Below the pieces are notes generated by a model that was not told the DNA's origin, searched no databases, and was given only the letters and a program-made list of their open reading frames with translations. A stretch of 64,000 bases of DNA from an uncultured Prevotellaceae bacterium. Lineage in GTDB: Bacteria > Bacteroidota > Bacteroidia > Bacteroidales > Bacteroidaceae. Location: the NCBI GenBank assembly GCA_900314655.1, contig OMWC01000004.1, positions 62,001-126,000 of the forward strand. Direction: 5' to 3'. The first letter of the stretch is position 1; every line of letters starts with the position of its first letter. Position numbers and translations under genes: made by a program. This document shows positions 1 to 64,000 of the stretch, one piece after another.

Positions 1-1103
1 ACAACGTACAAAATAAAGCAGAAAGTATTGCTAACCAAGCAGAGAAGAAAGTCAACGAATTTGCTGATAACGTAGTAAACAAAGTTGAAGGCATCAAAGA
101 AAACCTTAGTAACGCATGCGATGCAGCCCAACAGAAAGTCAGCGAAACTGTTGACGGCATTAAAGATACTGTCAGCAATGTCTATAACGATGCAGAAAAA
201 GCTGTTACAAATGCTGTAGCCGATGCAGAAAAAGCCATTGACGAAGCCTATGACAAAGCTCAGGAAAAAGCAGCGGAAGCCAAGGAAAAAGTAACAGAAG
301 CTTACAATGAAGCCAAGGAAACCGTCAGCAACGCCGTTGACGAGGCCAAGGAAACCGTCAGCAACGCCTACAACGAAGCCAAGAAAACCGTCAGTGATGC
401 CGTTGATACAGTCAAGGAAGACATCAGTAAAGCTCAGGATCAGATTAATGAAGTAAGCAAGCAGATTGAGGATGCAGCGGCCAGCGTTAACAAGGCCATC
501 AATAATATCTCGCAATCCATCAATAGTCTCTCTGACAAGGTACAGAACGCAAAGCAAAAGGCTGCTGAAGCTGCCGACAGGGCTGCTGCAGCTGCCAACA
601 AAGCCAGTGCGTTTGCTTCTGCTTTGAAAGACACTGAGATAAAGACTCCCGATATAGCCAAGATCAGCAATATCGAAAGCAGCGACAAGGATTATTCAAA
701 CTTTCATGGTAAGCTTGAAATCGGCAAGCGCAAATACGGTATTGTGCAATGCAGTTACGAATTCAGTCAGGCTGTTGACAGCACAGGCAAACCCGTATCA
801 CGTCCGAGAGGCGGACAAATTTCTTTCGTAATGCCTTCACGCAGTGACGATGACCTTTTCTTCTACCGCTGGATGTTCAGTAAGACAGAAGTGGAATCAG
901 GTTTCTTCAAATTTGTGGTCTATTCCCAACAGAACCGCCGCAGTTACAAGACTGTCAACTTCAAAAATGCCTATTGTATAGGTCTGAAAGACTTTTTCAA
1001 TGACAGCGATAGCCGTCTGATGTACAGCACCATCACGATTGTAGCAGAAATCATTACCATCGGTGAGAACGACACGGCTGAATTTGATAATGAGTGGACA
1101 TAG
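1..1103 (+). CDS. tssD: Hcp/TssD tube protein with long N-terminal helical fusion (5' partial)
   Basis: The reading frame is open from position 3, so the start lies left of the window; 366 residues are visible. The last 130 or so residues match the Bacteroidetes Hcp (TssD) pattern: a QCSYEFSQAVD strand with a following RPRGGQISF strand, a VNFKNAYC strand and a closing IITIGENDTAEFDNEW. Hcp rings stack into the inner tube of the T6SS. The first 230 or so residues are very rich in Ala, Lys, Glu and Asp, carry 11-residue repeats and look like a long helix or coiled coil, so this is a fused (evolved) Hcp. VgrG follows after 49 bases. The helical part could be a cargo, a spacer or an effector; the sequence does not decide. 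The Hcp call is confident, the role of the fusion is open. Confidence 0.85.
   Translation, partial: NVQNKAESIANQAEKKVNEFADNVVNKVEGIKENLSNACDAAQQKVSETVDGIKDTVSNVYNDAEKAVTNAVADAEKAIDEAYDKAQEKAAEAKEKVTEAYNEAKETVSNAVDEAKETVSNAYNEAKKTVSDAVDTVKEDISKAQDQINEVSKQIEDAAASVNKAINNISQSINSLSDKVQNAKQKAAEAADRAAAAANKASAFASALKDTEIKTPDIAKISNIESSDKDYSNFHGKLEIGKRKYGIVQCSYEFSQAVDSTGKPVSRPRGGQISFVMPSRSDDDLFFYRWMFSKTEVESGFFKFVVYSQQNRRSYKTVNFKNAYCIGLKDFFNDSDSRLMYSTITIVAEIITIGENDTAEFDNEWT
279..443 (+). repeat. Five tandem 33-base (11-residue) repeats inside the Hcp fusion
   Basis: Five in-frame units start at 279, 312, 345, 378 and 411. Each encodes a variant of AKETVSNAYNE, and the middle units are almost identical in DNA (the run gccaaggaaaccgtcagcaa occurs twice). 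An 11-residue period is typical of LEA group 3 and apolipoprotein-like amphipathic helices. Near-identity in DNA points to recent expansion by slippage or recombination. Confidence 0.85.
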
Positions 1104-1152
1104 ACCATTGTCCTCTATGATTACCCTAACGATAACAATGAACTGAAAACTC

Positions 1153-3282
1153 ATGTCAATATCCATCAAAAATATCACCTTAGCCATCGACGGAACACAG
1201 TCGAACATGTTCAAGATGGAAATCGACGGTGGCAAATACCGGCTCGACAACTTCACGTTGGTACAGACACTGATGAAGCCCAACACGCTGAAGTTCATCA
1301 TGTACAAAGACCCGGAAGAAGACGTCAACGAACCCCAATTCTCCATTTGCAAGACTATCATTGGAAAGCCTATCAGCCTGACCTTGCAGACAGACCCGAT
1401 GGAACAGGAGATTCCCTCATTCTCCGATGAGGGCAAGACTGCCGACATTGAGTTTGAAGGCATTATCATGTCTGCCTCTGGCAGTCGCCGGGAAAGTCAG
1501 TACATCATCTCCGTGGAGGCCCATACATGGGAAGCCCTCCTCATCGACAATCCCAACTGTAAGTCGTATGAAGACAGCACACTTGAAGATATTGTCAACG
1601 ATGTGATTAACCCTTGTGGACAATTACAGCCAAAGGTCAATCCTCGCTATCAAGACATCATACCTTATACAGTACAATACAACGAAAACAACTACCAGTT
1701 CATCTCTCGTCTGGCTAAACGTTACGGGGAATGGTTCTACAATGATGGCAAGCAACTTGTTTTCGGAAATATGCCCGAGAGTGAGCCCGTACAGCTTGCC
1801 TATCCCTCCAAGGACATTCCTTCCTATAGCATCCGGATGAAGATGCTTCACGTCCCATTCCGCCATGTGGCTTCTTCCTATCAAGAGCATAACAGTTCTT
1901 CGAAAGAAGGCAAGGAAGAGATGGAAAAAGAATACAACGAACTTAACACCAGTGTTTACAACGCCTCCATGGAGAACTACCAGAAAGAGACCTGGCAGAA
2001 TCTCCACTCTGGTGGTTACGCTGACGAAGACAGCCGCGAAAAGATACTGAATGTTTCTTCCAAGACACAGGCACGTGGAGAAAAGGCAAGTATGCTCATC
2101 TATGAGGGACAGACCTACAGCTCACGTCTGAAACTCGGAGGTAAACTGGTCATTAAGGACAACTACATTTCCGACTCATCATCAAACGATAAGAGCGATG
2201 TCGATCTGGATGAGATTATTATCACTTCGCTGACTCACCACTTCACCTCCGACGAACGCTACAGCAACATGTTCGAGGGCATCCCTTCCGCATGTGACTA
2301 TCCACCTTATCTGGATCCTGAAGCCTATCCCAAAGCGACACCATGCCGCGCCATTGTTTACGACACTGAAGACCCCATGCATTTAGGCAGAATCCGTGTG
2401 CAGTTCTGGTGGCAGTATCAACGATATATTGACAACGCCCCCGACAAAGAACAACTTTATTCACCTTGGCTTCGCATTGCCTATCCTTATGCAGGTCCGA
2501 ACAAAGGCTACAATTTTATTCCGGAATGCGAAGAAGAAGTCATGATTGATTTCGAAGGTGGCAATGCCGAGCGTCCTTACGTCAACGGAGCCCTTTTCGA
2601 CGGGATACTGAAACCCGATGAAAAATGGTATCCTGGCGATAATGAAGTAAAGGCTATCCGCACCCGCAATGACCACACCATAGAAATCCACGACAAAGGA
2701 AAAGGCGGATATATCAAGATTTACGATAACAAGAAAAACAACTACGTGCTCACCTTCTCCACCGACGGTGACACGAAAATAAAAATAGACTCTTCGCAGG
2801 ACATAGAGATAAACGCAGCAAGAGACATTAAGGTAAACGCAGGTCGCGACATCGTAATGAAAGCGAAGCGCGAAATCAACGGACACAGTGAAGACACGAT
2901 TGTCTTCAATTCTGACATTTACACATTAGTCGCTTCAGAAGGAGCAACAGGCGTACATGGCCACAACTATCTCAATTTGGAAAGCCATGTCAACAGCAAT
3001 GGTGCCAGTTCCACTGTCACATCATGGAATGAAACTCACACCAATCCTACAGGAGTACATATCAAGACACCCGATCTGGCAACCGTATCCGCGAGAGAGA
3101 GCAAAACTGCCTTCACTGAAAGTTTCAAGACAGGAAGCAAACTCGCAGGGTTGGCTCTTGAAATTGATGCGGAAAACGCCATATATGCCACTTGTCTTGG
3201 TGTCAAGGTAAACGCAAGTATGGCAGTATTGATAGATGCATCATCAGTCAGTATCTCCGGCGATCCTGTCATAATCAAGTAA
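1153..3282 (+). CDS. vgrG: VgrG (TssI) spike protein of the T6SS
   Basis: A 709-residue protein. The first 380 residues fit the gp27-like base; the segment near residue 170-205 with QFISRLAKRYGEWFYNDG is typical. Residues 398-487 form the gp5-like OB fold: CRAIVYDTEDPMHLGRIRV, then YSPWLRIAYPYAGPNKG and an ERPYVNGALFDG end. Residues from about 500 hold short repeats (IKIDSSQDIEINAARDIKV and similar) expected for the triple beta-helix needle. VgrG trimers cap the Hcp tube and carry the PAAR tip, whose gene starts 9 bases downstream. The last 120 or so residues go beyond the plain helix, with Ala/Ser/Thr-rich stretches, and may be a cargo or tip-docking extension. There is no signal peptide, as expected. 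Confidence 0.9.
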   Translation: MSISIKNITLAIDGTQSNMFKMEIDGGKYRLDNFTLVQTLMKPNTLKFIMYKDPEEDVNEPQFSICKTIIGKPISLTLQTDPMEQEIPSFSDEGKTADIEFEGIIMSASGSRRESQYIISVEAHTWEALLIDNPNCKSYEDSTLEDIVNDVINPCGQLQPKVNPRYQDIIPYTVQYNENNYQFISRLAKRYGEWFYNDGKQLVFGNMPESEPVQLAYPSKDIPSYSIRMKMLHVPFRHVASSYQEHNSSSKEGKEEMEKEYNELNTSVYNASMENYQKETWQNLHSGGYADEDSREKILNVSSKTQARGEKASMLIYEGQTYSSRLKLGGKLVIKDNYISDSSSNDKSDVDLDEIIITSLTHHFTSDERYSNMFEGIPSACDYPPYLDPEAYPKATPCRAIVYDTEDPMHLGRIRVQFWWQYQRYIDNAPDKEQLYSPWLRIAYPYAGPNKGYNFIPECEEEVMIDFEGGNAERPYVNGALFDGILKPDEKWYPGDNEVKAIRTRNDHTIEIHDKGKGGYIKIYDNKKNNYVLTFSTDGDTKIKIDSSQDIEINAARDIKVNAGRDIVMKAKREINGHSEDTIVFNSDIYTLVASEGATGVHGHNYLNLESHVNSNGASSTVTSWNETHTNPTGVHIKTPDLATVSARESKTAFTESFKTGSKLAGLALEIDAENAIYATCLGVKVNASMAVLIDASSVSISGDPVIIK

Positions 3283-3291
3283 TAACGACAA

Positions 3292-4743
3292 ATGTGCCCT
3301 AACGGACCATATTGCACCGAAAACGCGATTCTGTGTTGTCCTTTCGGTCTGCTGCTTTCAAGGCTTACGATTGCCAATGAGCGTCATGTGATTCTCTCTA
3401 ACAACCGCATGGCAAACATAAGCGACTTCAAGCCCATGGCTGATGTGATGCCGTTTGGCATTTGTTGCTCACCGACCAATCCTGCAGTGATATCCAGCAT
3501 GGGATGCCCAGCCCCATGTACTCCTGTCATCTCGACTCCTTGGACAAACCTTGAACCCGTCAACGTATTAGTGCAGGGTATGCCTGCCATCACGAATTCG
3601 TCAACACTGCAATGCCTTAATAGCATTCCGTTCTTCAGCATCTCCGTCACACATAACGGGCAGTTTCAGACTCCCGGGTTTCCAGGCGTTAACACAGAAC
3701 TTATCCATACACTCCTCGACGTAGCAGGTCTTATTCCTGGCGTTGGAATTGTCCCCGACTTGCTTAACTCCTTCATATATGCGGTTGAAGGGAACAATGT
3801 AGATGCCATGTTATCTTTGGGAGCCGCGATTCCTTTTTTAGGTTACGGTGCTGCCGGTTCGAAACTCGTGAAGACAGTGGCTAAAACAGTAGAAAAGCGA
3901 GGCGGTTCAAAAGCAGCAAAGGAATTGATGCAATGGAGCCAGAAATGGGAAAGAAGCGTCCAGCAAGACATCAATAGTCTGAAAAAGAAAATAGCTGGTA
4001 CTGAGAAAAAAATGGCCGGCGAAGTAAAGAACGAAGCAAAAGCACTCGACGATGAAGCCAAAAGATTACAACAACAGACTCGCACAACAGACAAACAGTT
4101 TGACGGCCAGATAAAAGACGCACAAAAACAAGCTGACAATGCTAAGAAGGAATTTGAGCAAGCGGCCAGCGAAAACCCTGCATCAGCCGAGACTTTCCAG
4201 CGAGGAATGCAGGAAACTGATGCTCGCAGGCAAGTAGAAAATCTCCAACAGCAAAAAAGTGCAGCTCATGATGCGAACCAAGCGAAAGCTGATCAAGCCA
4301 AACAAGCACGAGACAACTTCGATCGCGACCAGGCATTAGAGCAAAAGAAAGCCGGCAACAGCGAATATCAAGCCGATAAACAAAAAATGGAACAACTCCA
4401 GCAAGAGCAAGCAAAAGCCCATGAAGCAGCATCTGCTGATGCAAACGCATACAAGGAGGCATCCAAGGAAAATGGATTGAAGCATAATGCAAAAGAGTAT
4501 TTCTACACCGAAGACAAGGAGAAGAGCTTAGGAGAATACTTGTTTTTTGACAAAAAGGATTTCACAGATACTGTTACAAGCCCCAAAAATGCAGCAATCT
4601 TTATAGGCGGAAAAGCTACGGACAAAGTGATAACAAATTCCGTAAATGACAAAATCAAAGAACACATTAATAACAATGGTAGTAACAGCCCGTCTTCGAC
4701 AGACGAAGAACAGAGGGAAAAAGATTACAACAAATACCTATAG
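3292..4743 (+). CDS. DUF4280 PAAR-like tip protein with pre-toxin and coiled-coil extension
   Basis: A 483-residue protein. Residues 1-125 match the DUF4280 PAAR-like family: early paired cysteines (CCPFG), an IANERHVILSNNRMANISD stretch, DVMPFGICCSPTNPAV, and a closing PAITNSSTLQC region. Such proteins sharpen the VgrG tip and carry effectors. Residues 140-195 (DVAGLIPGVGIVPDLLNSF, then AIPFLGYGAAGSK) resemble the hydrophobic pre-toxin segment of polymorphic toxins. Residues 215-400 are a Gln/Lys/Ala-rich coiled coil, and the last 80 or so residues are unrecognised. The architecture suggests a tip-delivered effector, but no toxin active site is visible and no immunity gene follows, since the next 468 bases hold no credible ORF. 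It may instead be a carrier without a toxin. Confidence 0.75.
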   Translation: MCPNGPYCTENAILCCPFGLLLSRLTIANERHVILSNNRMANISDFKPMADVMPFGICCSPTNPAVISSMGCPAPCTPVISTPWTNLEPVNVLVQGMPAITNSSTLQCLNSIPFFSISVTHNGQFQTPGFPGVNTELIHTLLDVAGLIPGVGIVPDLLNSFIYAVEGNNVDAMLSLGAAIPFLGYGAAGSKLVKTVAKTVEKRGGSKAAKELMQWSQKWERSVQQDINSLKKKIAGTEKKMAGEVKNEAKALDDEAKRLQQQTRTTDKQFDGQIKDAQKQADNAKKEFEQAASENPASAETFQRGMQETDARRQVENLQQQKSAAHDANQAKADQAKQARDNFDRDQALEQKKAGNSEYQADKQKMEQLQQEQAKAHEAASADANAYKEASKENGLKHNAKEYFYTEDKEKSLGEYLFFDKKDFTDTVTSPKNAAIFIGGKATDKVITNSVNDKIKEHINNNGSNSPSSTDEEQREKDYNKYL

Positions 4744-4961
4744 ACTATAGCCAATTCCCTATTTTACCATAAATGAAGAAGTCTTTTTCTTACGCATATA
4801 CAAGAAATTTCACGAAAAAGGGTGCAAGGGTGCGAAAACCCCGATAAACACAGAGGCTGCACCCTCATCTGAAGGGTGTGAAGGGTGCGAGAAGGGTGTA
4901 ATGTAAGCAACGGCTGGATTCATACTACATGGATATTATACAAGGAATAAAGAGCGGTGAT

Positions 4962-4979
4962 AAATTCTCTAGAGAATTT
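4962..4979. repeat. 18-base perfect palindrome, copy 1
   Basis: AAATTCTCTAGAGAATTT reads the same on both strands. The identical sequence recurs 65 bases downstream. It could be an operator for a dimeric regulator or part of a repeat element. Confidence 0.7.
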
Positions 4980-5026
4980 TCGCCAAACTATCATCGGAAG
5001 GATTGCAAAATATCATCGGATACAAA

Positions 5027-5044
5027 AAATTCTCTAGAGAATTT
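5027..5044. repeat. 18-base perfect palindrome, copy 2
   Basis: Exact second copy of AAATTCTCTAGAGAATTT. Centres are 65 bases apart, a little over six helical turns, so two bound dimers would face roughly the same side of the DNA. Binding itself is inference. Confidence 0.7.
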
Positions 5045-5120
5045 TCTGCCAACTGCTGACATCTCCTTCCCTACTACACCCTCATCACACCCTTAGCACC
5101 CTCAAAAACAGGGTGCAAGC

Positions 5121-5134
5121 CCTTTGTACAAAGG
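5121..5134. repeat. 14-base perfect palindrome upstream of the ubiquitin-like gene
   Basis: CCTTTGTACAAAGG is self-complementary and lies 78 bases before the ATG of the ubiquitin-like gene, inside the G-rich inverted-repeat region. Confidence 0.6.
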
Positions 5135-5211
5135 CGTTCCAGCACCCTTACACCCTCAAAACAGAAAAATCCATATCAATAAACATAAATAACAACAAAA
5201 TATCAACAATT

Positions 5212-5538
5212 ATGACAGACCAGGAATTCTATGATGACGAGTTTATCGTCATGTTGACAATCGACGGTACGTCTTATGACGAGATCGAAGTAAAAGTGAC
5301 TGACCCGAACAAGACTATTCGTGACCAGATCAATAGTATTGTACAAGTGTTTGAACTGCCAAAGATGGACAATGGCGGCAATCCCATCCAGTATCTGTTA
5401 GGAAAACTGATGGATGGCGATGAGGAACCTGTCATACTGGAGTTTGAGGATGAGGAGGGACGCGAAATGGCTCTCATCGACTACGACATCCAGCCGATGG
5501 ATCATCTGCATCTGATTTCCGTGCCCATAGCGGGATAA
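5212..5538 (+). CDS. Ubiquitin-like modifier protein
   Basis: A small acidic protein of 108 residues. The frame is open further upstream, but the ATG at 5212 (MTDQEFYDDEF) gives a compact domain and the upstream part translates the repeat spacer, so it is excluded. The order of strands fits a beta-grasp ubiquitin fold of the YukD/EsaB-like type: FIVMLTIDGTSYDEIEVKV as a first hairpin, a TIRDQINSIVQVFELP helix, then VILEFEDEEG and a closing MDHLHLISV strand. The chain ends in Pro-Ile-Ala-Gly, a bare C-terminal glycine that an E1 could adenylate without proteolysis. The gene directly precedes the E2 gene and heads a run that also holds E1, RING-like and JAB genes. The family call is from pattern and context; a purely structural Ub-like subunit is the alternative. 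Confidence 0.75.
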   Translation: MTDQEFYDDEFIVMLTIDGTSYDEIEVKVTDPNKTIRDQINSIVQVFELPKMDNGGNPIQYLLGKLMDGDEEPVILEFEDEEGREMALIDYDIQPMDHLHLISVPIAG

Positions 5539-5583
5539 GCTACGCGTAAGACATTAAGGTATTATATTAAGTGAAGCACAATT

Positions 5584-6243
5584 ATGAATCCCGCTATCAA
5601 CAACTTTAATCTGAAAGAACTGAAGGGTCGGGATGCCCGTCTCTTCCAGGAATGGAAAGAACTGGACTCCCTTTGCGACAAACGGCGTCGGGAAAGCGCA
5701 AATCCCCGTCAGCCTTCGCTGTCGTATATCATCAGAAGAAAGAATGCCATGGGACTTCCCACGGAATTTGAAATATGGTATCGTGTAAAATCTATCATCG
5801 GCGTAGAGGATACGGAACCGCCCCGCAAGCCTATTTTCGGCAATCTGCATAAGATGAGCGTGGTGCTGCCCAACAACTATCCATCCGCCGACGGAAATCC
5901 CGTATTTACCTTTATTACAGACATTTGGCATCCCAACATCCGCAATAGCGGCAGTTTCAAAGGACATGTTTGCCTGACCATCAAAGAGATGGGCGTTCTG
6001 GCCTCTATTAAGGATTTGGTGCTGCGCGTGGAGCGCTACCTGAAGTACCAGATGTATCACGCTCAGAACACTTATCCTTATCCTGAAGACCAAGGTGTTG
6101 CAGAATGGGTGCGCGAAGAAGGTGAGCCTAATGGCTGGACGAAGTTCGCCCAGGACAAGCAGGAGCCTGCCAAGCCTGCAGTCACTGCCTCAGGAACGCA
6201 AGAAGACTCTCAGCAGAAAAAGAAGATTTCGCTGAGCATTTAG
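5584..6243 (+). CDS. E2-like ubiquitin-conjugating enzyme (UBC fold)
   Basis: A 219-residue soluble protein. The UBC hallmarks are present: a strand-rich PIFGNLHKMSVVLPNNYP segment (residues 83-100), the PVFTFITDIWHPNI strand with HPN at residues 116-118, and a candidate catalytic cysteine at 130 in GHVCLTI, 14 residues after the His. A C-terminal helix region with NTYPYPEDQG (162-171) fits the end of the fold. An E2 takes the activated modifier from the E1 as a thioester and passes it to a target, often with an E3. The start is 45 bases after the ubiquitin-like gene. The N-terminal 60 residues and the last 30 are extra to a minimal UBC domain. Confidence in the fold is high; the substrate is unknown. 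Confidence 0.85.
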   Translation: MNPAINNFNLKELKGRDARLFQEWKELDSLCDKRRRESANPRQPSLSYIIRRKNAMGLPTEFEIWYRVKSIIGVEDTEPPRKPIFGNLHKMSVVLPNNYPSADGNPVFTFITDIWHPNIRNSGSFKGHVCLTIKEMGVLASIKDLVLRVERYLKYQMYHAQNTYPYPEDQGVAEWVREEGEPNGWTKFAQDKQEPAKPAVTASGTQEDSQQKKKISLSI

Positions 6244-6270
6244 TATTTCAAATCTGCTAACCTACTACAT

Positions 6271-7335
6271 ATGAAGAAGACATTATTAATATTAATGGGC
6301 TTTTGCTTCGCGATACTGAACATTCAGGCCGATGAGCAGAAGAAAGTCACCCTTGACAGCAACCACGACAAGGAAACGGTGAGCCTGCCTTACTGTAACT
6401 TCTTTGTGTCATTGGCTGACAAGGATGACAACAGCGCCCAAGTGAAAATAGAGCTGGAGAACCTGGACGAGACGAACGTGCTGATCCTCTTCGACCGTGC
6501 CTACGACGAAAAGACCATTAAGAAGATGCCGACAAGCATCCGTTTCGACAAAACCTTCGGTGGTTCCAAGAACAAACGCGTCATTGATCCTTACGAGGGC
6601 AATGCCCGCCAAGTCATGTTGTTCCGTCCATCAGACAAGTTTGAATTGCCACGACTCACGGTAAACAACGGTGAGCCGCTCAACTGTCGTTTACCCATTT
6701 ACATCGCCAAGTCAAAAGGGAAGAAACTGCTGTTGCTCGAGAAGCAGGTGATTGAATTGAGTATTGAGGTGGAGATGAAGCCCAGTGCTGAATATGTGGG
6801 ATTAAAAGACAAGACCGACAGACTGGCGCGAGAACTTTCAAATGCCGTGATATGTACCAATCCCAAGCACAAAACTTCCGCAACCAAACAGAGGGAGGCC
6901 TATGAAAAGAGAATCAAAAATCTGAAGGAAGACATCGACGACGCCATCAAGAGCCATAACTGGCAGCCCGACAGCCGGGGCTATATGCGCTATAATGAGC
7001 TGAAGAAACAGCTTGACGATATCGACCTGAGTTCAAAAGAAGGCGACTGTGGACGGCATCGGGCAAGAAAAGGCGGTGGCGGTTCAGGCGGTGGCCACAG
7101 TTGCAGCTATTGTTCACTCTCCTTGCAACAGATCTATCATAGGTTGGACGACCTTTACAAGAAGATCTATAGCAGCAGCGACCGCAAGGCCGCAAAGGCC
7201 AGTGTCATCAGTCAGGTAAACGCTCTTTACAACTGCGCTAGTACGTCTTCTTGCAGTAAGCATGCTTCAGAATGGAAGAACAGTTCCTACAGGAGCAAGA
7301 TCACAGAGCGCTACAACCGTATTTCCGGAATGTAG
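6271..7335 (+). CDS. Secreted Cys-rich protein, paralogue of the next gene
   Basis: A 354-residue protein with a clear signal peptide (MKKTLLILMGFCFAILNIQA, residues 1-20). Residues 25-170 look like a beta-rich domain with an NVLILFDRAYD strand and a closing RLPIYIAKSKGKKLLLLEKQ hairpin; the same features recur in the following gene, so the two probably share this domain. Residues 175-260 are helical. A glycine-rich linker at about 268-275 leads into a Cys-containing tail (CSYC, then Cys322 and Cys328). Eight cysteines remain after the signal peptide, suggesting periplasmic disulphides or metal binding. I do not recognise a family. Its place between E2 and JAB genes suggests an envelope component of the same machine, possibly part of a replacement membrane complex. 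Confidence 0.7.
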   Translation: MKKTLLILMGFCFAILNIQADEQKKVTLDSNHDKETVSLPYCNFFVSLADKDDNSAQVKIELENLDETNVLILFDRAYDEKTIKKMPTSIRFDKTFGGSKNKRVIDPYEGNARQVMLFRPSDKFELPRLTVNNGEPLNCRLPIYIAKSKGKKLLLLEKQVIELSIEVEMKPSAEYVGLKDKTDRLARELSNAVICTNPKHKTSATKQREAYEKRIKNLKEDIDDAIKSHNWQPDSRGYMRYNELKKQLDDIDLSSKEGDCGRHRARKGGGGSGGGHSCSYCSLSLQQIYHRLDDLYKKIYSSSDRKAAKASVISQVNALYNCASTSSCSKHASEWKNSSYRSKITERYNRISGM

Positions 7336-7345
7336 GAAAAGAGAA

Positions 7346-8761
7346 ATGAATGAAAGAATAAAAAGAATGAAGATAAAATATCTGGTTCTGTTTATTGCTG
7401 CATTCCTCACAGGTCTGCCCTGCAAGGCGAAGGAGAAAATTGACACGCTCTACTCCTCTTCCGGTGACCGTATCATCCTGAATTACGGTATCACCCAGAA
7501 TGGCGGACAGATAACCGTGAAATTCGGAACGGTACATAAAAAACTCGGACAGCGGAACCTCTCGAAGTACAAAAAACTGAACGAGGTGGCAGTCGTGATG
7601 TTCGACCGCACCGGCAACTACCGCGAAATAAAGTTCGATGGTATGGGGACGGAAGCTTTCATGGTTCCTTCCAATCTGAACTATTCACGTTCGCAGGACG
7701 GTTACTTCCTTTTGCAGGATGAGCCGACGCTATCCTTCAGCCTGACATCCGGCAACAAGGCCCAAGTAAACATTCCGCTTTACTTGGCCCACTATGAAGG
7801 AAAACGGCACTATAAAGTATTTGCCAAATGCGGGAATCTGGTGATTGAGTCTAAGGCAGGTCAAGGAAAGAAAGGCCGTCCGGCAGCAGGTGGCAGAGTA
7901 ATTGAAAGCGATGAAGGTGGATACGAGAGTGTATCATCCGTAGAGGAAGAAGTGGTGGATGGCGGAGTTTCCCCCATCGACGAAGCAAGTATCCGTATCA
8001 CTACCATCAATTCGCTGCTGGAAAGAGCAACTAAACTGCCCTTGTCAGAGGACCTGACGCACGAGGTTCAGATGCTGAAGGAACTGCGTTTCAAGGTAAC
8101 AGATCCAGCTGTAACAGCCCAAATCAGCCAGGTACTCGAGTCCTACGAGAACAAAAAACAGGAATTGGAGCAAAAAGCTGACGCATCAGCCAAGGCAGAA
8201 CAAGCAGCACAAGAAGCTAAAGCCCAACAAGCTTTGGCCAGAAGTGATTCCCTCAATGCCATGCAGGCCCTACAGGCTGCCAAAGACAAGAAGGATCTAT
8301 TATGGATTATCTTGGGCGTAGTAGGATCCGCCCTGGCCTTCTTAGGCGGCAAACAAGTCTATCAGCAATGGAGCATGAAAAAGATGCAGAAGAACATGAT
8401 GGACAGTATGAAGAATATGATGAACCCAGGTGCGAGTGCTGATCTTGGCAATATGATGAACGGTATGACCGGTGCTAATAATCCTTTAGGCAACATCATC
8501 AACCAACAGCAACGTAAAGCAGAGCAGGCTGTCAGACGGACTCTGAGCAAAGAAGCAGAAGCCGCCAGGCAGAAACTGATGCAGATGAAGCATAAAGATA
8601 CGCCGATGGCACAAAACCCCACTTCCGAACAACGGCATGCCGCATCCACGCCTCAACGCCCTGCTCCCAAAAAGCCTTCACTAAACGATGCTATCCCCCG
8701 AAAATACAAGCGTTGGCGCAAACCTGGGACAGAAGATAACAGTAACAATGTAACAATTTGA
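7346..8761 (+). CDS. Single-pass membrane protein with periplasmic domain and Met-rich cytoplasmic tail
   Basis: The frame is open back to 7262, but the signal peptide (MKIKYLVLFIAAFLTGLPCKA) begins at 7367, so the ATG at 7346 (471 residues) or 7367 is the start; 7346 follows an AGGAAAAG stretch. Residues 40-170 repeat the domain of the previous gene (VAVVMFDRTGNYREIKF, then VNIPLYLAHYEGKRHYKVF). A linker and coiled coil (215-315) lead to one membrane helix (318-336, LLWIILGVVGSALAFLGG). The tail has a Met-rich stretch (MKKMQKNMMDSMKNMMNPG, from 344), a basic helix and a Pro/Lys-rich end. The topology puts the tail in the cytosol, where it could meet the conjugation enzymes or the baseplate. 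Family unknown. Confidence 0.7.
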   Translation: MNERIKRMKIKYLVLFIAAFLTGLPCKAKEKIDTLYSSSGDRIILNYGITQNGGQITVKFGTVHKKLGQRNLSKYKKLNEVAVVMFDRTGNYREIKFDGMGTEAFMVPSNLNYSRSQDGYFLLQDEPTLSFSLTSGNKAQVNIPLYLAHYEGKRHYKVFAKCGNLVIESKAGQGKKGRPAAGGRVIESDEGGYESVSSVEEEVVDGGVSPIDEASIRITTINSLLERATKLPLSEDLTHEVQMLKELRFKVTDPAVTAQISQVLESYENKKQELEQKADASAKAEQAAQEAKAQQALARSDSLNAMQALQAAKDKKDLLWIILGVVGSALAFLGGKQVYQQWSMKKMQKNMMDSMKNMMNPGASADLGNMMNGMTGANNPLGNIINQQQRKAEQAVRRTLSKEAEAARQKLMQMKHKDTPMAQNPTSEQRHAASTPQRPAPKKPSLNDAIPRKYKRWRKPGTEDNSNNVTI

Positions 8762-8767
8762 CGTGCA

Positions 8768-10558
8768 ATGAAAAAACTAAAAGTAACAGCGAGCATCTTA
8801 TTTATGCTGCTATCAGTAGTCGTGCAAGTCTCAGCATATCCCCCCAAAGGGGCAAAGCCGGTAACTGACCCCACGGTTGTCATCAATGACTTCCAATCAC
8901 ATCTGCAGAAGATTCCCTATCTGTCAGATGCTGGCATGACTACCCTTAACCATGAGATTGACGAGCATATCAAATGCTTGAAAAACTGGTCCAACAAAGA
9001 AGAGTATGCCAAGGAACACGACCTTTACCACTATCTGAAAGAGCAACGTGATTCCGTCAGCACCTATCACGACTATTCTGAGACAATAGTCAGCGATTTC
9101 CTTAGATCATACCAGTTTGCCGATGCGGAAAAGGAGACGACTTGCAGGGACAGCCTGAAGGCTGTTCTCAGTGACAGATTAGGAAAGATTGAGACTAGTC
9201 TGAACTTCCTTGACCGCGAAATGAATGGCGGAAATGAAAAATCGTTTTTCGACGGGTTAGACTGGAAGACCATTGCCGTCTGTGTTATTATCTTGCTATT
9301 AATAGGTGTTCTATATCTTCTTTTCAAAAAGAAATCACAGCCAGCAACTCCTGTTCCAGCAGCTCCAGCCAATCGAGTTGCTTCCTCGCAAGGAAATAAT
9401 GGTGATGCAGGAATTATCGTGCGCCGCAAGACGGCTACAATCCTAAAGAAACAAAGTCTGGAGGATGTCATAGGTAATCCCAACTATCTGCAAATTGACG
9501 CAGCAGACTTTACTTACGAATCGGCTGTCCGCCGTATCTATATCAAAAACACCTGCATCATCGACATCTACGAGATGTATGCAGAAGATCTCAGCAGGCC
9601 TGACAATCCGAAAGAGGATGGCTGTATAGTGCTGGGCAGATGGGTTTACGACAATGAGAGTCAGGAATATTATGTTTCCTTGGAACAAATTGTCCTGCCC
9701 GGTGATGATGCCGTCTTTGCAGAATATGAGCTGAACTTTGGCGGAAAGATTAAATTGAGAGTACTCGAACAATTACGCAAACTACGTCGCGAGACGAATT
9801 TCCAATATGATCTCACCTGCTGGATACACTCCCATCCTGGCCTGGGCGTATTCTTCAGTGTCTCGGATGTAAGTGTACAGACACAGTTGAAACATCCCAG
9901 CCATCCCAACTTCCTGACGGCAATTGTAGTAGATATTCTCACCCCGAAACAAGATCTCGGTATTTTCACCTATCGACGAGATACCACCATCAACTCGAAA
10001 AACGATCTCAAGAAGTTGTATTCACTACAAGAATGGTACGAATGGGCCGTGAATTCAATGAATGGTAATACTGACAATACTGATAAGGGCAACGAAGAAG
10101 TCAAGGAATTTAGCAGAGAGGATTTCTTTGACACCCTGGCTGATGCCACTGAGCGCAAGAAAGAATGCCAAGCTATTGGTCTTAGTCGTGAAGCCATTAT
10201 CGACATGTGCATGGCCATCTCTGAGCAATACAGCGGACTTGTAGCCCTTGTTCACGGGCACGAAAATGCACTGGAAGAAAAGAAGGAATACACGGCTACG
10301 GTTTTATCGAATAGCGAACAGGCAGACAAAGCCGACCTAATAGGATGTTTTGTGGTGGACAACCACCTCAGTATCCCTTCTATCCGTAAAGCGGTGGATA
10401 ACTATCTTGACAGAATCAAGTTTGTGCTGTTCTACTCGCCTGCAGAAGGTATTCTTACGACAATACCGGTTGACGGCAATGAGCTATCCACAAACGAAAA
10501 CAATTATGGCGAACAAAAACTAGAAGATCTTAAATTATGGACAAGAAGAAAAGCATAA
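8768..10558 (+). CDS. Membrane-anchored JAB/JAMM (MPN) isopeptidase
   Basis: A 596-residue protein. A signal peptide or anchor (1-23) is followed by a helical periplasmic part (24-163), one membrane helix (166-187, DWKTIAVCVIILLLIGVLYLL) and a cytosolic JAB domain at about 240-420. The zinc motif is complete: His354-Ser-His356-Pro357, six residues, Ser364, two residues, Asp367. The upstream Glu is probably 269 or 273. JAMM enzymes cut isopeptide or peptide bonds after ubiquitin-like proteins. Because the modifier here already ends in glycine, removal of conjugated modifier is the more likely task. The C-terminal 170 residues, with a strand-rich part (LVALVHGHENALEE, DLIGCFVVDNHLSI), are unassigned. 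The gene overlaps the next one by 22 bases, implying tight co-expression. Anchoring a JAB enzyme at the membrane is unusual. Confidence 0.88.
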   Translation: MKKLKVTASILFMLLSVVVQVSAYPPKGAKPVTDPTVVINDFQSHLQKIPYLSDAGMTTLNHEIDEHIKCLKNWSNKEEYAKEHDLYHYLKEQRDSVSTYHDYSETIVSDFLRSYQFADAEKETTCRDSLKAVLSDRLGKIETSLNFLDREMNGGNEKSFFDGLDWKTIAVCVIILLLIGVLYLLFKKKSQPATPVPAAPANRVASSQGNNGDAGIIVRRKTATILKKQSLEDVIGNPNYLQIDAADFTYESAVRRIYIKNTCIIDIYEMYAEDLSRPDNPKEDGCIVLGRWVYDNESQEYYVSLEQIVLPGDDAVFAEYELNFGGKIKLRVLEQLRKLRRETNFQYDLTCWIHSHPGLGVFFSVSDVSVQTQLKHPSHPNFLTAIVVDILTPKQDLGIFTYRRDTTINSKNDLKKLYSLQEWYEWAVNSMNGNTDNTDKGNEEVKEFSREDFFDTLADATERKKECQAIGLSREAIIDMCMAISEQYSGLVALVHGHENALEEKKEYTATVLSNSEQADKADLIGCFVVDNHLSIPSIRKAVDNYLDRIKFVLFYSPAEGILTTIPVDGNELSTNENNYGEQKLEDLKLWTRRKA

Positions 10559-12942
10559 CCATCCTGCGCGTACTATTTGCGTGCTTATTCACAATCTTTG
10601 CGCTTCCCATATCTGCACAGGACGTTTCAAAGATTCAGTTCTGTGATAAAAAGTATGAATACGGCGAAGGGAAGGACAGCATTACCTTATTCTTCAAAGT
10701 ATTGGATAAGAACGGGGAAGCTGTCAAGGATGTCACCTTGGCAAATCTGGAGAAATACCTTGTATTCTATGAGGAAGACAAGATGATTTCGCCTGACCGC
10801 TACAAATTGACGGCAGTCAACAGCGGCCAGCGCATACCCGGTGATTTCACATTCTCCGTCTTGGTTGACCTCAGCATTCCTGAAGAAGGAAAAGAACAGA
10901 TTTTCCAGACTATCGGCAAACTGGTGGAAAGTGCTCCCGACAGTTGTGTGTATATATCCTTCTTCGGTGACGAGGTATCTGCCAGTGAAATGGTAACGAA
11001 AGCCAACTATGAGAGTTTCAAGTCAAAGTTCCATAAACCGGCTGAAAGCAAGTGTTTCTATAGCGCACTCTATTCTAAGTTGACGGAATTCAGTTCTACT
11101 GCCGGTGAATTCGAAGGCGATATCAAGGCAGCTGCCGGTTATGCCAAAAACAAGGACATATTGCACCGTGCACAGACAGCCAAGGACAAGAACGTACTGT
11201 TCGTATTTACCGACGGCAACAAGCGTTCCGATGATGAGACTATCAGTTTCATAGAGGTTACAGACTACCAGTCGAACCCTGCACACCAGGTTCCGCGTGT
11301 TTATGCCATGTACTATACGGGAAATGGTGTTGATGAGAATGTAAAACTCACGTTGGAAGGCGTTTCCGTTCCCCGTGATGCCAACGGAACCATCTTGACT
11401 GAGCGCCAGGGATCTTATAAGCCTTCCAACGATATGGCCACAGTGTTGAGCAATTTCCAGCAGGTGGTCAACGATGCAATGTATGACTATGCCTTCACTT
11501 ACCGTGCCACTGAGAACAAAGCCTATACCGGACGTGTCACCTACATGGCAGAATGGAAAGGTATGGAATCAGGAAAAGGAGACTATTCCATCGGCACGGC
11601 CGAGACGCCTTGGCCACTGAAAGCAGAAAGCGCCGGCGATGCCATTGTCAAGATACTGATTGCCTTGTTGATGGCAATGCTGACTTTTGCATTCTTCTTC
11701 CTCGTGATGAAGGTGATTATCCCCTTCTTCAAGTCAAAGAAGTTCTCTGCACAGTATTATAAGAGTTATGTTCCCGAAGCCAATGTACAGCGCCGCATCT
11801 GCACCTACTGTCGTCAGGACATTCAGCCTGGCCAGTTAGTTGTGACAAAATGTAAGCATATCATGCACGTCAGTTGTTGGCAACAGAACGGCTATAAATG
11901 TGTGGAATACGGACAGAACTGTAAGGATGGCATCCAAGATCATGTGGATTGGAAAGATATCTTCAACAAACAATCACTACGTGATAGTTACCAGGCTTTG
12001 GCAGGCATCTTAGCTGGACTGATCAGTTGGATTATCTTTGAACTGATTGGTCGCGGAATGCTTACATCTCTTTCTACTGGCATTGCCAAGACTTTCTTCC
12101 GCAATGAGGAACAGATGGGTAACCTGTTCACAGACTGTGCAGGAAAGGTGTCAGCCTTCCTAGCCGTCGGATTCCTGCTCGGATTTTTCCTGTCGCTGGT
12201 ATTCAGATATAACGACGAATACCGTAAGAAAGATGCTAAGATCTATCTGAAAATCATAGGATTGTCGTTACTTACTGGTATTATCGGTATGGCAGCTTTT
12301 GCTGTCGGAGGAATTATCTTCTGCCTGTTACTGTCAGCAGTAGGCACCACTTATATCCCATGGTATTGCTCATTGCCCGCTTACATCTTATTCTCCATCT
12401 GCACGGCGTTGAGCCTGACCATCAAGTCATCCATTCCCATGAAGAGTGCACTTATCGGAGGCCTTTGCTCGGCAGTCATCGGGTTCATCGTGCTTTACTT
12501 CAGCGGATTCATAGGTTCCCGCTATGGATGGATGAATATGCTACTCGACTTCATTATTTACGGAGGAGGCCTCGGTGCTTCACTTGTAACGGTTCGTATG
12601 TTAGCAGAGCGTTACTTCCTTGTCATCAAGAACGGTGTGAAGGCAGGTCAGCGCATCCCTATCCATAAGTGGATGAACGCAACAGGAGGTGGAAACAAGG
12701 TGTCTATCGGTATGACCGGAGAATGCGAAATCCAGATGAACTGGGAAAAGAGTAACAAAGTGGCCAAGGAGCACGTTCAGCTCTACATTGACCAAGCCCG
12801 CACACTTCCCATGCTTAAACCGCTGGCTACGGGTGTTGTATATAACGTCCGCACGGAATTACCAGCCAACAAGCCTGTGGTTCTCTCTAACGGCGACAAC
12901 TTCAAGGTAGGCGATACCATCTTTGAATACGTCGAGAATTAA
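10537..12942 (+). CDS. vWA / RING-like / multi-pass / FHA-like membrane protein, candidate E3
   Basis: An 801-residue protein. After a signal peptide (1-27) comes a periplasmic vWA-like domain (about 45-320): the VLVDLSIP strand holds a degenerate MIDAS and NVLFVFTDGNKR a second metal-site strand. A membrane helix (about 370-397) leads to a cytosolic RING-like finger with eight ordered ligands: Cys422, Cys425, Cys439, His441, His444, Cys447, Cys455, Cys462. The first six spacings fit RING-H2; the last pair is six residues apart instead of two. About six membrane helices follow (484-688), keeping the C-terminus in the cytosol, where residues 715-801 look like an FHA domain (KVSIGMTGECEI, VAKEHVQLY, then NGDNFKVGDTIFEYV). 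FHA domains bind phosphothreonine, and a kinase lies downstream. With E1 and E2 next door, an E3 role is the natural proposal. It might equally be a structural anchor. Confidence 0.75.
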   Translation: MDKKKSITILRVLFACLFTIFALPISAQDVSKIQFCDKKYEYGEGKDSITLFFKVLDKNGEAVKDVTLANLEKYLVFYEEDKMISPDRYKLTAVNSGQRIPGDFTFSVLVDLSIPEEGKEQIFQTIGKLVESAPDSCVYISFFGDEVSASEMVTKANYESFKSKFHKPAESKCFYSALYSKLTEFSSTAGEFEGDIKAAAGYAKNKDILHRAQTAKDKNVLFVFTDGNKRSDDETISFIEVTDYQSNPAHQVPRVYAMYYTGNGVDENVKLTLEGVSVPRDANGTILTERQGSYKPSNDMATVLSNFQQVVNDAMYDYAFTYRATENKAYTGRVTYMAEWKGMESGKGDYSIGTAETPWPLKAESAGDAIVKILIALLMAMLTFAFFFLVMKVIIPFFKSKKFSAQYYKSYVPEANVQRRICTYCRQDIQPGQLVVTKCKHIMHVSCWQQNGYKCVEYGQNCKDGIQDHVDWKDIFNKQSLRDSYQALAGILAGLISWIIFELIGRGMLTSLSTGIAKTFFRNEEQMGNLFTDCAGKVSAFLAVGFLLGFFLSLVFRYNDEYRKKDAKIYLKIIGLSLLTGIIGMAAFAVGGIIFCLLLSAVGTTYIPWYCSLPAYILFSICTALSLTIKSSIPMKSALIGGLCSAVIGFIVLYFSGFIGSRYGWMNMLLDFIIYGGGLGASLVTVRMLAERYFLVIKNGVKAGQRIPIHKWMNATGGGNKVSIGMTGECEIQMNWEKSNKVAKEHVQLYIDQARTLPMLKPLATGVVYNVRTELPANKPVVLSNGDNFKVGDTIFEYVEN

Positions 12943-12987
12943 TATTTTGTTCTAAGTTCCAAGTTCTATGTATTAAAATAAAGAGCC

Positions 12988-14202
12988 ATGGAAAAAGACA
13001 AGAAATATGAATGGGGAGAGGGCGTCTTCACCCTTCTCTCGTGGTTCAGAAAAGAACGGGTGAAGAATGCAAAGGTACTTGTAGCAGGTGCCGGCGCATT
13101 AGGAAACGAAGTCGTCAAGAATCTGGCCTTATTTGGAGTCGGGCATATCTATGTGGTGGATTTCGACCGTATAGAACTGAGCAATCTGACTCGTTCTGTA
13201 CTCTTCCGCGAAGAAGACGCATACAACCATTCCTACAAGGCTGAGATTGTGGCAAAGAGGGCCAGAGAAATCAATCCCCAGATTAAAGTAACTCCAATTG
13301 TTGGCAATCTGTTCTCTGAAGTAGGTTTGGGACTCTATCGTTCTGTAGATGTCGTCATCGGATGTCTCGACAGCCGCATAGCCCGTTATCTTCTGAACCG
13401 CCTTAGCCTTCGTGCAGGTAAGAGTTGGATAGATGGCAGCATTGAGAATCTCACGGGAGTCGTAAAAGTCTATACACCTGGCATGAACTGTTATGAGTGT
13501 GGTCTTTCACGCGAAGAATTCAATAACATCATGCTTCGTACTGGATGTGCTGACGTGGTCAGGACGCAGAGTTCTGCAGGAAGGGTAGCAACGACTCCGA
13601 TCAGTGCCTCTATTGTGGGTGCGCTGCAGGTGCAGGAAGCCATGAAGCTCATCCACATGGAAGGAGAAGACGAAAGCCTACAGCAACCATCACCCTTCAA
13701 AACCTTGCAGGGCAGAATGCTTCGCTATGAAGGATTGACCAATATGATGAACATCTATCGTGTGGCGTCATGGAAAAACACATGTCCGGCGCATGAGCAA
13801 TGGAATGACATTAAGCCTTGTCAGGAACTAACAGCCTCCATGACTGTTGCCGCTGCACTCAAGACTATCAAGAAACTCTTGGGTGTCAAGTCGGTAGAAA
13901 TCAATATGCGTAACAACAAATTCATCGATAAAATCATCTCTGACCGCCCCGAAAAAGAATTCAATGTGATGATTCCTGAATCAAAGCTGGATGATGTCTT
14001 CAAGGCAGACAAAGAGATGAGACAGCTAAGCTACCGTACACTTTTCCACAAAAATTTCTACGAAAACATTGACAAGTCGTTTCCCTATCAGGAACTGACA
14101 CTTCAGCAGATAGGCATTCCACCATTCGATGTACTGCAAGTATCTACAGAGAAGGGAGGTTATTTCGTGGAATTGACAGGTGATGCCCCATTATTCGAAT
14201 AA
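12988..14202 (+). CDS. E1-like (ThiF/UBA family) modifier-activating enzyme
   Basis: A 404-residue protein. The nucleotide-binding core is canonical: VLVAGAGALG (residues 30-39), VVDFDRIELSNLTRSVLF (56-73) with the DxD and Arg positions, and a CLDSR segment (126-130). Cys168 and Cys171 (CYEC) form one visible half of a zinc site; Cys266 and Cys278 are candidates for the rest. Cys187 in RTGCADVVRTQ, in the crossover-loop region before PISASIVGALQVQEAMKLI, is the best candidate for a catalytic cysteine. The last 80 residues (ELTLQQIGIPPFDVLQV) resemble a ubiquitin-fold E2-recruiting domain. The enzyme would adenylate the C-terminal glycine of the modifier at 5212. There is no rhodanese domain as in MoeB-type sulphur carriers, and no molybdopterin or thiamine genes nearby. 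tssG starts 5 bases downstream. Confidence 0.9.
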   Translation: MEKDKKYEWGEGVFTLLSWFRKERVKNAKVLVAGAGALGNEVVKNLALFGVGHIYVVDFDRIELSNLTRSVLFREEDAYNHSYKAEIVAKRAREINPQIKVTPIVGNLFSEVGLGLYRSVDVVIGCLDSRIARYLLNRLSLRAGKSWIDGSIENLTGVVKVYTPGMNCYECGLSREEFNNIMLRTGCADVVRTQSSAGRVATTPISASIVGALQVQEAMKLIHMEGEDESLQQPSPFKTLQGRMLRYEGLTNMMNIYRVASWKNTCPAHEQWNDIKPCQELTASMTVAAALKTIKKLLGVKSVEINMRNNKFIDKIISDRPEKEFNVMIPESKLDDVFKADKEMRQLSYRTLFHKNFYENIDKSFPYQELTLQQIGIPPFDVLQVSTEKGGYFVELTGDAPLFE

Positions 14203-14207
14203 GCATC

Positions 14208-15110
14208 ATGGATGAGAATAGACAAGGCCTAATGATATCCAATATCCCGGAAGACATCAATGCTGAGGTGTTGTTGTCTTACGAGCCCATGGAAAAATGC
14301 GCTGTTTCTTTCGTTGGTCTTCACAAAAGAAATGCCTATAATGACATTATCGAAACTGAAGAGGACTATACAGGCCGGACACATATCAGTATCGGCCGCA
14401 ACAGCATTTACAACTCCTTGCCGGAGTATATGTTCCATCCAATCGACCGTTTTGACAATCTTCCCCAATACGAAGAAAAGGAACGCTTTCGGGAACAGAT
14501 AGATGAACAAGAGAAGGAAATAGAAGATGCATTCAGATTCTTTGCACCCATCGATATTATGTTGTTCCAACAGCGCATTCAGGTACGCAAGAAGATGGAA
14601 GCACTGGCTGACGGGAATGTCATCATGGAGAAAATATTAGGCGACCGTTTGACTGATTCCCAACTTCAAAACAGATTCATCCGACCATTCGTCCGTTTTC
14701 TCCCTCAATGTAAGAACATACGCGGCAACAAGACTCTTCTCACCATACTTCTCAGGAAAATCCTGATGGATGAAGGTCTTCACGTAGAGATACGCCATAT
14801 TACGGAATTGAAGAAAGACGACCATCCACGCTATGCTGACAGTGTTGACATGGAACTTGGAGAAGGCTACGTGGGCAACCAGTATTACGAGCCACTGACG
14901 GTTTACGAAATAAACTACTGGTCTGAGGATGAATGTTCCGACGATTTCATGAAATTTGTCAGCGAGATGGATGAGTTGCGGCTTTTCTTACAAGACTGGT
15001 TCCTCGCCGTTGACGAAGAACTTCGCTTTGACATTTCACACGACGAAATACCCCTGAGATTATCCGATGAGGTCTTTCGTAATTATCTTAACTATAATAC
15101 TAATATATAA
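14208..15110 (+). CDS. tssG: TssG-like T6SS baseplate subunit
   Basis: A 300-residue soluble protein. The segment HISIGRNSIYNSLPEYMFHP (residues 64-83), followed by an acidic helix ending in FRFFAPIDIMLFQQRIQVR, matches what I recall of Bacteroidetes TssG, where a SLPE..FH motif precedes an FF.P turn. TssG and TssF build the wedges of the T6SS baseplate. The gene sits 5 bases after the E1 gene and 6 before the tssK-like gene, in a block tssG-tssK-tssE-tssF. The rest of the protein is hard to judge by eye, so the call rests on that motif region and on order. Confidence 0.65.
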   Translation: MDENRQGLMISNIPEDINAEVLLSYEPMEKCAVSFVGLHKRNAYNDIIETEEDYTGRTHISIGRNSIYNSLPEYMFHPIDRFDNLPQYEEKERFREQIDEQEKEIEDAFRFFAPIDIMLFQQRIQVRKKMEALADGNVIMEKILGDRLTDSQLQNRFIRPFVRFLPQCKNIRGNKTLLTILLRKILMDEGLHVEIRHITELKKDDHPRYADSVDMELGEGYVGNQYYEPLTVYEINYWSEDECSDDFMKFVSEMDELRLFLQDWFLAVDEELRFDISHDEIPLRLSDEVFRNYLNYNTNI

Positions 15111-15116
15111 ACTACT

Positions 15117-16088
15117 ATGCCAAGAAGAATTAGTTGGAAAAAAGGAATGCGCCTGACCGATGAGGTGCTGAAGGCAGCCGACAATTGCACATCAGACGCC
15201 ATAGGACAGGCTTTGGTGCTCGCTTCCGCCGGCCGAATGGGATTGTTCCCGTCAGTACGCCCATTCCAGTTATCACTCAGTATAGCAAGAGGATTTGTGG
15301 AGGTGGAATCTCTCGACTGCCTCGCTATGACTCGAGGAGGGGATATCATAGACGTACAATTTGATACAAAGTTTTCAAACACCTTTGACTCACGCGTACA
15401 GATTCCCCAAGAAGACGAGCAGGAATTCCTCCTGACCATCAACCTGATTCCCGACAGTTGGAAAGAATCTGTTGAAGGTTATCAATCACAAGACTTTACC
15501 TTTTCTTTGGTAGGTCCCAAGACGGCTATTCCTGACCACTCCTTCCCCATCGCGCGAATCGTCAACAAAGAAGGATGGGAAGAAGATACCAGTCTTTTTG
15601 TCCCGCCATGTCTTTATGTCTCTTCCCATAGTAAGTTTGAAGAACTATACCAACAATTTATTGATTTGTTGAAAGCCATTGACGAGAAGACCAAAGCGGA
15701 GATAGATACTCAAGCCAAACAGGCAATTTCCATTTATTGGCCGGTAGTGCAGCAAATTCTCTTCACTGCCAATACCGAACATGAGACGATGACACCGATG
15801 AGTCTGCTTTCGGGTATTCAGCGAGTTATCGGTATTTTTACCTGTGCCTGTGAACTGGACGATGTTTTAAATTTGGAAGACGCAGACACATTCCGCGCCT
15901 TTGCCCGCATCCCATACAATCATAAGAATGCCTATCTGCGTATAAAACAAGGCCTTGGAATGTGCTATGCTATCAGTGAGAAGATAGAAAAGTTCAGTCT
16001 TCTCAGGGTTGAAGCTCAGCCTAAGCCCTCTCCTAAACCAGAACCTCCCAAAGATGACCGCCGCCGCTGGAACGGCCCTAATATATGA
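15117..16088 (+). CDS. tssK: TssK-like T6SS baseplate subunit
   Basis: A 323-residue protein. The N-terminus has the TssK-like pattern ISWKKGMRL (residues 5-13), then GRMGLFPSVRPFQLSLSIARG and a LAMTRGGDIIDV segment. TssK trimers dock the baseplate wedges to the membrane complex. The protein is shorter than proteobacterial TssK (usually about 440 residues), as expected for Bacteroidetes. A Pro/Lys-rich tail (PKPSPKPEPPKDDRRRW) ends it. Its stop overlaps the next start in an ATGA, so translation is likely coupled. Confidence 0.7.
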   Translation: MPRRISWKKGMRLTDEVLKAADNCTSDAIGQALVLASAGRMGLFPSVRPFQLSLSIARGFVEVESLDCLAMTRGGDIIDVQFDTKFSNTFDSRVQIPQEDEQEFLLTINLIPDSWKESVEGYQSQDFTFSLVGPKTAIPDHSFPIARIVNKEGWEEDTSLFVPPCLYVSSHSKFEELYQQFIDLLKAIDEKTKAEIDTQAKQAISIYWPVVQQILFTANTEHETMTPMSLLSGIQRVIGIFTCACELDDVLNLEDADTFRAFARIPYNHKNAYLRIKQGLGMCYAISEKIEKFSLLRVEAQPKPSPKPEPPKDDRRRWNGPNI

Positions 16089-16579
16089 AATATATCAGCA
16101 CGCCGCTTGAATTCAACGAAGAAGGCACACGGATTCTGCGAGAGATTGACGACAGGATCAAAGTGCTCGACAATTTGGTAGAACTGATTGTCTTCACACC
16201 CCGTGGCTCGTTTGAAGCCGATCCTGATTTCGGCTTTGAATATTGGAATCATGAATATTCAAATGTTCATTATCGCGAATTCAATAACAGTCAAACTGGA
16301 AGAGGTGCACGGGGTATTCAGAATGAGGTGACGAAGAAGGAGTGTGAAGACAGCATCAAAAACAGTCTTGCTTCTTATGAGCCTCTGCTGAAAAATGTTT
16401 CCGTATCCATAGAGTTGGATACCGCAGCAGATAAACAATTGCGGCGGAGAAACACTAACTCAAAATATGAAGTTGACGTCATTGTGGAGGGAAACCTTGA
16501 CGATGGATTAGGCACAAAATTCCCCTATAGAAAAGAGGTAACATTCCTAATAGAACCAACCGTAAAAAGATATAGATAA
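16085..16579 (+). CDS. tssE: TssE / gp25-like baseplate protein
   Basis: A 164-residue protein of the gp25/TssE lysozyme-like baseplate family. The TPRGSFEADPDFGFEYWNH stretch (residues 38-56) matches the conserved strand and FGF turn, and CEDSIKNSLASYEPLLKNV (92-110) matches the conserved helix. The family helps start sheath polymerisation. It overlaps tssK by four bases and precedes tssF by 14, as in known T6SS and phage baseplate gene orders. Confidence 0.85.
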   Translation: MKYISTPLEFNEEGTRILREIDDRIKVLDNLVELIVFTPRGSFEADPDFGFEYWNHEYSNVHYREFNNSQTGRGARGIQNEVTKKECEDSIKNSLASYEPLLKNVSVSIELDTAADKQLRRRNTNSKYEVDVIVEGNLDDGLGTKFPYRKEVTFLIEPTVKRYR

Positions 16580-16593
16580 AAAGCACCCGACAT

Positions 16594-18384
16594 ATGGATG
16601 TAGATATTGAAAAAAGGCTGAATGATGCCATAGAGTCGCTGCAAAAGATGTCTGAAAAAGACATCAGTTTTCAGCAAATGGATCCTGTTGCCAGAATGAT
16701 GCTGGTAGCATTGGTATCGGAAGCACAAAAGATTCAAGACTATGCCGATGACATGGCCCAACGCATTGTGGAACGATTCTGCTCAGATTTCATTCCAAGG
16801 CGTAAGGTAGAAGCTACCCCTGCCGTTTGTCTGGTGAATCCCATCGTGAAGGCAACACAGGATGACCTGATTTCCAATGTCGGCTCCGGAGCTATGTTCT
16901 CCTATAAGATTGAAGGGTTGAAACAGCCACTCAACTATATTCCAATATTCAATACCACACTTATCCCGCATCAGTATCTCTACATTCTCAATCACAACCT
17001 GATGAAATTTGCAGATCAGCGATTCAGCATTGACAGCCGAAAGCCCAATCGCCTATGGGTTGGCATCAGGACTGATGCAGAAATAGAATGTCTGAAAGGA
17101 TTGTCTATCTTTATTAAAGGAACAAAAGGCATCGTTCCTGACCATATTTACGCAGGTGCTGACGGACGCGAACTTGACTTTGCCACCCTTCTAGAAATGG
17201 AAAACATCGAGATGGCAGAGCCTTTCGACGCGCAGCAGGCATCTGGCCAGATGTTCTCTTTTATTGAATCATGGAAAGAGTCTCTGTTGAATATGGATGA
17301 TGCGACACTCATTTATATTACCGACAAGACCAACGATCGTGACACCTTCAAGCCGAGAGCTTATCCGCGTGATTTCCAACAATGGTTGGAAAGCGAGAAG
17401 CTGGACAGTTTCCAGTCAAACACCGTATGGCTCCGCCTGGACTTCCCCGAAGAATTCACTGTTCCGGAGACTTGTGAGATTATACTCAATGTGATCCCTG
17501 TAACCAATATCGACGTTTGCAGTCTGATGCTGACCCAGTCTCAGCCCATTGCCAAACTACAGAAACTGGATGAGTCCTTCTTTTTGCAGATATTGGAGAC
17601 TACGACCTCTGCCAACCAGCAGGGATTCAATACGCTAAAAGATGAAATCATTGTTCGTGACTTTGATGCAACATGCTATGACAATGGTGCACTTTACCGT
17701 GAAGTGCGGACACTCTACAACCACTTCATCGATGACTATTACGCTTTCATAGAATACAACGGTATCAAGGACGGAGAAGTATTGAAACAATTGCGTGAAA
17801 CCATCAACAAACTGGGAAAGAGCGTAGGAACACAAAACGCCAAGTTCAATTTCAACAGTGGAACTTACGTAATGAAGAACATGAACCAGTATCCTCCTAC
17901 GTCCTCAACAAAAGTTTCCTATATCACAACTCAAGGCCGCATCGGCAATACTCCACGCGAAGGTCAATTTATGGACAACCGACGTCTACCTGCCCTAGAG
18001 CAGAAGGTTCCTATTGTAGTTTCGGGTATGGGCGGCATGGACAAGGCTTCTGCCGATGAGCGTTACGAACAACTGCGGTATTATTCACTCACCAATGACC
18101 GGCTCTATACGCGCATGGATGTGGATGCCTTCCTTAGGAAAGAAATCATGGCTGAATTCGGAAAAGAGGAGTTCCGCCGCATTTTCATAAAGACTTCTAT
18201 TGGAGGTGCCGCTGGCAGTGACTATGTGCATCGCGGACTCTATGTCGACATTGAATTTAAGGACAAGAAGAATTACTTGCATGCCGATGAGATGTCGTTT
18301 GACAATCTGATGCGCCAGAAGATTATCAACAAGTCGTGCATTGCCATGCCCATCATCGTCACGCTGAAAAACCTGGAAGATTAA
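16594..18384 (+). CDS. tssF: TssF-like T6SS baseplate subunit
   Basis: A 596-residue soluble protein next to tssE and of the right length for TssF (about 580-620). An N-terminal helical region with DFIPRRKVEATPAVCLVNPI and a beta-rich middle (SYKIEGLKQPLNYIPIFNT, then ADQRFSIDSRKPNRLWVGI and LSIFIKG) fit the TssF layout. A late basic repeat-free region ends near LYVDIEFKDKKNY. TssF forms the wedge core with TssG and contacts VgrG. The family call relies on length, layout and position. Confidence 0.75.
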   Translation: MDVDIEKRLNDAIESLQKMSEKDISFQQMDPVARMMLVALVSEAQKIQDYADDMAQRIVERFCSDFIPRRKVEATPAVCLVNPIVKATQDDLISNVGSGAMFSYKIEGLKQPLNYIPIFNTTLIPHQYLYILNHNLMKFADQRFSIDSRKPNRLWVGIRTDAEIECLKGLSIFIKGTKGIVPDHIYAGADGRELDFATLLEMENIEMAEPFDAQQASGQMFSFIESWKESLLNMDDATLIYITDKTNDRDTFKPRAYPRDFQQWLESEKLDSFQSNTVWLRLDFPEEFTVPETCEIILNVIPVTNIDVCSLMLTQSQPIAKLQKLDESFFLQILETTTSANQQGFNTLKDEIIVRDFDATCYDNGALYREVRTLYNHFIDDYYAFIEYNGIKDGEVLKQLRETINKLGKSVGTQNAKFNFNSGTYVMKNMNQYPPTSSTKVSYITTQGRIGNTPREGQFMDNRRLPALEQKVPIVVSGMGGMDKASADERYEQLRYYSLTNDRLYTRMDVDAFLRKEIMAEFGKEEFRRIFIKTSIGGAAGSDYVHRGLYVDIEFKDKKNYLHADEMSFDNLMRQKIINKSCIAMPIIVTLKNLED

Positions 18385-18386
18385 AC

Positions 18387-19142
18387 ATGATGCATTTAAA
18401 GGCTTCAGATGTTCCTGTTGAGAATTCCTTTGTGAAGAGCATTCAGGAAAAACTCAATATCATCCGTGCTAAGATTCATGGCGGATGGGAATATCTTATT
18501 CCTGACGGGAAGTTCGACAGGAGAACAGAAGAAGCCGTGCACGCCTTTCAGATTTACAAGAACGTCTTTCCCGTTACAGGCGAACTGGATATGAGTACCA
18601 TCAACGGTATCAATGAAACTTTCAGGGAGCAAATCATGCTTCCTGCCTTTACCAAACCCACAGCCGTTGAATGGCTTGAAAAACCGATAGGACCTCCCAA
18701 AAGCCAGCTCTTCCAACGACAGCCATGGGAAATATCCAGATTCCAGACTCCGACAATGCGTATTGAGTCAATCGCAAAAATGGAGCTGAAGAAACTTTGG
18801 GAAAAAGAAAACTGTTCTATCGGTGAACTATTTATCGACAAGAAGTTCTTCTCTTTTACACTGGACAAGAACAATTTCCCTAAGGGTAAATACAAAGTTA
18901 ACATTGACCCAAAGAAACAACTGATTATCATAAAGGATGTGCCTGGCTTCATCAATGGCCAAGCCACAATCAGTCCTGGTGACCCTTTCGGACGATCGGA
19001 CAATTGTATATTCATATGTAACAGTGCTGATCCAAGCTGCCTTGAACTTGACAGCATTCGAAATGTCGGGAATGAGGCTGTCTACGAAAAGATTCTCGCT
19101 ATCCTTAAGTCCGTTGACACTATAACACTAACTATTGACTGA
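18387..19142 (+). CDS. Peptidoglycan-binding-like / DUF5675-like protein
   Basis: The ATG at 18387, 3 bases after the tssF stop, gives 251 residues; the frame is open a little further into tssF, which I exclude. Residues 15-80 match the three-helix peptidoglycan-binding domain (SIQEKLNIIRAKIHGGW, IPDGKFDRRTEEAVHAFQ). Residues 120-250 resemble DUF5675: CSIGELFIDKKFFSFTLDKN, GKYKVNI, GFINGQATISPGDPFG, DNCIFIC and a closing ITLTID. No signal peptide is visible, so it may act in the cytosol, travel with the injected tube, or reach the wall by the T6SS itself. The following gene is a wall hydrolase, which supports a wall-related role. Confidence 0.6.
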   Translation: MMHLKASDVPVENSFVKSIQEKLNIIRAKIHGGWEYLIPDGKFDRRTEEAVHAFQIYKNVFPVTGELDMSTINGINETFREQIMLPAFTKPTAVEWLEKPIGPPKSQLFQRQPWEISRFQTPTMRIESIAKMELKKLWEKENCSIGELFIDKKFFSFTLDKNNFPKGKYKVNIDPKKQLIIIKDVPGFINGQATISPGDPFGRSDNCIFICNSADPSCLELDSIRNVGNEAVYEKILAILKSVDTITLTID

Positions 19143-19143
19143 A

Positions 19144-20139
19144 ATGAACCGTATTTCATACATTACCAAAAGACTGTCTCTCGTCATTTTCGCCCTATGC
19201 ATCTTTGCACCGGTCTGGTCTCAGTCGTCTGCAGATATCCGTTCCTATATCGCACGATTCAAGCAGGCAGCACTTGAACAGGAAAAAGCATACGGAGTGC
19301 CAGCCTCTATTACGCTGGCACAGGGAATTCTCGAATCGGGTGCAGGAAAGAGTGGACTTACACGCATTGCCAATAACCACTTTGGCATCAAAGCCCTGGG
19401 CGGATGGACAGGCAAAATATATCAGGCATGGGACGATGAGCCGCAGAAAAGCCGTTTTCGCTGGTACAACTCTGCTTCCGAATCCTATCGTGACCACTCC
19501 CTCTTCCTACGTAACAACAGCCGTTATCGCAGTCTGTTTTCCAAAAGTGTATATGATTATAGAGGTTGGGCCATCGGTCTGCAAAAAGCAGGCTATGCTA
19601 CAGCCAAGAACTATGCATCAGCCCTTATAGGATTCATCGACTGTTACCAACTCTATGCCGTTAATGGCGGCGTTAAACTACGTGCAGGAAAAACGGTCAC
19701 CATTAAGAGATATGTTATGGAGAAGCCTGTCTTTGATGAAGAATGCCAACTCGATGAGGACGAGGAAAGTGAAGAACAGGAAGTAGTGAAAAAGGCCGTA
19801 CAACGATTTGTTGTGGAAATCAACGAAGTGAGATGCACTATTCTCTATCCTGGTGAAACCATCTCTTCCGTTGCCATGCGCTATGATATTCCCAAGAAGA
19901 AAATTCTGGAATTCAATGAAGTTACCAGCGAACAGGACTTCCACGAGGGGGATATCGTATTCCTTGCCAAGAAGAAAAGTAAGTTCAATGGTGCACAAGA
20001 CTACTATAGGGTGAAGCCCGACGACACGCTCTATTCCATCGCACAGAACTACGGTATCAAACTGGCCAATCTGGCAAAAATGAACGATAAGGACTTCTTC
20101 TCCAGCCTAAGAGAAGGGGAAAGAATAAGACTTAAATAA
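19144..20139 (+). CDS. Secreted N-acetylglucosaminidase (GH73) with LysM domains
   Basis: The ATG at 19144 starts a 331-residue protein; a TTG three codons earlier overlaps the previous stop and is not preferred. A signal peptide (1-26, ending PVWSQ) is followed by a GH73/FlgJ-like domain (30-180) with SITLAQGILESGAGKSGL, where Glu is the likely catalytic acid, and NNHFGIKALGGW. An acidic linker leads to two LysM-like domains (about 225-280 and 285-331; ILYPGETISSVAMRYDIPKKK and YRVKPDDTLYSIAQNYGIKL). It would trim peptidoglycan in the periplasm, here plausibly to open a passage for the secretion machine. One base separates it from the previous gene. Confidence 0.88.
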   Translation: MNRISYITKRLSLVIFALCIFAPVWSQSSADIRSYIARFKQAALEQEKAYGVPASITLAQGILESGAGKSGLTRIANNHFGIKALGGWTGKIYQAWDDEPQKSRFRWYNSASESYRDHSLFLRNNSRYRSLFSKSVYDYRGWAIGLQKAGYATAKNYASALIGFIDCYQLYAVNGGVKLRAGKTVTIKRYVMEKPVFDEECQLDEDEESEEQEVVKKAVQRFVVEINEVRCTILYPGETISSVAMRYDIPKKKILEFNEVTSEQDFHEGDIVFLAKKKSKFNGAQDYYRVKPDDTLYSIAQNYGIKLANLAKMNDKDFFSSLREGERIRLK

Positions 20140-20151
20140 ATAATAGATATT

Positions 20152-21675
20152 ATGAATAGATTCGAACAGTTTGCCAAAGGAGGCGGACTCTTTGACGGGC
20201 GTTATAAACTCCTGCGCCCACTAAGTACAGAAGGCGGCAGCGCCGATGTGTGGCTAGCCCTGGATGCTAACACTGTAAATGACAAAGAGAGGTTGCTTAA
20301 GGAAGAACCTCTCACCAAAGAGGACCTCGATGTGCTTCAGGGTCTGATGGTAGCCATTAAGGTTTACCGTCCTAAGAATGCACTCGACATAGAAGGCGAG
20401 CAGCAGTTTAGGGATGAATTCAAGATTGTGTATAACTGCCACCATGCCAATCTGATTCACCCCACCCATTTTTCCATCTTCCAGGAAACGCCATACCTTG
20501 TACTGCCCTATTGCAAGAAAGGCTCCTCTGAGATGCTCATTGGCAAGTTGACCGACAATGACGACTTATGGAAATTCATCGGCGACGTCAGTTCCGGATT
20601 GGCTTACCTCCATGCCTGCTATCCGCCCATCATTCACCAGGATGTGAAACCTGCCAATGTACTCATTGACGACAATCACAACTATGCCATCACCGACTTC
20701 GGTATCAGCGCGAACTTTGGCAGCCGACATCAATATTATTACGATGATGAGCATACGGGCACTCTGGCTTATATGGCTCCAGAGCGTTTCATGGATGATC
20801 CCGTTCCGATGGAAGAGAGTGATATCTGGGCCTTGGGAGCAACCATCTATGAAATTATTACCGGCCACGTTCCGTATGGAGAGGAAGGTGGACAGAACCA
20901 GCATAAGGGAAAAGTCACACTCACCTTCCCTTCTGGGGTAGGTGCCGACATCCAGAGACTTATCTGTGCCTGTCTCGACTACGACCCGCAGAAACGTCCT
21001 ACAGCCAAACAACTTAGTGAGATTGCCCATTTGAAGCAATACCCCATCAAGAAATCGAGCATATGGCCAAAGATTCTCATTCCTTTAGCACTCATTGCGG
21101 CTGCAGTAGCAGTATTCTTCCTGACACGCCCTGCACCCGAACCCGTGGCACCACTGGAAAGACCTAAGGTATCAGCCGAAACACTTGAGCATATCTATGA
21201 CAGGGCTGTCAAACTTGCCGACAGCAATGTGCCCGACAGCGTCCTCGCAGGCATCAATCTTTTGGACAGCCTTTCCGCAGTAAGGTATATGCCTGCTATT
21301 TACGAGTTGGCACACACCTATGGTTGGTATGGAGACAATGACACCGTCTCCATGAACCGAAAGCAAATGCTGGGCATCCAGCTGGGAAATCCCAATGTGG
21401 ATTCGAGAGCACAGAATCTTGCCGCTTTTCTGCCTAAGGAGGACAAATACAACCAGAAAGCCATCCGTTGCTATGAAAGGATTGTCGAACAGCCCGACAC
21501 TGCATACAATGAAATGAAAATGGATGCCGCCTATCGTCTAGGCATCTATTATCTCTATTACACACGCAATGTACCATTGGCACGAAAGTCATTCCTCAAG
21601 AGTCAGGAACTGGCTACACAGCTCAAGGACCAGTCGATGCTCGACCGCATCGCCATTGCTCTTTCTGAATTATAA
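20152..21675 (+). CDS. Membrane Ser/Thr protein kinase (Hanks type)
   Basis: A 507-residue protein. A kinase domain spans about 15-295: a G-rich loop (STEGGSADVW), Lys70 in VAIKVYRP, catalytic HQD at 162-164 in IIHQDVKPANVL (Gln replaces Arg of HRD), DFG at 182-184, APE at about 209-211 and DIWALGATIYEI. One membrane helix (304-326) follows, then a helical TPR/Sel1-like periplasmic part. An insertion of about 20 residues (43-65) separates the G-loop and Lys70. In other T6SSs a kinase, a phosphatase and an FHA protein switch assembly (PpkA, PppA, Fha); here the FHA-like domain sits on the RING protein and the phosphatase is two genes on. Confidence 0.9.
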   Translation: MNRFEQFAKGGGLFDGRYKLLRPLSTEGGSADVWLALDANTVNDKERLLKEEPLTKEDLDVLQGLMVAIKVYRPKNALDIEGEQQFRDEFKIVYNCHHANLIHPTHFSIFQETPYLVLPYCKKGSSEMLIGKLTDNDDLWKFIGDVSSGLAYLHACYPPIIHQDVKPANVLIDDNHNYAITDFGISANFGSRHQYYYDDEHTGTLAYMAPERFMDDPVPMEESDIWALGATIYEIITGHVPYGEEGGQNQHKGKVTLTFPSGVGADIQRLICACLDYDPQKRPTAKQLSEIAHLKQYPIKKSSIWPKILIPLALIAAAVAVFFLTRPAPEPVAPLERPKVSAETLEHIYDRAVKLADSNVPDSVLAGINLLDSLSAVRYMPAIYELAHTYGWYGDNDTVSMNRKQMLGIQLGNPNVDSRAQNLAAFLPKEDKYNQKAIRCYERIVEQPDTAYNEMKMDAAYRLGIYYLYYTRNVPLARKSFLKSQELATQLKDQSMLDRIAIALSEL

Positions 21676-21692
21676 GAAAACAACTTAAACTC

Positions 21693-23438
21693 ATGAACTG
21701 TATGGATATGAAAAAGACACTTTTTTGCCTGTGTGTACTGCTGGCTTCGGCCATAGCCTCACAAGCACAGATAGCACATTGGCTCGCTCCTCTCAAGTTC
21801 GACAAAGTGATGCGGGAGGACGGTATGGGTATGTTCTTATGCAAATATGGAAATACCACAGATATGTGGAACAACAAAGGACGTCAGGTTGGCAACACAC
21901 TGGAAGACGTCGTCGCTTTCCACGAAAAGAAGGGAATCACACTAAAGCCAGGCACCGATATCATCTCAGGTTTTTTTGACCTGGGAGGTAACAAATTTGT
22001 GACCCTGTCAAAATGCCGTGTAGCCCATAACTACCCTTATTTCTCTGAAGGCTATCTTCTGGTGCGCAATGGCAGTATGTATTGCTTCCTCAATGATAAC
22101 GGCAGCCTTGTGTTCGAGATATACGATCAATGCATGCCATTCCAGCAGGGTTATGCTGCCGGTTCCTATTATGAAAGTTTCAAAAACAAAAAGGGACCAT
22201 ATTGGGTATATACCTCTACCAGCGGTGAATTTATGCCTGTCTCCCTCAACGGACAGAAGTTGGCTAAAGGTGAAATGGAATATGCATCATCGTTCAACGA
22301 CAAGGGCAACAGTATCGTCGTAACGGGCGGAAAGGTATATTATTGCGACAAAAATAGTTGGCAACTCCGTCCTGTCATTGAAGGTGAAGACGTCACTGCC
22401 GGCCCCGATGTGATATCCCAGATGAAGTCCGAGGGTGACAACCGCGTCATCTTCACGGCTCAGAGCAATAGCGGTCCGGTTGTTTTCACGCTCAGTAACC
22501 TCCATGTGCCCATCTCTGTCGAGCATAACGGAAATACAGTAAAATTCACCAATGCTTTCGACGAGAAGCCCTTGGTAACCAATCTGGCCATCGATGGAAA
22601 ATCCTCACGCAAGGGTCTTCTTTTCAAAGGAAATCCTCTGCTCCCACCACAGTTTGATGAGCTTCAGATAGAAAAGGAGAATTCTGTTTTGGCTAAGATT
22701 GGTGATAAATGGGGCGTGTTGGGTGTTGACCCCGATGAGAAACTCAAAGTGACCATGAATGACGGTAAGGATATGGCTTTCCGACATGAAACCTTTGAGA
22801 CTGTTATCCGCGTGGACATGCCTTCTTATATTCCACCAGGAAACACGGAACTCGTTGTTGACGACCATCTTAAAATAAAAGTCGACGAAGCATCCACCGT
22901 TACGAATAAGACTATCAACGGTAACTATGCTGAATTCAAATGCGAACTGTCTTTCCCGGAGCAACTCCCTGACAAGCCCGTAGAGTTGGTATATCCCATT
23001 CAGGTTAGATACGACGGCATCTTGTCACCCGTCATACCCGTATCCGTCAAGGCCTGGCATCTGAAATACTATAACGTGAACATCACCGACATTCGCAATG
23101 CCGGCAGTCAGGTCACCTTCACCATTAATATCACGAAGGAAGAAAACCAGCCAGGAGAGACCGACTATCCATTTACCGTCAGTGTAGATGCCGGAAAGGC
23201 AAAGGCTGCTCTTGAAAAGAATTCCGAGATTCGCTACAGATGCACGCTTTCTTCATATACCAACGGAACTACCGTCAGGGTGAAGATCCACGAACAGGGT
23301 TGTCCACCAGCCATTTTCCCCTTTGTGGTTTCACATTCACGGCCCGCTGCTTCCAGCAAAGGAAAGCCCAGCAACAGCCAGGTTAAAATCCAGAAGAAAG
23401 AGTCTGCTGCCCCTTCTGTTTCCAGAATCGTTCTTTAA
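21693..23438 (+). CDS. Secreted protein with WG-repeat-like segment, unknown role
   Basis: A 581-residue protein with a signal peptide; the ATG at 21708 (MKKTLFCLCVLLASAIASQA) may be the true start instead of 21693. Residues 40-330 look like a beta-propeller or WG-repeat fold: repeated short strands such as YLLVRNGSMYCFLNDNGSLVF, and VLAKIGDKWGVLGVD near residue 335. The C-terminal 200 residues resemble immunoglobulin-like strands. It lies between the kinase and phosphatase genes and may sense or bind something in the periplasm for the kinase's outer domain, but this is inference. I do not recognise a named family. Confidence 0.6.
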   Translation: MNCMDMKKTLFCLCVLLASAIASQAQIAHWLAPLKFDKVMREDGMGMFLCKYGNTTDMWNNKGRQVGNTLEDVVAFHEKKGITLKPGTDIISGFFDLGGNKFVTLSKCRVAHNYPYFSEGYLLVRNGSMYCFLNDNGSLVFEIYDQCMPFQQGYAAGSYYESFKNKKGPYWVYTSTSGEFMPVSLNGQKLAKGEMEYASSFNDKGNSIVVTGGKVYYCDKNSWQLRPVIEGEDVTAGPDVISQMKSEGDNRVIFTAQSNSGPVVFTLSNLHVPISVEHNGNTVKFTNAFDEKPLVTNLAIDGKSSRKGLLFKGNPLLPPQFDELQIEKENSVLAKIGDKWGVLGVDPDEKLKVTMNDGKDMAFRHETFETVIRVDMPSYIPPGNTELVVDDHLKIKVDEASTVTNKTINGNYAEFKCELSFPEQLPDKPVELVYPIQVRYDGILSPVIPVSVKAWHLKYYNVNITDIRNAGSQVTFTINITKEENQPGETDYPFTVSVDAGKAKAALEKNSEIRYRCTLSSYTNGTTVRVKIHEQGCPPAIFPFVVSHSRPAASSKGKPSNSQVKIQKKESAAPSVSRIVL

Positions 23439-23457
23439 TCCAATTATTTGCAAAACC

Positions 23458-24327
23458 ATGAAAATCAGAATTTCTGCAATTACCGACAAGGGGAAAGAGC
23501 GCGAAATCAATCAGGATGCCTTTACGTTATGCCCTGATTTAAGCAAGCCGGACTGGACAGTGGGCTGTATGGAAAAATACATGCCGCTAGGCAATTTCGG
23601 GACGCTCGTTGTGGTAGCCGATGGTATGGGAGGTGCCAATGCAGGAGAAGTGGCCTCGGCCCTTGCAGTTGAGACTGCCACCAAGTATTTCAATGTGGAA
23701 GAACTTCCCAAGGCCATCTCCTCCAAGGAAAAGGCCAAAGAGTTTATAATGGGATATTTCAAGGCGGCAGACACTGCCATTGAGAATCAAGTATGGGATT
23801 GTCCACATCAGGCAGGGATGGGTACAACCATCGTTCTATGCTGGATTCTTGGTACAACGGCTCATATCGCTTGGTGTGGGGATAGCCGTTGCTATGTATT
23901 CAATCCTAAAACAGGACTCACTCCGCTCACGAAGGACCACTCATACGTACAAGAGCTTATCGACAAAGGGGAGATTTCTGAGGAAGAAGCATTCACTCAT
24001 CCCGACAATAACATCATCACCCGAGGCCTTGGCGACATTGATTTCTCTGCAGAGCCGGACTATTTAGAATATGATGTCAAGACGTCTGACACCTTCTTGC
24101 TCTGTAGTGACGGTCTTTGCGGTTACTGCCCCAACAGCCTCATTGAGAAAACACTCTATGAGAACTATGGTGACATCGCTGCTTGTCAAGAAATCTTGCT
24201 CCGACATGCACTCGATGCAGGAGGCTACGACAATATCTGCATCGCTATGGCTTCTGTCATCAGTGACAACGCGGAGTGCCCACGGCCGCTGTCTTTCTGG
24301 CAAAAGTTATTGCTAAGGTTCCGCTAA
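23458..24327 (+). CDS. PP2C-type Ser/Thr protein phosphatase
   Basis: The ATG at 23458 gives 289 residues and starts at the conserved N-terminal strand; the frame runs on into the previous gene, which I exclude. The metal-binding motifs are complete: REINQDAF, VVVADGMGGANAGEVAS, MGTTIV, AWCGDSRCYVF, LLCSDGLCGYCP and GGYDNI. A short Cys-Pro-rich end (ECPRPLSFWQKLLLRFR) is amphipathic. The enzyme would reverse the action of the kinase at 20152, as PppA does for PpkA in T6SS control. It is the last gene of the run and is followed by a strong terminator. Confidence 0.92.
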   Translation: MKIRISAITDKGKEREINQDAFTLCPDLSKPDWTVGCMEKYMPLGNFGTLVVVADGMGGANAGEVASALAVETATKYFNVEELPKAISSKEKAKEFIMGYFKAADTAIENQVWDCPHQAGMGTTIVLCWILGTTAHIAWCGDSRCYVFNPKTGLTPLTKDHSYVQELIDKGEISEEEAFTHPDNNIITRGLGDIDFSAEPDYLEYDVKTSDTFLLCSDGLCGYCPNSLIEKTLYENYGDIAACQEILLRHALDAGGYDNICIAMASVISDNAECPRPLSFWQKLLLRFR

Positions 24328-24347
24328 TATTAAAATCTTCCGATTAT

Positions 24348-24396
24348 AGCATTCTCCTGAAAAACGTTTTGTTTTTCAGGGGAATGCTATCTTTTC
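24348..24396 (+). terminator. Terminator of the ubiquitin-like/T6SS gene run
   Basis: AGCATTCTCCTGAAAAAC at 24348-24365 pairs with 24371-24388 around a five-base loop (18 pairs, one of them G-U), followed by a T-rich stretch. Confidence 0.85.
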
Positions 24397-24410
24397 TTTC
24401 ATACAAAAGA

Positions 24411-24443
24411 ATCAGGAAGTTGAGAATTTCTCAACTTCCTGAT
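24411..24443 (-). terminator. Long hairpin downstream of the tRNA
   Basis: ATCAGGAAGTTGAGAA (24411-24426) and its exact complement at 24428-24443 give a near-perfect 33-base palindrome. On the minus strand it follows the tRNA 3' end by 7 bases, fitting a tRNA terminator. It also backs up the terminator from the left. Confidence 0.7.
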
Positions 24444-24450
24444 TTTCAAG

Positions 24451-24524
24451 TAGCGGGGGTGGGTCACGATCCCACGACCTCCGGATTATGAATCCGACGC
24501 TCTAACCAGCTGAGCTACCCCGCC
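24451..24524 (-). tRNA. tRNA with CAT anticodon (elongator Met most likely)
   Basis: The minus strand folds as a 74-base tRNA: acceptor GGCGGGG with CCCCGCT, a D-arm with AGCTCAGCTGGTTAGAGC, anticodon stem GGATT with loop TTCATAA (anticodon CAT, 24488-24490), and T-arm GTGGG/CCCAC with loop ATCGTGA in place of the usual TTCGANT. The first acceptor pair is G-U. CCA is not encoded. A CAT anticodon could also be isoleucine (lysidine-modified); the body looks like elongator Met. It marks the right edge of the T6SS block. Confidence 0.9.
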
Positions 24525-24591
24525 ATCGCTTGTTAAGCGGGTGCAAAGGTAAACAAAAAACTTAAATCACCAAAATAAATTGGGAAAATAT

Positions 24592-24621
24592 TTTGATTCT
24601 CGTAGAATTTTCTTAAATTTG
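24592..24621 (+). promoter_or_regulatory. Bacteroidetes-type promoter for the START-like gene
   Basis: TTTG at 24592-24595 and TAAATTTG at 24614-24621 match the -33 and -7 consensus with an 18-base spacer; the ATG is 41 bases downstream. Confidence 0.75.
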
Positions 24622-24661
24622 CAACAAGATTTCTTTACAAACACGCAAACTGTTGACTGCA

Positions 24662-25054
24662 ATGGACAAAAAAAAGGTTATTTTCGAGCATGAGCTCCAC
24701 GCGCGTTCCGCGAAAATTATCTGGCCGTTGATCAGCGCACCTGAAGGTTTGGCTAAATGGATAGCCGACGACGTGAAAAGAGACGGCGACATCATGGAGT
24801 TCGGATGGGGTGTGCCATGGAGGCACCATGAAACGAGGACTGCCACGGTGGTAGAAGAACTGCAACCCTCCTTGTTCAGATGGGTGTGGGATGACGAGCG
24901 AGATTATTTTGTGGAGATGAAGATAGAGAAGAGCGACATCACGGGCGACTTCATCATGATTGTAACCGACTTCACCGACGACGATGATGAGGAATGGCTC
25001 ACGGCCGTATGGGAAGGCAACTTCGAGCGCCTGCATAACACCACAGGCCTCTGA
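24662..25054 (+). CDS. START-like domain protein
   Basis: The ATG at 24662 (MDKKKVIFEHELHARS) gives 130 residues; an upstream TTG in frame is not needed. The sequence fits the START/AHSA1-like fold found in Bacteroidetes: a strand KKVIFEHELHARSAKIIWPLI, helix PEGLAKWIADDV, a long central hairpin and a C-terminal helix after DDDDEEWL. These small helix-grip proteins have a hydrophobic pocket; the ligand is unknown. The Asp-rich DDDDE stretch at about 107-111 is characteristic of this group as I recall it. Confidence 0.75.
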   Translation: MDKKKVIFEHELHARSAKIIWPLISAPEGLAKWIADDVKRDGDIMEFGWGVPWRHHETRTATVVEELQPSLFRWVWDDERDYFVEMKIEKSDITGDFIMIVTDFTDDDDEEWLTAVWEGNFERLHNTTGL

Positions 25055-25153
25055 GGACCGAAGCATGAAGCACGAAGAATCTGAAAAGTTGTTATTTTTG
25101 AACGGCAGAAACAAATTCTTCATGCTTCATTCTTCATTCTTCATTTTTTTATA

Positions 25154-25161
25154 TACCTTTG
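25154..25161 (+). promoter_or_regulatory. Probable -7 element before the LptF/LptG gene
   Basis: TACCTTTG lies 7 bases before the ATG at 25169, so the mRNA would have almost no leader. No clear -33 TTTG is seen. Confidence 0.45.
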
Positions 25162-25168
25162 CAGCCTG

Positions 25169-27076
25169 ATGTTCAGAATTAGGAAACTCGATCTATTCAT
25201 TTCCAAGCAGTTCGGACTGCTTTTCGTGGGAACGTTCTTCATCTGTCAGTTCGTGCTGATGATGCAGTTCCTGTGGCGATATGTCGATGAACTGATAGGA
25301 AAAGGTCTGTCGCTGGAAATACTCGGCAAATTCTTCTGGTACATGGGTCTGATGCTCGTACCGCAGGCTTTGCCGCTGGCTATCCTGCTCTCTTCACTGA
25401 TCACATTTGGAAACCTAGGTGAAAGCAGCGAGCTGACGGCCATCAAGGCTGCGGGCATCTCGCTGATGCAGGCTTTCCGCTCGCTGATAGTCATCACCAT
25501 CGTCATCATGCTGGGCTCACTCTATTTCCAGAACGTCATAGGCCCAAGGGCAAACATGTCGTTCACACAACTGCTGATTTCCATGAAGCAGAAGAGCCCT
25601 GAGCTGGAAATACCGGAAGGCATTTTCTACGACGGCATCCCCAACACCAATCTCTACGTGCAGAAGAAAGACCTCAAGACGGGTATGCTGTATGGTATCA
25701 TGATCTACCGCATGACTGGCAGCTACGAAGACGCCGCCATCATCCTGGCCGATTCCGGAATGATGCAGTCCACGGCTGAGAAGAAGCACCTGCTGCTCAC
25801 CCTGCATAGTGGCGAGTGGTTTGAAAACATGAGAAGCCAGGACCTGATAAACAGCGCCAACGTGCCTTATCGCCGCGAGACGTTCTCCACCAAGCGCATC
25901 CTGCTCGACTTCGACTCTGGCTTCAGCCTCACCGATGCCGACCTGCGCAACAATGCCCAGGGAAAGAGCTGGGCACAGCTAATGCACGACGTTGACTCCA
26001 TGAACGTGGAGGCAGACAGTCTGGCAAGGGCAAACTATGCAACAGCCCTGAGGATGTATTTCCACGTGTTGGATACCATTTCAAAAAAGGATTCCATCAA
26101 AGCGGTGAAGACTGCCGCCTCCAAGGCCATCGACATCGATACGCTCTTCAACCGTCTGGACAATTCGCGCAAGCAGATGGCCGTGAGCCAGGCTATGAGT
26201 TCCATCTCGGGAGTTACCAACGACCTTGAGTTTAAGGCCATGCTGTCGCACGATACCGAAGCCCGCATCCGCATGCACCGCATAGAAGCCATCGGAAAGT
26301 TCACGCTGGCCTTGTCATGCCTGATATTCTTCTTTATCGGAGCACCGCTGGGTGCCATCATCCGAAAGGGCGGACTCGGTGTTCCGGTCATCATCTCCGT
26401 ATTGGTGTTCATCATCTTCTACATCTTCGACAACACCGGCTATCGCATGGCCCGCCTCGGAGCCTGGCCAATCTGGTTTGGTAAGGGAATTGCCACGGCC
26501 GTGCTCACCCCTGTGGCGGTATTCTTCACCTACAAGGCCAACAAGGATTCCGTGGTATTCAACATGGATGCCTACCGCACTTTCTTCACAAAGCTGCTCG
26601 GTCTCCGACTGAAACGGCATGTCACGGGCAAGGAAGTAATCATCGAAGACCCCGACTACGCCAAGGATGCAGCCGACCTGCAGCGCCTGAGCGAAGAAGT
26701 GACGCAGTATGCACATGCCCACAAGCTGATGCTGCCGCCTAATATCATCAAGGTGTTCTTCAAGTATGAGCCCGACCATGAGATTGAGCGTCTCAGCGAG
26801 GAGATGGAAGCCGCCATCGAGGATCTGGGCAACACCAAAGACAAGCATATCATCAGTATGCTGAATCACTATCCCGTAGTATCGGCCAAGGCCCACACCC
26901 GTCCGTTCGAACGCCGCTGGATGAATATCGTGGCCTTTATCCTCATTCCGGTTGGAGCTTTCCTCTATATCCGCATGTGGAGTTTCCGCCTCCGTCTGCT
27001 CCGCGATCTGCGCGTCATCAAGCAGACCAACACGAGCATCGTGAACCGTATCAACGAGAAATACATCAACACTTAA
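25169..27076 (+). CDS. LptF/LptG (YjgP/YjgQ) family lipopolysaccharide export permease
   Basis: A 635-residue inner-membrane protein. N-terminal membrane helices (LLFVGTFFICQFVLMMQFLW, then YMGLMLVPQALPLAILLSSLI and SLIVITIVIMLGSLYFQNVI) are followed by a periplasmic beta-jellyroll region (120-380), three more helices (ALSCLIFFFIGAPLGAIIRKGG and following) and a final C-terminal segment with another helix (near 595). Conserved PLAILLSSL and GAPLGA motifs fit the LptFG family that moves LPS from the inner membrane to the LptC-A bridge with the LptB ATPase. It is longer than the roughly 360 residues of enteric LptF or LptG, as in other Bacteroidetes. Confidence 0.9.
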   Translation: MFRIRKLDLFISKQFGLLFVGTFFICQFVLMMQFLWRYVDELIGKGLSLEILGKFFWYMGLMLVPQALPLAILLSSLITFGNLGESSELTAIKAAGISLMQAFRSLIVITIVIMLGSLYFQNVIGPRANMSFTQLLISMKQKSPELEIPEGIFYDGIPNTNLYVQKKDLKTGMLYGIMIYRMTGSYEDAAIILADSGMMQSTAEKKHLLLTLHSGEWFENMRSQDLINSANVPYRRETFSTKRILLDFDSGFSLTDADLRNNAQGKSWAQLMHDVDSMNVEADSLARANYATALRMYFHVLDTISKKDSIKAVKTAASKAIDIDTLFNRLDNSRKQMAVSQAMSSISGVTNDLEFKAMLSHDTEARIRMHRIEAIGKFTLALSCLIFFFIGAPLGAIIRKGGLGVPVIISVLVFIIFYIFDNTGYRMARLGAWPIWFGKGIATAVLTPVAVFFTYKANKDSVVFNMDAYRTFFTKLLGLRLKRHVTGKEVIIEDPDYAKDAADLQRLSEEVTQYAHAHKLMLPPNIIKVFFKYEPDHEIERLSEEMEAAIEDLGNTKDKHIISMLNHYPVVSAKAHTRPFERRWMNIVAFILIPVGAFLYIRMWSFRLRLLRDLRVIKQTNTSIVNRINEKYINT

Positions 27077-27098
27077 TATATAAATAAGGTATATAGTA

Positions 27099-28307
27099 AT
27101 GGAAAATATTAAACTCAACAGCATCGACGAAGCCGTAAAAGACTTCAGAGAAGGTAAGTTCGTCATCGTCGTGGATGATGAGGACCGCGAAAACGAAGGC
27201 GATCTCATCTGCGCAGCAGAATCCATTACCGCTGAAATGGTGAATTTCATGCTGAAATATGCGCGCGGACTGCTCTGCGCCCCCATCACGAAAGCACGTT
27301 GCGAAGAACTTGACCTGCCCCACCAGGTGGTGGAAAACACCTCCATGCTGGGCACGCCGTTCACCGTCACCGTGGATAAACTGGAAGGATGTTCCACTGG
27401 TGTCTCTGCCGCTGACCGCGCAGCCACCATCCGGGCTCTGGCAGACCCCTCCTCCACCCCACAGACATTCGGACGCCCCGGCCATGTCAATCCCCTCTAT
27501 GCCCAGGACAATGGCGTGCTGAAACGCTCAGGACATACGGAGGCTGCCATCGACCTCTGCCGCTTGGCAGGCCTTTATCCCGCAGGAGCGCTGATGGAAA
27601 TCATGAACGAAGACGGCACGATGGCTCGTCTGCCCCAGTTGGCAGAGTTCGCTAAGGTGCACGACATGAAGCTCATTTCCATCAAGGACCTCATTGCCTA
27701 CCGCCTGAAGAAGGACTCGCTCGTGGAAATGGGACAAGAGGTAGATATGCCCACCCAATACGGACATTTCAAGATGATACCCTTCCGCCAGGTAAGCAAC
27801 GGACTGGAGCACTTTGCCCTCATCAAGGGCGAATGGAAAGAAGACGAGCCGATTCTGGTCCGTGTCCATTCCAGCTGTGCCACCGGCGACATCCTCGGCT
27901 CATTGCGCTGCGACTGTGGCGAACAGCTCCACAAGGCTATGCAGAAGATTGACCAGGAAGGCAAGGGCGTCGTGGTATATATGCAACAGGAAGGCCGCGG
28001 CATCGGACTGATGAACAAGATTGCCGCCTATAAGCTGCAGGAAGAAGGCCTCGACACGGTGGAAGCCAACGTACACCTCGGCTTCAAGCCCGACGAGCGT
28101 GACTATGGCTGCGGAGCCCAGATTCTGCGCAAGCTCGGCGTCAAGAAGATGAAACTCCTCACCAACAATCCCGTCAAGCGTGTCGGCCTGGAGGCTTACG
28201 GCCTGGAGATTGTCGGCAACGTTCCTATCGAAGTGGTGCCTAATCCCTACAACCTGCGCTATCTGCAAACCAAAAAAGAGCGAATGGGGCACACTTTGCA
28301 CCTGTAA
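27099..28307 (+). CDS. ribBA: RibBA: DHBP synthase / GTP cyclohydrolase II
   Basis: A 402-residue bifunctional riboflavin enzyme. Residues 1-200 form 3,4-dihydroxy-2-butanone-4-phosphate synthase with [16 protein letters not shown] (residues 26-41) and the [16 protein letters not shown] motif. Residues 205-402 form GTP cyclohydrolase II with [20 protein letters not shown], whose three cysteines bind zinc, and [11 protein letters not shown]. It turns GTP and ribulose 5-phosphate into the two precursors of riboflavin. The gene follows the LptF/G gene by 22 bases. No FMN riboswitch is visible upstream. Confidence 0.96.
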
Positions 28308-28394
28308 AGGTGTCATAAAGCATAAACGTGCAACTATTTGTAATTAAAATTTGAAATAAAGACAGTTTTTTTTCGTTTTAACGAATAAAATGAC

Positions 28395-28402
28395 TACTTT
28401 TG
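28395..28402 (+). promoter_or_regulatory. Probable -7 element before the aminotransferase gene
   Basis: TACTTTTG matches TAnnTTTG, 26 bases before the ATG at 28429. The upstream region has T-rich sequence but no exact TTTG at the usual distance. Confidence 0.55.
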
Positions 28403-28428
28403 CAGTCAAAATATAAAACCAAAACATT

Positions 28429-29622
28429 ATGGCACAATTATCAGACCGCCTAAATCGCCTGTCTCCTTCAGCCACATTGGCTATGTCGCAAAAGAGTTCC
28501 GAGATGAAAGCTGCCGGCATCGACGTGATCAACATGAGCGTCGGTGAGCCAGATTTCAACACTCCCGACCATATCAAAGAGGCCGCCAAGAAAGCGATTG
28601 ACAATAATTATTCACGCTATTCTCCAGTTCCGGGCTATCCTGAACTGCGCAAGGCTATCGTGAAGAAGCTCAAGGAGGAGAACGGACTGGACTATACCAT
28701 GAACGAGATTCTCGTCAGCAATGGTGCGAAGCAGAGTGTCTGCAACACCATCATGGCGCTTGTCAACGACGGTGAAGAGGTAATTGTACCCGCACCCTAT
28801 TGGGTGAGCTATCCGCAGATGGCCAAGTTGGCTGGAGGCGTTCCAGTATTCATCGAGGCTGGATTTGACCAGAACTTCAAGATTACGCCCGCCCAGCTCG
28901 AAGCCGCCATTACGCCCAAGACCAAGATGTTGATTCTCTGTTCGCCCAGCAATCCTACTGGCAGCGTCTATAGTGCTGAGGAACTGCAGGGACTGGCCGA
29001 AGTCATCCTGAAGCATGAAGACATCTTCGTGCTGGCCGACGAGATTTACGAGCATATCAACTATACCGGCAAGCACGCCAGCATAGCCAGCATACCAGGT
29101 ATGAAAGAGCGCAGTATCATCGTCAATGGTGTCAGCAAGGCATACGCCATGACCGGATGGCGCATCGGCTACATCGCTGCCCCCGAATGGATTGTAAAAG
29201 GCTGCAACAAGCTGCAGGGACAATACACCAGCGGTCCCTGCTCCGTCAGTCAGAAGGCCGCCGAGGAAGCCTACGTGGCTTCACAACTCTGCGTGGAAGA
29301 GATGCGTCAGGCTTTCGAACGCCGCCGCAACCTCATCGTGGAGTTAGCCAAGGATATTCCCGGACTGGAAGTGAACGTGCCCGAGGGTGCATTCTACCTC
29401 TTCCCCAAATGCAGCAGCTTCTACGGCAAGAGCGACGGTGAGCACACCATTAAGAACTCCACCGACTTCGCGATGTATCTCCTTGAAGTAGGCCATGTGG
29501 CCACCGTAGGCGGAGATGCCTTTGGCGACCCCGATTGCTTCCGCATGAGTTACGCCACAAGCGACGAAAACATCCGCGAAGCCATGCGAAGAATCAAGGA
29601 AACGGTTGCAAAACTGAAATAA
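28429..29622 (+). CDS. aspC: Aspartate aminotransferase (class I PLP enzyme)
   Basis: A 397-residue protein of the class I/II aminotransferase family (AspAT subgroup Ib type). Motifs include NMSVGEPDFNTPDHI (34-48), NYSRYSPVPGYPELR, APYWVSYPQM, LCSPSNPTGSVYS and VSKAYAMTGWRIGYIAAPE, where the Lys carries PLP. It interconverts aspartate and oxaloacetate with glutamate and 2-oxoglutarate. It is a single-gene unit with its own promoter. Confidence 0.92.
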   Translation: MAQLSDRLNRLSPSATLAMSQKSSEMKAAGIDVINMSVGEPDFNTPDHIKEAAKKAIDNNYSRYSPVPGYPELRKAIVKKLKEENGLDYTMNEILVSNGAKQSVCNTIMALVNDGEEVIVPAPYWVSYPQMAKLAGGVPVFIEAGFDQNFKITPAQLEAAITPKTKMLILCSPSNPTGSVYSAEELQGLAEVILKHEDIFVLADEIYEHINYTGKHASIASIPGMKERSIIVNGVSKAYAMTGWRIGYIAAPEWIVKGCNKLQGQYTSGPCSVSQKAAEEAYVASQLCVEEMRQAFERRRNLIVELAKDIPGLEVNVPEGAFYLFPKCSSFYGKSDGEHTIKNSTDFAMYLLEVGHVATVGGDAFGDPDCFRMSYATSDENIREAMRRIKETVAKLK

Positions 29623-29656
29623 ATGCAAAATATTTTTGTTAAAACTCCTTAAACGG

Positions 29657-29687
29657 CTTGATAGTTTAGCATTATTTACTATCTTTG
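29657..29687 (+). promoter_or_regulatory. Promoter of the exbB-exbD-exbD-tonB operon
   Basis: CTTG (29657-29660) and TATCTTTG (29680-29687) are 19 bases apart, a close match to the Bacteroidetes consensus. The leader to the ATG at 29763 is about 70 bases and AT-rich. Confidence 0.7.
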
Positions 29688-29762
29688 CCGATTGAGAAAT
29701 AGACTATAACAAACAATTTTTATACTTAATTATTTAATAACTAAAAATTAAAATTTTAAATT

Positions 29763-30599
29763 ATGGCAAATGCACAAGTAAAGACGAGTCCCAAAAAGAA
29801 GCAGGGATTCCAAGGTGTTAGAGACGCAATCTGGATTATTGTGGCTTGTTTCATTCTCGCAGTTTGTTTCTACAAGTTCGTGCTCGGTAACCCCGACAAC
29901 TTCGTAGGTGGCGATCCCGCAAACGCAGTGAAAGACGGTTCACTCCTCGGTACAGTGTACAAGGGTGGTATCGTGGTGCCAGTGATTATCACATTGCTCT
30001 TCACCGTTATCGCTCTCTCTATTGAGCGTTTCTTCGCTCTCCGCAGCGCATTTGGTAAGAGCTCTCTGACCAAGTTCGTGACTGAAGTGAAGGCCGCTAT
30101 CAACGCCGGTGACATGAACAAGGCTCAGCAGATCTGCGACAAGCAGCAGGGTGTTGTTGCCAACGTTGTAGGTGCTTCTCTGAACGCTTACAAGGAAATG
30201 GAAGCCGACACTCGTCTGAAGAAGAGTCAGAAGGTGCTGAAGATTCAGCAGGCTCACGAAGAGGCTACTCAGCTTGAGATGCCTACTCTGCAGATGAACA
30301 TGCCTATCCTGGCTACTATCGTTACTCTGGGTACCCTGACCGCTCTGTTCGGAACTGTGGTGGGTATGATCCGTTCATTCGCCGCTCTGGCTTCTGGTGG
30401 TGGTGGTGACTCACTGCAACTGTCTGAAGGTATTTCTGAGGCTCTTGTGAACACAGCATCTGGTATTTTGACATCATGGTTCGCTGTGGTAGCCTACAAC
30501 TACTATTCAAACAAGATTGATAAGTTGACATACGCCCTCGACGAGGTCGGTTACACTATCGCTCAGACATACGAAGCAAACCACGCAGAAGAGGCTTAA
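29763..30599 (+). CDS. exbB: ExbB/TolQ proton-channel protein
   Basis: A 278-residue membrane protein. Helices at about 23-45 (IWIIVACFILAVCFYKFVLG), 70-90 (GGIVVPVIITLLFTVIALSI), 180-205 (PILATIVTLGTLTALFGTVVGMI) and 225-245 (SEALVNTASGILTSWFAVVAYN) follow the ExbB plan, and LGTLTALFGTVVGMIRSFAAL is the family signature. It forms the proton-driven pump that powers TonB. Its partners follow directly. Confidence 0.92.
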   Translation: MANAQVKTSPKKKQGFQGVRDAIWIIVACFILAVCFYKFVLGNPDNFVGGDPANAVKDGSLLGTVYKGGIVVPVIITLLFTVIALSIERFFALRSAFGKSSLTKFVTEVKAAINAGDMNKAQQICDKQQGVVANVVGASLNAYKEMEADTRLKKSQKVLKIQQAHEEATQLEMPTLQMNMPILATIVTLGTLTALFGTVVGMIRSFAALASGGGGDSLQLSEGISEALVNTASGILTSWFAVVAYNYYSNKIDKLTYALDEVGYTIAQTYEANHAEEA

Positions 30600-30630
30600 T
30601 TTTTGCTAACCCTTTAAAACATTTATCATT

Positions 30631-31248
30631 ATGGGTAAAGTAAAAGTTAAGAAAGCGGACGTCTGGATCGACATGACTCCTATGAGTGACGTCATGGTGC
30701 TTTTGCTGACCTTCTTCATGTTGACTTCTACGTTCGTGAAGAATGAAGCAGTGAAAGTTGCCACACCGGCCTCAGTATCGGAGATCAAGGTTCCAGAGAA
30801 TAACGTCCTGACCATCCTCTGTGACAAGGAAGGAAAGATCTTCCTTGGCATGGACACTCCAGGTAAGATGGAGGAACTGCTCACGGGCATGGCCAGCCAG
30901 TATGGCGTCAGCCTCACCGGAAAGCAGCTGGAGAACGGTCGTGGAGCAGCATCTATCGGTGTCTCCATGCAGGATCTCTCCTCTCTCTTGAGTCAGGACA
31001 GTGAGAAAATGAATGAGTACATGGCAACCCGCGGTATTCCTACCGATTCTGTGAACGGTAAGATGAGCGAGTTCCAGGACTGGGTTACTGTTGCACGTGA
31101 GAATAACGGTCCAGACATGAAGATTGCCATCAAGGCCGACGCAAGCACGCCTTACAAGACAATCAAGAAGATGATGTCTGAGCTGCAGGATATGAGCGAA
31201 AACCGCTACTATCTGATCACTGCACTCAAATCAAATACGGAGGAATAA
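30631..31248 (+). CDS. exbD: ExbD/TolR protein, copy 1
   Basis: A 205-residue single-pass protein. The ExbD signature is at the start of the helix: WIDMTPMSDVMVLLLTFFML, with the proton-carrying Asp at residue 18. A periplasmic domain follows. It pairs with ExbB. Confidence 0.9.
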   Translation: MGKVKVKKADVWIDMTPMSDVMVLLLTFFMLTSTFVKNEAVKVATPASVSEIKVPENNVLTILCDKEGKIFLGMDTPGKMEELLTGMASQYGVSLTGKQLENGRGAASIGVSMQDLSSLLSQDSEKMNEYMATRGIPTDSVNGKMSEFQDWVTVARENNGPDMKIAIKADASTPYKTIKKMMSELQDMSENRYYLITALKSNTEE

Positions 31249-31251
31249 GAC

Positions 31252-31899
31252 ATGGCTAAGAAAAAAGAGAGCAGACAGAAAAAAATGAACACCCGCGTGG
31301 ACTTCACGCCGATGGTGGATATGATGATGTTGCTTATCACCTTCTTCATGCTGTGTACATCACTGGCTAAGCCCCAGACGATGAACTTAACCATGCCGAG
31401 TAATGATGAGAACATCCAGGACAAGGACCGTAACGCAGCAAAGGCTTCTCAGACCATCACGCTCTATGTGTGTGGCAATGACAAGCTCTATCATGTGGAC
31501 GGTATCCCCAACTATGACGATCCTAACTGTCTGAAAGAGACAACATGGGGCAAGAAAGGTATTCGCGACGTGCTTATCTCGCACAAGACCGAAGACGGAA
31601 CTGTTCCCGTTGCTGAAATCATGGCAGCAAAGATTAAACTCGACCAGAAGAAACTGGCTCATCCCGAGCAGTACCCTGACAGCATCTACGACGCTGAGTT
31701 GGCTAAGATCAAGAAGGGTGAACTCGAGAGCGGCAAGGTACCTACGATGACCATCATCATCAAGTGTACCGACGAAGCTAGCTACAAGAACATGGTCGAT
31801 GCTCTTGACGAGATGACAATTTGCAGTATTGGTACTTACGTGATCGACAAGATCAACGATGACGACAAGAAGCTTCTCGAGAAGCGCGGCATCAAGTAA
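31252..31899 (+). CDS. exbD: ExbD/TolR protein, copy 2
   Basis: A 215-residue protein starting 3 bases after copy 1. The helix motif RVDFTPMVDMMMLLITFFML again carries the conserved Asp. Two different ExbD genes after one ExbB gene are common in Bacteroidetes. The second half has long charged stretches (KIKLDQKKLAHPEQY) not present in copy 1. Confidence 0.9.
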   Translation: MAKKKESRQKKMNTRVDFTPMVDMMMLLITFFMLCTSLAKPQTMNLTMPSNDENIQDKDRNAAKASQTITLYVCGNDKLYHVDGIPNYDDPNCLKETTWGKKGIRDVLISHKTEDGTVPVAEIMAAKIKLDQKKLAHPEQYPDSIYDAELAKIKKGELESGKVPTMTIIIKCTDEASYKNMVDALDEMTICSIGTYVIDKINDDDKKLLEKRGIK

Positions 31900-31934
31900 T
31901 CCCAAGATCACTAACAATTTAAAAAGGAATTACA

Positions 31935-32765
31935 ATGGCAAAGTTAGATTTGATATCCAACGAATGGACCGACCTTGTATTTGAAGGCAGAAACCAAGCT
32001 TATGGTGCCTACAAACTTCGCAAGGGTACTACCAAGCGTAACATTTGGTCCATCATAATTGTAGCCCTTGCTGCAGTCCTCTTGTTCCTCGGACTCCAAC
32101 TTCAGCACATGGTAGAAGCCAACCGCCAGGTGGAAAACACCCAGGCCATTGAGATCTCCGCCCTTGAGCAGAAGAAGAAGGAAGCCAAGGTTGAAAAGAA
32201 AGAGCAGATCAAGGTTGAACCTGAGAAAGTCGTTGAGAAGGTTAAGTCTTCTGTGAAGTTCACCGCACCTGTCATCAAGAAGGATAATGAGGTGAAGGAA
32301 GAAGACGAGATCAAGCTCGATGAAGTTGAAAAGAGTAACAAGGCCGTAGGTGCTTTCACCGTTGAAGGTAACGATGAGGTAGGCGGTGAGGTGCTCAAGG
32401 CTAAGGAAGAGATTGCAGCTCCCGAGCCTCCGAAGCCCGTTGAAGAGAACAAGGTGTTCGACGTTGTGGAACAGATGCCTTCATTCCCCGGTGGTATGGG
32501 CGCTCTGATGTCATGGCTCGGACAGAACATCAAGTATCCTGTGATTGCAGCAGAGAATGGTGTTCAAGGCCGTGTGATCGTTCAGTTCGTGGTTGAGAAG
32601 GACGGTTCTATCACCGACGTGAAGGTGGCCAAGTCAGTTGACCCCTCACTCGACAAAGAGGCTGCACGCGTGGTAAAGAGCATGCCACACTGGATCCCTG
32701 GTAAGCAGAACGGTTCAGCTGTGCGTGTGAAGTACACCGTACCTGTAACATTCAAACTTCAGTAA
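31935..32765 (+). CDS. tonB: TonB energy transducer
   Basis: A 276-residue protein. A cytosolic start with GRNQAYGAYKLRKG is typical of Bacteroidetes TonB. One membrane helix (38-56), a charged Lys/Glu/Pro linker (75-175) and a C-terminal TonB domain (185-276) follow: FPGGMGALMSWLGQNIKYP, then GRVIVQFVVEKDGSITDVKV and a final VPVTFKLQ strand. It delivers pump energy to TonB-dependent outer-membrane receptors such as the SusC homologue at 42241. Confidence 0.93.
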   Translation: MAKLDLISNEWTDLVFEGRNQAYGAYKLRKGTTKRNIWSIIIVALAAVLLFLGLQLQHMVEANRQVENTQAIEISALEQKKKEAKVEKKEQIKVEPEKVVEKVKSSVKFTAPVIKKDNEVKEEDEIKLDEVEKSNKAVGAFTVEGNDEVGGEVLKAKEEIAAPEPPKPVEENKVFDVVEQMPSFPGGMGALMSWLGQNIKYPVIAAENGVQGRVIVQFVVEKDGSITDVKVAKSVDPSLDKEAARVVKSMPHWIPGKQNGSAVRVKYTVPVTFKLQ

Positions 32766-32778
32766 ACAGACTTTCTAA

Positions 32779-33741
32779 ATGAAAAGACACTTATTCTACA
32801 TTACTATCGTAGAATTACTTATCGCTTTCGGTTTGTCCTCCTGTGAGGACAAACCGAAAAGTGGTAGAACGGATACCCCACAGTCTGGCGAAATCTCTTT
32901 CGCCGCCGACGAGAGTTTCAGCCCCATCATCGATGAACTGAAAGACGTATTCGAGGCTTTGCACCCCAACGCAAAGCTAAATCCCATTTACACCAACGAG
33001 GTTGACGGCGTGAACCTCCTGCTCAACGATAGCATCTGGATGACCGTCACCGCCCGTAACTTCACCAAAAAGGAATTCGACAACCTCAAAGCACGCGACA
33101 TGCTGCCCGAAGCCATTCCACTGGCCTACGACGGTATGGCGCTCATCTGTAACAACCAGAACACCGACTCATGTATTACCGTCAACGACGTGAAACGCAT
33201 TCTCAGCGGTGAGGCCAAGCAGTGGAGCGACGTCAATAAGGGCTCCAAGCACGGAGAGATTTGGGTATGTTTTGACAACAAGTCATCCAGTGCCGTCCAC
33301 TTCTGCGTGGACTCCATCCTCGGTGGCAAGCCCATCAACAGCCCCAACATCTTTGCCGCTCAAACCAGCGCCGAAGTTATAGACTATGTCGAGAGAACGC
33401 CGAACGCCATCGGCATCATCGGTAGCAACTGGCTTAATGACAAGCGAGACACTACCAACACCACTTGGAACAAGAAGATCACCGTAATGTCTGTCAGCCG
33501 CATGGATGTGGCAACCCCAATGAACAGTTGGAAGCCCTATCAGGCATGGCTGCTCAACGGACGTTACCCCTTCGTGAGAACAATATATGCGCTGCTCAAC
33601 GATCCCCGCCGCGGACTCCCCTGGGCCTTTGCCCACTTCATTGAGCAGCCCCGTGGCCAGCTAATTATCTTCAAGTCGGGCCTTCTGCCCGTACGTGGAG
33701 AAATCGCCATCCGCGATGTTAACGTAAATAGCGGATTCTAA
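32779..33741 (+). CDS. PstS-like phosphate-type substrate-binding lipoprotein
   Basis: A 320-residue protein with a lipobox (LSSC, Cys22). The region after residue 40 follows the periplasmic-binding PstS plan: GEISFAADESFSPIIDELK, AYDGMALICNN, VNDVKRILSGEAKQWSDVN and a late AIGIIGSNWLND. It lacks an ABC permease nearby; in Bacteroidetes such proteins often sit in this ExbBD-TonB operon, so an uptake or envelope role beyond phosphate transport is possible. Confidence 0.8.
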   Translation: MKRHLFYITIVELLIAFGLSSCEDKPKSGRTDTPQSGEISFAADESFSPIIDELKDVFEALHPNAKLNPIYTNEVDGVNLLLNDSIWMTVTARNFTKKEFDNLKARDMLPEAIPLAYDGMALICNNQNTDSCITVNDVKRILSGEAKQWSDVNKGSKHGEIWVCFDNKSSSAVHFCVDSILGGKPINSPNIFAAQTSAEVIDYVERTPNAIGIIGSNWLNDKRDTTNTTWNKKITVMSVSRMDVATPMNSWKPYQAWLLNGRYPFVRTIYALLNDPRRGLPWAFAHFIEQPRGQLIIFKSGLLPVRGEIAIRDVNVNSGF

Positions 33742-33765
33742 AAAAGTTTTAATGATTAAACTTTT
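33742..33765 (+). terminator. Weak AT-rich hairpin
   Basis: AAAAGTTT (33742-33749) and AAACTTTT (33758-33765) can pair around an 8-base loop. It lies between the PstS-like and TPR genes and may attenuate transcription. Confidence 0.35.
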
Positions 33766-33811
33766 CAGGCAATAAAATCATCATAAGAACGATTAATAAC
33801 TTAAAATCATT

Positions 33812-35236
33812 ATGGATATGAAAGCAATCAAATACGTATTGGCAGGAGCGCTTGTGCTCAGCACCGCACTCCCCGTTAAAGCACAGGATGTGAAGGCTCA
33901 GGTAGATGCCATCACCAAGGTAGTTATCGACAACAAGGGTGACGTAAAGGCCACCAAGGATGCCGTTAAGGAGTTTACAAAGATGTTCAAGAAGAACCCA
34001 CAGGCCCTCGCTGGTCTGGGACGCGCCTTCTTCGATGGTGGCAACGAGGCCGAAGCCCTGAAGTATGCCGACATGGCTATCAAGGCTAACAAGAATTCAG
34101 CTTTCGGTTATCTGCTCAAGGGCGATATGGCTGCCGTTAACGACAATGCCGGTGAGGCTGCCATGTGGTATCAGACCGCTACCCAGTTCGATCCCCAGGA
34201 TCCTACAGGTTATGTGAAGTACGCCCGCGTATATCAGAAGGTTGACCCCAAGGGAGCAGTTGATATGCTCGAGAAACTCCGTCAGGTAAAGCCCGACTAT
34301 CCCGTAGATGCCGCTGCCGGCTACATGTACTCTAACGCCAACAAGCTAAAGAGCGCCATGGAGTATTACGACAAGGTGAAGGACGTCACCAAACTCGACG
34401 ACTACATCCTCTCCGACTATGCCACCACCGCATTCGTGATGGAGCAGTATGAAAAGACACTTGACCTGGCCAAGAAGGGTATTCAGACCTACCCCAACTT
34501 CAACCACTTCAACCGTCTGGCCTTCTACAGCAACAACAAGCTGAAGAACTACGGCGAGGCTGCCAAGTATGCAGAGAAGATGTTCAACAAGAAGGACACC
34601 TTGAAGTTCACCGTCAACGACTATCAGAACTACGGTGACGTGCTCTACAACCTCGACCGCACCGAGGAAGCCATCAAGGCCTACAAGAAGGTCCAGGAGC
34701 TCGATCCCAGCAAGAACGAGGTTTACAAGCTCATCTCCGACGTGTATACCAAGAAGAAGGACTACGAGAACGCTGTTACCCACTACAACAAATATCTCGA
34801 ACTTCTCGGCGACGAGGGTAATGCTAACCACCTCCGCGGACTGGCTGACATCTACATTGAGCAGATGGACGGTGCCGACGAGGCTGGCAAGCAGGCTGCC
34901 CTGAGAAAAGCCGATCAGGTATATGCTGACATGGAGACGAAGTACACCTATGCTGCTGACTATGCTGCTTACCAGCGTGCCCTCCTCCACTATCAGATGA
35001 ACACCGATATGAAGAAGGGTGAGGCCAAGCCTTACTACGAGAAGTACATCAGCCTCGTAGAGCCCAAGGCCGACAAGACCGCTGGTGATCAGAAGAAGCT
35101 TGCCACAGCCTATCAGTATCTCGCTGTTCATGCCATCCAGAACGACCGCATTGCCGAGGCCAAGGAGTATGCAGCCAAGCTGCTCCAGTACAAGCCCGAC
35201 GATGAGACTGCCAAGCAGATCATGGACATCAAATAA
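33812..35236 (+). CDS. Secreted TPR-repeat protein
   Basis: A 474-residue protein with a signal peptide (from MKAIKYVLAGALVLSTALPVKAQ; the ATG at 33818 is an alternative start). From residue 60 onward it is built from TPR units such as ALAGLGRAFFDGGNEAEALKYADMAI and YNLDRTEEAIKAYKKVQELDPS. It ends the exbB-tonB operon and is probably a periplasmic scaffold. The specific partner is unknown. Confidence 0.85.
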   Translation: MDMKAIKYVLAGALVLSTALPVKAQDVKAQVDAITKVVIDNKGDVKATKDAVKEFTKMFKKNPQALAGLGRAFFDGGNEAEALKYADMAIKANKNSAFGYLLKGDMAAVNDNAGEAAMWYQTATQFDPQDPTGYVKYARVYQKVDPKGAVDMLEKLRQVKPDYPVDAAAGYMYSNANKLKSAMEYYDKVKDVTKLDDYILSDYATTAFVMEQYEKTLDLAKKGIQTYPNFNHFNRLAFYSNNKLKNYGEAAKYAEKMFNKKDTLKFTVNDYQNYGDVLYNLDRTEEAIKAYKKVQELDPSKNEVYKLISDVYTKKKDYENAVTHYNKYLELLGDEGNANHLRGLADIYIEQMDGADEAGKQAALRKADQVYADMETKYTYAADYAAYQRALLHYQMNTDMKKGEAKPYYEKYISLVEPKADKTAGDQKKLATAYQYLAVHAIQNDRIAEAKEYAAKLLQYKPDDETAKQIMDIK

Positions 35237-35255
35237 TCAACTTATATAATCCAGT

Positions 35256-35292
35256 AAGCCCTGCATTCCAAAAGATGCAGGGCTTTTCTTTT
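35256..35292 (+). terminator. Terminator of the exbB-tonB-TPR operon
   Basis: AAGCCCTGCAT (35256-35266) pairs with ATGCAGGGCTT (35275-35285), 11 base pairs with an 8-base loop, followed by TTCTTTT. Confidence 0.9.
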
Positions 35293-35387
35293 AAACTATA
35301 TAGTTCTGTGAATGGCAGCGATATCCCTCTCGAAGTCATCACAAAATGAACGAGGTTCCTCGTTCATACACGATATAACAACTATAT

Positions 35388-36479
35388 TTACGGGAACGCG
35401 CTGCGAAACACCTTCAGCATTTTCTTGGCTTTAGCTCGTTGTGAATCGCAGTAGAAGTCGAAGTCATCGATATCGGTATTATGCTTCGACTCTATGCAAT
35501 GACCGTTGGCATCGTAGTAAAGCCGCACCTCGAAATGCATGTCCTCCTCGTCGCTTGTGTCGTAGAAGAAGATAAGGTCGTCGGTCTTCGGATCGAAGAG
35601 GAATTCCTCATAGCTTTCCATATACATACTCTTGTGGCGCTCTGAGAAGAAGTAGCAGTGCGGGGCTGGATTGCCTTCACTGTCGGGCGTATAGTCGAAA
35701 AAAAACTTATACGTTTTGGTGAGTGGCGGCCCTTCAATGTCGTGCAGGTCATGGATGACGACATCTACACCCGTGGCGAAATCCGATTTCTCTATTCGTG
35801 CGATAGTGTTCTTTGCCTTGGCATACTGGCTGCGAATCATCTTCATGCGGTCGGCCTTGGTGACCTTCAGCAACTTGGAACCCTTCGTCATGCCATTCGC
35901 GTCTTCACGTTCCATCAGGTCACGAAACTGCTGCAGCATCTGCTTACCCATCTCCAAGTCCGTATCCCAACTGCTCCAGCTATGAGCATTAGCGGTTGCA
36001 TCAGAGCCACCCACCCTATGTTTCTGGTCAACCAGCCCGCCGTTGGCATCATAATAATAGCGTGTCTCTACCACGAATCCCGCATGTGTCTCGCCTTTCA
36101 TATAACTAAACAGCAAATGCCCCTTCTGCGGATCATAAAGAAACTCACGATACATAGTATGTCCGTTGGATTCACTGCTTGTACTGATAAAGTAAGGCAC
36201 GTTTTCGAAATAGCCGTCGCTCGTAGGCACCTTGCTAAAGTACGTCTGCTGGCGGCAGATACTTTCGATGCTGAAGTCCTCGCTCACCTCAGTAGCATCG
36301 CGACTGGTGACGGTCACGTCGAGTGCCGCTGTGCCGTTCTTGCCATTCTCCGCTATTCGTTTCTTGGCATCGGCATACACCTTGCGGATATGGTTCACTT
36401 GTTCACCTTTATCCTGTGCCTGAAGCATGGTGGCGCAGGACAAAAGCAGGGCTAGGACAAAAAAAACATTCTTATTCAT
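35388..36479 (-). CDS. Secreted protein of unknown function with internal duplication
   Basis: A 363-residue protein with a signal peptide (MNKNVFFVLALLLSCATMLQ). The mature part consists of two related halves, roughly 30-205 and 210-363. Both have a helix (IRKVYADAKKRIAE; IRSQYAKAKNTIAR), a TYYF-type strand region, an EFLYDPQKGHLLFSY / EFLFDPKTDDLIFFY strand and a VETRYYYDANG / FEVRLYYDANG strand. It is followed (upstream on the plus strand, at 36497) by another secreted unknown on the same strand, 17 bases apart. No family recognised. The pair may be exported to the periplasm or surface. Confidence 0.7.
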   Translation of the reverse strand: MNKNVFFVLALLLSCATMLQAQDKGEQVNHIRKVYADAKKRIAENGKNGTAALDVTVTSRDATEVSEDFSIESICRQQTYFSKVPTSDGYFENVPYFISTSSESNGHTMYREFLYDPQKGHLLFSYMKGETHAGFVVETRYYYDANGGLVDQKHRVGGSDATANAHSWSSWDTDLEMGKQMLQQFRDLMEREDANGMTKGSKLLKVTKADRMKMIRSQYAKAKNTIARIEKSDFATGVDVVIHDLHDIEGPPLTKTYKFFFDYTPDSEGNPAPHCYFFSERHKSMYMESYEEFLFDPKTDDLIFFYDTSDEEDMHFEVRLYYDANGHCIESKHNTDIDDFDFYCDSQRAKAKKMLKVFRSAFP

Positions 36480-36496
36480 ATCGTCGGTTAATTAAA

Positions 36497-37153
36497 TCAG
36501 TAATCGTCAAGCTTCAGTGACTCACTCTTCGAATAGACGGGCTTCATACCATCCCATTTGAAAGAGTGTCTCACAGGACCGTCATCGCCGCTCCAGTCGT
36601 CCACGGTGATTTCCTTACCCTTCCGGGGCAGGTTGCAGAATATCTGACTGTATGCCTTGCGGTCGTGCCAGCGATAGCCCTTCAGAATCTCCGGCTCTGG
36701 TGTCAGCATCTTCTTGGCAGGGTCGTAGTCGTAGGTACACAACACCTCTATACAAGGATCGGTAGGACTGCCCAAAAGTACTGCCAGCAGTTTATGACCA
36801 TTCGAACGATTCCAATAGCAGGCTGACATATATTCGCCGTCCGTACCGCCATCGCCGACGCTTACAAAGCCATTCTTCTGGTCAACGGTGACGGTCAGTT
36901 CCGTATCCTTGTCGAGCACTTGCTTGGTGAGTCCCTTCTTCATTGTATCCCTTACGGCTCTCACCATCCATGTGGGCCACGTCTGGTAGAAGCGTTCCAG
37001 CATGGTGGCGAAGTTGCCGTTAGCCACATTACTAATAGGTTTGGTTGCCCAGCCCGCGTCAACGTCCTGAAGCGGTGTGGTTGAGTATTCCTGTGCCTGT
37101 ACACTACATAGTACACAGCACGCAAGAATGATTGCAAATAATCCCTTTTTCAT
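36497..37153 (-). CDS. Secreted protein of unknown function
   Basis: A 218-residue protein with a signal peptide (MKKGLFAIILACCVLCSVQAQE). The mature part has alternating strands (TELTVTVDQKNGFVSVGDGG; HKLLAVLLGSPTDPCIEVLC) and no motif I know. It is the first gene of a two-gene minus-strand unit with the duplicated protein at 35388; a -7 element lies 77 bases upstream. Confidence 0.65.
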   Translation of the reverse strand: MKKGLFAIILACCVLCSVQAQEYSTTPLQDVDAGWATKPISNVANGNFATMLERFYQTWPTWMVRAVRDTMKKGLTKQVLDKDTELTVTVDQKNGFVSVGDGGTDGEYMSACYWNRSNGHKLLAVLLGSPTDPCIEVLCTYDYDPAKKMLTPEPEILKGYRWHDRKAYSQIFCNLPRKGKEITVDDWSGDDGPVRHSFKWDGMKPVYSKSESLKLDDY

Positions 37154-37230
37154 ATTGTCATCTGATTGATTATTGATTTCTTTTAATGATTCGTAGCATC
37201 GATGTTGCCATCGTGTTGTTGACTTGGCTA

Positions 37231-37238
37231 CAAAGTTA
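37231..37238 (-). promoter_or_regulatory. Probable -7 element for the two secreted proteins
   Basis: The minus strand reads TAACTTTG, matching TAnnTTTG. No good TTTG is present at the -33 distance. Confidence 0.5.
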
Positions 37239-37266
37239 CGGAATTTCCGTGAGAACTAATTCTAAT

Positions 37267-37806
37267 TTAATGAAAAAAGTTACCGGATACCGTCACCGCC
37301 GCCCTGACATGTAGTCCTGTGCGGGTCAGGAAGTCTTTGTCGCGGGCGTGCATTTCGTTATAGGGATTGCCCATCTCGTGACACAGGCTGACAGCTTCAC
37401 GCAGATAGGGCACGGCCTGACGCTCCAATCGGCGCTTCTCTTTATCGGCACATCCTGAGGCTCGGCTCATGGAGAGCAGCGTGTGGCCCACCTTGTTGAG
37501 CAATATGGCCAACGACTGGCGGTTGCCCTCCTTACGGAAGAAGGGGATGATGGTATCGAAGATGGCCAATGCCTCCCGGTGTTGCTTCATCCCCAACAGG
37601 ATGGCCGCCTTCTGGGCCAGACGCACGCGCAGTTTCATCTGCCGCCCGTCCTCACGTTCCAGCCGTATGGCACGCTCAATATACCGCAGGGCCGCATCAA
37701 AGTGGCTCATAGATAGCTCCGTCTCGGCTGCCGCCCCACAATACATGGCTATGCGGGCAAAGATACTCATTATTTCCGACAAAATGTTGTAAATTCTTTT
37801 ATTCAT
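37267..37806 (-). pseudogene. TPR-protein fragment
   Basis: The frame is open from 37878, but the ATG at 37806 (MNKRIYNILSEIMSIF) lies just outside the inverted-repeat element. About 150 residues resemble TPR units (HFDAALRYIERAIRL; HREALAIFDTIIPFF; QAVPYLREAVSLCHEMGNP). Then, in the middle of what should be a TPR helix pair, the sequence changes to unrelated residues (LTRTGLHVRAAVTVSG) and stops. Larger Bacteroidetes TPR proteins continue with more repeats, so this looks like a remnant lacking its C-terminus and perhaps its N-terminus. It could still be expressed as a small protein. Confidence 0.5.
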
Positions 37807-37810
37807 ATTA

Positions 37811-38427
37811 AAAAAAACTTCACCGGATCCCGAAACCAGTTGGAAGCCAACGCTTTGAGGTGAAGGGTATAGGAACAACCCAACCCAACTGGAGACCCAC
37901 CCCAGCCTTTGCCTTTCGGCGATTTATGTCATGACTCGGCAATGCCTAAGCAGGGAGGGTTGGGGTGGGTCTTTTAGTATTTCGTGTCTTCGTGTCTTTG
38001 TGTTATCTTTTAAAAAAAACTAGAAAACTCGTTCCATTTGATGATGTTTTGCCTTCCAAAGTATCATCAAACGGACTTCAATCTATCATAGAATGGACTT
38101 CAATCTATCATCAAACGAACTTCAAAACATCATAGATTGAAGACCAAAACATCATCAAACGGAATACATTCCTGTTATCCAAGTAACTTAGTCTTTTGAA
38201 GTCTAAATGTATCGTTTCCGAGACGTAACTCTATCATTTACGAAACGAAAGTGACACACTTGCGAATGCCCCGTCACAAAGCCCCCTCCCTAAACAGGGA
38301 GGGCTGGGGTGGGTCTCCAGTTGGGGTGGGTCTCCCCCCTCCCTTCGGGAGGGGCCGGGGGTGGGTTTTACCCTTCACCGCAACGCCCTGTCATCAAACG
38401 AGTTACACCAAACGGTGAAGTTTTTTT
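37811..38427. repeat. 617-base nested inverted-repeat element
   Basis: Three inverted pairs are arranged symmetrically: outer AAAAAAACTTCACCG at 37811-37825 against 38413-38427 (15 of 15); middle GGTGAAGGGTA at 37859-37869 against 38369-38379 (11 of 11); inner 27 bases at 37881-37907 against 38302-38328 (26 of 27, core GGAGACCCACCCCAGCC). Two GC-rich hairpins (CCCTCCC/GGGAGGG at 38284-38303; CCCCTCCC/GGGAGGGG at 38336-38354) and five 22-base tandem units lie inside. No protein gene is present. It looks like a non-autonomous mobile repeat or a genus-specific intergenic repeat. No clear target-site duplication is visible. Confidence 0.65.
38063..38172. repeat. Five imperfect 22-base tandem repeats
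   Basis: Units start at 38063, 38085, 38107, 38129 and 38151. All begin ATCAT and alternate between ATCATCAAACG and ATCATAGAnTG types; units 1 and 2 share GGACTTCAATCT. A further inverted partial copy (CCATTTGATGATGTTTTG) lies at about 38033-38051. Confidence 0.75.
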
Positions 38428-38738
38428 ATTTGCTACAACTCTTTAATAATACTACCTCCATACATTCAGAAATGATTCAAGGTATCAGATTAAATTATGG
38501 TATCTACATGGTTTAGGACCCATTCTTCGCCCTTTGGTTTCACCGTGATTGTGTATGAATAGAATATTCCTTCTGTTGCGACATATAATGAGGGACTTTC
38601 CGTTATGTCGCAATAACGGCTACTTGCCGCAACAAGTGGGACGGAAAGGCAGGAAAAGGTTTGGAATAAGGCTGAAGTGTTCATATATTTGCGCTTGGAA
38701 ATCTCAAACAGAAATATGAACCACTAAATTATAATATT
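38428..38738. other. Upstream region of the repeat-rich lipoprotein
   Basis: No credible gene; a 64-residue minus-strand frame at 38490-38684 lacks any supporting feature. The segment contains the promoter at 38660-38691. Confidence 0.5.
38660..38691 (+). promoter_or_regulatory. Promoter of the repeat-rich lipoprotein gene
   Basis: TTTG at 38660-38663 and TATATTTG at 38684-38691, spacer 20 bases. The leader to the ATG is about 40 bases. Confidence 0.7.
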
Positions 38739-40157
38739 ATGAAGACGAACAGATTATTCCTAAACAACAAGAAGGCCCTAATGGCCTTCATGTCGGCAGC
38801 AGTGATAGGCGTGAGTTTCATTGCTTGTTCACAAGATGACGAACTCTTCGAGGCGGAAGTTCCCCAAAAACTAACGGGTCAGACCCGCGCCAGCTGTGGC
38901 CTAGAGCCTATTACCTACGTGGAACGCAGCTGGGACGGCCAGAAGGTGGTATCTACAGAGAAGAACGTGACCCTATATACCGAGTTAAAGGAGAACAACG
39001 ATAGTCACTCCGTACAACTGGAATCTGGCAAGTGGTATGTCGTCAAGTCCAACTGTCTCCTTGGTGTTATCGTAGCACCCGAGGGTGAACCGGCTAATCT
39101 CATCGTATGTGACGGAGCAAAACTGACTAGTTGCATCGAGATTTGTCTCGGCCATTCGCTCAACATCTTTGGTCAGGCGAAGGATGCCGGCCAGCTGATA
39201 GCCAGAAGCCATCTTAATCACGAACGATATCCTGCCATCGGCAGCAGTGATGACATGGGTAAACTGGTGATTCACGGTTGTATCATTTCGGCTGAGACGC
39301 TTCAAGAGAACAATTCCGCTATCGGTGGCGGTTGGGACGGAAGTGGTGGAGATATCACCATCTACGGTGGTACCGTCAAGGCCCAAGGCGGCAGGGATGC
39401 TGCAGGCATCGGAAGCGGTGAAGAGCAGAAACGTGATCTGCATGGTGGCGTGCTCACTGTTTATGGAGGTACGATTGAGGCTCATGGCGGTAGGCACGGT
39501 GCTGGTATCGGCGGAGGTCAGGATGTCGATGGCGGCAAGGTGACGATCTACGGCGGCACAGTTAAGGCTTGGGGCGGTGTGAATGCAGCAGGCATCGGCA
39601 GTGGTGAACAATTTACCGACGACATCATCGATGGCGGCTACCTCACTGTTAATGTCGGTAAGGTTGAAGCTCACGGTGGTGAGCACGGTGCAGGTATCGG
39701 CGGTGGTCAGGATGGCCACGGCGGCGAAGTCACCATCAATGGCGGTACGGTCAGTGCTTTTGGCGGTGTGGACGCTGCAGGCATCGGTACAGGTGAGGGA
39801 TTCACCGAGCGTTCGCTCGACGGCGGTAAACTCTTTGTCTATGGTGGCGATGTATTTGCCGACGGCACTGGTTGGGGCGCAGGCATCGGCGGCGGCGAGG
39901 ATGCCAAGGGTGCCAAAGTCTATATCTTCGGTGGCAAGGTGGTGGCATGGGCTGGCCAAGATGCCGGCAAGAAGAACGGCTCTGCCATTGGCAGCGAGGA
40001 CGGTGACGGACGTCGTGGTTCCCTCCAGTTGGGTGACAACATGATTGTATATGCCGGCCAGAATCCGGATGATGCCAACAAGCATCTCTTCCCCTTCGAA
40101 ACCCGCGTGCCGGCCTGCTACTTCCGTCCCTACTGCCGTGTCGAAGTACGCAAATAA
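38739..40157 (+). CDS. Lipoprotein with glycine-rich beta-helix-like repeats
   Basis: A 472-residue protein. The N-terminus has a long basic start and a lipobox-like FIACSQ (Cys30) followed by acidic residues. From about residue 185 a unit of roughly 34-40 residues repeats: GGxxTIYGGTVKAxGGxxAAGIGxG, with alternating forms (AHGGRHGAGIGGGQ and AWGGVNAAGIGSGE). Regular Gly and short strands suggest a parallel beta-helix or solenoid, as in surface adhesins or glycan-binding proteins. The gene has its own promoter and stands alone. The exact role is unknown. Confidence 0.75.
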   Translation: MKTNRLFLNNKKALMAFMSAAVIGVSFIACSQDDELFEAEVPQKLTGQTRASCGLEPITYVERSWDGQKVVSTEKNVTLYTELKENNDSHSVQLESGKWYVVKSNCLLGVIVAPEGEPANLIVCDGAKLTSCIEICLGHSLNIFGQAKDAGQLIARSHLNHERYPAIGSSDDMGKLVIHGCIISAETLQENNSAIGGGWDGSGGDITIYGGTVKAQGGRDAAGIGSGEEQKRDLHGGVLTVYGGTIEAHGGRHGAGIGGGQDVDGGKVTIYGGTVKAWGGVNAAGIGSGEQFTDDIIDGGYLTVNVGKVEAHGGEHGAGIGGGQDGHGGEVTINGGTVSAFGGVDAAGIGTGEGFTERSLDGGKLFVYGGDVFADGTGWGAGIGGGEDAKGAKVYIFGGKVVAWAGQDAGKKNGSAIGSEDGDGRRGSLQLGDNMIVYAGQNPDDANKHLFPFETRVPACYFRPYCRVEVRK

Positions 40158-40412
40158 GAGAGACCGTTTCGCTTATTGCCAGAGGTGGAGCTCATCGAGT
40201 TGGATATCGTTTCCTTCGCAGGAGAGCACCACCTCATCAGTAAAACAAATGCATCATTCCGTAAGGAAAACTAGGATTAAATTTACGATTCACTCGGTTT
40301 TGAATGGCTTTTGATATGCTTTTGATACACATTGAAGCAAAATAAAACAGTTTTATTCGTTTTTGTGCTCGCTTATTCGTAACTTTGTCCCCAAAATAGA
40401 AAGAGAGAGCAA
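40158..40412. other. Gap before the sigma factor gene
   Basis: 255 bases without a credible gene. TAACTTTG at 40380-40387 is a plausible -7 element for the sigma factor; TTTG at 40362-40365 is closer than usual (14 bases). Confidence 0.4.
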
Positions 40413-40976
40413 ATGCAACCGTTGACTATCGAAAGCATCAGCAAATGGGATGCCCAGGCAGCCCGGTTGCTTTATGAGCATTTCTATGCGGCGCTGGTGA
40501 ACTATGCGCTGCAATTCACCAAGGAGCCGGAAACCTCGGAAGACTTGGTACAGGACATCTTCGCCAGCCTTTGGGAGCGCAAGATAACATTTGCCAGCGT
40601 TCCCCTGATGAAAGCCTATCTCTACAACAGTGTGAGAAACAAATGCCTGAACCATTTGCAGCGTAAAGTTCCGACAGGCACGACAATTACCAGGTTTGCA
40701 CATTCCGACGAAGCTTTCAGCGTGACCGACGACCGTGAGCAGATGTTTTCAGAAGAGGTTTATCGCCAGCTTTTTCAGATGATCGACCAGATGCCCCAGC
40801 GTCAGCGCGAAGTGTTTCTCATGGTCATGGAAGGCCGGAAGAACAAAGAAATAGCCGAAGCCCTCCATATCGCCGTTGAAACGGTAAGGACCAACAAGAA
40901 GCGTTCCATGACATTCCTGCGCGAACATTTGGACAGAGATAGCATGGTTTTGCTGCTTTTTCTTCTCCTGGGATAA
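40413..40976 (+). CDS. ECF-type RNA polymerase sigma factor
   Basis: A 187-residue sigma-70 family factor with regions 2 and 4 only. Region 2 includes LYEHFYAALVNYALQFTKEPE and SEDLVQDIFASLWERK; region 4 includes MPQRQREVFLMVMEGRKNKEIAEAL. It would be held by the FecR-like anti-sigma factor encoded next and switch on the SusC/SusD genes when the receptor binds its ligand. Confidence 0.93.
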   Translation: MQPLTIESISKWDAQAARLLYEHFYAALVNYALQFTKEPETSEDLVQDIFASLWERKITFASVPLMKAYLYNSVRNKCLNHLQRKVPTGTTITRFAHSDEAFSVTDDREQMFSEEVYRQLFQMIDQMPQRQREVFLMVMEGRKNKEIAEALHIAVETVRTNKKRSMTFLREHLDRDSMVLLLFLLLG

Positions 40977-41040
40977 AGTTTTTATGTTTTTTTGTAACCG
41001 TTTTCGCGTTTTTTGTGTCATAGAGTAAAAAGAACCTCTT

Positions 41041-42207
41041 ATGGCAAAAGACATCAACCAACTGATTTGTGATCATCTCGACGGTAGGATTACTGAAAGC
41101 GAGCAGAAAGTGCTGTATGAATATCTGGCCACTCACAAGGAGGCAGACCAACGGTTCAGAAGACTTGCCGAGCAAAAGGATCTCGCCGCGCGCTACCGCG
41201 AATATGCTGCGGTAGATACCCACAAAGCGCTGCAGCAATTCATGGAGAAACAGGAGCTCATGACTCCGGTGAACCATGAGTTCAGGCTGAAATCCTTGTT
41301 CTCGCCATTCAAATGCGTAGCCGCTACCCTTCTGCTTCTTCTTGCCGGAGGTGCCTATTGGTACGCCCAATACACGAAAGTGACACCTCCCGAGATTCCC
41401 GAGGCCGTGCAGGTGGCTATGCAGCAAAGCATCCAGAGCGGCAAGGCCGATGCCGTGGTAGAAGAGCGTCTGGAGGAACTAAGGATTGACCACAAGGAAT
41501 CCCCCACCCCTCACCCGGCGCTCACCAAAGAACAGCTACTGGCCGCCCGCCGCATCACCGTGCGCCACGACAAGGAATTCTGGCTCACGCTCGACGACGG
41601 CACACTGGTACACATGAATTACGACACGCGCCTGGTCTATCCCGAGCATTTCGGGCGCGACGACCGTAACGTCGTCCTTGACGGCGAGGCCTATTTCATG
41701 GTGGCTCAGGACAAGAGCCGCCCCTTCGTGGTGCATACCGCCAAAGGAGACATCAAGGTCTATGGCACCGAGTTCAACGTGAATACCCACGGCGAGGCAT
41801 CAAGTGCACACGGCGAGAAGGAAACCAGCGTGATACTCGTGAAGGGAGCCATATCCGTCAGACCCAACGGCGGTGGCGAACAAATGCTGAAACCCGGCCA
41901 GAAACTATCTATCATTCCGTCGCTGGCTGGCAGCTACCAGTTATCAGTGAGCGACATAGATGTCACCCCATATATTGCATGGAACACCGGAGAATTCGCC
42001 TTCTCGGATGCCCCGCTGTATGTAATCCTCTCCACCATGCGCCACTGGTATCACATCGACATCCATCTCGCTAACCCCGAAGCCGGGAAGATGCTCTTCA
42101 CGGGAACCATCGACCGCTACGGGTCGCCGTCAACCATCCTGAAGAGTATCAGCAAGGTGACAGGGCTCACCGTCAACCAAGAAGGCAATCGCTACACCAT
42201 CAAATAA
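41041..42207 (+). CDS. FecR-type anti-sigma factor
   Basis: A 388-residue inner-membrane protein. A cytosolic N-terminal domain (1-85) would bind the sigma factor; a membrane helix at about 92-110 (VAATLLLLLAGGAYWYAQY) leads to the periplasmic FecR domain (170-300) with FWLTLDDGTLVHMNYDTRLVYP and a GEAYFMVAQDKSRPFVV strand. The C-terminus (SKVTGLTVNQEGNRYTI) resembles an STN-like fold. It passes the signal from the STN domain of the SusC homologue. Confidence 0.92.
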   Translation: MAKDINQLICDHLDGRITESEQKVLYEYLATHKEADQRFRRLAEQKDLAARYREYAAVDTHKALQQFMEKQELMTPVNHEFRLKSLFSPFKCVAATLLLLLAGGAYWYAQYTKVTPPEIPEAVQVAMQQSIQSGKADAVVEERLEELRIDHKESPTPHPALTKEQLLAARRITVRHDKEFWLTLDDGTLVHMNYDTRLVYPEHFGRDDRNVVLDGEAYFMVAQDKSRPFVVHTAKGDIKVYGTEFNVNTHGEASSAHGEKETSVILVKGAISVRPNGGGEQMLKPGQKLSIIPSLAGSYQLSVSDIDVTPYIAWNTGEFAFSDAPLYVILSTMRHWYHIDIHLANPEAGKMLFTGTIDRYGSPSTILKSISKVTGLTVNQEGNRYTIK

Positions 42208-42240
42208 ATAATATCACCTAATAACTTTAACACAAGCAAA

Positions 42241-45200
42241 ATGAGAGAAAAAGTCAGAAGAACGCTTCTTTCCTTGCTGCTGATTCTGATCTGCCAGGCA
42301 GTTTTCCCGCCCGCAGCCCAGGCTCAGATCAGCAAGAAAGTGACCATCAATCTGGTCCAAGTGCCTATCAAAGACTTCTTTAATGCCGTCAAAGCACAGA
42401 CAGGGCTAAACTTTATCATGAAGTCGAGTAGCAAAACCAACCAGCGCATCAGCGTCAACGTGAAAGACGTGCCTGCAACGGAAGTACTTACACAAACGCT
42501 GCATCAGATAGGATGCATGTATGAAGTGGAAGACAACATCGTGACCGTCACCGATCTGCCCGACGCCAAGGCGTCGAAGCCCACATCCCGTCATCTGACG
42601 GGCTACGTGATCGATACCGACGGACAGCCGCTGCCCGGAGCCTATATTGTCATTAAGGGCACTCGGCAGGGTTCCATCTCCAACGAAGAAGGATACTACG
42701 ACTTCACCGTACCCGATGAAGCCATCACGCTCGTATTCAGCTATGTGGGTATGAGCGAAAAAGAAGTGACCTTCAGCGGTCGTGGCGATGTGAAGAAAAA
42801 TATCACGCTGCGCTCAAACACCGATATCGAAGAAGTGGTGGTAACCGGTTACAACATGGTAGAGCGCCGCAGGCTCACCAGCTCGGTCACCACGCTGAAT
42901 GCCGAAGACATCAGGCGTCCCGGTATCTCCAGTATCGACCAGATGCTCGAAGGTCAGGTGCCCGACATGATTTTCCTGTCCAACTCCGGCGAAGTGGGCA
43001 CCGTTCCCCGCCTGCGCATCCGTGGAACATCTACGCTGATCGGAAACCGTGAACCCCTTTGGGTGCTCGACGGCGTGGTGTTGCAGGATCCTGTCAACGT
43101 CAGCCCCGAAGAACTGAACGACCCTGACTACGTGAACCGCATCGGTAATGCCATCGCCGGCATCAACCCGCAGGACATTGAACGCATCGACGTGCTGAAA
43201 GATGCTTCGGCCACAGCCCTCTATGGCGCCAAGGCTGCCAACGGTGTGATTGTAGTCACCACGAAGCGCGGCCATGTAGGCAAGCCGCTCATCAGCTACA
43301 ACATGAGCACTTCGCTGAAGCTGCGTCCTCGTTATACCGACCACAAGATTGACCTGATGAACTCGCGCGAACGCGTGGACCTCTCAAAGTATCTGCTGAA
43401 GAACAATTACAACTATGGCAACAACCCCGACCTCGTGGGTTATGAATACCTCATGCAGCAGTATTTCCAGGGTGCCATCGACTATAATGAAGTGATGCGC
43501 CAGACATCCATCCTCGAGACCACCAATACCGACTGGTTCAAGGAACTCACCAAGGACGCCCTCTCCACAGCCCACAGCGTCAGCGTGAGCGGCGGTTCTG
43601 ACAATGCCCGCTACTATGGCTCCGTGAGCTATACACGCGACAACGACGTCATCCGCGGCAACAAGAACGAACGCTACACCATGGCCATGAACGTAGATGC
43701 CACGCTGTCGAGAATCTTCTCCACACAATTCGGCATCACCGCCAACGTGAGCGAGCGCCAATATAACCAGGAAAGCCTCTCACCACTCGACTATGCCTAC
43801 AACACCAGCCGCGTGATCCCCGCCTATACCGCCGATGGCGAATACTCTTTCTATCGCCGCAGCTACGGCACCAACTACTACGATTTCAACATGCTCAACG
43901 AGCTCGAGAACTCATATAACCGTCAGCAGGGAAGCTCCGTACAGGCCAAGTTTATCCTCGATGCCAATATCGCCCCCTGGCTGAAAGCCAAACTCACGGC
44001 CTCCTATCAGGTGTCGGCCACCGATCTTGACTCTTGGTGGGGTGAAAACACCTTCTATGCTGCCTCGCTGAGAACCACCGACTACGGCATCACTCCTACG
44101 CCCGGCGCCGAATCCACGAGCTACATGCCCTTTGGCGGTGAACTGGGACAGAGCCGCTATCGCGACAACAACTATATGGTGCGTCTGCAGTTCGACTTCA
44201 ACAAAGCCCTTGATGCCAAGAAATTCCACAATCTGAGCGCTTCGCTCGGTGGCGAATTGAGCAGCGACCGCTACAAGGGTACCGTGCAGACGATGCGCGG
44301 ATACTATGAGACGCGCGGCAAGCAGTTTGCGGAAGTAGATCTCGCGGAATATCCCTACTATGCCAGTTGGCTGCGCTATAACAGCCATCCCACGATTACC
44401 GACAATCTCACCAACCTGGCATCTCTCTACGCCCTCGTGAGCTATTCCTACAAGGATTTCTTCACAATCTCAGCCAATACGCGTATGGACGGATCCAATA
44501 AATTCGGTGACCGCTCAAACGAGAAACTGCTTCCCATCTGGTCAGTCTCGGCCAACTATAATCTCTCCGAGCATAAGTTCTTCAAACGCGACTGGATAGA
44601 CTTCCTCATGCTCAAGACCTCCTATGGCTATCAGGGCAACATGCTCGACGGCCAGTCGCCGCAGATGATCATCAAGCAGCTCCCCCTCGATCCCCTCTAT
44701 GGAGAACTCGTTTCAGAGCTCAACGTCTATCCCAATCCAAACCTTCGTTGGGAGAAGACCACCTCATGGAACGGAGGTATCACGCTCTCCGTACTCGACC
44801 GCCGTTTGCAGTTTGAGGGCGAAGTGTATTACAAGAAGACGAAGGATGCCTTCCTGCTGAAAGACATTTCTACCGTCAATGGTGTGGGTTCCTATTATGT
44901 GAACTCCGGTGACATCACCAACAAGGGTTTCTCACTCTCGCTGACTGCCACCCCCATCCGTACGAAGGATTTCCGGTGGATACTCTCCACGAGCTACTCG
45001 AAGGTATATAACGAACTGAAGACCCTGCCCGGACAAGATCAGTATGAACTCAGCGACTATCTGAACGGACGCGCCCTGATCAGCGGCAAGCCCGTGGGAA
45101 CGTTCTACAGCTACAAGTTCCTCGGCCTCAGCCCCAAGGACGGAAGTCCCCTCTTCGACGACGGTGAAGACCATGCCAGCGAGATGGTGGGCATGACTAA

Positions 45201-45783
45201 GAACCAATTCTATACCAGCATCCTCGAAGAGAGCGGAAGCCGCGAGCCCACCATGTCGGGAACCATCAACAATACACTGCACTACAAGCAGTGGCGACTG
45301 AACGCCGTCTTCAACTACGCCTTCGGCAGCAAGGTACGTCTGCTGAAGCTTTTCCGCCAAAACCTTATCACGCCCACCGACAACGTGAACAAGGCAATCA
45401 TCAACCACTGGAGCAAACCGGGTGACGAGCTGATTACGGATATTCCCAATCCCGTGACCATCAACGGAACCCACTGGAGCGTAAGAAACCAGAACATCCC
45501 CTCCATTGCCACCTATCTCTATGATGAGTACAACCACGGCAACCATCGCGTAGTGAGCGGCAACTATCTGAAGATGGCAACCCTCTCGCTCACCTACCAG
45601 TTCCCCAAGGAAGTGCTGAAGCATATCGGACTGAGCCGACTGGATCTGAACCTGACAGGTACGAACCTGTTTACGCTCTGCTCATCGAAGTTGAAAGGAC
45701 AGACTCCTCAGCAGGGAGGTTTCTCCGAGATACAACTCACGGACCGTCCGCAATATACTTTCGGTCTTGACATTTCATTCTAA
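42241..45783 (+). CDS. SusC/RagA-type TonB-dependent receptor with STN domain
   Basis: A 1180-residue outer-membrane receptor. After the signal peptide (1-29) come an STN signalling domain (33-105, VTINLVQVPIKDFFNAVKAQ), a carboxypeptidase-regulatory-like domain (118-205, LTGYVIDTDGQPLPGAYIV), a plug (205-340, IEEVVVTGYNMVERRRL and DVLKDASATALYGAKAANG) and a 22-strand barrel ending in TFGLDISF. The STN domain fits the sigma/FecR pair upstream. It imports the ligand captured by the SusD-like lipoprotein encoded next. The ligand is not known; no glycan enzyme is encoded nearby. Confidence 0.95.
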   Translation: MREKVRRTLLSLLLILICQAVFPPAAQAQISKKVTINLVQVPIKDFFNAVKAQTGLNFIMKSSSKTNQRISVNVKDVPATEVLTQTLHQIGCMYEVEDNIVTVTDLPDAKASKPTSRHLTGYVIDTDGQPLPGAYIVIKGTRQGSISNEEGYYDFTVPDEAITLVFSYVGMSEKEVTFSGRGDVKKNITLRSNTDIEEVVVTGYNMVERRRLTSSVTTLNAEDIRRPGISSIDQMLEGQVPDMIFLSNSGEVGTVPRLRIRGTSTLIGNREPLWVLDGVVLQDPVNVSPEELNDPDYVNRIGNAIAGINPQDIERIDVLKDASATALYGAKAANGVIVVTTKRGHVGKPLISYNMSTSLKLRPRYTDHKIDLMNSRERVDLSKYLLKNNYNYGNNPDLVGYEYLMQQYFQGAIDYNEVMRQTSILETTNTDWFKELTKDALSTAHSVSVSGGSDNARYYGSVSYTRDNDVIRGNKNERYTMAMNVDATLSRIFSTQFGITANVSERQYNQESLSPLDYAYNTSRVIPAYTADGEYSFYRRSYGTNYYDFNMLNELENSYNRQQGSSVQAKFILDANIAPWLKAKLTASYQVSATDLDSWWGENTFYAASLRTTDYGITPTPGAESTSYMPFGGELGQSRYRDNNYMVRLQFDFNKALDAKKFHNLSASLGGELSSDRYKGTVQTMRGYYETRGKQFAEVDLAEYPYYASWLRYNSHPTITDNLTNLASLYALVSYSYKDFFTISANTRMDGSNKFGDRSNEKLLPIWSVSANYNLSEHKFFKRDWIDFLMLKTSYGYQGNMLDGQSPQMIIKQLPLDPLYGELVSELNVYPNPNLRWEKTTSWNGGITLSVLDRRLQFEGEVYYKKTKDAFLLKDISTVNGVGSYYVNSGDITNKGFSLSLTATPIRTKDFRWILSTSYSKVYNELKTLPGQDQYELSDYLNGRALISGKPVGTFYSYKFLGLSPKDGSPLFDDGEDHASEMVGMTKNQFYTSILEESGSREPTMSGTINNTLHYKQWRLNAVFNYAFGSKVRLLKLFRQNLITPTDNVNKAIINHWSKPGDELITDIPNPVTINGTHWSVRNQNIPSIATYLYDEYNHGNHRVVSGNYLKMATLSLTYQFPKEVLKHIGLSRLDLNLTGTNLFTLCSSKLKGQTPQQGGFSEIQLTDRPQYTFGLDISF

Positions 45784-45801
45784 CCCATAAAATAAGGAAT
45801 T

Positions 45802-47391
45802 ATGATGACAAAAGCAAAATATATTGTCTGTGCTGCCATTGCATTATCCACGATGAGTGCATGTGGCGACTTCCTTGAAGACTATTCACAGGATACAGCC
45901 TACGTAAGAAGTTATGAGGATCTCGACGAGTTGCTGCTGGGCAACGGATATATGCCTACAGGTGAACCTACACATATCGCTGAACCAGAGGGGATGTATG
46001 TCAATCAGGCTATCTGGTACTATCCCTACATCCATCTGATGGGAGATGAGGTTGACTATAACATCAACGGTTCGGGCGAAGGTGGCGTGTTGTCCAACAA
46101 TGAGCCTGGAAACCATTTCTTCGGCTATTACACCTGGCAGCAGCAGGTGGGCATCAATGCCGACGGGACGGAGATACGCAAGGAAGACGATGACTGGAAC
46201 CGTATCTACAAGCATATCAACATCTGCAACATGGTGCTTGCCGACATCGACAACCAGGAAGCACGCACCGACGACGACCGGATGGAAAGACAGCGCGTCA
46301 AGGGTGAGGCTTATTTCCTCAGAGGTGCCTACTATTTCACGCTGGCAAACCTTTACGGAAAGCCCTACGTCCAGCAGACTGCTGCCACGGACTTGGCTGT
46401 CCCCATCAAACTGACGGAGTTTATTGAAGACGAGCTCTTTGAGCGCAACACCGTGGAAGAGGTCTATCAGCAGGCAATCAACGACCTTCAACAAGCCGAT
46501 GAACTGCTCGGAGGAACGACACGCAAAAGTTACTATCGTGCTAACCAGACTGCAGCACGGCTGCTGCTCTCACGCCTCTATCTCTACAAACAGGACTGGG
46601 ACAAAGCCGCCAGCTATGCACAGCAGGTGATCAATGCCGGAGATAACCGCCTGCAGGATCTGAAGGCTATGGCAGATGATCAATTCTTCCTCAACCCCAA
46701 ACTGCCCGAGATCATATTCTCAATGGGTACAGGTGGTCTGCGCCGTTCGTTTGCTGCTGATGCCCAGACATTCGGCATCACGAGCGACTTCTATAGTCTC
46801 TACAACAACGACAACGACTTGCGAAAGACCTATTTCGTAAAGTGGAATGCCGACTATAACTATCCAGAATATGTAAAAGGTGGACTTAGAACAGACATGG
46901 CCCGTTCGGCCCTTTCCGCCAACTTCCTGCTGCGCACGGCAGAAGCCTATCTCAATCTGGCCGAAGCTGCAGCCTACAGCGGTGATGAACAAAAGGCACG
47001 CCAGGCACTCACCACATTGCGCAGCGCACGATTCTCTGCCGATGCCGATGTCACAGAGACGGGCAGCAGCCTGATCAGTCTGATTCGCGACGAACGAGCC
47101 CGCGAACTGTGTCTGGAAGGTCACCGTTGGTTCGACCTGCGCCGCTATGCCGTTTGCAGTGTACAACCATATACCAAGACCATCCGCCACAACTACACGC
47201 AGATGAATTATCAACTCAGCTACGTGACGTGGAGTTATGAGTGGGTGCCTATCCAGTCGCGTTTCTATGAGCTGAAGACCGATGATGCGGCCATGACGCT
47301 GCCCATCCCCAAGGAAGTCATCGATTTCCATATCGGTATGCCCAATAACGCGCGCTCCATGCGCTCGCCTGTAGAGGTAGTGAATTATTAA
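45802..47391 (+). CDS. SusD/RagB-type surface lipoprotein
   Basis: A 529-residue protein. The N-terminus (MMTKAKYIVCAAIALSTMSACGD, Cys21) has a lipobox. Helical TPR-like units typical of SusD follow (KGEAYFLRGAYYFTLANLYGKPY; ANQTAARLLLSRLYLYKQDWD), ending with LIRDERARELCLEGHRWFDLRRY. It binds the substrate at the surface and closes the SusC barrel like a lid. Confidence 0.95.
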   Translation: MMTKAKYIVCAAIALSTMSACGDFLEDYSQDTAYVRSYEDLDELLLGNGYMPTGEPTHIAEPEGMYVNQAIWYYPYIHLMGDEVDYNINGSGEGGVLSNNEPGNHFFGYYTWQQQVGINADGTEIRKEDDDWNRIYKHINICNMVLADIDNQEARTDDDRMERQRVKGEAYFLRGAYYFTLANLYGKPYVQQTAATDLAVPIKLTEFIEDELFERNTVEEVYQQAINDLQQADELLGGTTRKSYYRANQTAARLLLSRLYLYKQDWDKAASYAQQVINAGDNRLQDLKAMADDQFFLNPKLPEIIFSMGTGGLRRSFAADAQTFGITSDFYSLYNNDNDLRKTYFVKWNADYNYPEYVKGGLRTDMARSALSANFLLRTAEAYLNLAEAAAYSGDEQKARQALTTLRSARFSADADVTETGSSLISLIRDERARELCLEGHRWFDLRRYAVCSVQPYTKTIRHNYTQMNYQLSYVTWSYEWVPIQSRFYELKTDDAAMTLPIPKEVIDFHIGMPNNARSMRSPVEVVNY

Positions 47392-47412
47392 CAAGATATT
47401 AATTGATATAGT

Positions 47413-48384
47413 ATGAAAAAACATAGCATATACCAACAACTGTCGGCAGCAGCATCATGCCTGCTGCTGGCCGCATGCGGGCTGGTGCTTACAGGCTGCG
47501 GCAGCGACAGCGTAGAAGCCAGTCCCTCGGAGGAGGATGTATGGCTGCATCCTTATGGAGCCAGCCAGTCTGACCAAAGCCTGCAGACACAATTTTACCA
47601 GAAGAACGGCATCTACCTGCTGTTCAATGACACCATCCGCAAGGAGCGTGTGGCAACCAATCCTGACGGAACGCCATACTACGACTTTGAAACGGCAAAC
47701 CTGTCGTATATCATGACAGGAATCAGCAATAACTATAAGGAAATATTCGAATTCGACTATCTGCAGACGGATGCCGACAAGCAAGCAGCCACGAGGTTTA
47801 TAGAGGATAAAGTGTTGCCGCATCTAGGCGGTGGACTGCTGCCCTTCTCACTGTTGCTCGTCAATAAGATTACCTTCAATGTAGAGAACAGCAGCACCTA
47901 CGGAATGATCCAGAAACAGATACCCATGGTCTATGCCGGTTTCCGCTGCACGGCCATCGTCACGCAGGGAGTGGCCGATATGGATGATGCAACCCAGAAG
48001 ACCTACTGCAATGACATTCTGAAATCCATTGTCAACTCAAAGGTTTCTGCATTGCCTGCCAACGCATTTGACGAGTTCTACTCTTATAGCAATGCTTACT
48101 ACAGCACCTACGCGATGTATGAGGCAGCAGAGGCATTCTTCGTAGATCATCCTACGCCCTACAGCATCGGTCTGCTCGACGGCGGCTATTATCGTTGGTC
48201 AACAGAGGGTAGTCTGATCATGTACAACATCAAGGCAAAGAACTACGACTTGGAGGATTACACCAATGCCGTATTCACCTATACCGATGCTGAGTTTGAG
48301 GCGCTCTACGGAGAATATCCTATCTGTATGCGCAAGTTCAAACTGCTGAAAGATATTTACCAGACACTTGGATTGAAGTTTTAA
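47413..48384 (+). CDS. Lipoprotein of unknown function in the SusC/SusD operon
   Basis: A 323-residue protein with two possible lipoprotein cysteines near the end of the signal (LAAC, LTGC). The mature part is mixed and shows no known motif. Lipoproteins in this operon position are often zinc peptidases with HExxH, but no such motif is present here, so that function is not supported. It probably acts at the surface with the receptor pair. Confidence 0.55.
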   Translation: MKKHSIYQQLSAAASCLLLAACGLVLTGCGSDSVEASPSEEDVWLHPYGASQSDQSLQTQFYQKNGIYLLFNDTIRKERVATNPDGTPYYDFETANLSYIMTGISNNYKEIFEFDYLQTDADKQAATRFIEDKVLPHLGGGLLPFSLLLVNKITFNVENSSTYGMIQKQIPMVYAGFRCTAIVTQGVADMDDATQKTYCNDILKSIVNSKVSALPANAFDEFYSYSNAYYSTYAMYEAAEAFFVDHPTPYSIGLLDGGYYRWSTEGSLIMYNIKAKNYDLEDYTNAVFTYTDAEFEALYGEYPICMRKFKLLKDIYQTLGLKF

Positions 48385-48404
48385 CGAAACAACAAGAATG
48401 AATT

Positions 48405-49073
48405 ATGATGAAAAGAACGATAACAGATAAGGTAAAAACCGTAGGAGCAATCACATGCTTGGTTCTCCTCTCTTCCTTATGCTTCATCTCGTGCAGCGAC
48501 GATGATGAGACCGCAGATACGGCTCCGCAACCAACGGCCACAGGCACATGGACTGACGAACGTGACGGCACAGAATATGGCTGGGTGCGCTATGGATCAC
48601 AGGAATGGACGACCAGCAATCTTCGCTATCAGCCTGCTGAAGGTGGCACCATGCCAGATATGACACCGGTGAATCCGCGTTACTACGACGATGGAGTTGC
48701 TACCCGATACTTTAACACATTCGGTCTGCTCTACAATCATAAGGCAGCCTTGGCTGCTGTTCCTGAAGGATGGCGCCTGCCTACGGACGAGGACTGGATC
48801 AAACTGGCAGAAAACACGAATAGCGATATCCGGAAGGCTATCAATCTTGGACTTGCCGGATGTTTCATCGACGACGAACTGTTCATTCAGTTGCACAACG
48901 TGGAGTATTATACCTATATCTATGGCTATTACTGGACCGCCACTACCGACGACACCAAGACTGGAGAGAACTTTGCCTACTACCGCAAACTCACCTGGAA
49001 TAAGGCGGGATCCGAACGTGAAAGTATGAAGAAGTCAACCTATATGAGTGTACGACTAGTCAGAGACGTATAA
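48405..49073 (+). CDS. FISUMP-domain lipoprotein
   Basis: A 222-residue lipoprotein (lipobox FISC). Residues 55-222 match the FISUMP (Fibrobacter major paralogous) domain: QEWTTSNLRYQ, FGLLYNHKAALAAVPEGWRLPTDEDWIKLA, YYWTATTDD and a closing SVRLVRD. The domain is frequent on surface proteins of gut Bacteroidetes and Fibrobacter; its ligand is not known. Confidence 0.85.
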   Translation: MMKRTITDKVKTVGAITCLVLLSSLCFISCSDDDETADTAPQPTATGTWTDERDGTEYGWVRYGSQEWTTSNLRYQPAEGGTMPDMTPVNPRYYDDGVATRYFNTFGLLYNHKAALAAVPEGWRLPTDEDWIKLAENTNSDIRKAINLGLAGCFIDDELFIQLHNVEYYTYIYGYYWTATTDDTKTGENFAYYRKLTWNKAGSERESMKKSTYMSVRLVRDV

Positions 49074-49083
49074 TAGAATACTA

Positions 49084-50127
49084 ATGAAATTTCTTAATAT
49101 ATTCTCTCTCGCCATGATGCTGATGCTCTCTTCGGAGGCATCAGCTCAAGGCATTTCCTTCCTCGAAAACCAGCCTGTGGCTGAAGTACTTAGCCAGGCA
49201 AAGAAGGAAGGCAAAATGGTTTTTGTGGATTGTTACACCACATGGTGCGGCCCCTGCAAGATGCTGGCAGCAAAGGTGTTTCCGCAAAAGGAAGTCGGAG
49301 ATTTCTTCAATCCGCGCTTTGTTTCGCTAAAACTCGATATGGAGAAAGGAGAAGGACCGGCAATGGGAAAGAAATGGGACGTAGGAGCCTACCCCACGCT
49401 GATCTTCATGAACAGCGACGGTGAGGTGCAGTTCCGCCTGATGGGAGCCCGCGATGCACGGCAACTGGTAGATACTGTTGCCTACCTGCTGGACAACAAC
49501 AGTCCCTCCGAGTTGGCCATGCGCTATAACAAAGGCGAACGCTCTTCCCAACTGGTGACGGATTATATCCGTGAATTGCAGGGAAAGCGCCAGCTGAAAA
49601 CCGTGGAGGCTGTAGCCGCTGAATTTGTGAACGGCTATCAGCAATCGCTGCTGACCGACACTTTGGCCCAGCAAATCCTGGCTCGCTACGTGAAAGACCC
49701 CCATGCCGAAGGTTTTCTCTTTGCCTACCGCAACCGCGAGAAGTTGCCTGCCCCCCTTCGCGAGCAGATGGAGGCCACTTGGAAGATGTTCACCAAGAAC
49801 TATTACATCATGGGCAATGGCGACAGCCTTGCTATCGACGAAGAGGGCATGCAGAAGTATTATGAATTCATGCAGGCAAATGGCGTAGAAAAGGCAAAAC
49901 AGTATTATATGAGTTATAAACTGCCTGCCTCGTTTATCATGAAGAATAAGCGCATGATGCTGGAATGTCTGGAAATGTGCCGCGAAATCAACGGGATTCC
50001 TCCAGGACAGATATCCATGGCTGTCAATGAACTGGAGAAAACGGAGTTGAACGGCAGTGAGCAAAAACAGTTGGAAGGACTGAAGAAGCACTATGCCGAT
50101 ATATTAATTAACACCCATAAACGATAA
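49084..50127 (+). CDS. Secreted thioredoxin-like protein
   Basis: A 347-residue protein. After a signal peptide (1-21) a thioredoxin domain spans 25-140 with the CGPC active site (55-58 in TTWCGPC) and a cis-proline at AYPTLIFM. The remaining 200 residues are helical and unassigned. It begins 10 bases after the FISUMP gene and ends 2 bases before the peptidase gene, so it is part of the same operon. It could reduce or shuffle disulphides in imported or surface proteins. Confidence 0.88.
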   Translation: MKFLNIFSLAMMLMLSSEASAQGISFLENQPVAEVLSQAKKEGKMVFVDCYTTWCGPCKMLAAKVFPQKEVGDFFNPRFVSLKLDMEKGEGPAMGKKWDVGAYPTLIFMNSDGEVQFRLMGARDARQLVDTVAYLLDNNSPSELAMRYNKGERSSQLVTDYIRELQGKRQLKTVEAVAAEFVNGYQQSLLTDTLAQQILARYVKDPHAEGFLFAYRNREKLPAPLREQMEATWKMFTKNYYIMGNGDSLAIDEEGMQKYYEFMQANGVEKAKQYYMSYKLPASFIMKNKRMMLECLEMCREINGIPPGQISMAVNELEKTELNGSEQKQLEGLKKHYADILINTHKR

Positions 50128-50129
50128 AA

Positions 50130-52937
50130 ATGAAACGTATTCTTATTATATTGTTATCAGCGGTCTTTGCCGCCACCATGAATGCCCAGCAGGAGCAGTT
50201 GTTCAAACCAGATCCTGACGTGCGGGTAGGGCATCTGAAAAACGGGCTCACCTATTATATCCGTCACAACGAGGAACCCAAGAACCGTGCATACTTCTAT
50301 ATCGCACAAAAGGTGGGTGCCATACAGGAAGAGCCCCACCAGCGTGGACTGGCCCATTTCCTGGAACACATGTGTTTCAATGGTACGACCCATTTCCCAG
50401 GAAACCGTCTGCGCGAATATCTGGAGACTATCGGCGTGAAGTTCGGTGCCGACCTGAATGCCTACACCGCCGTTGACGAGACCGTATATAATATCGACAA
50501 TGTTCCGGCATCGGTCGAAGGTGCCATCGACTCATGTCTGTGGATCCTGCACGACTGGAGCCACGACCTCTTGCTCGAAGGCGATGAGATTGACAAGGAG
50601 CGTGGTGTAATTCAGGAAGAATGGCGTTCGCGCAACAGTGCCAGCCAGCGTATGAACGAGCGCATGATGCCCGTACTGATGGCAGGTTCCAAATACAGCG
50701 ACTGTATGCCTATCGGCTCGATGGATATTGTCATGAACTTCGACCACCAGGCCTTGCGCGACTATTACCACAAGTGGTATCGCCCCGACCTGCAGGGTAT
50801 CGTTGTCGTAGGCGACATCAATGTTGACGAGGTGGAAGCAAAGATTAAGAAGATATTTGCCGACATTCCCAAGCCCGCCAAGAATGCCCCCAAGCGCGAG
50901 TACTATCCCGTGCCCGACAACGACGAGATCATCTTCTTCTCCGGCACGGATAAGGAGTTGGGATCACCCATGGTTCAGTTCCACTTCAAGCACGACGCCA
51001 CACCGCGTGACCAGAAAAACACTCGAAAGGCTCAGATAGAAGCTCTTTACAACAATTTCTTCTATGGCATGTTCCATGACCATACACGCGACATCGCCCA
51101 GAAACCGGGAGCTCCCTTCAGCCTGTGCTACATCCGCGACGGAGGATACTTCCTCAGCCAGACCAAGAGGGCTGTCTCTGCCATCGTCAGCTGCCACAAT
51201 CATAAAGGCGGTATCCAGCAGGGAACGGAAGCCATGCTGCGCGAACTGATGCGCGTCGTGAAGCACGGTTTCACGCAGACGGAGTTCGATCGCTACCGCC
51301 GCGACATGATGATAAACATTGACAATCTGCTGAAGAACAAGGACAAGCGCCAGTCGGGCAGATTCGTCAATGAATACGTGCGCCATTTCATTGACAACGA
51401 TCCGTATGCCAGGATAGAAGACGAGGTGGCCTTCTGGAAGGAGACGCTGCCCCAGCTCAGCGTGGAAGACATGAACCGCTATTTCCGCTCGCTGTTCAAC
51501 CTAGACGGCAAGAACGTAGTCATCACGGTGACCGGCGCTGAGAATGATTCTATCAAACTGCCATCAAAAGAGGAGATGATCAGTCTCTTCAGACGTGCCG
51601 TCATCGAAGACGTGGAGCCTTACGTGGACTACGTCAACACGCAGCCCTTCCTGCCCGTTGAACCTACGCCGGGCAAAATTGTCAAAGAGACGACCGACAA
51701 AGAGGGCCTTACCCACATGGAACTCTCTAACGGGATGAAGGTGATTATCCGCAAGACGAATTTCAAGAAAGACGAAATCCTGATGCAGTCGCTCTCGCAT
51801 GGCGGTGCCTCGCTCTTCCCTGCCGATATGTACAGATGGCGCAGTTTCCTCGACATGATGGGAGCCGTAGCCGGTCTAGGCAACTGGACGCTGGCCGATA
51901 TGCAGAAAGGATTCACGGGCTCCACGGCTTCCGTTCAGTCAGGCGTGGCTGAAAACTATCAGTCGGTGGCCGGTTCTTGCGATGCCAAGGATCTGCGCGA
52001 CATGATGATGCAGGCGCATGCCGCCTTCCTCTATCCCAACAAGGACGTGGATGCCTTCAAGGCACTGGCCGACCGCCTGAAGCGCAACACCAAGGAGCAG
52101 GCCGACAAGCCGCAGCGTGCATTCGCCGATTCGCTGCGCATGACGCTCTACGGCGACAACCCCTTTGCCAAGGAAATAGAACCCGAGGATTACGACAACG
52201 TGCCTATAGACCAGCTCTTGGAACTCTACAAGAAGAGTTTCTCGGATGCCAGCAACACCACGGTGACATTCGTGGGCGACATCAATCTCGACTCGCTACG
52301 TCCGCACATTGAGAAATACCTGGCCTCGCTGCCCAGCACCTATAAGAAGGAGAAGGCCCGTCCCGTGCTGGAGGTTAAACCAGGTAGCCGCACCTGTATC
52401 TTCACCAAGCAACAGGAGACGCCGAAGGCAACCATCTATATGCAGTATATGGCACCAGGCAAGTTCAACCGCCGTTCGCAGATTGTATCCTCCATGCTCG
52501 GGCAGGTGCTCACGATACTCTACACACAGACTATCCGTGAAGACGCCGGAGCTGCCTATTCCGTATCTGCAGGAGCTAAACAGGATTACTATCCTAATGA
52601 GAACACGAGTGTCATCGTGCGCTTCCCCACCGACCCGAAGAACCGCGAACTGGCCGTGCGCCTAGTAGATGAAGGTATTGCCAAGATTGCCAGCGAAGGT
52701 CCTGCCACTGCCGAAATCGACAAGGTGAAGGAATACCTTATCAAAGTATGTGAGGGCAACCGCACGGTGAACAAATACTGGCAGTATGCCATGAGTTACG
52801 AATGGAACCACGACGGCGAGAAATACGACGAGGGTTACATTGAGATGGTGCGCAGCATCACGCCGAAAGAAGTGCAGGAAATGGCACAACGGATAAAAAA
52901 TGGCGACCGCATTCTGGTCGTGATGACCTCAGAGTAA
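50130..52937 (+). CDS. M16 family zinc peptidase (pitrilysin/insulinase type)
   Basis: A 935-residue secreted protein. The signal peptide (1-19) is followed by the M16 catalytic domain with the inverted zinc motif HFLEH (His76, Glu79, His80) in GLAHFLEHMCFNGT and the distal Glu in the following helix region. Later domains (DYRKKWYRPDLQGIVVVGDI-like segment near 205-225, and inactive M16 repeats after 500) fit the four-domain layout. With no glycan enzymes in the operon, it suggests that the SusC/SusD system handles peptides. Confidence 0.93.
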   Translation: MKRILIILLSAVFAATMNAQQEQLFKPDPDVRVGHLKNGLTYYIRHNEEPKNRAYFYIAQKVGAIQEEPHQRGLAHFLEHMCFNGTTHFPGNRLREYLETIGVKFGADLNAYTAVDETVYNIDNVPASVEGAIDSCLWILHDWSHDLLLEGDEIDKERGVIQEEWRSRNSASQRMNERMMPVLMAGSKYSDCMPIGSMDIVMNFDHQALRDYYHKWYRPDLQGIVVVGDINVDEVEAKIKKIFADIPKPAKNAPKREYYPVPDNDEIIFFSGTDKELGSPMVQFHFKHDATPRDQKNTRKAQIEALYNNFFYGMFHDHTRDIAQKPGAPFSLCYIRDGGYFLSQTKRAVSAIVSCHNHKGGIQQGTEAMLRELMRVVKHGFTQTEFDRYRRDMMINIDNLLKNKDKRQSGRFVNEYVRHFIDNDPYARIEDEVAFWKETLPQLSVEDMNRYFRSLFNLDGKNVVITVTGAENDSIKLPSKEEMISLFRRAVIEDVEPYVDYVNTQPFLPVEPTPGKIVKETTDKEGLTHMELSNGMKVIIRKTNFKKDEILMQSLSHGGASLFPADMYRWRSFLDMMGAVAGLGNWTLADMQKGFTGSTASVQSGVAENYQSVAGSCDAKDLRDMMMQAHAAFLYPNKDVDAFKALADRLKRNTKEQADKPQRAFADSLRMTLYGDNPFAKEIEPEDYDNVPIDQLLELYKKSFSDASNTTVTFVGDINLDSLRPHIEKYLASLPSTYKKEKARPVLEVKPGSRTCIFTKQQETPKATIYMQYMAPGKFNRRSQIVSSMLGQVLTILYTQTIREDAGAAYSVSAGAKQDYYPNENTSVIVRFPTDPKNRELAVRLVDEGIAKIASEGPATAEIDKVKEYLIKVCEGNRTVNKYWQYAMSYEWNHDGEKYDEGYIEMVRSITPKEVQEMAQRIKNGDRILVVMTSE

Positions 52938-52946
52938 ACAATAGTC

Positions 52947-53000
52947 CGGATGCTTTGTTTCCAAATTTGGAAGCAAAGCATCCGACTAATCGATTTTTTT
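52947..53000 (+). terminator. Terminator after the M16 peptidase gene
   Basis: CGGATGCTTTG (52947-52957) pairs with CAAAGCATCCG (52974-52984); the loop region TTTCCAAATTTGGAAG can also pair with itself. A T run ends at 53000. Confidence 0.85.
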
Positions 53001-53002
53001 AC

Positions 53003-53010
53003 TATCTTTG
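53003..53010 (+). promoter_or_regulatory. -7 element right before the SGNH hydrolase start
   Basis: TATCTTTG ends 4 bases before the ATG at 53015. Transcription would start at or near the ATG, giving a leaderless or almost leaderless mRNA. It lies directly behind the preceding terminator. Confidence 0.6.
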
Positions 53011-53014
53011 TGGC

Positions 53015-53794
53015 ATGAAAAGAATTATTGCTATTTTTTTGTTTCTTGCCACAGTACTGATGATTGTTGCGCAGGCACCTCAGGGTGGACGGCGCGTGTT
53101 GTTTATCGGCGATTCCGTTACCGACGGTGGATGGGGGCGCAGCGGTGGCAATATGGCACCATCGGAAGAGCGCAACCAGAAAGACTTGAATCACATTTTC
53201 GGCCACGGCTATATGGAGATGTGTGCGGCACATTTCCTCAGCACTTATCCGCAACAGGACCTGCAGTTCTTCAATCGCGGCATTTCAGGCAACACGCTGG
53301 CTGACCTGCAGGCTCGTTGGCAAAAGGATGCACTGGATTTACATCCTGACGTGGTCTCTATTCTGGTTGGAACCAATGATGCCGACAAGTATCTTGGCAA
53401 ACTTAAGACAATGTCTGAAGAAGAGAGGAAGTACGCCACCTTTGACTATGAACAATGGAAAGAGGCCTATCACCAGTTGATAGCCGCGTTAAGACACCAG
53501 AATCCTAATGTCCGCATTGTCTTAGGTACGCCCTTTGTGGCAAAGGTAGGACGTATCGGTAACCGCGATGACTATAGTATTCGAAAAGAAATCGTCAACC
53601 GTCTGGCTCAGACTGTTGAAGAACTTGCCCGACAAGAAAATGCCATCTGCATCCCCTATCATGAGATGTTCGCTAAACTACAGAAAGAAGCTCTCCGCCC
53701 TGATTACTGGATATGGGACGGTATTCACCCCACCACTGCCGGCCATCGCCGAATGGCTGACCTCTGGATTGAGTGTGTTACAAGCCTAGAGTAA
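53015..53794 (+). CDS. Secreted SGNH/GDSL-type hydrolase
   Basis: The ATG at 53015 gives 259 residues with a signal peptide (MKRIIAIFLFLATVLMIVAQ); the frame upstream runs into the terminator and is excluded. All SGNH blocks are present: GDSVTDGG with the catalytic Ser34, NRGISGNT, VGTNDAD and DGIHPT. Such enzymes are esterases, often removing acetyl groups from sugars or other substrates. It is a single-gene unit between the peptidase operon and a relic. Confidence 0.92.
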   Translation: MKRIIAIFLFLATVLMIVAQAPQGGRRVLFIGDSVTDGGWGRSGGNMAPSEERNQKDLNHIFGHGYMEMCAAHFLSTYPQQDLQFFNRGISGNTLADLQARWQKDALDLHPDVVSILVGTNDADKYLGKLKTMSEEERKYATFDYEQWKEAYHQLIAALRHQNPNVRIVLGTPFVAKVGRIGNRDDYSIRKEIVNRLAQTVEELARQENAICIPYHEMFAKLQKEALRPDYWIWDGIHPTTAGHRRMADLWIECVTSLE

Positions 53795-53825
53795 GGACAT
53801 ACAGATGAGGAAAAGGTAAAAACTA

Positions 53826-54326
53826 TCAACGTCGGCGGTCGCGATTACCCCACTTCTTGTCGTAACGGCCTTCGGTGTCAACTTTGCCACCGAACATATT
53901 CAGGCGATAACGCACGTGAAGCATGGCATAGCTGTTGATGCTGTTGTAGCGGGTATCGCTACGCCCGTTGGCATTCACCCAACGCTCGTAGTTGCTCTGC
54001 TGGCCAAGGAGGTCGTAGAAGTTCAGTGCCACAATAAGGCTTTTGTTCTGGAGGAACGACTTCGATACCTGGCCGTTCCAGATGAGTTCGTTGGTATTCG
54101 AAGAGGGGTCATTGAAACCTCTCCGGCTATTCTCGTGCAGATTGGTAGAGAACTCGAAACCCATGGGCAATCGCAGCATCAGCTGTCCGCCATAGCTGAA
54201 GCGCCAGGTGTCAAGATTGGCACTGGGCTGCAACTCATTGCGTGAGTGCTGATAGTTCACATTACCGTCGATGGATGGCAATTGGAAATAAACTTGCCAG
54301 TAAAAAGAGTAAAATGTATTTACGCA
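53826..54326 (-). pseudogene. C-terminal relic of an outer-membrane beta-barrel protein
   Basis: About 150 residues resemble the last strands of a large outer-membrane beta-barrel (FSYGGQLMLRLPMGFEF; SLIVALNFYDLLGQ; a closing YAMLHVRYRLNMFGG). No ATG is in a suitable place and a stop codon at 54327-54329 cuts the frame upstream. The C-terminal tail is basic (RRRR-like WGNRDRRR). It looks like the end of a lost TonB-receptor-like gene. Confidence 0.6.
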
Positions 54327-54530
54327 TTAATCTATATGATAGTTGACGTCCCACTTGCGGAGCAGGCCGTCTTTCTATTCTATTTAAGAGTCAAAATATA
54401 ACATATGACGAATATAGAGAATGATTGTAAAATTCCGGTATTACAGTATTAAAAAATTTTAACAAAGTAAATGACAACAGCGACAATGAGATGTATCATT
54501 GCCGCTGTTGATGTAAAGGATAAGGGTATG

Positions 54531-56504
54531 TTATTTCACGACAACCTTACGGATAGTGCCGTCGCTCATTTTAACGATGTTGATACCCTTATTGGGTGCA
54601 TAGAGTTGTTGGCCGCCAACGGTAAAGCGCGTTGTCTCGCGTACATTACTGTTCGTATTGACATCATTGATACCAGATGAGGTTACATCAAGGGCTACCT
54701 TCTCACAGTTATTGACTGCCATGCTTTGGACATCGGCATAGTTGACATTGAGTACCTGTGGAGCCACGAATGCTGTGATACTGAGGTTCTCAGCAACGTA
54801 TTCGGTAGGAATGGTGATACTCTTGGTGTATTCAAAGTTGTCGCCATTCCAAGTAATGGCGTCTCCGCCTACGTTGGTAAGTACCATCCGGAGCGCGTTG
54901 TTGTGCTCATAATTGTTGACCCATCTGCCTTGATTGAGTTGTCTGCCTTTAAGGCCAGCCTCTGTGATATAGACGGTAATGCCACCTTCGGCAAGGAGTT
55001 TGCTGGCATCCTTAGCACCATTACCCTTGATAGTAAGGTTGAGTGTACGGCTGTCTGCATCGTAGTTCTGCTGGATATCGAGAGCCACGAAAGACGGTTC
55101 GGATCTCTCGTTGAGGAACTGGTACATTTCGGTAGCCACTTGTGGAATGTATTGCTCTGGGTATCCGACGGAGTAAACCAGTGTGGCAACACCCTCTGCC
55201 AAGTCCACATCATAGATCCTGTTGAAACTTGCTCCCGGCCATCCCTGCAAGTACATCATATCCTGCAACTGGTCGCATTCCGTGAAATTGAGCGGGTCAA
55301 CCCCGTTCATATTGCCGTGGATGGATACCCATGCCACGTCGCTGTAGTTAGACTCCAGGTTACGCATGAGTTGATAGCCGAGCGGACAGTAGGTACAAGT
55401 ATTTGACGTGAAGTGTTCGATGAGATACTTCTGCCGTGGCTTAGAATCAATATATACTTTAAACTCCGTAGAGAGGATGCCATCTACCTGTCCAGTAGGT
55501 GCACTACCATTGATGGTAGCCAATTCAGCCTTTAAGGTGTGTGAACCCGTGGCAAGTCCTGCAGGAACAGGGATGCTGACCGTTACCGTATTGTTCTGCA
55601 TGGCTTCAATAGTGACTTCACCTGATTGGTCAATGATCTTCGTTCCATCTACATAAATACTAAAACCAAGGCTGCTAATAGCATCCCTACCAAAGTTGGA
55701 GACAGAGATGTTGGCCAAGATGTTTTCACCTTCTTTGTAGAACTTTTTGTCCGTGTAAAGACCATTCAGTGCAATGTGCTGCTCGGGTAGTTCACCTTCC
55801 ACAATCCACTGTACGGAGAGTGCGCCACCTTCGCCTACCTTGTACCAATCTTCACCCCTGCCACCTTTGCTTGCCGGAATGTCACCGTAAAACGCCAGAT
55901 ATCCGGTGTTTCCAAGACCTTCAATATAGGAAATTGGATAACAGTCGTCGGTGTAATACCCGGGATAGTCGGGATCGGGAGTATTCTTCTGCATGTAGGA
56001 GAAACCTGTGAGGAATACAGTACCGTCTGCGGGTATCTCAAACTGCTCACTTGCGTCGAACATCACGGTGTTCCATCCCTTAGTGGCTGTTCCCACTTCC
56101 TTGCTGAAGAGTTCGACGGTGTTTTCTTCATCACTTTTAGAGACAAAGACACCGAAGTCAGTAATGTCGCAGCATACTGCCACGCGCATACCCACGACCT
56201 TGAATCCGATGAAACTCTTGTAGATGTCTTCGGTAAAGAAGGTACCGGCCTTACAAACACCGGAAGTGTGAGCTCCCATTCCGACACCATACTCTGCGAT
56301 GTCGTCGCTGGTGTAAAGACCACAGTAATACTGGTTGGAAGCAAGCGCCTTACGCGGAGCTTTCCTGATTCCATCCATCACGAAGGCAGTTCTCGACTTC
56401 CCTGCCTTCAAGGCATTGTCGGCAGATTGCTTCATGACCAATGCCTGAGCGTTAATGCCCAGTGTCAGCAAACACGTTGCTGCTAAAAGTAGAATTCTTT
56501 TCAT
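54531..56504 (-). CDS. Omp28-like secreted protein with thioredoxin-type motif
   Basis: A 657-residue protein with a signal peptide (1-20). A middle domain near residues 345-500 is Omp28-like, with CTYCPLG after an IEHFTSNT stretch, as in thioredoxin-fold proteins. Before it are immunoglobulin-like strands (260-340). The C-terminus (GGQQLYAPNKGINIVKMSDG) resembles a short C-terminal domain of Prevotella secreted proteins, which may be a sorting or anchoring tail of the type IX kind; this is tentative. It is the last gene of the tlpA cluster. Confidence 0.7.
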   Translation of the reverse strand: MKRILLLAATCLLTLGINAQALVMKQSADNALKAGKSRTAFVMDGIRKAPRKALASNQYYCGLYTSDDIAEYGVGMGAHTSGVCKAGTFFTEDIYKSFIGFKVVGMRVAVCCDITDFGVFVSKSDEENTVELFSKEVGTATKGWNTVMFDASEQFEIPADGTVFLTGFSYMQKNTPDPDYPGYYTDDCYPISYIEGLGNTGYLAFYGDIPASKGGRGEDWYKVGEGGALSVQWIVEGELPEQHIALNGLYTDKKFYKEGENILANISVSNFGRDAISSLGFSIYVDGTKIIDQSGEVTIEAMQNNTVTVSIPVPAGLATGSHTLKAELATINGSAPTGQVDGILSTEFKVYIDSKPRQKYLIEHFTSNTCTYCPLGYQLMRNLESNYSDVAWVSIHGNMNGVDPLNFTECDQLQDMMYLQGWPGASFNRIYDVDLAEGVATLVYSVGYPEQYIPQVATEMYQFLNERSEPSFVALDIQQNYDADSRTLNLTIKGNGAKDASKLLAEGGITVYITEAGLKGRQLNQGRWVNNYEHNNALRMVLTNVGGDAITWNGDNFEYTKSITIPTEYVAENLSITAFVAPQVLNVNYADVQSMAVNNCEKVALDVTSSGINDVNTNSNVRETTRFTVGGQQLYAPNKGINIVKMSDGTIRKVVVK

Positions 56505-56544
56505 ACTGTTGTTGGTTTTAATGAATATAATATGTTTTGTACGA

Positions 56545-57186
56545 TCAGTGAATCCATTGTTTCACCACCTTGCCATCAGTCTTCCTGACAATGTTGAGCC
56601 CGTGACGGGGCTGTGCCTGTCGTGCACCGGCGGCATCATAGTATGCACTGGCGGCAGCGTGTTTATTGTCGGTAACACCGTTGATAGCGGCGGGATCTGC
56701 ATAGATATAGTTCACCGTGATGGTAGCCCCCATCCCCTGCGACTCATACTTCGGCGGGAAGACGGATGTCTGCTTCATCATCTCAATCTGATAGGTGACG
56801 GTACAGTTTCCATATGCCTGCGGCAACCATTCGGTCTGAAGGTCGCGCTTCTCGTTGGCACTCATCAATCCGTTGTCGGTGTTGAATGATCCTGTGGTAC
56901 TCTTTGACACGCATGACATGGGGAAGCATATCTGCATGGTTCCGTTGTCGAGGGTCTTGACGGTGTAATTGATACGTACGCCTGCATCTTCAGCCGACTG
57001 ATTCTTGACATAGATGCCTGAAGGGATAAGCATTTCACCGAAATCATCGGTCACAGGTTTATTGGCGGTAACAATCGTCCCATCGGCAATCTCTGTGCCG
57101 TTCTCGTCGGTAAAAACGATGTTGCTTTGTGCCAACAACGGTAGGGCGCAAAAAGCAGCAAGTAATGTGGATAAAAGTTTCTTCAT
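56545..57186 (-). CDS. Small secreted protein with same C-terminal tail type
   Basis: A 213-residue protein with a signal peptide (MKKLLSTLLAAFCALPLLAQ). The mature part is beta-rich with one Cys pair (Cys107, Cys112 region and Cys148). Its tail YYDAAGARQAQPRHGLNIV resembles that of the protein at 54531. It stands between two Omp28-like genes. Function unknown. Confidence 0.6.
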   Translation of the reverse strand: MKKLLSTLLAAFCALPLLAQSNIVFTDENGTEIADGTIVTANKPVTDDFGEMLIPSGIYVKNQSAEDAGVRINYTVKTLDNGTMQICFPMSCVSKSTTGSFNTDNGLMSANEKRDLQTEWLPQAYGNCTVTYQIEMMKQTSVFPPKYESQGMGATITVNYIYADPAAINGVTDNKHAAASAYYDAAGARQAQPRHGLNIVRKTDGKVVKQWIH

Positions 57187-57219
57187 TATACGAAATGTTG
57201 TTTTGATGTTTGTTCGGAA

Positions 57220-58032
57220 TTATTGAGCATGTAGAGCCTTGCGGGTGACTTGTTGCACGCCCTGTTCGTTATATACAAAAGCGATGACCGCCAACTTGTC
57301 GGCATTCCAGGCCTCGGGTATCTGACAAATGAAAGTCATGTCCTTTTCCTCGCCTTCCTGGATGGAGAAAGTATCACCCCACGTACCATTGACGGCCGTG
57401 CGGAACACATGCTGGTGCAGATACTCCCGGTCGGTGATTTGTCCGCTGGCAGCATCCATAATAATATTGTAGCGCAGTTGCATGGCATTAATGCCGTCTT
57501 CCACCAGCCACAGTTGGAGGTAACCGTCTGTATTGCCGTCGGTTCCTAGGGCGTGTACACGGATGCCTAGACTTCTCCCGGTTGCATCATAGCTGTTGCT
57601 GACAGCTAACGTGAGCGGAGCTGGTTTCTGTAGTTCCGAGTACACCTTTGCCTGCCAGTCTGTATAAGGCAGCACGCCTCCATTGCGGTTGATGACTCCT
57701 GCCGGTTGGTATTCCACCTGCCAGTAGCTATAATATTCGTTGCCCGTTTCGGTCATCAGGCCTATGTTCGTAGCATTGCCTGCAAAGCCGAGTGGTCCGG
57801 AATGGATGCCGACGGCAATGATGGTATCGGCACCGTACTGCTGTTGCAGTTTGCTGATCTCTGCTGTAGCAGCAGGACAGTTCACACAACGTTGTCCGGT
57901 GAAGTCCTCAATGAGGATGCAACGTGCCGCCTGTGCCGGTTTGACATAGATGAGGCGTTCATCTTCGCTGATATGACTGCATGAAACTGCCAACAGCGCC
58001 AGTACACCTATTATAAATATCTTGAAGTTCAT
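57220..58032 (-). CDS. Omp28-like lipoprotein with CxxC
   Basis: The ATG at 58032 gives 270 residues with a lipobox (LAVSC); the open frame upstream lies in the next gene and is excluded. The Omp28 signature is ILIEDFTGQRCVNCPAATAEI (residues 38-58), a thioredoxin-fold segment with CVNC. Homologues are outer-membrane or surface lipoproteins in Porphyromonas and relatives. With TlpA at the head of the cluster, a disulphide-related role is likely. Confidence 0.85.
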   Translation of the reverse strand: MNFKIFIIGVLALLAVSCSHISEDERLIYVKPAQAARCILIEDFTGQRCVNCPAATAEISKLQQQYGADTIIAVGIHSGPLGFAGNATNIGLMTETGNEYYSYWQVEYQPAGVINRNGGVLPYTDWQAKVYSELQKPAPLTLAVSNSYDATGRSLGIRVHALGTDGNTDGYLQLWLVEDGINAMQLRYNIIMDAASGQITDREYLHQHVFRTAVNGTWGDTFSIQEGEEKDMTFICQIPEAWNADKLAVIAFVYNEQGVQQVTRKALHAQ

Positions 58033-58036
58033 GTTT

Positions 58037-59686
58037 TCAGAAGTTATAATGGTATGACAAAGTAAATCCTTTGCTGGCCGGAACGTAACGGCATACACCA
58101 CCTGAGCAGTCATAGCCGGCACGGGTACGTCCGTAGCCAGCCTGCAGACGGTGGGAACCCATGGTGAATGTGACGCTACCCTGATAGTAGTGAATATCGG
58201 TGGCGCCACAGTTATACATATCCGATACGGTCACCATCCAATGGGGCACCAACGACAGTTCCAACAGACCGTATGTCCAGTCGCCGTCGTCATCGGCCGT
58301 AGTGAGATACTGGATTTCACCTCGCAAAGTGGTTTTCTTACTGAACTGGTATCTGCCGTCCACAACATAGATGTTGGAATGCACCATACCACCGTGACCT
58401 TCCACGATTGTCTTGTTATAGAACTGGTTCATCAGCATCACGTTGAGCCGGAAATCCCTGGTGACACGCTTCTCAATCTGGAGGTTGAGATCCTGGTAAT
58501 ACATCTGTTCGCCCCATTTCCAAAAAGCTGATCCATAGCCGTCGGTGCCGGCAGGAGAATCGCTGTAAGCGTTCTGTTTGATGGCATGCACGTAGGAATA
58601 GTTGAGTTTGACGAGTGTGCCGTACTTACCGCCAAGGAATGTCTTGCGTTTGAAATTGTAACTGGCATTCAGTTGGTAGGCCCATTCGCCTTGCGGGTGT
58701 GTAGCGTAGGGATAGAGGGCTGCCAAGGCATAGGTGTGTTCCATGGTGAAGGCTGGCAGGTGGTTGATGAACGACGAGGTGCCCGACATGGAGCGCCGAC
58801 TGCGGAACGACATATTGTCAGAGCGTTTCGCCTGTGCGAGGATGCTCATGCCCTTCTTTGAATAGGAGGTAGAGAGCATGGCTACATAGCCGCGGCGATA
58901 GATATACTGATTATCGAACGATGGGTCTTGTGTCTTCTGCGCATATTCGGCCAGAACATTAAATCCGCCTTTCTGCATGTTTACCCTCACATCGAAGGCG
59001 TTGACGTACTCGGGGAAGTTCAGTCGGTGAGTAGCATCGGTCATCAATTCCTCCTGCTGCTCGTATTTATTGACATATGAGGCGCCCAGCAGCAGGTGCA
59101 TACCGCTTTCCTGCATACGCTTAGACCATTCGTCGATGTTCAGTTCCACGTCACCGCCGCTGATCCACGAATCGTTGCGCGACCAGTAGCGACGCTGCTT
59201 GCCGGTAAGGGCTTTCAGTTGTATGCCCTTGTAAGGACGATAGACCACCTTTCCGCCCAACAGATGATTGTCGATACCCAAAGAACGCTCCTCATAGGCG
59301 CGGAGGATGAAACCAGAGCCGAACTGCTCATAGAACGAACCTGCTGTCACTTCAAGGTTCTTTAACTTCCCCTTTACATAGAAATAGGGTAAGCCCCAGC
59401 CCTTGAAGTCTTTCTCAAAGCCAGGCAGCGGATGTTCGAGAAACTCAAAACGAGCACCTGCATCGACATACTTGCTCCTCACCGCCACATCGGCATAGGA
59501 GTTGGTGAGTGCCCAGTCTTCGCTCTTTTCGGCTCCAATCTTTTCGTCTTCTTGCGGCAGGAGAATATCGCTCTGGATGCTTCCCGTGACTACGATTTTC
59601 TTCTCATCAGATGGCTCCTGTGCCATAGCCGCCGTTCCCAGCAAGCCTGCACATACAAGCAACAACTGTCGGTAATGATTCCTCAT
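58037..59686 (-). CDS. DUF6029-like outer-membrane beta-barrel protein
   Basis: A 549-residue protein with a signal peptide (ends AAMAQE). Repeated amphipathic strands (YVDAGARFEF, NLEVTAGSFYEQFGSGF, FTLSYHYNF at the end) indicate a large outer-membrane barrel. The FGSGFILRAYEERSLGIDN region near 120-140 matches what I recall for DUF6029 proteins. It lies 4 bases before the Omp28-like lipoprotein gene (58032). Confidence 0.75.
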   Translation of the reverse strand: MRNHYRQLLLVCAGLLGTAAMAQEPSDEKKIVVTGSIQSDILLPQEDEKIGAEKSEDWALTNSYADVAVRSKYVDAGARFEFLEHPLPGFEKDFKGWGLPYFYVKGKLKNLEVTAGSFYEQFGSGFILRAYEERSLGIDNHLLGGKVVYRPYKGIQLKALTGKQRRYWSRNDSWISGGDVELNIDEWSKRMQESGMHLLLGASYVNKYEQQEELMTDATHRLNFPEYVNAFDVRVNMQKGGFNVLAEYAQKTQDPSFDNQYIYRRGYVAMLSTSYSKKGMSILAQAKRSDNMSFRSRRSMSGTSSFINHLPAFTMEHTYALAALYPYATHPQGEWAYQLNASYNFKRKTFLGGKYGTLVKLNYSYVHAIKQNAYSDSPAGTDGYGSAFWKWGEQMYYQDLNLQIEKRVTRDFRLNVMLMNQFYNKTIVEGHGGMVHSNIYVVDGRYQFSKKTTLRGEIQYLTTADDDGDWTYGLLELSLVPHWMVTVSDMYNCGATDIHYYQGSVTFTMGSHRLQAGYGRTRAGYDCSGGVCRYVPASKGFTLSYHYNF

Positions 59687-59706
59687 AAAAACCCGATACT
59701 TGGTGA

Positions 59707-60198
59707 TTATTCCTTGATGAGTTCCCTTACTTTTGCTATCAACTCCTCCTCGTCACCGTCGGCATAGCCGTTGTGCTTGTAGACGATGTTACCCTTGCCG
59801 TCACAGATGAGTACATAGGGTATCATCTGCACACCCAGTGCGCGTTTGAAGTCACCGTTGGGGTCAAGCAACACGTCATAGTCCCAGTTATGACTGTCGA
59901 CGAGCGGTTTCACCTTGTTGATGTTCTGTCCCTGATCGATGGACACGGCAAAAATCCTGACTCCGGTTTCGTCCTGCCAGTCTTGATAGACCTCACTGAC
60001 GGCATCGAGCTCGCGGTTGCAGGGTTTACACCATGTGGCGAAGAAGTCAACGATGAAGGGCTTGCCGTTGTTGCGAAGGGTATCAGTACTTACCGTCTTG
60101 CCGTCCATCGTCTTCAAGGTGACGGCAGGCAACTGTGCACTGACCTTGTGTGCGGCAGCAAAGAGAACCAATGTGAATATAAAAAGAAACTTTTTCAT
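59707..60198 (-). CDS. TlpA/ResA-type thioredoxin-like protein
   Basis: A 163-residue periplasmic protein. A signal peptide (1-21) precedes a TlpA domain with the WCKPC active site (Cys57, Cys60), the DQGQNINKVKPLVD insert and a cis-proline in QMIPYVLICD. It would reduce or carry electrons to periplasmic disulphides. It is the first gene of a minus-strand cluster running to 54531. Confidence 0.9.
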   Translation of the reverse strand: MKKFLFIFTLVLFAAAHKVSAQLPAVTLKTMDGKTVSTDTLRNNGKPFIVDFFATWCKPCNRELDAVSEVYQDWQDETGVRIFAVSIDQGQNINKVKPLVDSHNWDYDVLLDPNGDFKRALGVQMIPYVLICDGKGNIVYKHNGYADGDEEELIAKVRELIKE

Positions 60199-60218
60199 GC
60201 TCTAATACTATAATTGTC

Positions 60219-60335
60219 TGCAAAGGTACGATTAAGTGAGAGAAAAACCAAATTTATTAGGATTTTTCCGAACGTGAGTATCTTCACGGATTGAAGAGAC
60301 GTAAAGGTACTATTAAGTGAGCGAAATGCAAAATA
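60219..60335 (-). repeat. Duplicated promoter-like segment upstream of tlpA
   Basis: Two direct copies, at 60219-60252 and 60301-60335, share AAAGGTACnATTAAGTGAG then GAAA and a CAAA/CCAAA. On the minus strand the first copy gives TACCTTTG (60220-60227) with a TTTG 21 bases upstream (60249-60252), a fair promoter for tlpA. The second copy has TACCTTTA and a TTTG at its far end. Tandem promoters or a duplicated operator are possible. Confidence 0.5.
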
Positions 60336-60350
60336 AAAAAGTAGTTTTCT

Positions 60351-60389
60351 ATAGCAAAAGAAGAGAGCCATACCGAAGGACGACTCTCT
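60351..60389 (-). terminator. UUCG-loop terminator of the ferredoxin gene
   Basis: On the minus strand, AGAGAGTCGTCC (60389-60378), loop TTCG, and GTATGGCTCTCT (60373-60362) form a hairpin followed by TCTTTT. Confidence 0.75.
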
Positions 60390-60417
60390 CTTGTTTGTTT
60401 TAAAAACTGCGTCTCAA

Positions 60418-60588
60418 TTACTCAGGCAGTGAAATTGCCTCAGAAGGACAAACACCAGCGCAAGTGCCACACTCGGTGCACACGTCTGGGTCAATTGAAT
60501 AACGCTCGCCCTCAGAGATTGCTCCTACGGGGCACTCATCGATACATGTTCCACATGCGATGCAGTCTTCACCAATTACGTAAGCCAT
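60418..60588 (-). CDS. Ferredoxin, 2[4Fe-4S], 56 residues
   Basis: A minus-strand frame from ATG (60588) to TAA (60418) encodes MAYVIGEDCIACGTCIDECP and a second half with VCTECGTCAGVCP. Both clusters have the CxxCxxCxxxCP pattern, so all eight cysteines are present. It is a bacterial clostridial-type ferredoxin, a soluble low-potential electron carrier in anaerobes. It has its own promoter-like -7 element (60654-60661) and terminator. Confidence 0.95.
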   Translation of the reverse strand: MAYVIGEDCIACGTCIDECPVGAISEGERYSIDPDVCTECGTCAGVCPSEAISLPE

Positions 60589-60653
60589 AATGTTGTTTTG
60601 TTATTATTAATACTAATGTTCTTGTATAATACTGTTGATGTATTTTTACGGTG

Positions 60654-60661
60654 CAAAGATA
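60654..60661 (-). promoter_or_regulatory. -7 element of the ferredoxin gene
   Basis: The minus strand reads TATCTTTG, an exact TAnnTTTG match, 65 bases before the ATG. Confidence 0.6.
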
Positions 60662-60792
60662 ACCATTAATTTCAGATATCATTATTTTTAGGTATCAAAT
60701 CTTCCGCTGATTAACTTTATTTCACAAAACAATGATGACTGAATACCAAATTATGGGGATTACACAATATAAAACGGCTCGCGTCGTTATTA

Positions 60793-61545
60793 ATGAGGAT
60801 GAAAAGAATAACCATCACTGCCCTACTCCTCGTGCTGACGGCCGTTTGCCTGCAGGCTCAGGAGCGTACCGTGCAGAATCGCCCCTACACGGATCTGCGC
60901 CCGTTCCACTTCGGCGTGCTCATCGGTACGCACCTGCAAGACGTGGAACTGAACAACGTGGGCCCCGTGACCATCCAGAATGAGGACGGCACGGAAACTA
61001 CCCGGCTCATCACCTGCGACCAAGACAACTGGAACGCCGGTTTCACCGTAGGCGTGCTGGGCGAGGCGCGCCTGAGCGAGCACTTTGCCTTCCGCGTGGC
61101 TCCAGCCATGTATTTCGGCACCCGCCACTACACCTTCCTGAACCATACCGACAAGCTGGACGACGGAACCAACATCCGCCAGCAGCAAAACATGAAGAGC
61201 GTCTATATATCGGCAGCCTGCGACCTGATCTTTGCTGCCAAGCGCTTCAACAACCACCGTCCCTACATGATGTTGGGCGTGAACCCCATGATCAACCTTT
61301 CGGGCAATTCGGAAGACTATCTGCAGTTCAAGAGGACCGACGTATATCTGGAGTTGGGCCTGGGTTGTGATTTCTATCTGCCCTTCTTCAAGCTGCGCCC
61401 CGAACTCAAGTTCATGTTCGGACTTGGCAACGTGCTCGACAAGGATCACCCCGGCAAACTGCAGGACAAGAACATGCATCCTTACGCCCAAGCCGTAAAC
61501 GAAGCCAAGACCAAAATGATTGCCCTCACGTTCTACTTTGAGTAG
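60793..61545 (+). CDS. PorT-like outer-membrane beta-barrel protein
   Basis: A 250-residue protein. Its signal peptide starts at the second Met (ITITALLLVLTAVCLQAQ), so 60799 is an alternative start. The mature part follows the PorT/porin-family plan: FHFGVLIGTHLQDVEL, a central FAFRVAPAMYFGTRHY strand, PYMMLGVNPMINL and a closing MIALTFYFE strand. In Porphyromonas, PorT belongs to the type IX secretion machinery; the same family also includes other small barrels, so the exact role is not proven. Confidence 0.8.
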   Translation: MRMKRITITALLLVLTAVCLQAQERTVQNRPYTDLRPFHFGVLIGTHLQDVELNNVGPVTIQNEDGTETTRLITCDQDNWNAGFTVGVLGEARLSEHFAFRVAPAMYFGTRHYTFLNHTDKLDDGTNIRQQQNMKSVYISAACDLIFAAKRFNNHRPYMMLGVNPMINLSGNSEDYLQFKRTDVYLELGLGCDFYLPFFKLRPELKFMFGLGNVLDKDHPGKLQDKNMHPYAQAVNEAKTKMIALTFYFE

Positions 61546-61605
61546 GCGGGAGGGAATTCCCTATCAGGAATAGAGAAAACTCCCCTTCATTATAGGAAAT
61601 AAACT

Positions 61606-61636
61606 TTTGATAAGCCATCAAAAGTTACGACCTTTG
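61606..61636 (+). promoter_or_regulatory. Probable promoter of the His-rich gene
   Basis: TTTG at 61606-61609 and GACCTTTG at 61629-61636, spacer 19 bases. The -7 box keeps TTTG but lacks TA. Confidence 0.45.
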
Positions 61637-61705
61637 CATCAGAGAAAGGAACTTATCCGAATCTCTGATGAACATAACATGTATAACAATTAAAATTCTA
61701 CGATT

Positions 61706-62077
61706 ATGAAGAAGTTCAATAAAGTGATTGCAGCCGCCATGATGATCATGGCCATCACAGTAAGCACCCCCGCAATGGCAAACAATAAGAAGGACATCCG
61801 TCCGGATTATCGTAAGGAAATGCGCGCCAACTACGGACGCCATCATCACTATGACCGCCATCCAGCCATGCACCGCCACTACGGACATGCTGCCGACATC
61901 CACACCGCAGCCTTCCGCGTACATCGGCATGCCATGCACCATCGCAACGTGGTGGCTCTCGTGAGCAACATGAGAGGCGTAAGGGCTGTAGATTACAACC
62001 CCAGAACCCACATGATGACGGTGGTTTATAACGCTCGCGTCATCTCTCCGCGCCACATTGAGGCTGTGATCCGCTAA
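61706..62077 (+). CDS. His-rich secreted protein with HMA-like domain
   Basis: A 123-residue protein. A signal peptide (1-25, ends PAMANN) is followed by a His-rich stretch (RHHHYDRHPAMHRHYGH, residues 45-62, and RHAMHHR). The last 45 residues (VVALVSNMRGVRAVDYNPRT then VVYNARVISPRHIEAVI) resemble the second half of a heavy-metal-associated (HMA) domain, without the metal-binding CxxC. His residues could bind metal instead. It faces the metal permease gene across a shared terminator. Confidence 0.65.
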   Translation: MKKFNKVIAAAMMIMAITVSTPAMANNKKDIRPDYRKEMRANYGRHHHYDRHPAMHRHYGHAADIHTAAFRVHRHAMHHRNVVALVSNMRGVRAVDYNPRTHMMTVVYNARVISPRHIEAVIR

Positions 62078-62100
62078 GGACAGCCAACCCTATATATTGC

Positions 62101-62135
62101 AAAAGGGACTGCCAGAAACGGCAGTCCCCTTTTTT
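62101..62135. terminator. Bidirectional terminator
   Basis: GGGACTGCC (62105-62113) pairs with GGCAGTCCC (62120-62128), with an A run on the left and a T run on the right. It serves the His-rich gene (plus) and the permease gene (minus). Confidence 0.9.
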
Positions 62136-62153
62136 GTATTTATAGCATAACGG

Positions 62154-63527
62154 TTATGCTTCGAGAAGCGTAGTGTTATAGCCGCGTTCGCTGACAGCCT
62201 TCACCACTTCCTCAGGATGATGCTTGCCATAGACGTAAGCCTTGCCTGCGGCCAAATCTACCTCTACCTTTTCAACGCCAGGAATCACGTCGATGGCATT
62301 CTTCACGGCAGCCTTGCAGTGGTTGCAGGCCATGCCCTCCACCTTATAGACGGTGGCCTTCGGTGCATGTTCGTGGCCTTCGCCCTCACTTTCATGGGCA
62401 TGATGATCGTGGTCATGGTGATGATGGCGGTGGAGCACTAAGGCATTGACGAGCAACAGCACCAATACACCCAAGAATATCCAGTCCCAAGCCGTCAGAC
62501 AGTGGGCACAATGTCCGCCTGCAGTTATCACACTGCTCACGGTAAACCACTCCTGAGGCAACAGGTAGTCGATGCACAAGCCGAAGAGGATGGCTCCGAT
62601 GACGATGGAAAGCACGTAGAGACTGAGCGTACGCTTGCCGAATACCTTTCCGATGACCAGAATGCTGGCACTATTCACGGCAGGTCCAGCCATCAGCAGC
62701 ACCAGGGCAGCACCCGGCGTGAGCCCCTTTGCCATGAGCGAAACGGCAATAGGAATGGAACCCGTGGCACAGACATACATCGGAATGGCAACTGCCAGCA
62801 CGATGAGCATGTTGAGCAGTTTATACTCGTGGAGCGCTGCCAGCCAATCGTTGGGAACAGCCACCGTAATCAGGGCGGCAATCAACAGGCCTATCACCAG
62901 CCATTTGCCCACATCCTGCAACATCTCCACGAATCCATATTCGAGTGCACCTTTCAGCTTATCCCAGAAGCCAGGCTTCGGAGCGGTGCTGCAGGAGCAA
63001 GCCTCATCACCGTCGTGATGGTGATGATCGTCGTCACAATGGTCATCGCAACCGCAGTCACAATGGTCATGCTCGCCGCTTTGGGCAGCGGCAGCAGAAA
63101 TCTGTTCGTCCTCACGGGCAAACTTGTTGACCATCCATCCGCCAAACATAGCCGTAAAGAGGGCGGCTATCGGACGAACGATGGCAAAGGGAAGTCCCAT
63201 CAGCGAATAAGTGGCAGCAATGGAATCGACGCCTGTCTGAGGCGTGGCTATCAGGAAACTGGTACAGGCTCCATGGCTAGCCCCCTCCTTGCGGAGACCT
63301 ACGCTGGTGGGTATCACGCCACACGAACACAGCGGCAGTGGTATGCCCAGCGCGGCAGCTTTCACCACGCTCTTCATATTGCGCGGAGCAAGGTGACGGG
63401 AATAGAGACTATGGGGAACAAACGTACGGAGCAGCCCGGCTATAAAGAAGCCGAGCATCAGATAGGGTGCCATCTCGGCCATCATCATGACCAGCGCATC
63501 CCAATAACTTTCAATGAATGTCATCAT
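62154..63527 (-). CDS. SO_0444-type Cu/Zn efflux permease with C-terminal HMA domain
   Basis: A 457-residue membrane protein of the DUF318/permease family. The N-terminal half has the PLCSCGVIPTSVGLRKEGASHGAC signature (split: CSCGVIP and GASHGACTSF) and several helices; His/Asp-rich loops lie near 150-170 (DHCDCGCDDHCDDDHHHH) and 367-385. A second helix block (215-345) is followed by an HMA domain (390-457) with GMACNHC (Cys401, Cys404). It would pump copper or zinc out of the cytosol. A -7 element lies upstream (63561-63568). Confidence 0.88.
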   Translation of the reverse strand: MMTFIESYWDALVMMMAEMAPYLMLGFFIAGLLRTFVPHSLYSRHLAPRNMKSVVKAAALGIPLPLCSCGVIPTSVGLRKEGASHGACTSFLIATPQTGVDSIAATYSLMGLPFAIVRPIAALFTAMFGGWMVNKFAREDEQISAAAAQSGEHDHCDCGCDDHCDDDHHHHDGDEACSCSTAPKPGFWDKLKGALEYGFVEMLQDVGKWLVIGLLIAALITVAVPNDWLAALHEYKLLNMLIVLAVAIPMYVCATGSIPIAVSLMAKGLTPGAALVLLMAGPAVNSASILVIGKVFGKRTLSLYVLSIVIGAILFGLCIDYLLPQEWFTVSSVITAGGHCAHCLTAWDWIFLGVLVLLLVNALVLHRHHHHDHDHHAHESEGEGHEHAPKATVYKVEGMACNHCKAAVKNAIDVIPGVEKVEVDLAAGKAYVYGKHHPEEVVKAVSERGYNTTLLEA

Positions 63528-63560
63528 AACTTTTTAGCTTTATGTTTTCTTTTCTAGGTG

Positions 63561-63568
63561 CAAAGTTA
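63561..63568 (-). promoter_or_regulatory. -7 element of the efflux permease gene
   Basis: The minus strand reads TAACTTTG, matching TAnnTTTG, 33 bases before the ATG. Confidence 0.55.
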
Positions 63569-63603
63569 TGATGACTTTCGTGCAACTTGGTTGCAAAACC
63601 GGA

Positions 63604-64000
63604 TTATTTTTTCTTCAGGTCAAGCGTCAGCCGTCCCACCCATACGGCATGCTTGCCGTTCTGGTCGTTGGCAATAGGCTTCCCGTCGAGGTTCTGCACC
63701 CATTCCAGATTCTCCAAATAGGAATGCGAATGACCACCCAAAACGAGGTCGATGTTGCGCGTCTGAGCCATCATCGTCTTGTCGCCATATGGTTCGTCCG
63801 ACCATCCCAGATGGGAAAGGCAGACCACAAGGTCGCACTTCTTTTCTTCCTTCAGTTCACGGGCCACACGGTTAGCCACCTCCACCGGATTCAGGAAGCG
63901 GACACCCGCACAGGAATTCTTCTCTACCAACCCGTCCAATTCAGGAGCCAGGCCAAAAACGCCAATCTTTACACCCTTGCGTTTGATGATGACGTAGGGC
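63604..64000 (-). CDS. 5'-nucleotidase/UshA-type metallophosphoesterase (5' end outside)
   Basis: The frame is open to the right edge, so the gene starts beyond the window; about 131 C-terminal residues are visible. CDLVVCLSHLGWSDEPYG and LVLGGHSHSYL hold conserved His residues of calcineurin-like phosphoesterases of the 5'-nucleotidase group. The end (VWVGRLTLDLKKK) closes the catalytic domain, so no C-terminal nucleotidase domain follows. This resembles the short Bacteroidetes version where the second domain is a separate gene. Confidence 0.85.
   Translation of the reverse strand, partial: PYVIIKRKGVKIGVFGLAPELDGLVEKNSCAGVRFLNPVEVANRVARELKEEKKCDLVVCLSHLGWSDEPYGDKTMMAQTRNIDLVLGGHSHSYLENLEWVQNLDGKPIANDQNGKHAVWVGRLTLDLKKK

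Follow-up and report, generated by a model that had tools for sequence, protein, structure and literature searches.

An 801-residue protein of this window (the whole 64,000-nucleotide stretch that was analysed, from a rumen gut bacterium) is, on a balance only slightly in favour, a transmembrane RING E3-like hub that would couple an envelope signal to the conjugation of a ubiquitin-like protein (Ubl) to T6SS or envelope proteins. Jointly with that reading, and held no more firmly, we take the hub to belong to a complete Ubl conjugation system built into a variant T6SS of the Bacteroidales. The gene and its domains are as follows.

10537..12942, + strand: vWA-TM-RING-6TM-FHA membrane protein, predicted RING E3-like hub, 801 aa with an ATG start (ORF; hmmscan, PDB profile search, AlphaFold2, Foldseek)
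10618..11622, + strand: periplasmic vWA region, residues 28-362, with a degenerate MIDAS, DLSIP (Foldseek to ITIH1 and integrin I domains)
11791..11934, + strand: RING-H2-type domain, residues 419-466, with eight invariant ligands (alignments, profile search, fold match)
12607..12939, + strand: FHA-fold domain, residues 691-801, in which the pThr-binding Arg and Ser are absent (profile, fold, alignment A3)

The frame at 10537-12942 (+) is the only plausible coding frame; it is open, and the reverse strand carries many stops. The predicted order of the protein is a signal peptide, a periplasmic vWA domain, one TM helix, a cytosolic RING-H2-type finger, six TM helices and a cytosolic FHA fold, with the topology derived from hydropathy, charge and the AlphaFold2 model. 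The first-pass annotation had joined a periplasmic vWA domain, a RING-like pattern between membrane helices and a cytosolic FHA-like domain in one membrane protein; profile and fold searches bore this out, as did the predicted topology, which places one TM helix before the RING and six after it. Searches with single sequences or single models gave too little signal to assign the domains, and the FHA and RING assignments were settled by more diverse alignment rows together with structure models. The family sample for hmmscan comprised 40 members, and alignment A1 had 40 rows.

The eight ordered Cys/His ligands previously noted as RING-H2-like read C422-x2-C425-x13-C439-x-H441-x2-H444-x2-C447-x7-C455-x6-C462, a C3H2C3 (RING-H2) pattern whose last pair does stand six residues apart. 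All eight are invariant in 40/40 rows of A1 and in four more divergent relatives (44 in all, down to ~20% identity). Given nine invariant residues among the protein's 24 Cys/His, the chance that eight chosen ones would all be invariant is 1.2e-5. The RING is also the best-conserved domain, with a mean pairwise identity of 0.74 vs 0.52 for the vWA region. In the hmmscan sample zf-RING_2 matched 39 of the 40 members, zf-RING_16 matched 38 (best 1.3e-5) and Prok-RING_1 matched 35, weakly (best 0.0036); the window protein reached no curated Pfam RING cut-off, its best score being 21 bits vs 27.4 (zf-RING_16). When a RING profile with diverse rows was searched against the PDB, all 22 sequences at E<=0.1 were RING-finger proteins (best 6.4e-5). 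Structure prediction, which the first-pass annotation had proposed as a check, returned an FHA fold for the FHA region and a RING fold for the RING segment, the latter modelled without zinc and showing the cross-brace treble-clef arrangement; the top Foldseek matches of this segment alone were the RINGs of RNF38 and Ark2C (E 0.012, probability 0.99).

Two distant relatives, G651 and G745, have lost all four ligands of zinc site 1 (L1, L2, L5, L6) together and kept three of the four of site 2, a joint loss that fits cross-brace pairing. A U-box-like, Zn-independent RING state in these two was a by-eye resemblance, and was set aside; Pfam gave no U-box match. For the E2 groove we compared a hydrophobic residue at L1+2, a Trp in the L6-L7 helix and a Pro at L7+1. 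Relatives retain a hydrophobic residue between ligands 1 and 2 (Y/F/I/V; Tyr424 in the window protein). Compared with eukaryotic RINGs, the helix between L6 and L7 is shorter and the usual Trp position is lost, Trp448 standing at L6+1 and not L6+4, and the Pro after L7 occurs in a few distant members only. E3 activity is predicted as likely for the protein; some eukaryotic E2-contact positions are absent.

PDB searches with the first vWA alignment and with the first FHA alignment found no relatives. The AlphaFold2 model of the window protein matched vWA folds in Foldseek (6fpy (ITIH1) at 2.4e-7, and integrin I domains), and the G651 homologue matched VWA_2 at 1.6e-7, above the Pfam cut-off. 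The MIDAS is degenerate, as had been observed, with D111-L-S113-I-P115 in place of DxSxS; the G216, G651, G745 and G246 relatives carry a canonical DxSGS. For the C-terminal domain, an FHA profile with diverse rows found the DgcB FHA domain in the PDB at 9.6e-5, and the model matched the same fold (DgcB FHA 6hc1, 4e-5, TM-score 0.77 on target). Pfam FHA was matched by 18/40 members in hmmscan, and by the G651 homologue at 3.3e-8, above cut-off. Within the window's clade (alignment A3) the Arg of IGR is Met726 (IGM; IGK in some relatives) and the Ser of SxxH is Ala743, leaving only His746; the G440, G246, G651 and G745 relatives keep IGR, and none of the four keeps the Ser. Loss of these phospho-binding residues removes the simplest link to the kinase of the operon, and the earlier suggestion that the FHA domain reads kinase output is therefore doubtful.

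The gene lies among those of a conjugation cassette.

5212..5538, + strand: YukD-like ubiquitin-like protein (Ubl), ending ...VPIAG (relatives match Pfam YukD at 1.7e-5 and 5.5e-4)
5584..6243, + strand: E2 ubiquitin-conjugating-like enzyme, WHPN...C (UQ_con 7.6e-7, above cut-off; PDB E2-25K 7.7e-6)
6271..7335, + strand: cassette protein, secreted or periplasmic (signal-peptide-like start; relatives in most loci)
7363..8761, start uncertain, + strand: poorly conserved envelope protein carrying a TM helix (ORF, locus comparison)
8768..10558, + strand: membrane-anchored JAB (JAMM) metalloprotease, HSHPG...SxSD (Prok-JAB 0.0039)
12988..14202, + strand: E1-like activating enzyme (ThiF fold), Cys motif CADVV...TTP (ThiF 1.8e-49; motif conserved)

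The cascade genes all share a strand, and the active sites that they encode are intact; the RING and E1 genes are close together, and the JAB and RING genes have 22 nt in common. The E2 active site WHPN...C is present in 42/42 members, the JAB motif HxHP...SxxD in all full-length members, and every Ubl member carries (A/P)G at the C-terminus or close to it. The E2 proposed earlier at 5584 is well supported by this active site and by the operon that it shares with Ubl, E1 and JAB. The sequence itself shows the components with their catalytic residues and the conservation of the operon, and by these the E1-E2-Ubl-JAB set, with a Ubl ending in Gly, is complete. Identities for Ubl, E2 and E1 are 69-96%, above those of TssF (43-71%). 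In G034, the RING, E2, E1 and Ubl genes are still together at ~22% identity, and the RING protein gene was linked to E2 wherever the visible neighbourhood was long enough.

The other genes of the locus are mostly those of a T6SS.

624..1103, + strand: Hcp/TssD domain, the C-terminus of a longer coiled-coil fusion beginning upstream of the window (PF17642 9.3e-33)
1153..3282, + strand: VgrG/TssI (profile matches)
3292..4743, + strand: PAAR-like (DUF4280) protein (PF14107 2.8e-18)
14208..15110, + strand: T6SS baseplate protein, probably TssG (position; profile match in other T6SS loci)
15117..16088, + strand: T6SS TssK-like baseplate protein (TIGR03353 4.6e-6, below cut-off)
16085..16579, + strand: T6SS TssE, gp25-like (PF04965 7.5e-5 and TIGR03357 0.0014, both below cut-offs)
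16594..18384, + strand: T6SS TssF (position and profile)
20152..21675, + strand: Ser/Thr protein kinase (Pkinase 3.1e-42)
23458..24327, + strand: PP2C phosphatase (PP2C_2 4.1e-13)

The core of T6SS subtype iii (TssD, TssI, TssB/C/E/F/K and ClpV/TssH) is present, the TssF and TssG calls coming from position and purpose-built profiles only. The order Ubl-E2-...-JAB-RING-E1-TssG-TssK-TssE-TssF recurs in nearly all of ~40 Bacteroidales loci over several families, with the cassette at a fixed position between spike and baseplate genes. TssN and TssR were not found in the window's own genome by a search that covered these two and found positive controls in relatives; they are absent from the RING-T6SS genomes too, with one weak TssR_VWA match in G440. 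The entire cassette lies within this TssN/TssR-less T6SS operon, a setting overlooked in the first-pass annotation. Among 201 genomes, 5 have TssN, 5 the RING protein and 15 TssD, and no genome belongs to both the TssN and the RING set, a mutual exclusion that in such small sets of related genomes is suggestive only. The cassette occurs without any T6SS in other Bacteroidota (G216, G651, G745), one type of these T6SS-free cassettes adjoining an nSTAND1 NTPase and an ion channel, and related T6SS occur without the cassette, and also without TssN, in G013, G168 and G196. Neither, therefore, requires the other.

In the mechanism that we propose, E1 (12988) would adenylate the YukD-like Ubl at its C-terminal Gly and hand the Ubl to E2 (5584), and the cytosolic RING would dock E2~Ubl at the inner membrane. 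The periplasmic vWA domain would relay information on contact, or on envelope or T6SS state, through the seven TM helices to RING and FHA; the FHA-fold domain would bind a partner protein, in the window's clade probably not via phosphothreonine. Ubl would be attached to proteins of the T6SS baseplate or the envelope, or else to the hub, and this would start or position assembly, and the membrane-anchored JAB protease may mature the Ubl where a tail exists and also remove it. E2 binding, E3 activity, the substrate and the direction of effect are what we infer here. Several observations count against the proposal: no direct link joins the Ubl cascade to a T6SS substrate, the E2-contact positions differ from those of eukaryotic RINGs, cassette and T6SS each occur without the other, and the FHA phospho-binding residues are lost. 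In its most specific form the proposal is tentative, and we would put it below an even chance: a bacterial transmembrane E3 would sense the periplasm by its vWA domain and put a YukD-like Ubl on baseplate or envelope parts, controlling T6SS assembly or firing in a lineage without the known membrane complex, by Ubl where Proteobacteria use threonine phosphorylation. The presence of such a tagging kit in a T6SS locus suggests that ubiquitin-like modification may serve bacteria as a control on a secretion machine.

A structural role is an unlikely alternative. The protein and the envelope proteins at 6271, 7363 and 8768 would form a membrane anchor replacing TssNQOPR, the RING would be a zinc-stabilised domain for baseplate docking and not an E3, and the Ubl would serve structure or assembly, a role ascribed to YukD in T7SS. 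The absence of TssN and TssR from the window's own and the RING-T6SS genomes and the separate TssN and RING sets speak for it, as do the appearance of the RING from the scaffold subunit Mtc5 among the stronger PDB matches, and the architecture of the presumed counterparts: a vWA domain is found in TssR as well, and TssN consists of a TM bundle plus a cytosolic domain (PMC10781749). A simple replacement of TssN as membrane complex was at first favoured because of the non-overlapping sets; it was lowered by T6SS of the same family that lack both TssN and cassette, which means that loss of TssN does not demand the RING protein, and by the cassettes found without a T6SS. The intact active sites of E1, E2 and JAB, moreover, favour conjugation over a structural role.

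Rather improbable is a conjugation system that serves a separate purpose (e.g. defence or envelope stress) and stands in the T6SS locus for historical reasons, or one that marks T6SS effectors for loading or immunity and does not control the machine. The T6SS-free copies, of which the type beside the nSTAND1 NTPase and ion channel is conflict-system-like, agree with this, and known bacterial Ubl systems seem to act mainly in phage defence (PMC12687455); however, the constant place of the cassette, with spike genes on one side and baseplate genes on the other in nearly all loci, argues against it, and PADLOC defence models match the window proteins in the E1 fold only. That the eight-residue pattern is chance or another zinc finger (LIM, C1, PHD), unrelated to RING and E2, is very improbable: matches to individual Pfam RING models fall below cut-off and C1 and PARP zinc fingers stand lower in the Foldseek list, but the top PDB profile and fold matches are RING E3s, the ligands are invariant or, at site 1 in G651 and G745, lost as a set, and the linkage to E2 is consistent.

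A complete Ubl cascade, E3-like protein included, is fixed in a secretion operon of gut and rumen Bacteroidales, and is of interest because bacterial Ubl cascades of known function are mainly phage defence. If the hub reading is true, it would mean ubiquitin-like control of a secretion machine, would offer a compact membrane RING E3 for studying the origins of RING-E2 pairs before eukaryotes, and would point to a T6SS lineage without a known membrane anchor. The proposal is open to testing in a relative available as an isolate, Xylanibacter muris PMUR (L022).

Prokaryotic RING fingers with E1, E2, JAB and Ubl were reportedly described by Burroughs, Iyer and Aravind in 2011 (Mol. BioSyst. 7:2261). 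Prokaryotic RING systems (Prok-RING_1) likewise encode a RING together with separate E1, E2, JAB and Ubl in a single operon, although the Prok-RING_1 match of the window family is weak; an earlier description of complete tri-ligase prokaryotic systems has been confirmed (PMC7159879). The vWA-RING-FHA membrane architecture and its T6SS setting were not found in the searchable literature, a scope that excludes Burroughs 2011, and a literature search found no ubiquitin cascades in the T6SS literature. With T6SS subtype iii with TssNQOPR (PMC10781749, PMC4714493) the window T6SS shares Hcp (TssD), VgrG, the DUF4280 PAAR-like protein, TssB/C/E/F/K and ClpV/TssH. It differs in the absence of TssR and of TssN, the latter reported as nearly ubiquitous (PMC10781749), and in the presence of a Ubl cascade, which neither of the two subtype iii papers mentions.

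The PpkA-PppA-Fha pathway of Proteobacterial T6SS likewise has an extracytoplasmic vWA membrane protein, an FHA fold, a kinase and a PP2C phosphatase in one T6SS locus. In Pseudomonas the T6SS kinase PpkA bears an extracellular vWA domain as its sensor (PMC3224232), and the PpkA of Acidovorax works together with Fha to initiate assembly of the T6SS (PMC12607579). Here, in contrast, vWA and FHA are fused to a RING and not to a kinase, the FHA lacks the pThr-binding Arg/Ser, and a Ubl cascade is added. Bil, Bub and CBASS Cap2/Cap3 likewise combine E1, E2, Ubl or target and a JAB-type peptidase in one operon; they are phage-defence systems, however, and the descriptions consulted include no membrane vWA-RING-FHA protein or T6SS. 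Eukaryotic membrane RING-H2 E3s (synoviolin/Hrd1, RNF13), which are among the PDB sequence matches, likewise carry a cytosolic C3H2C3 RING on a membrane protein, and the window RING differs from them in its shorter L6-L7 helix, its C7-x6-C8 spacing, the missing conserved Trp and Pro, and its vWA and FHA partners.

The reading frame at 10537-12942 encodes an 801-aa predicted membrane protein, in which the first-pass annotation had noted a RING-like pattern of eight ordered Cys/His ligands at 422-462. All eight were present (C422, C425, C439, H441, H444, C447, C455, C462) and were invariant in 40/40 rows of the protein's alignment, including two relatives at 19-21% identity, as well as in relatives from four further genomes (G440, G246, G376 and G216). 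Nine of 24 Cys/His residues were invariant, eight of these being the RING ligands, and mean pairwise identity was highest in the RING (0.74; FHA 0.71, vWA 0.52). A RING profile built from 24 diverse rows matched 22 PDB sequences at E<=0.1, every one a RING-finger protein, with PIRH2 (6.4e-5) and RNF165/Ark2C (8.9e-5) at the top. Structure prediction also gave a RING-like fold, as the segment model (core pLDDT about 80-87) had the RNF38 and Ark2C RINGs as its first fold matches. In the genomes G651 and G745, ligands 1, 2, 5 and 6 were all lost and ligand 4 was replaced by Gln, with ligands 3, 7 and 8 kept; this counts as a single event, since these are sister genomes. Ligands 1, 2, 5 and 6 form zinc site 1 in the cross-brace scheme, and at the sequence level their joint loss is the set that cross-brace pairing would predict.

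The FHA-like and vWA domains proposed alongside the RING were borne out. The FHA profile matched the DgcB FHA domain (9.6e-5), and the full-length model had many FHA-domain matches and, for its vWA part, matches to ITIH1 and integrin I domains. Because the G651 homologue, alignable over its length, exceeded Pfam cut-offs (FHA 3.3e-8, VWA_2 1.6e-7), both names hold family-wide by homology. The degenerate MIDAS was confirmed, as it reads DLSIP and not DxSxS; homologues in G216, G651, G745 and G246 retained the canonical form. The FHA had been suggested to read kinase output: its fold stood, but Met726 replaces the Arg of IGR and Ala743 the Ser of SxxH, leaving only His746. IGR was retained in G440, G246 (as LGR), G651 and G745. 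A link between the operon kinase (20152) and the FHA would be possible only through binding other than the usual pThr kind. Basic residues followed TM1 and TM7 and lay between TM3-4 and TM5-6; from these and the model we infer seven TM helices, with the vWA outside and the RING and FHA inside.

The gene lies in a cassette within a T6SS operon.

Genes of the cassette and its surroundings
Upstream, +, TssH, TssB, TssC, Hcp, Hcp, Hcp fusion, VgrG, PAAR-like
5212-5538, +, Ubl, C-terminus VPIAG
5584, +, E2
6271, +, periplasmic protein
7363, +, envelope protein
8768, +, JAB
10537-12942, +, RING
12988, +, E1
Directly after E1, +, TssG-like, TssK, TssE, TssF, in that order
Downstream, +, peptidoglycan-binding protein, LysM-glucosaminidase, Ser/Thr kinase, WG-repeat protein, PP2C

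The E2 active site WHPN...C was found in 42/42 members, the JAB motif HxHP...SxxD in every full-length member, and the Cys motif was present in E1. The Ubl ends in (A/P)G, followed by a short tail in L006 (GSKK), G216 (YLVV) and G745 (GK); JAB or a similar protease would have to trim such tailed forms. G034 had no recognisable JAB adjoining its cassette, and Gly is the last residue of its Ubl. The gene at 3292-4743 carries a PAAR-like DUF4280 domain and a long coiled-coil extension that may end in a cargo or effector portion. The Hcp fusion (L045:821-3103), which begins upstream of the window and ends at window 1103, is a coiled-coil protein of 760 aa whose repeats (ENFANNVQGKAESFANQAESKLNDLGNKA type) are nearly identical and whose end is an Hcp domain.

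We found 38 loci among GTDB genome contigs (53-99% identity), in Prevotellaceae, Muribaculaceae, Barnesiella, Tidjanibacter and other Bacteroidales, with identical gene order in nearly all loci of sufficient length. TssG-TssK spacing was <=164 nt in all 34 fetched loci containing both. Within the window's family (201 genomes), Hcp (PF17642) occurred in 15, full-length TssN in five and the RING protein in five, with zero overlap between the last two. TssN was not found in three further genomes with RING and T6SS, nor was TssR_VWA in the RING-T6SS genomes searched, except for a weak match in G440. Three related T6SS loci (L048, L049 and L050, from G013, G168 and G196; TssC 60-70% identical) had neither TssN nor the Ubl cassette; L048 also has an FHA-fused kinase, a zinc-ribbon FHA-like protein and an M23 peptidase. 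Outside the window's clade, an extra ~240-aa gene separates RING and E1 (L020, L022, L025, L026, L028, L031-L033, L036-L038); in L079 (19292-19999) the extra gene matched an outer-membrane beta-barrel family just under the Pfam cut-off. In L008 (244-3248) the RING frame continues C-terminally, by eye, into mechanosensitive-channel-like sequence, probably an assembly error on a short contig.

Hcp and TssN were not found in the cassette-bearing genomes G216, G651 and G745. In unrooted trees with long branches, the T6SS-free members formed one side of a branch for both RING (support 100/100) and E1 (87/89), so a single move, whether into the T6SS or out of it, suffices. The T6SS-free cassette of L084:3821-15666 (G651) and L086:4725-16607 (G745) resembles a system for conflict or defence; in L084 one strand encodes an nSTAND1 NTPase, E1, YukD-like Ubl, E2, JAB, vWA-RING-FHA, an Ion_trans ion channel and two more TM proteins. 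In L083:1542-14423 (G216) the cassette is followed by an SrfB-family gene, and its Ubl ends in IIAG before the tail.

The gene set comprises the parts of a complete Ubl conjugation and deconjugation cycle. RING and JAB would both be anchored at the inner membrane and linked to periplasmic domains, and they are most simply read as a Ubl system that is tied to the membrane and responds to the envelope. Ubl, E2 and E1 are more conserved among loci than TssF (69-96% vs 43-71% identity) and lie between spike and baseplate genes, which makes the T6SS, or its attachment to the envelope, the most probable target of control. The RING protein is a putative E3, and its ligase activity, substrate and effect are predictions.

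Burroughs in 2011 reportedly proposed that YukD-like Ubls are possibly conjugated and, because of this, may already list the RING protein family. The searchable literature, with that paper's text outside its scope, held no mention of the T6SS setting, the TssN/TssR absence, the vWA-RING-FHA fusion or the T6SS-free form. Complete prokaryotic E1-E2-RING-JAB systems are already known (Burroughs 2011, as cited by PMC7159879). The absence of TssN from the RING-T6SS genomes here differs from published work, which reports tssN in almost all T6SSiii (PMC10781749). In Pseudomonas and Acidovorax the place of T6SS control is held by PpkA and Fha (PMC3224232, PMC12607579), PpkA of Pseudomonas being a kinase with an extracellular vWA (PMC3224232).
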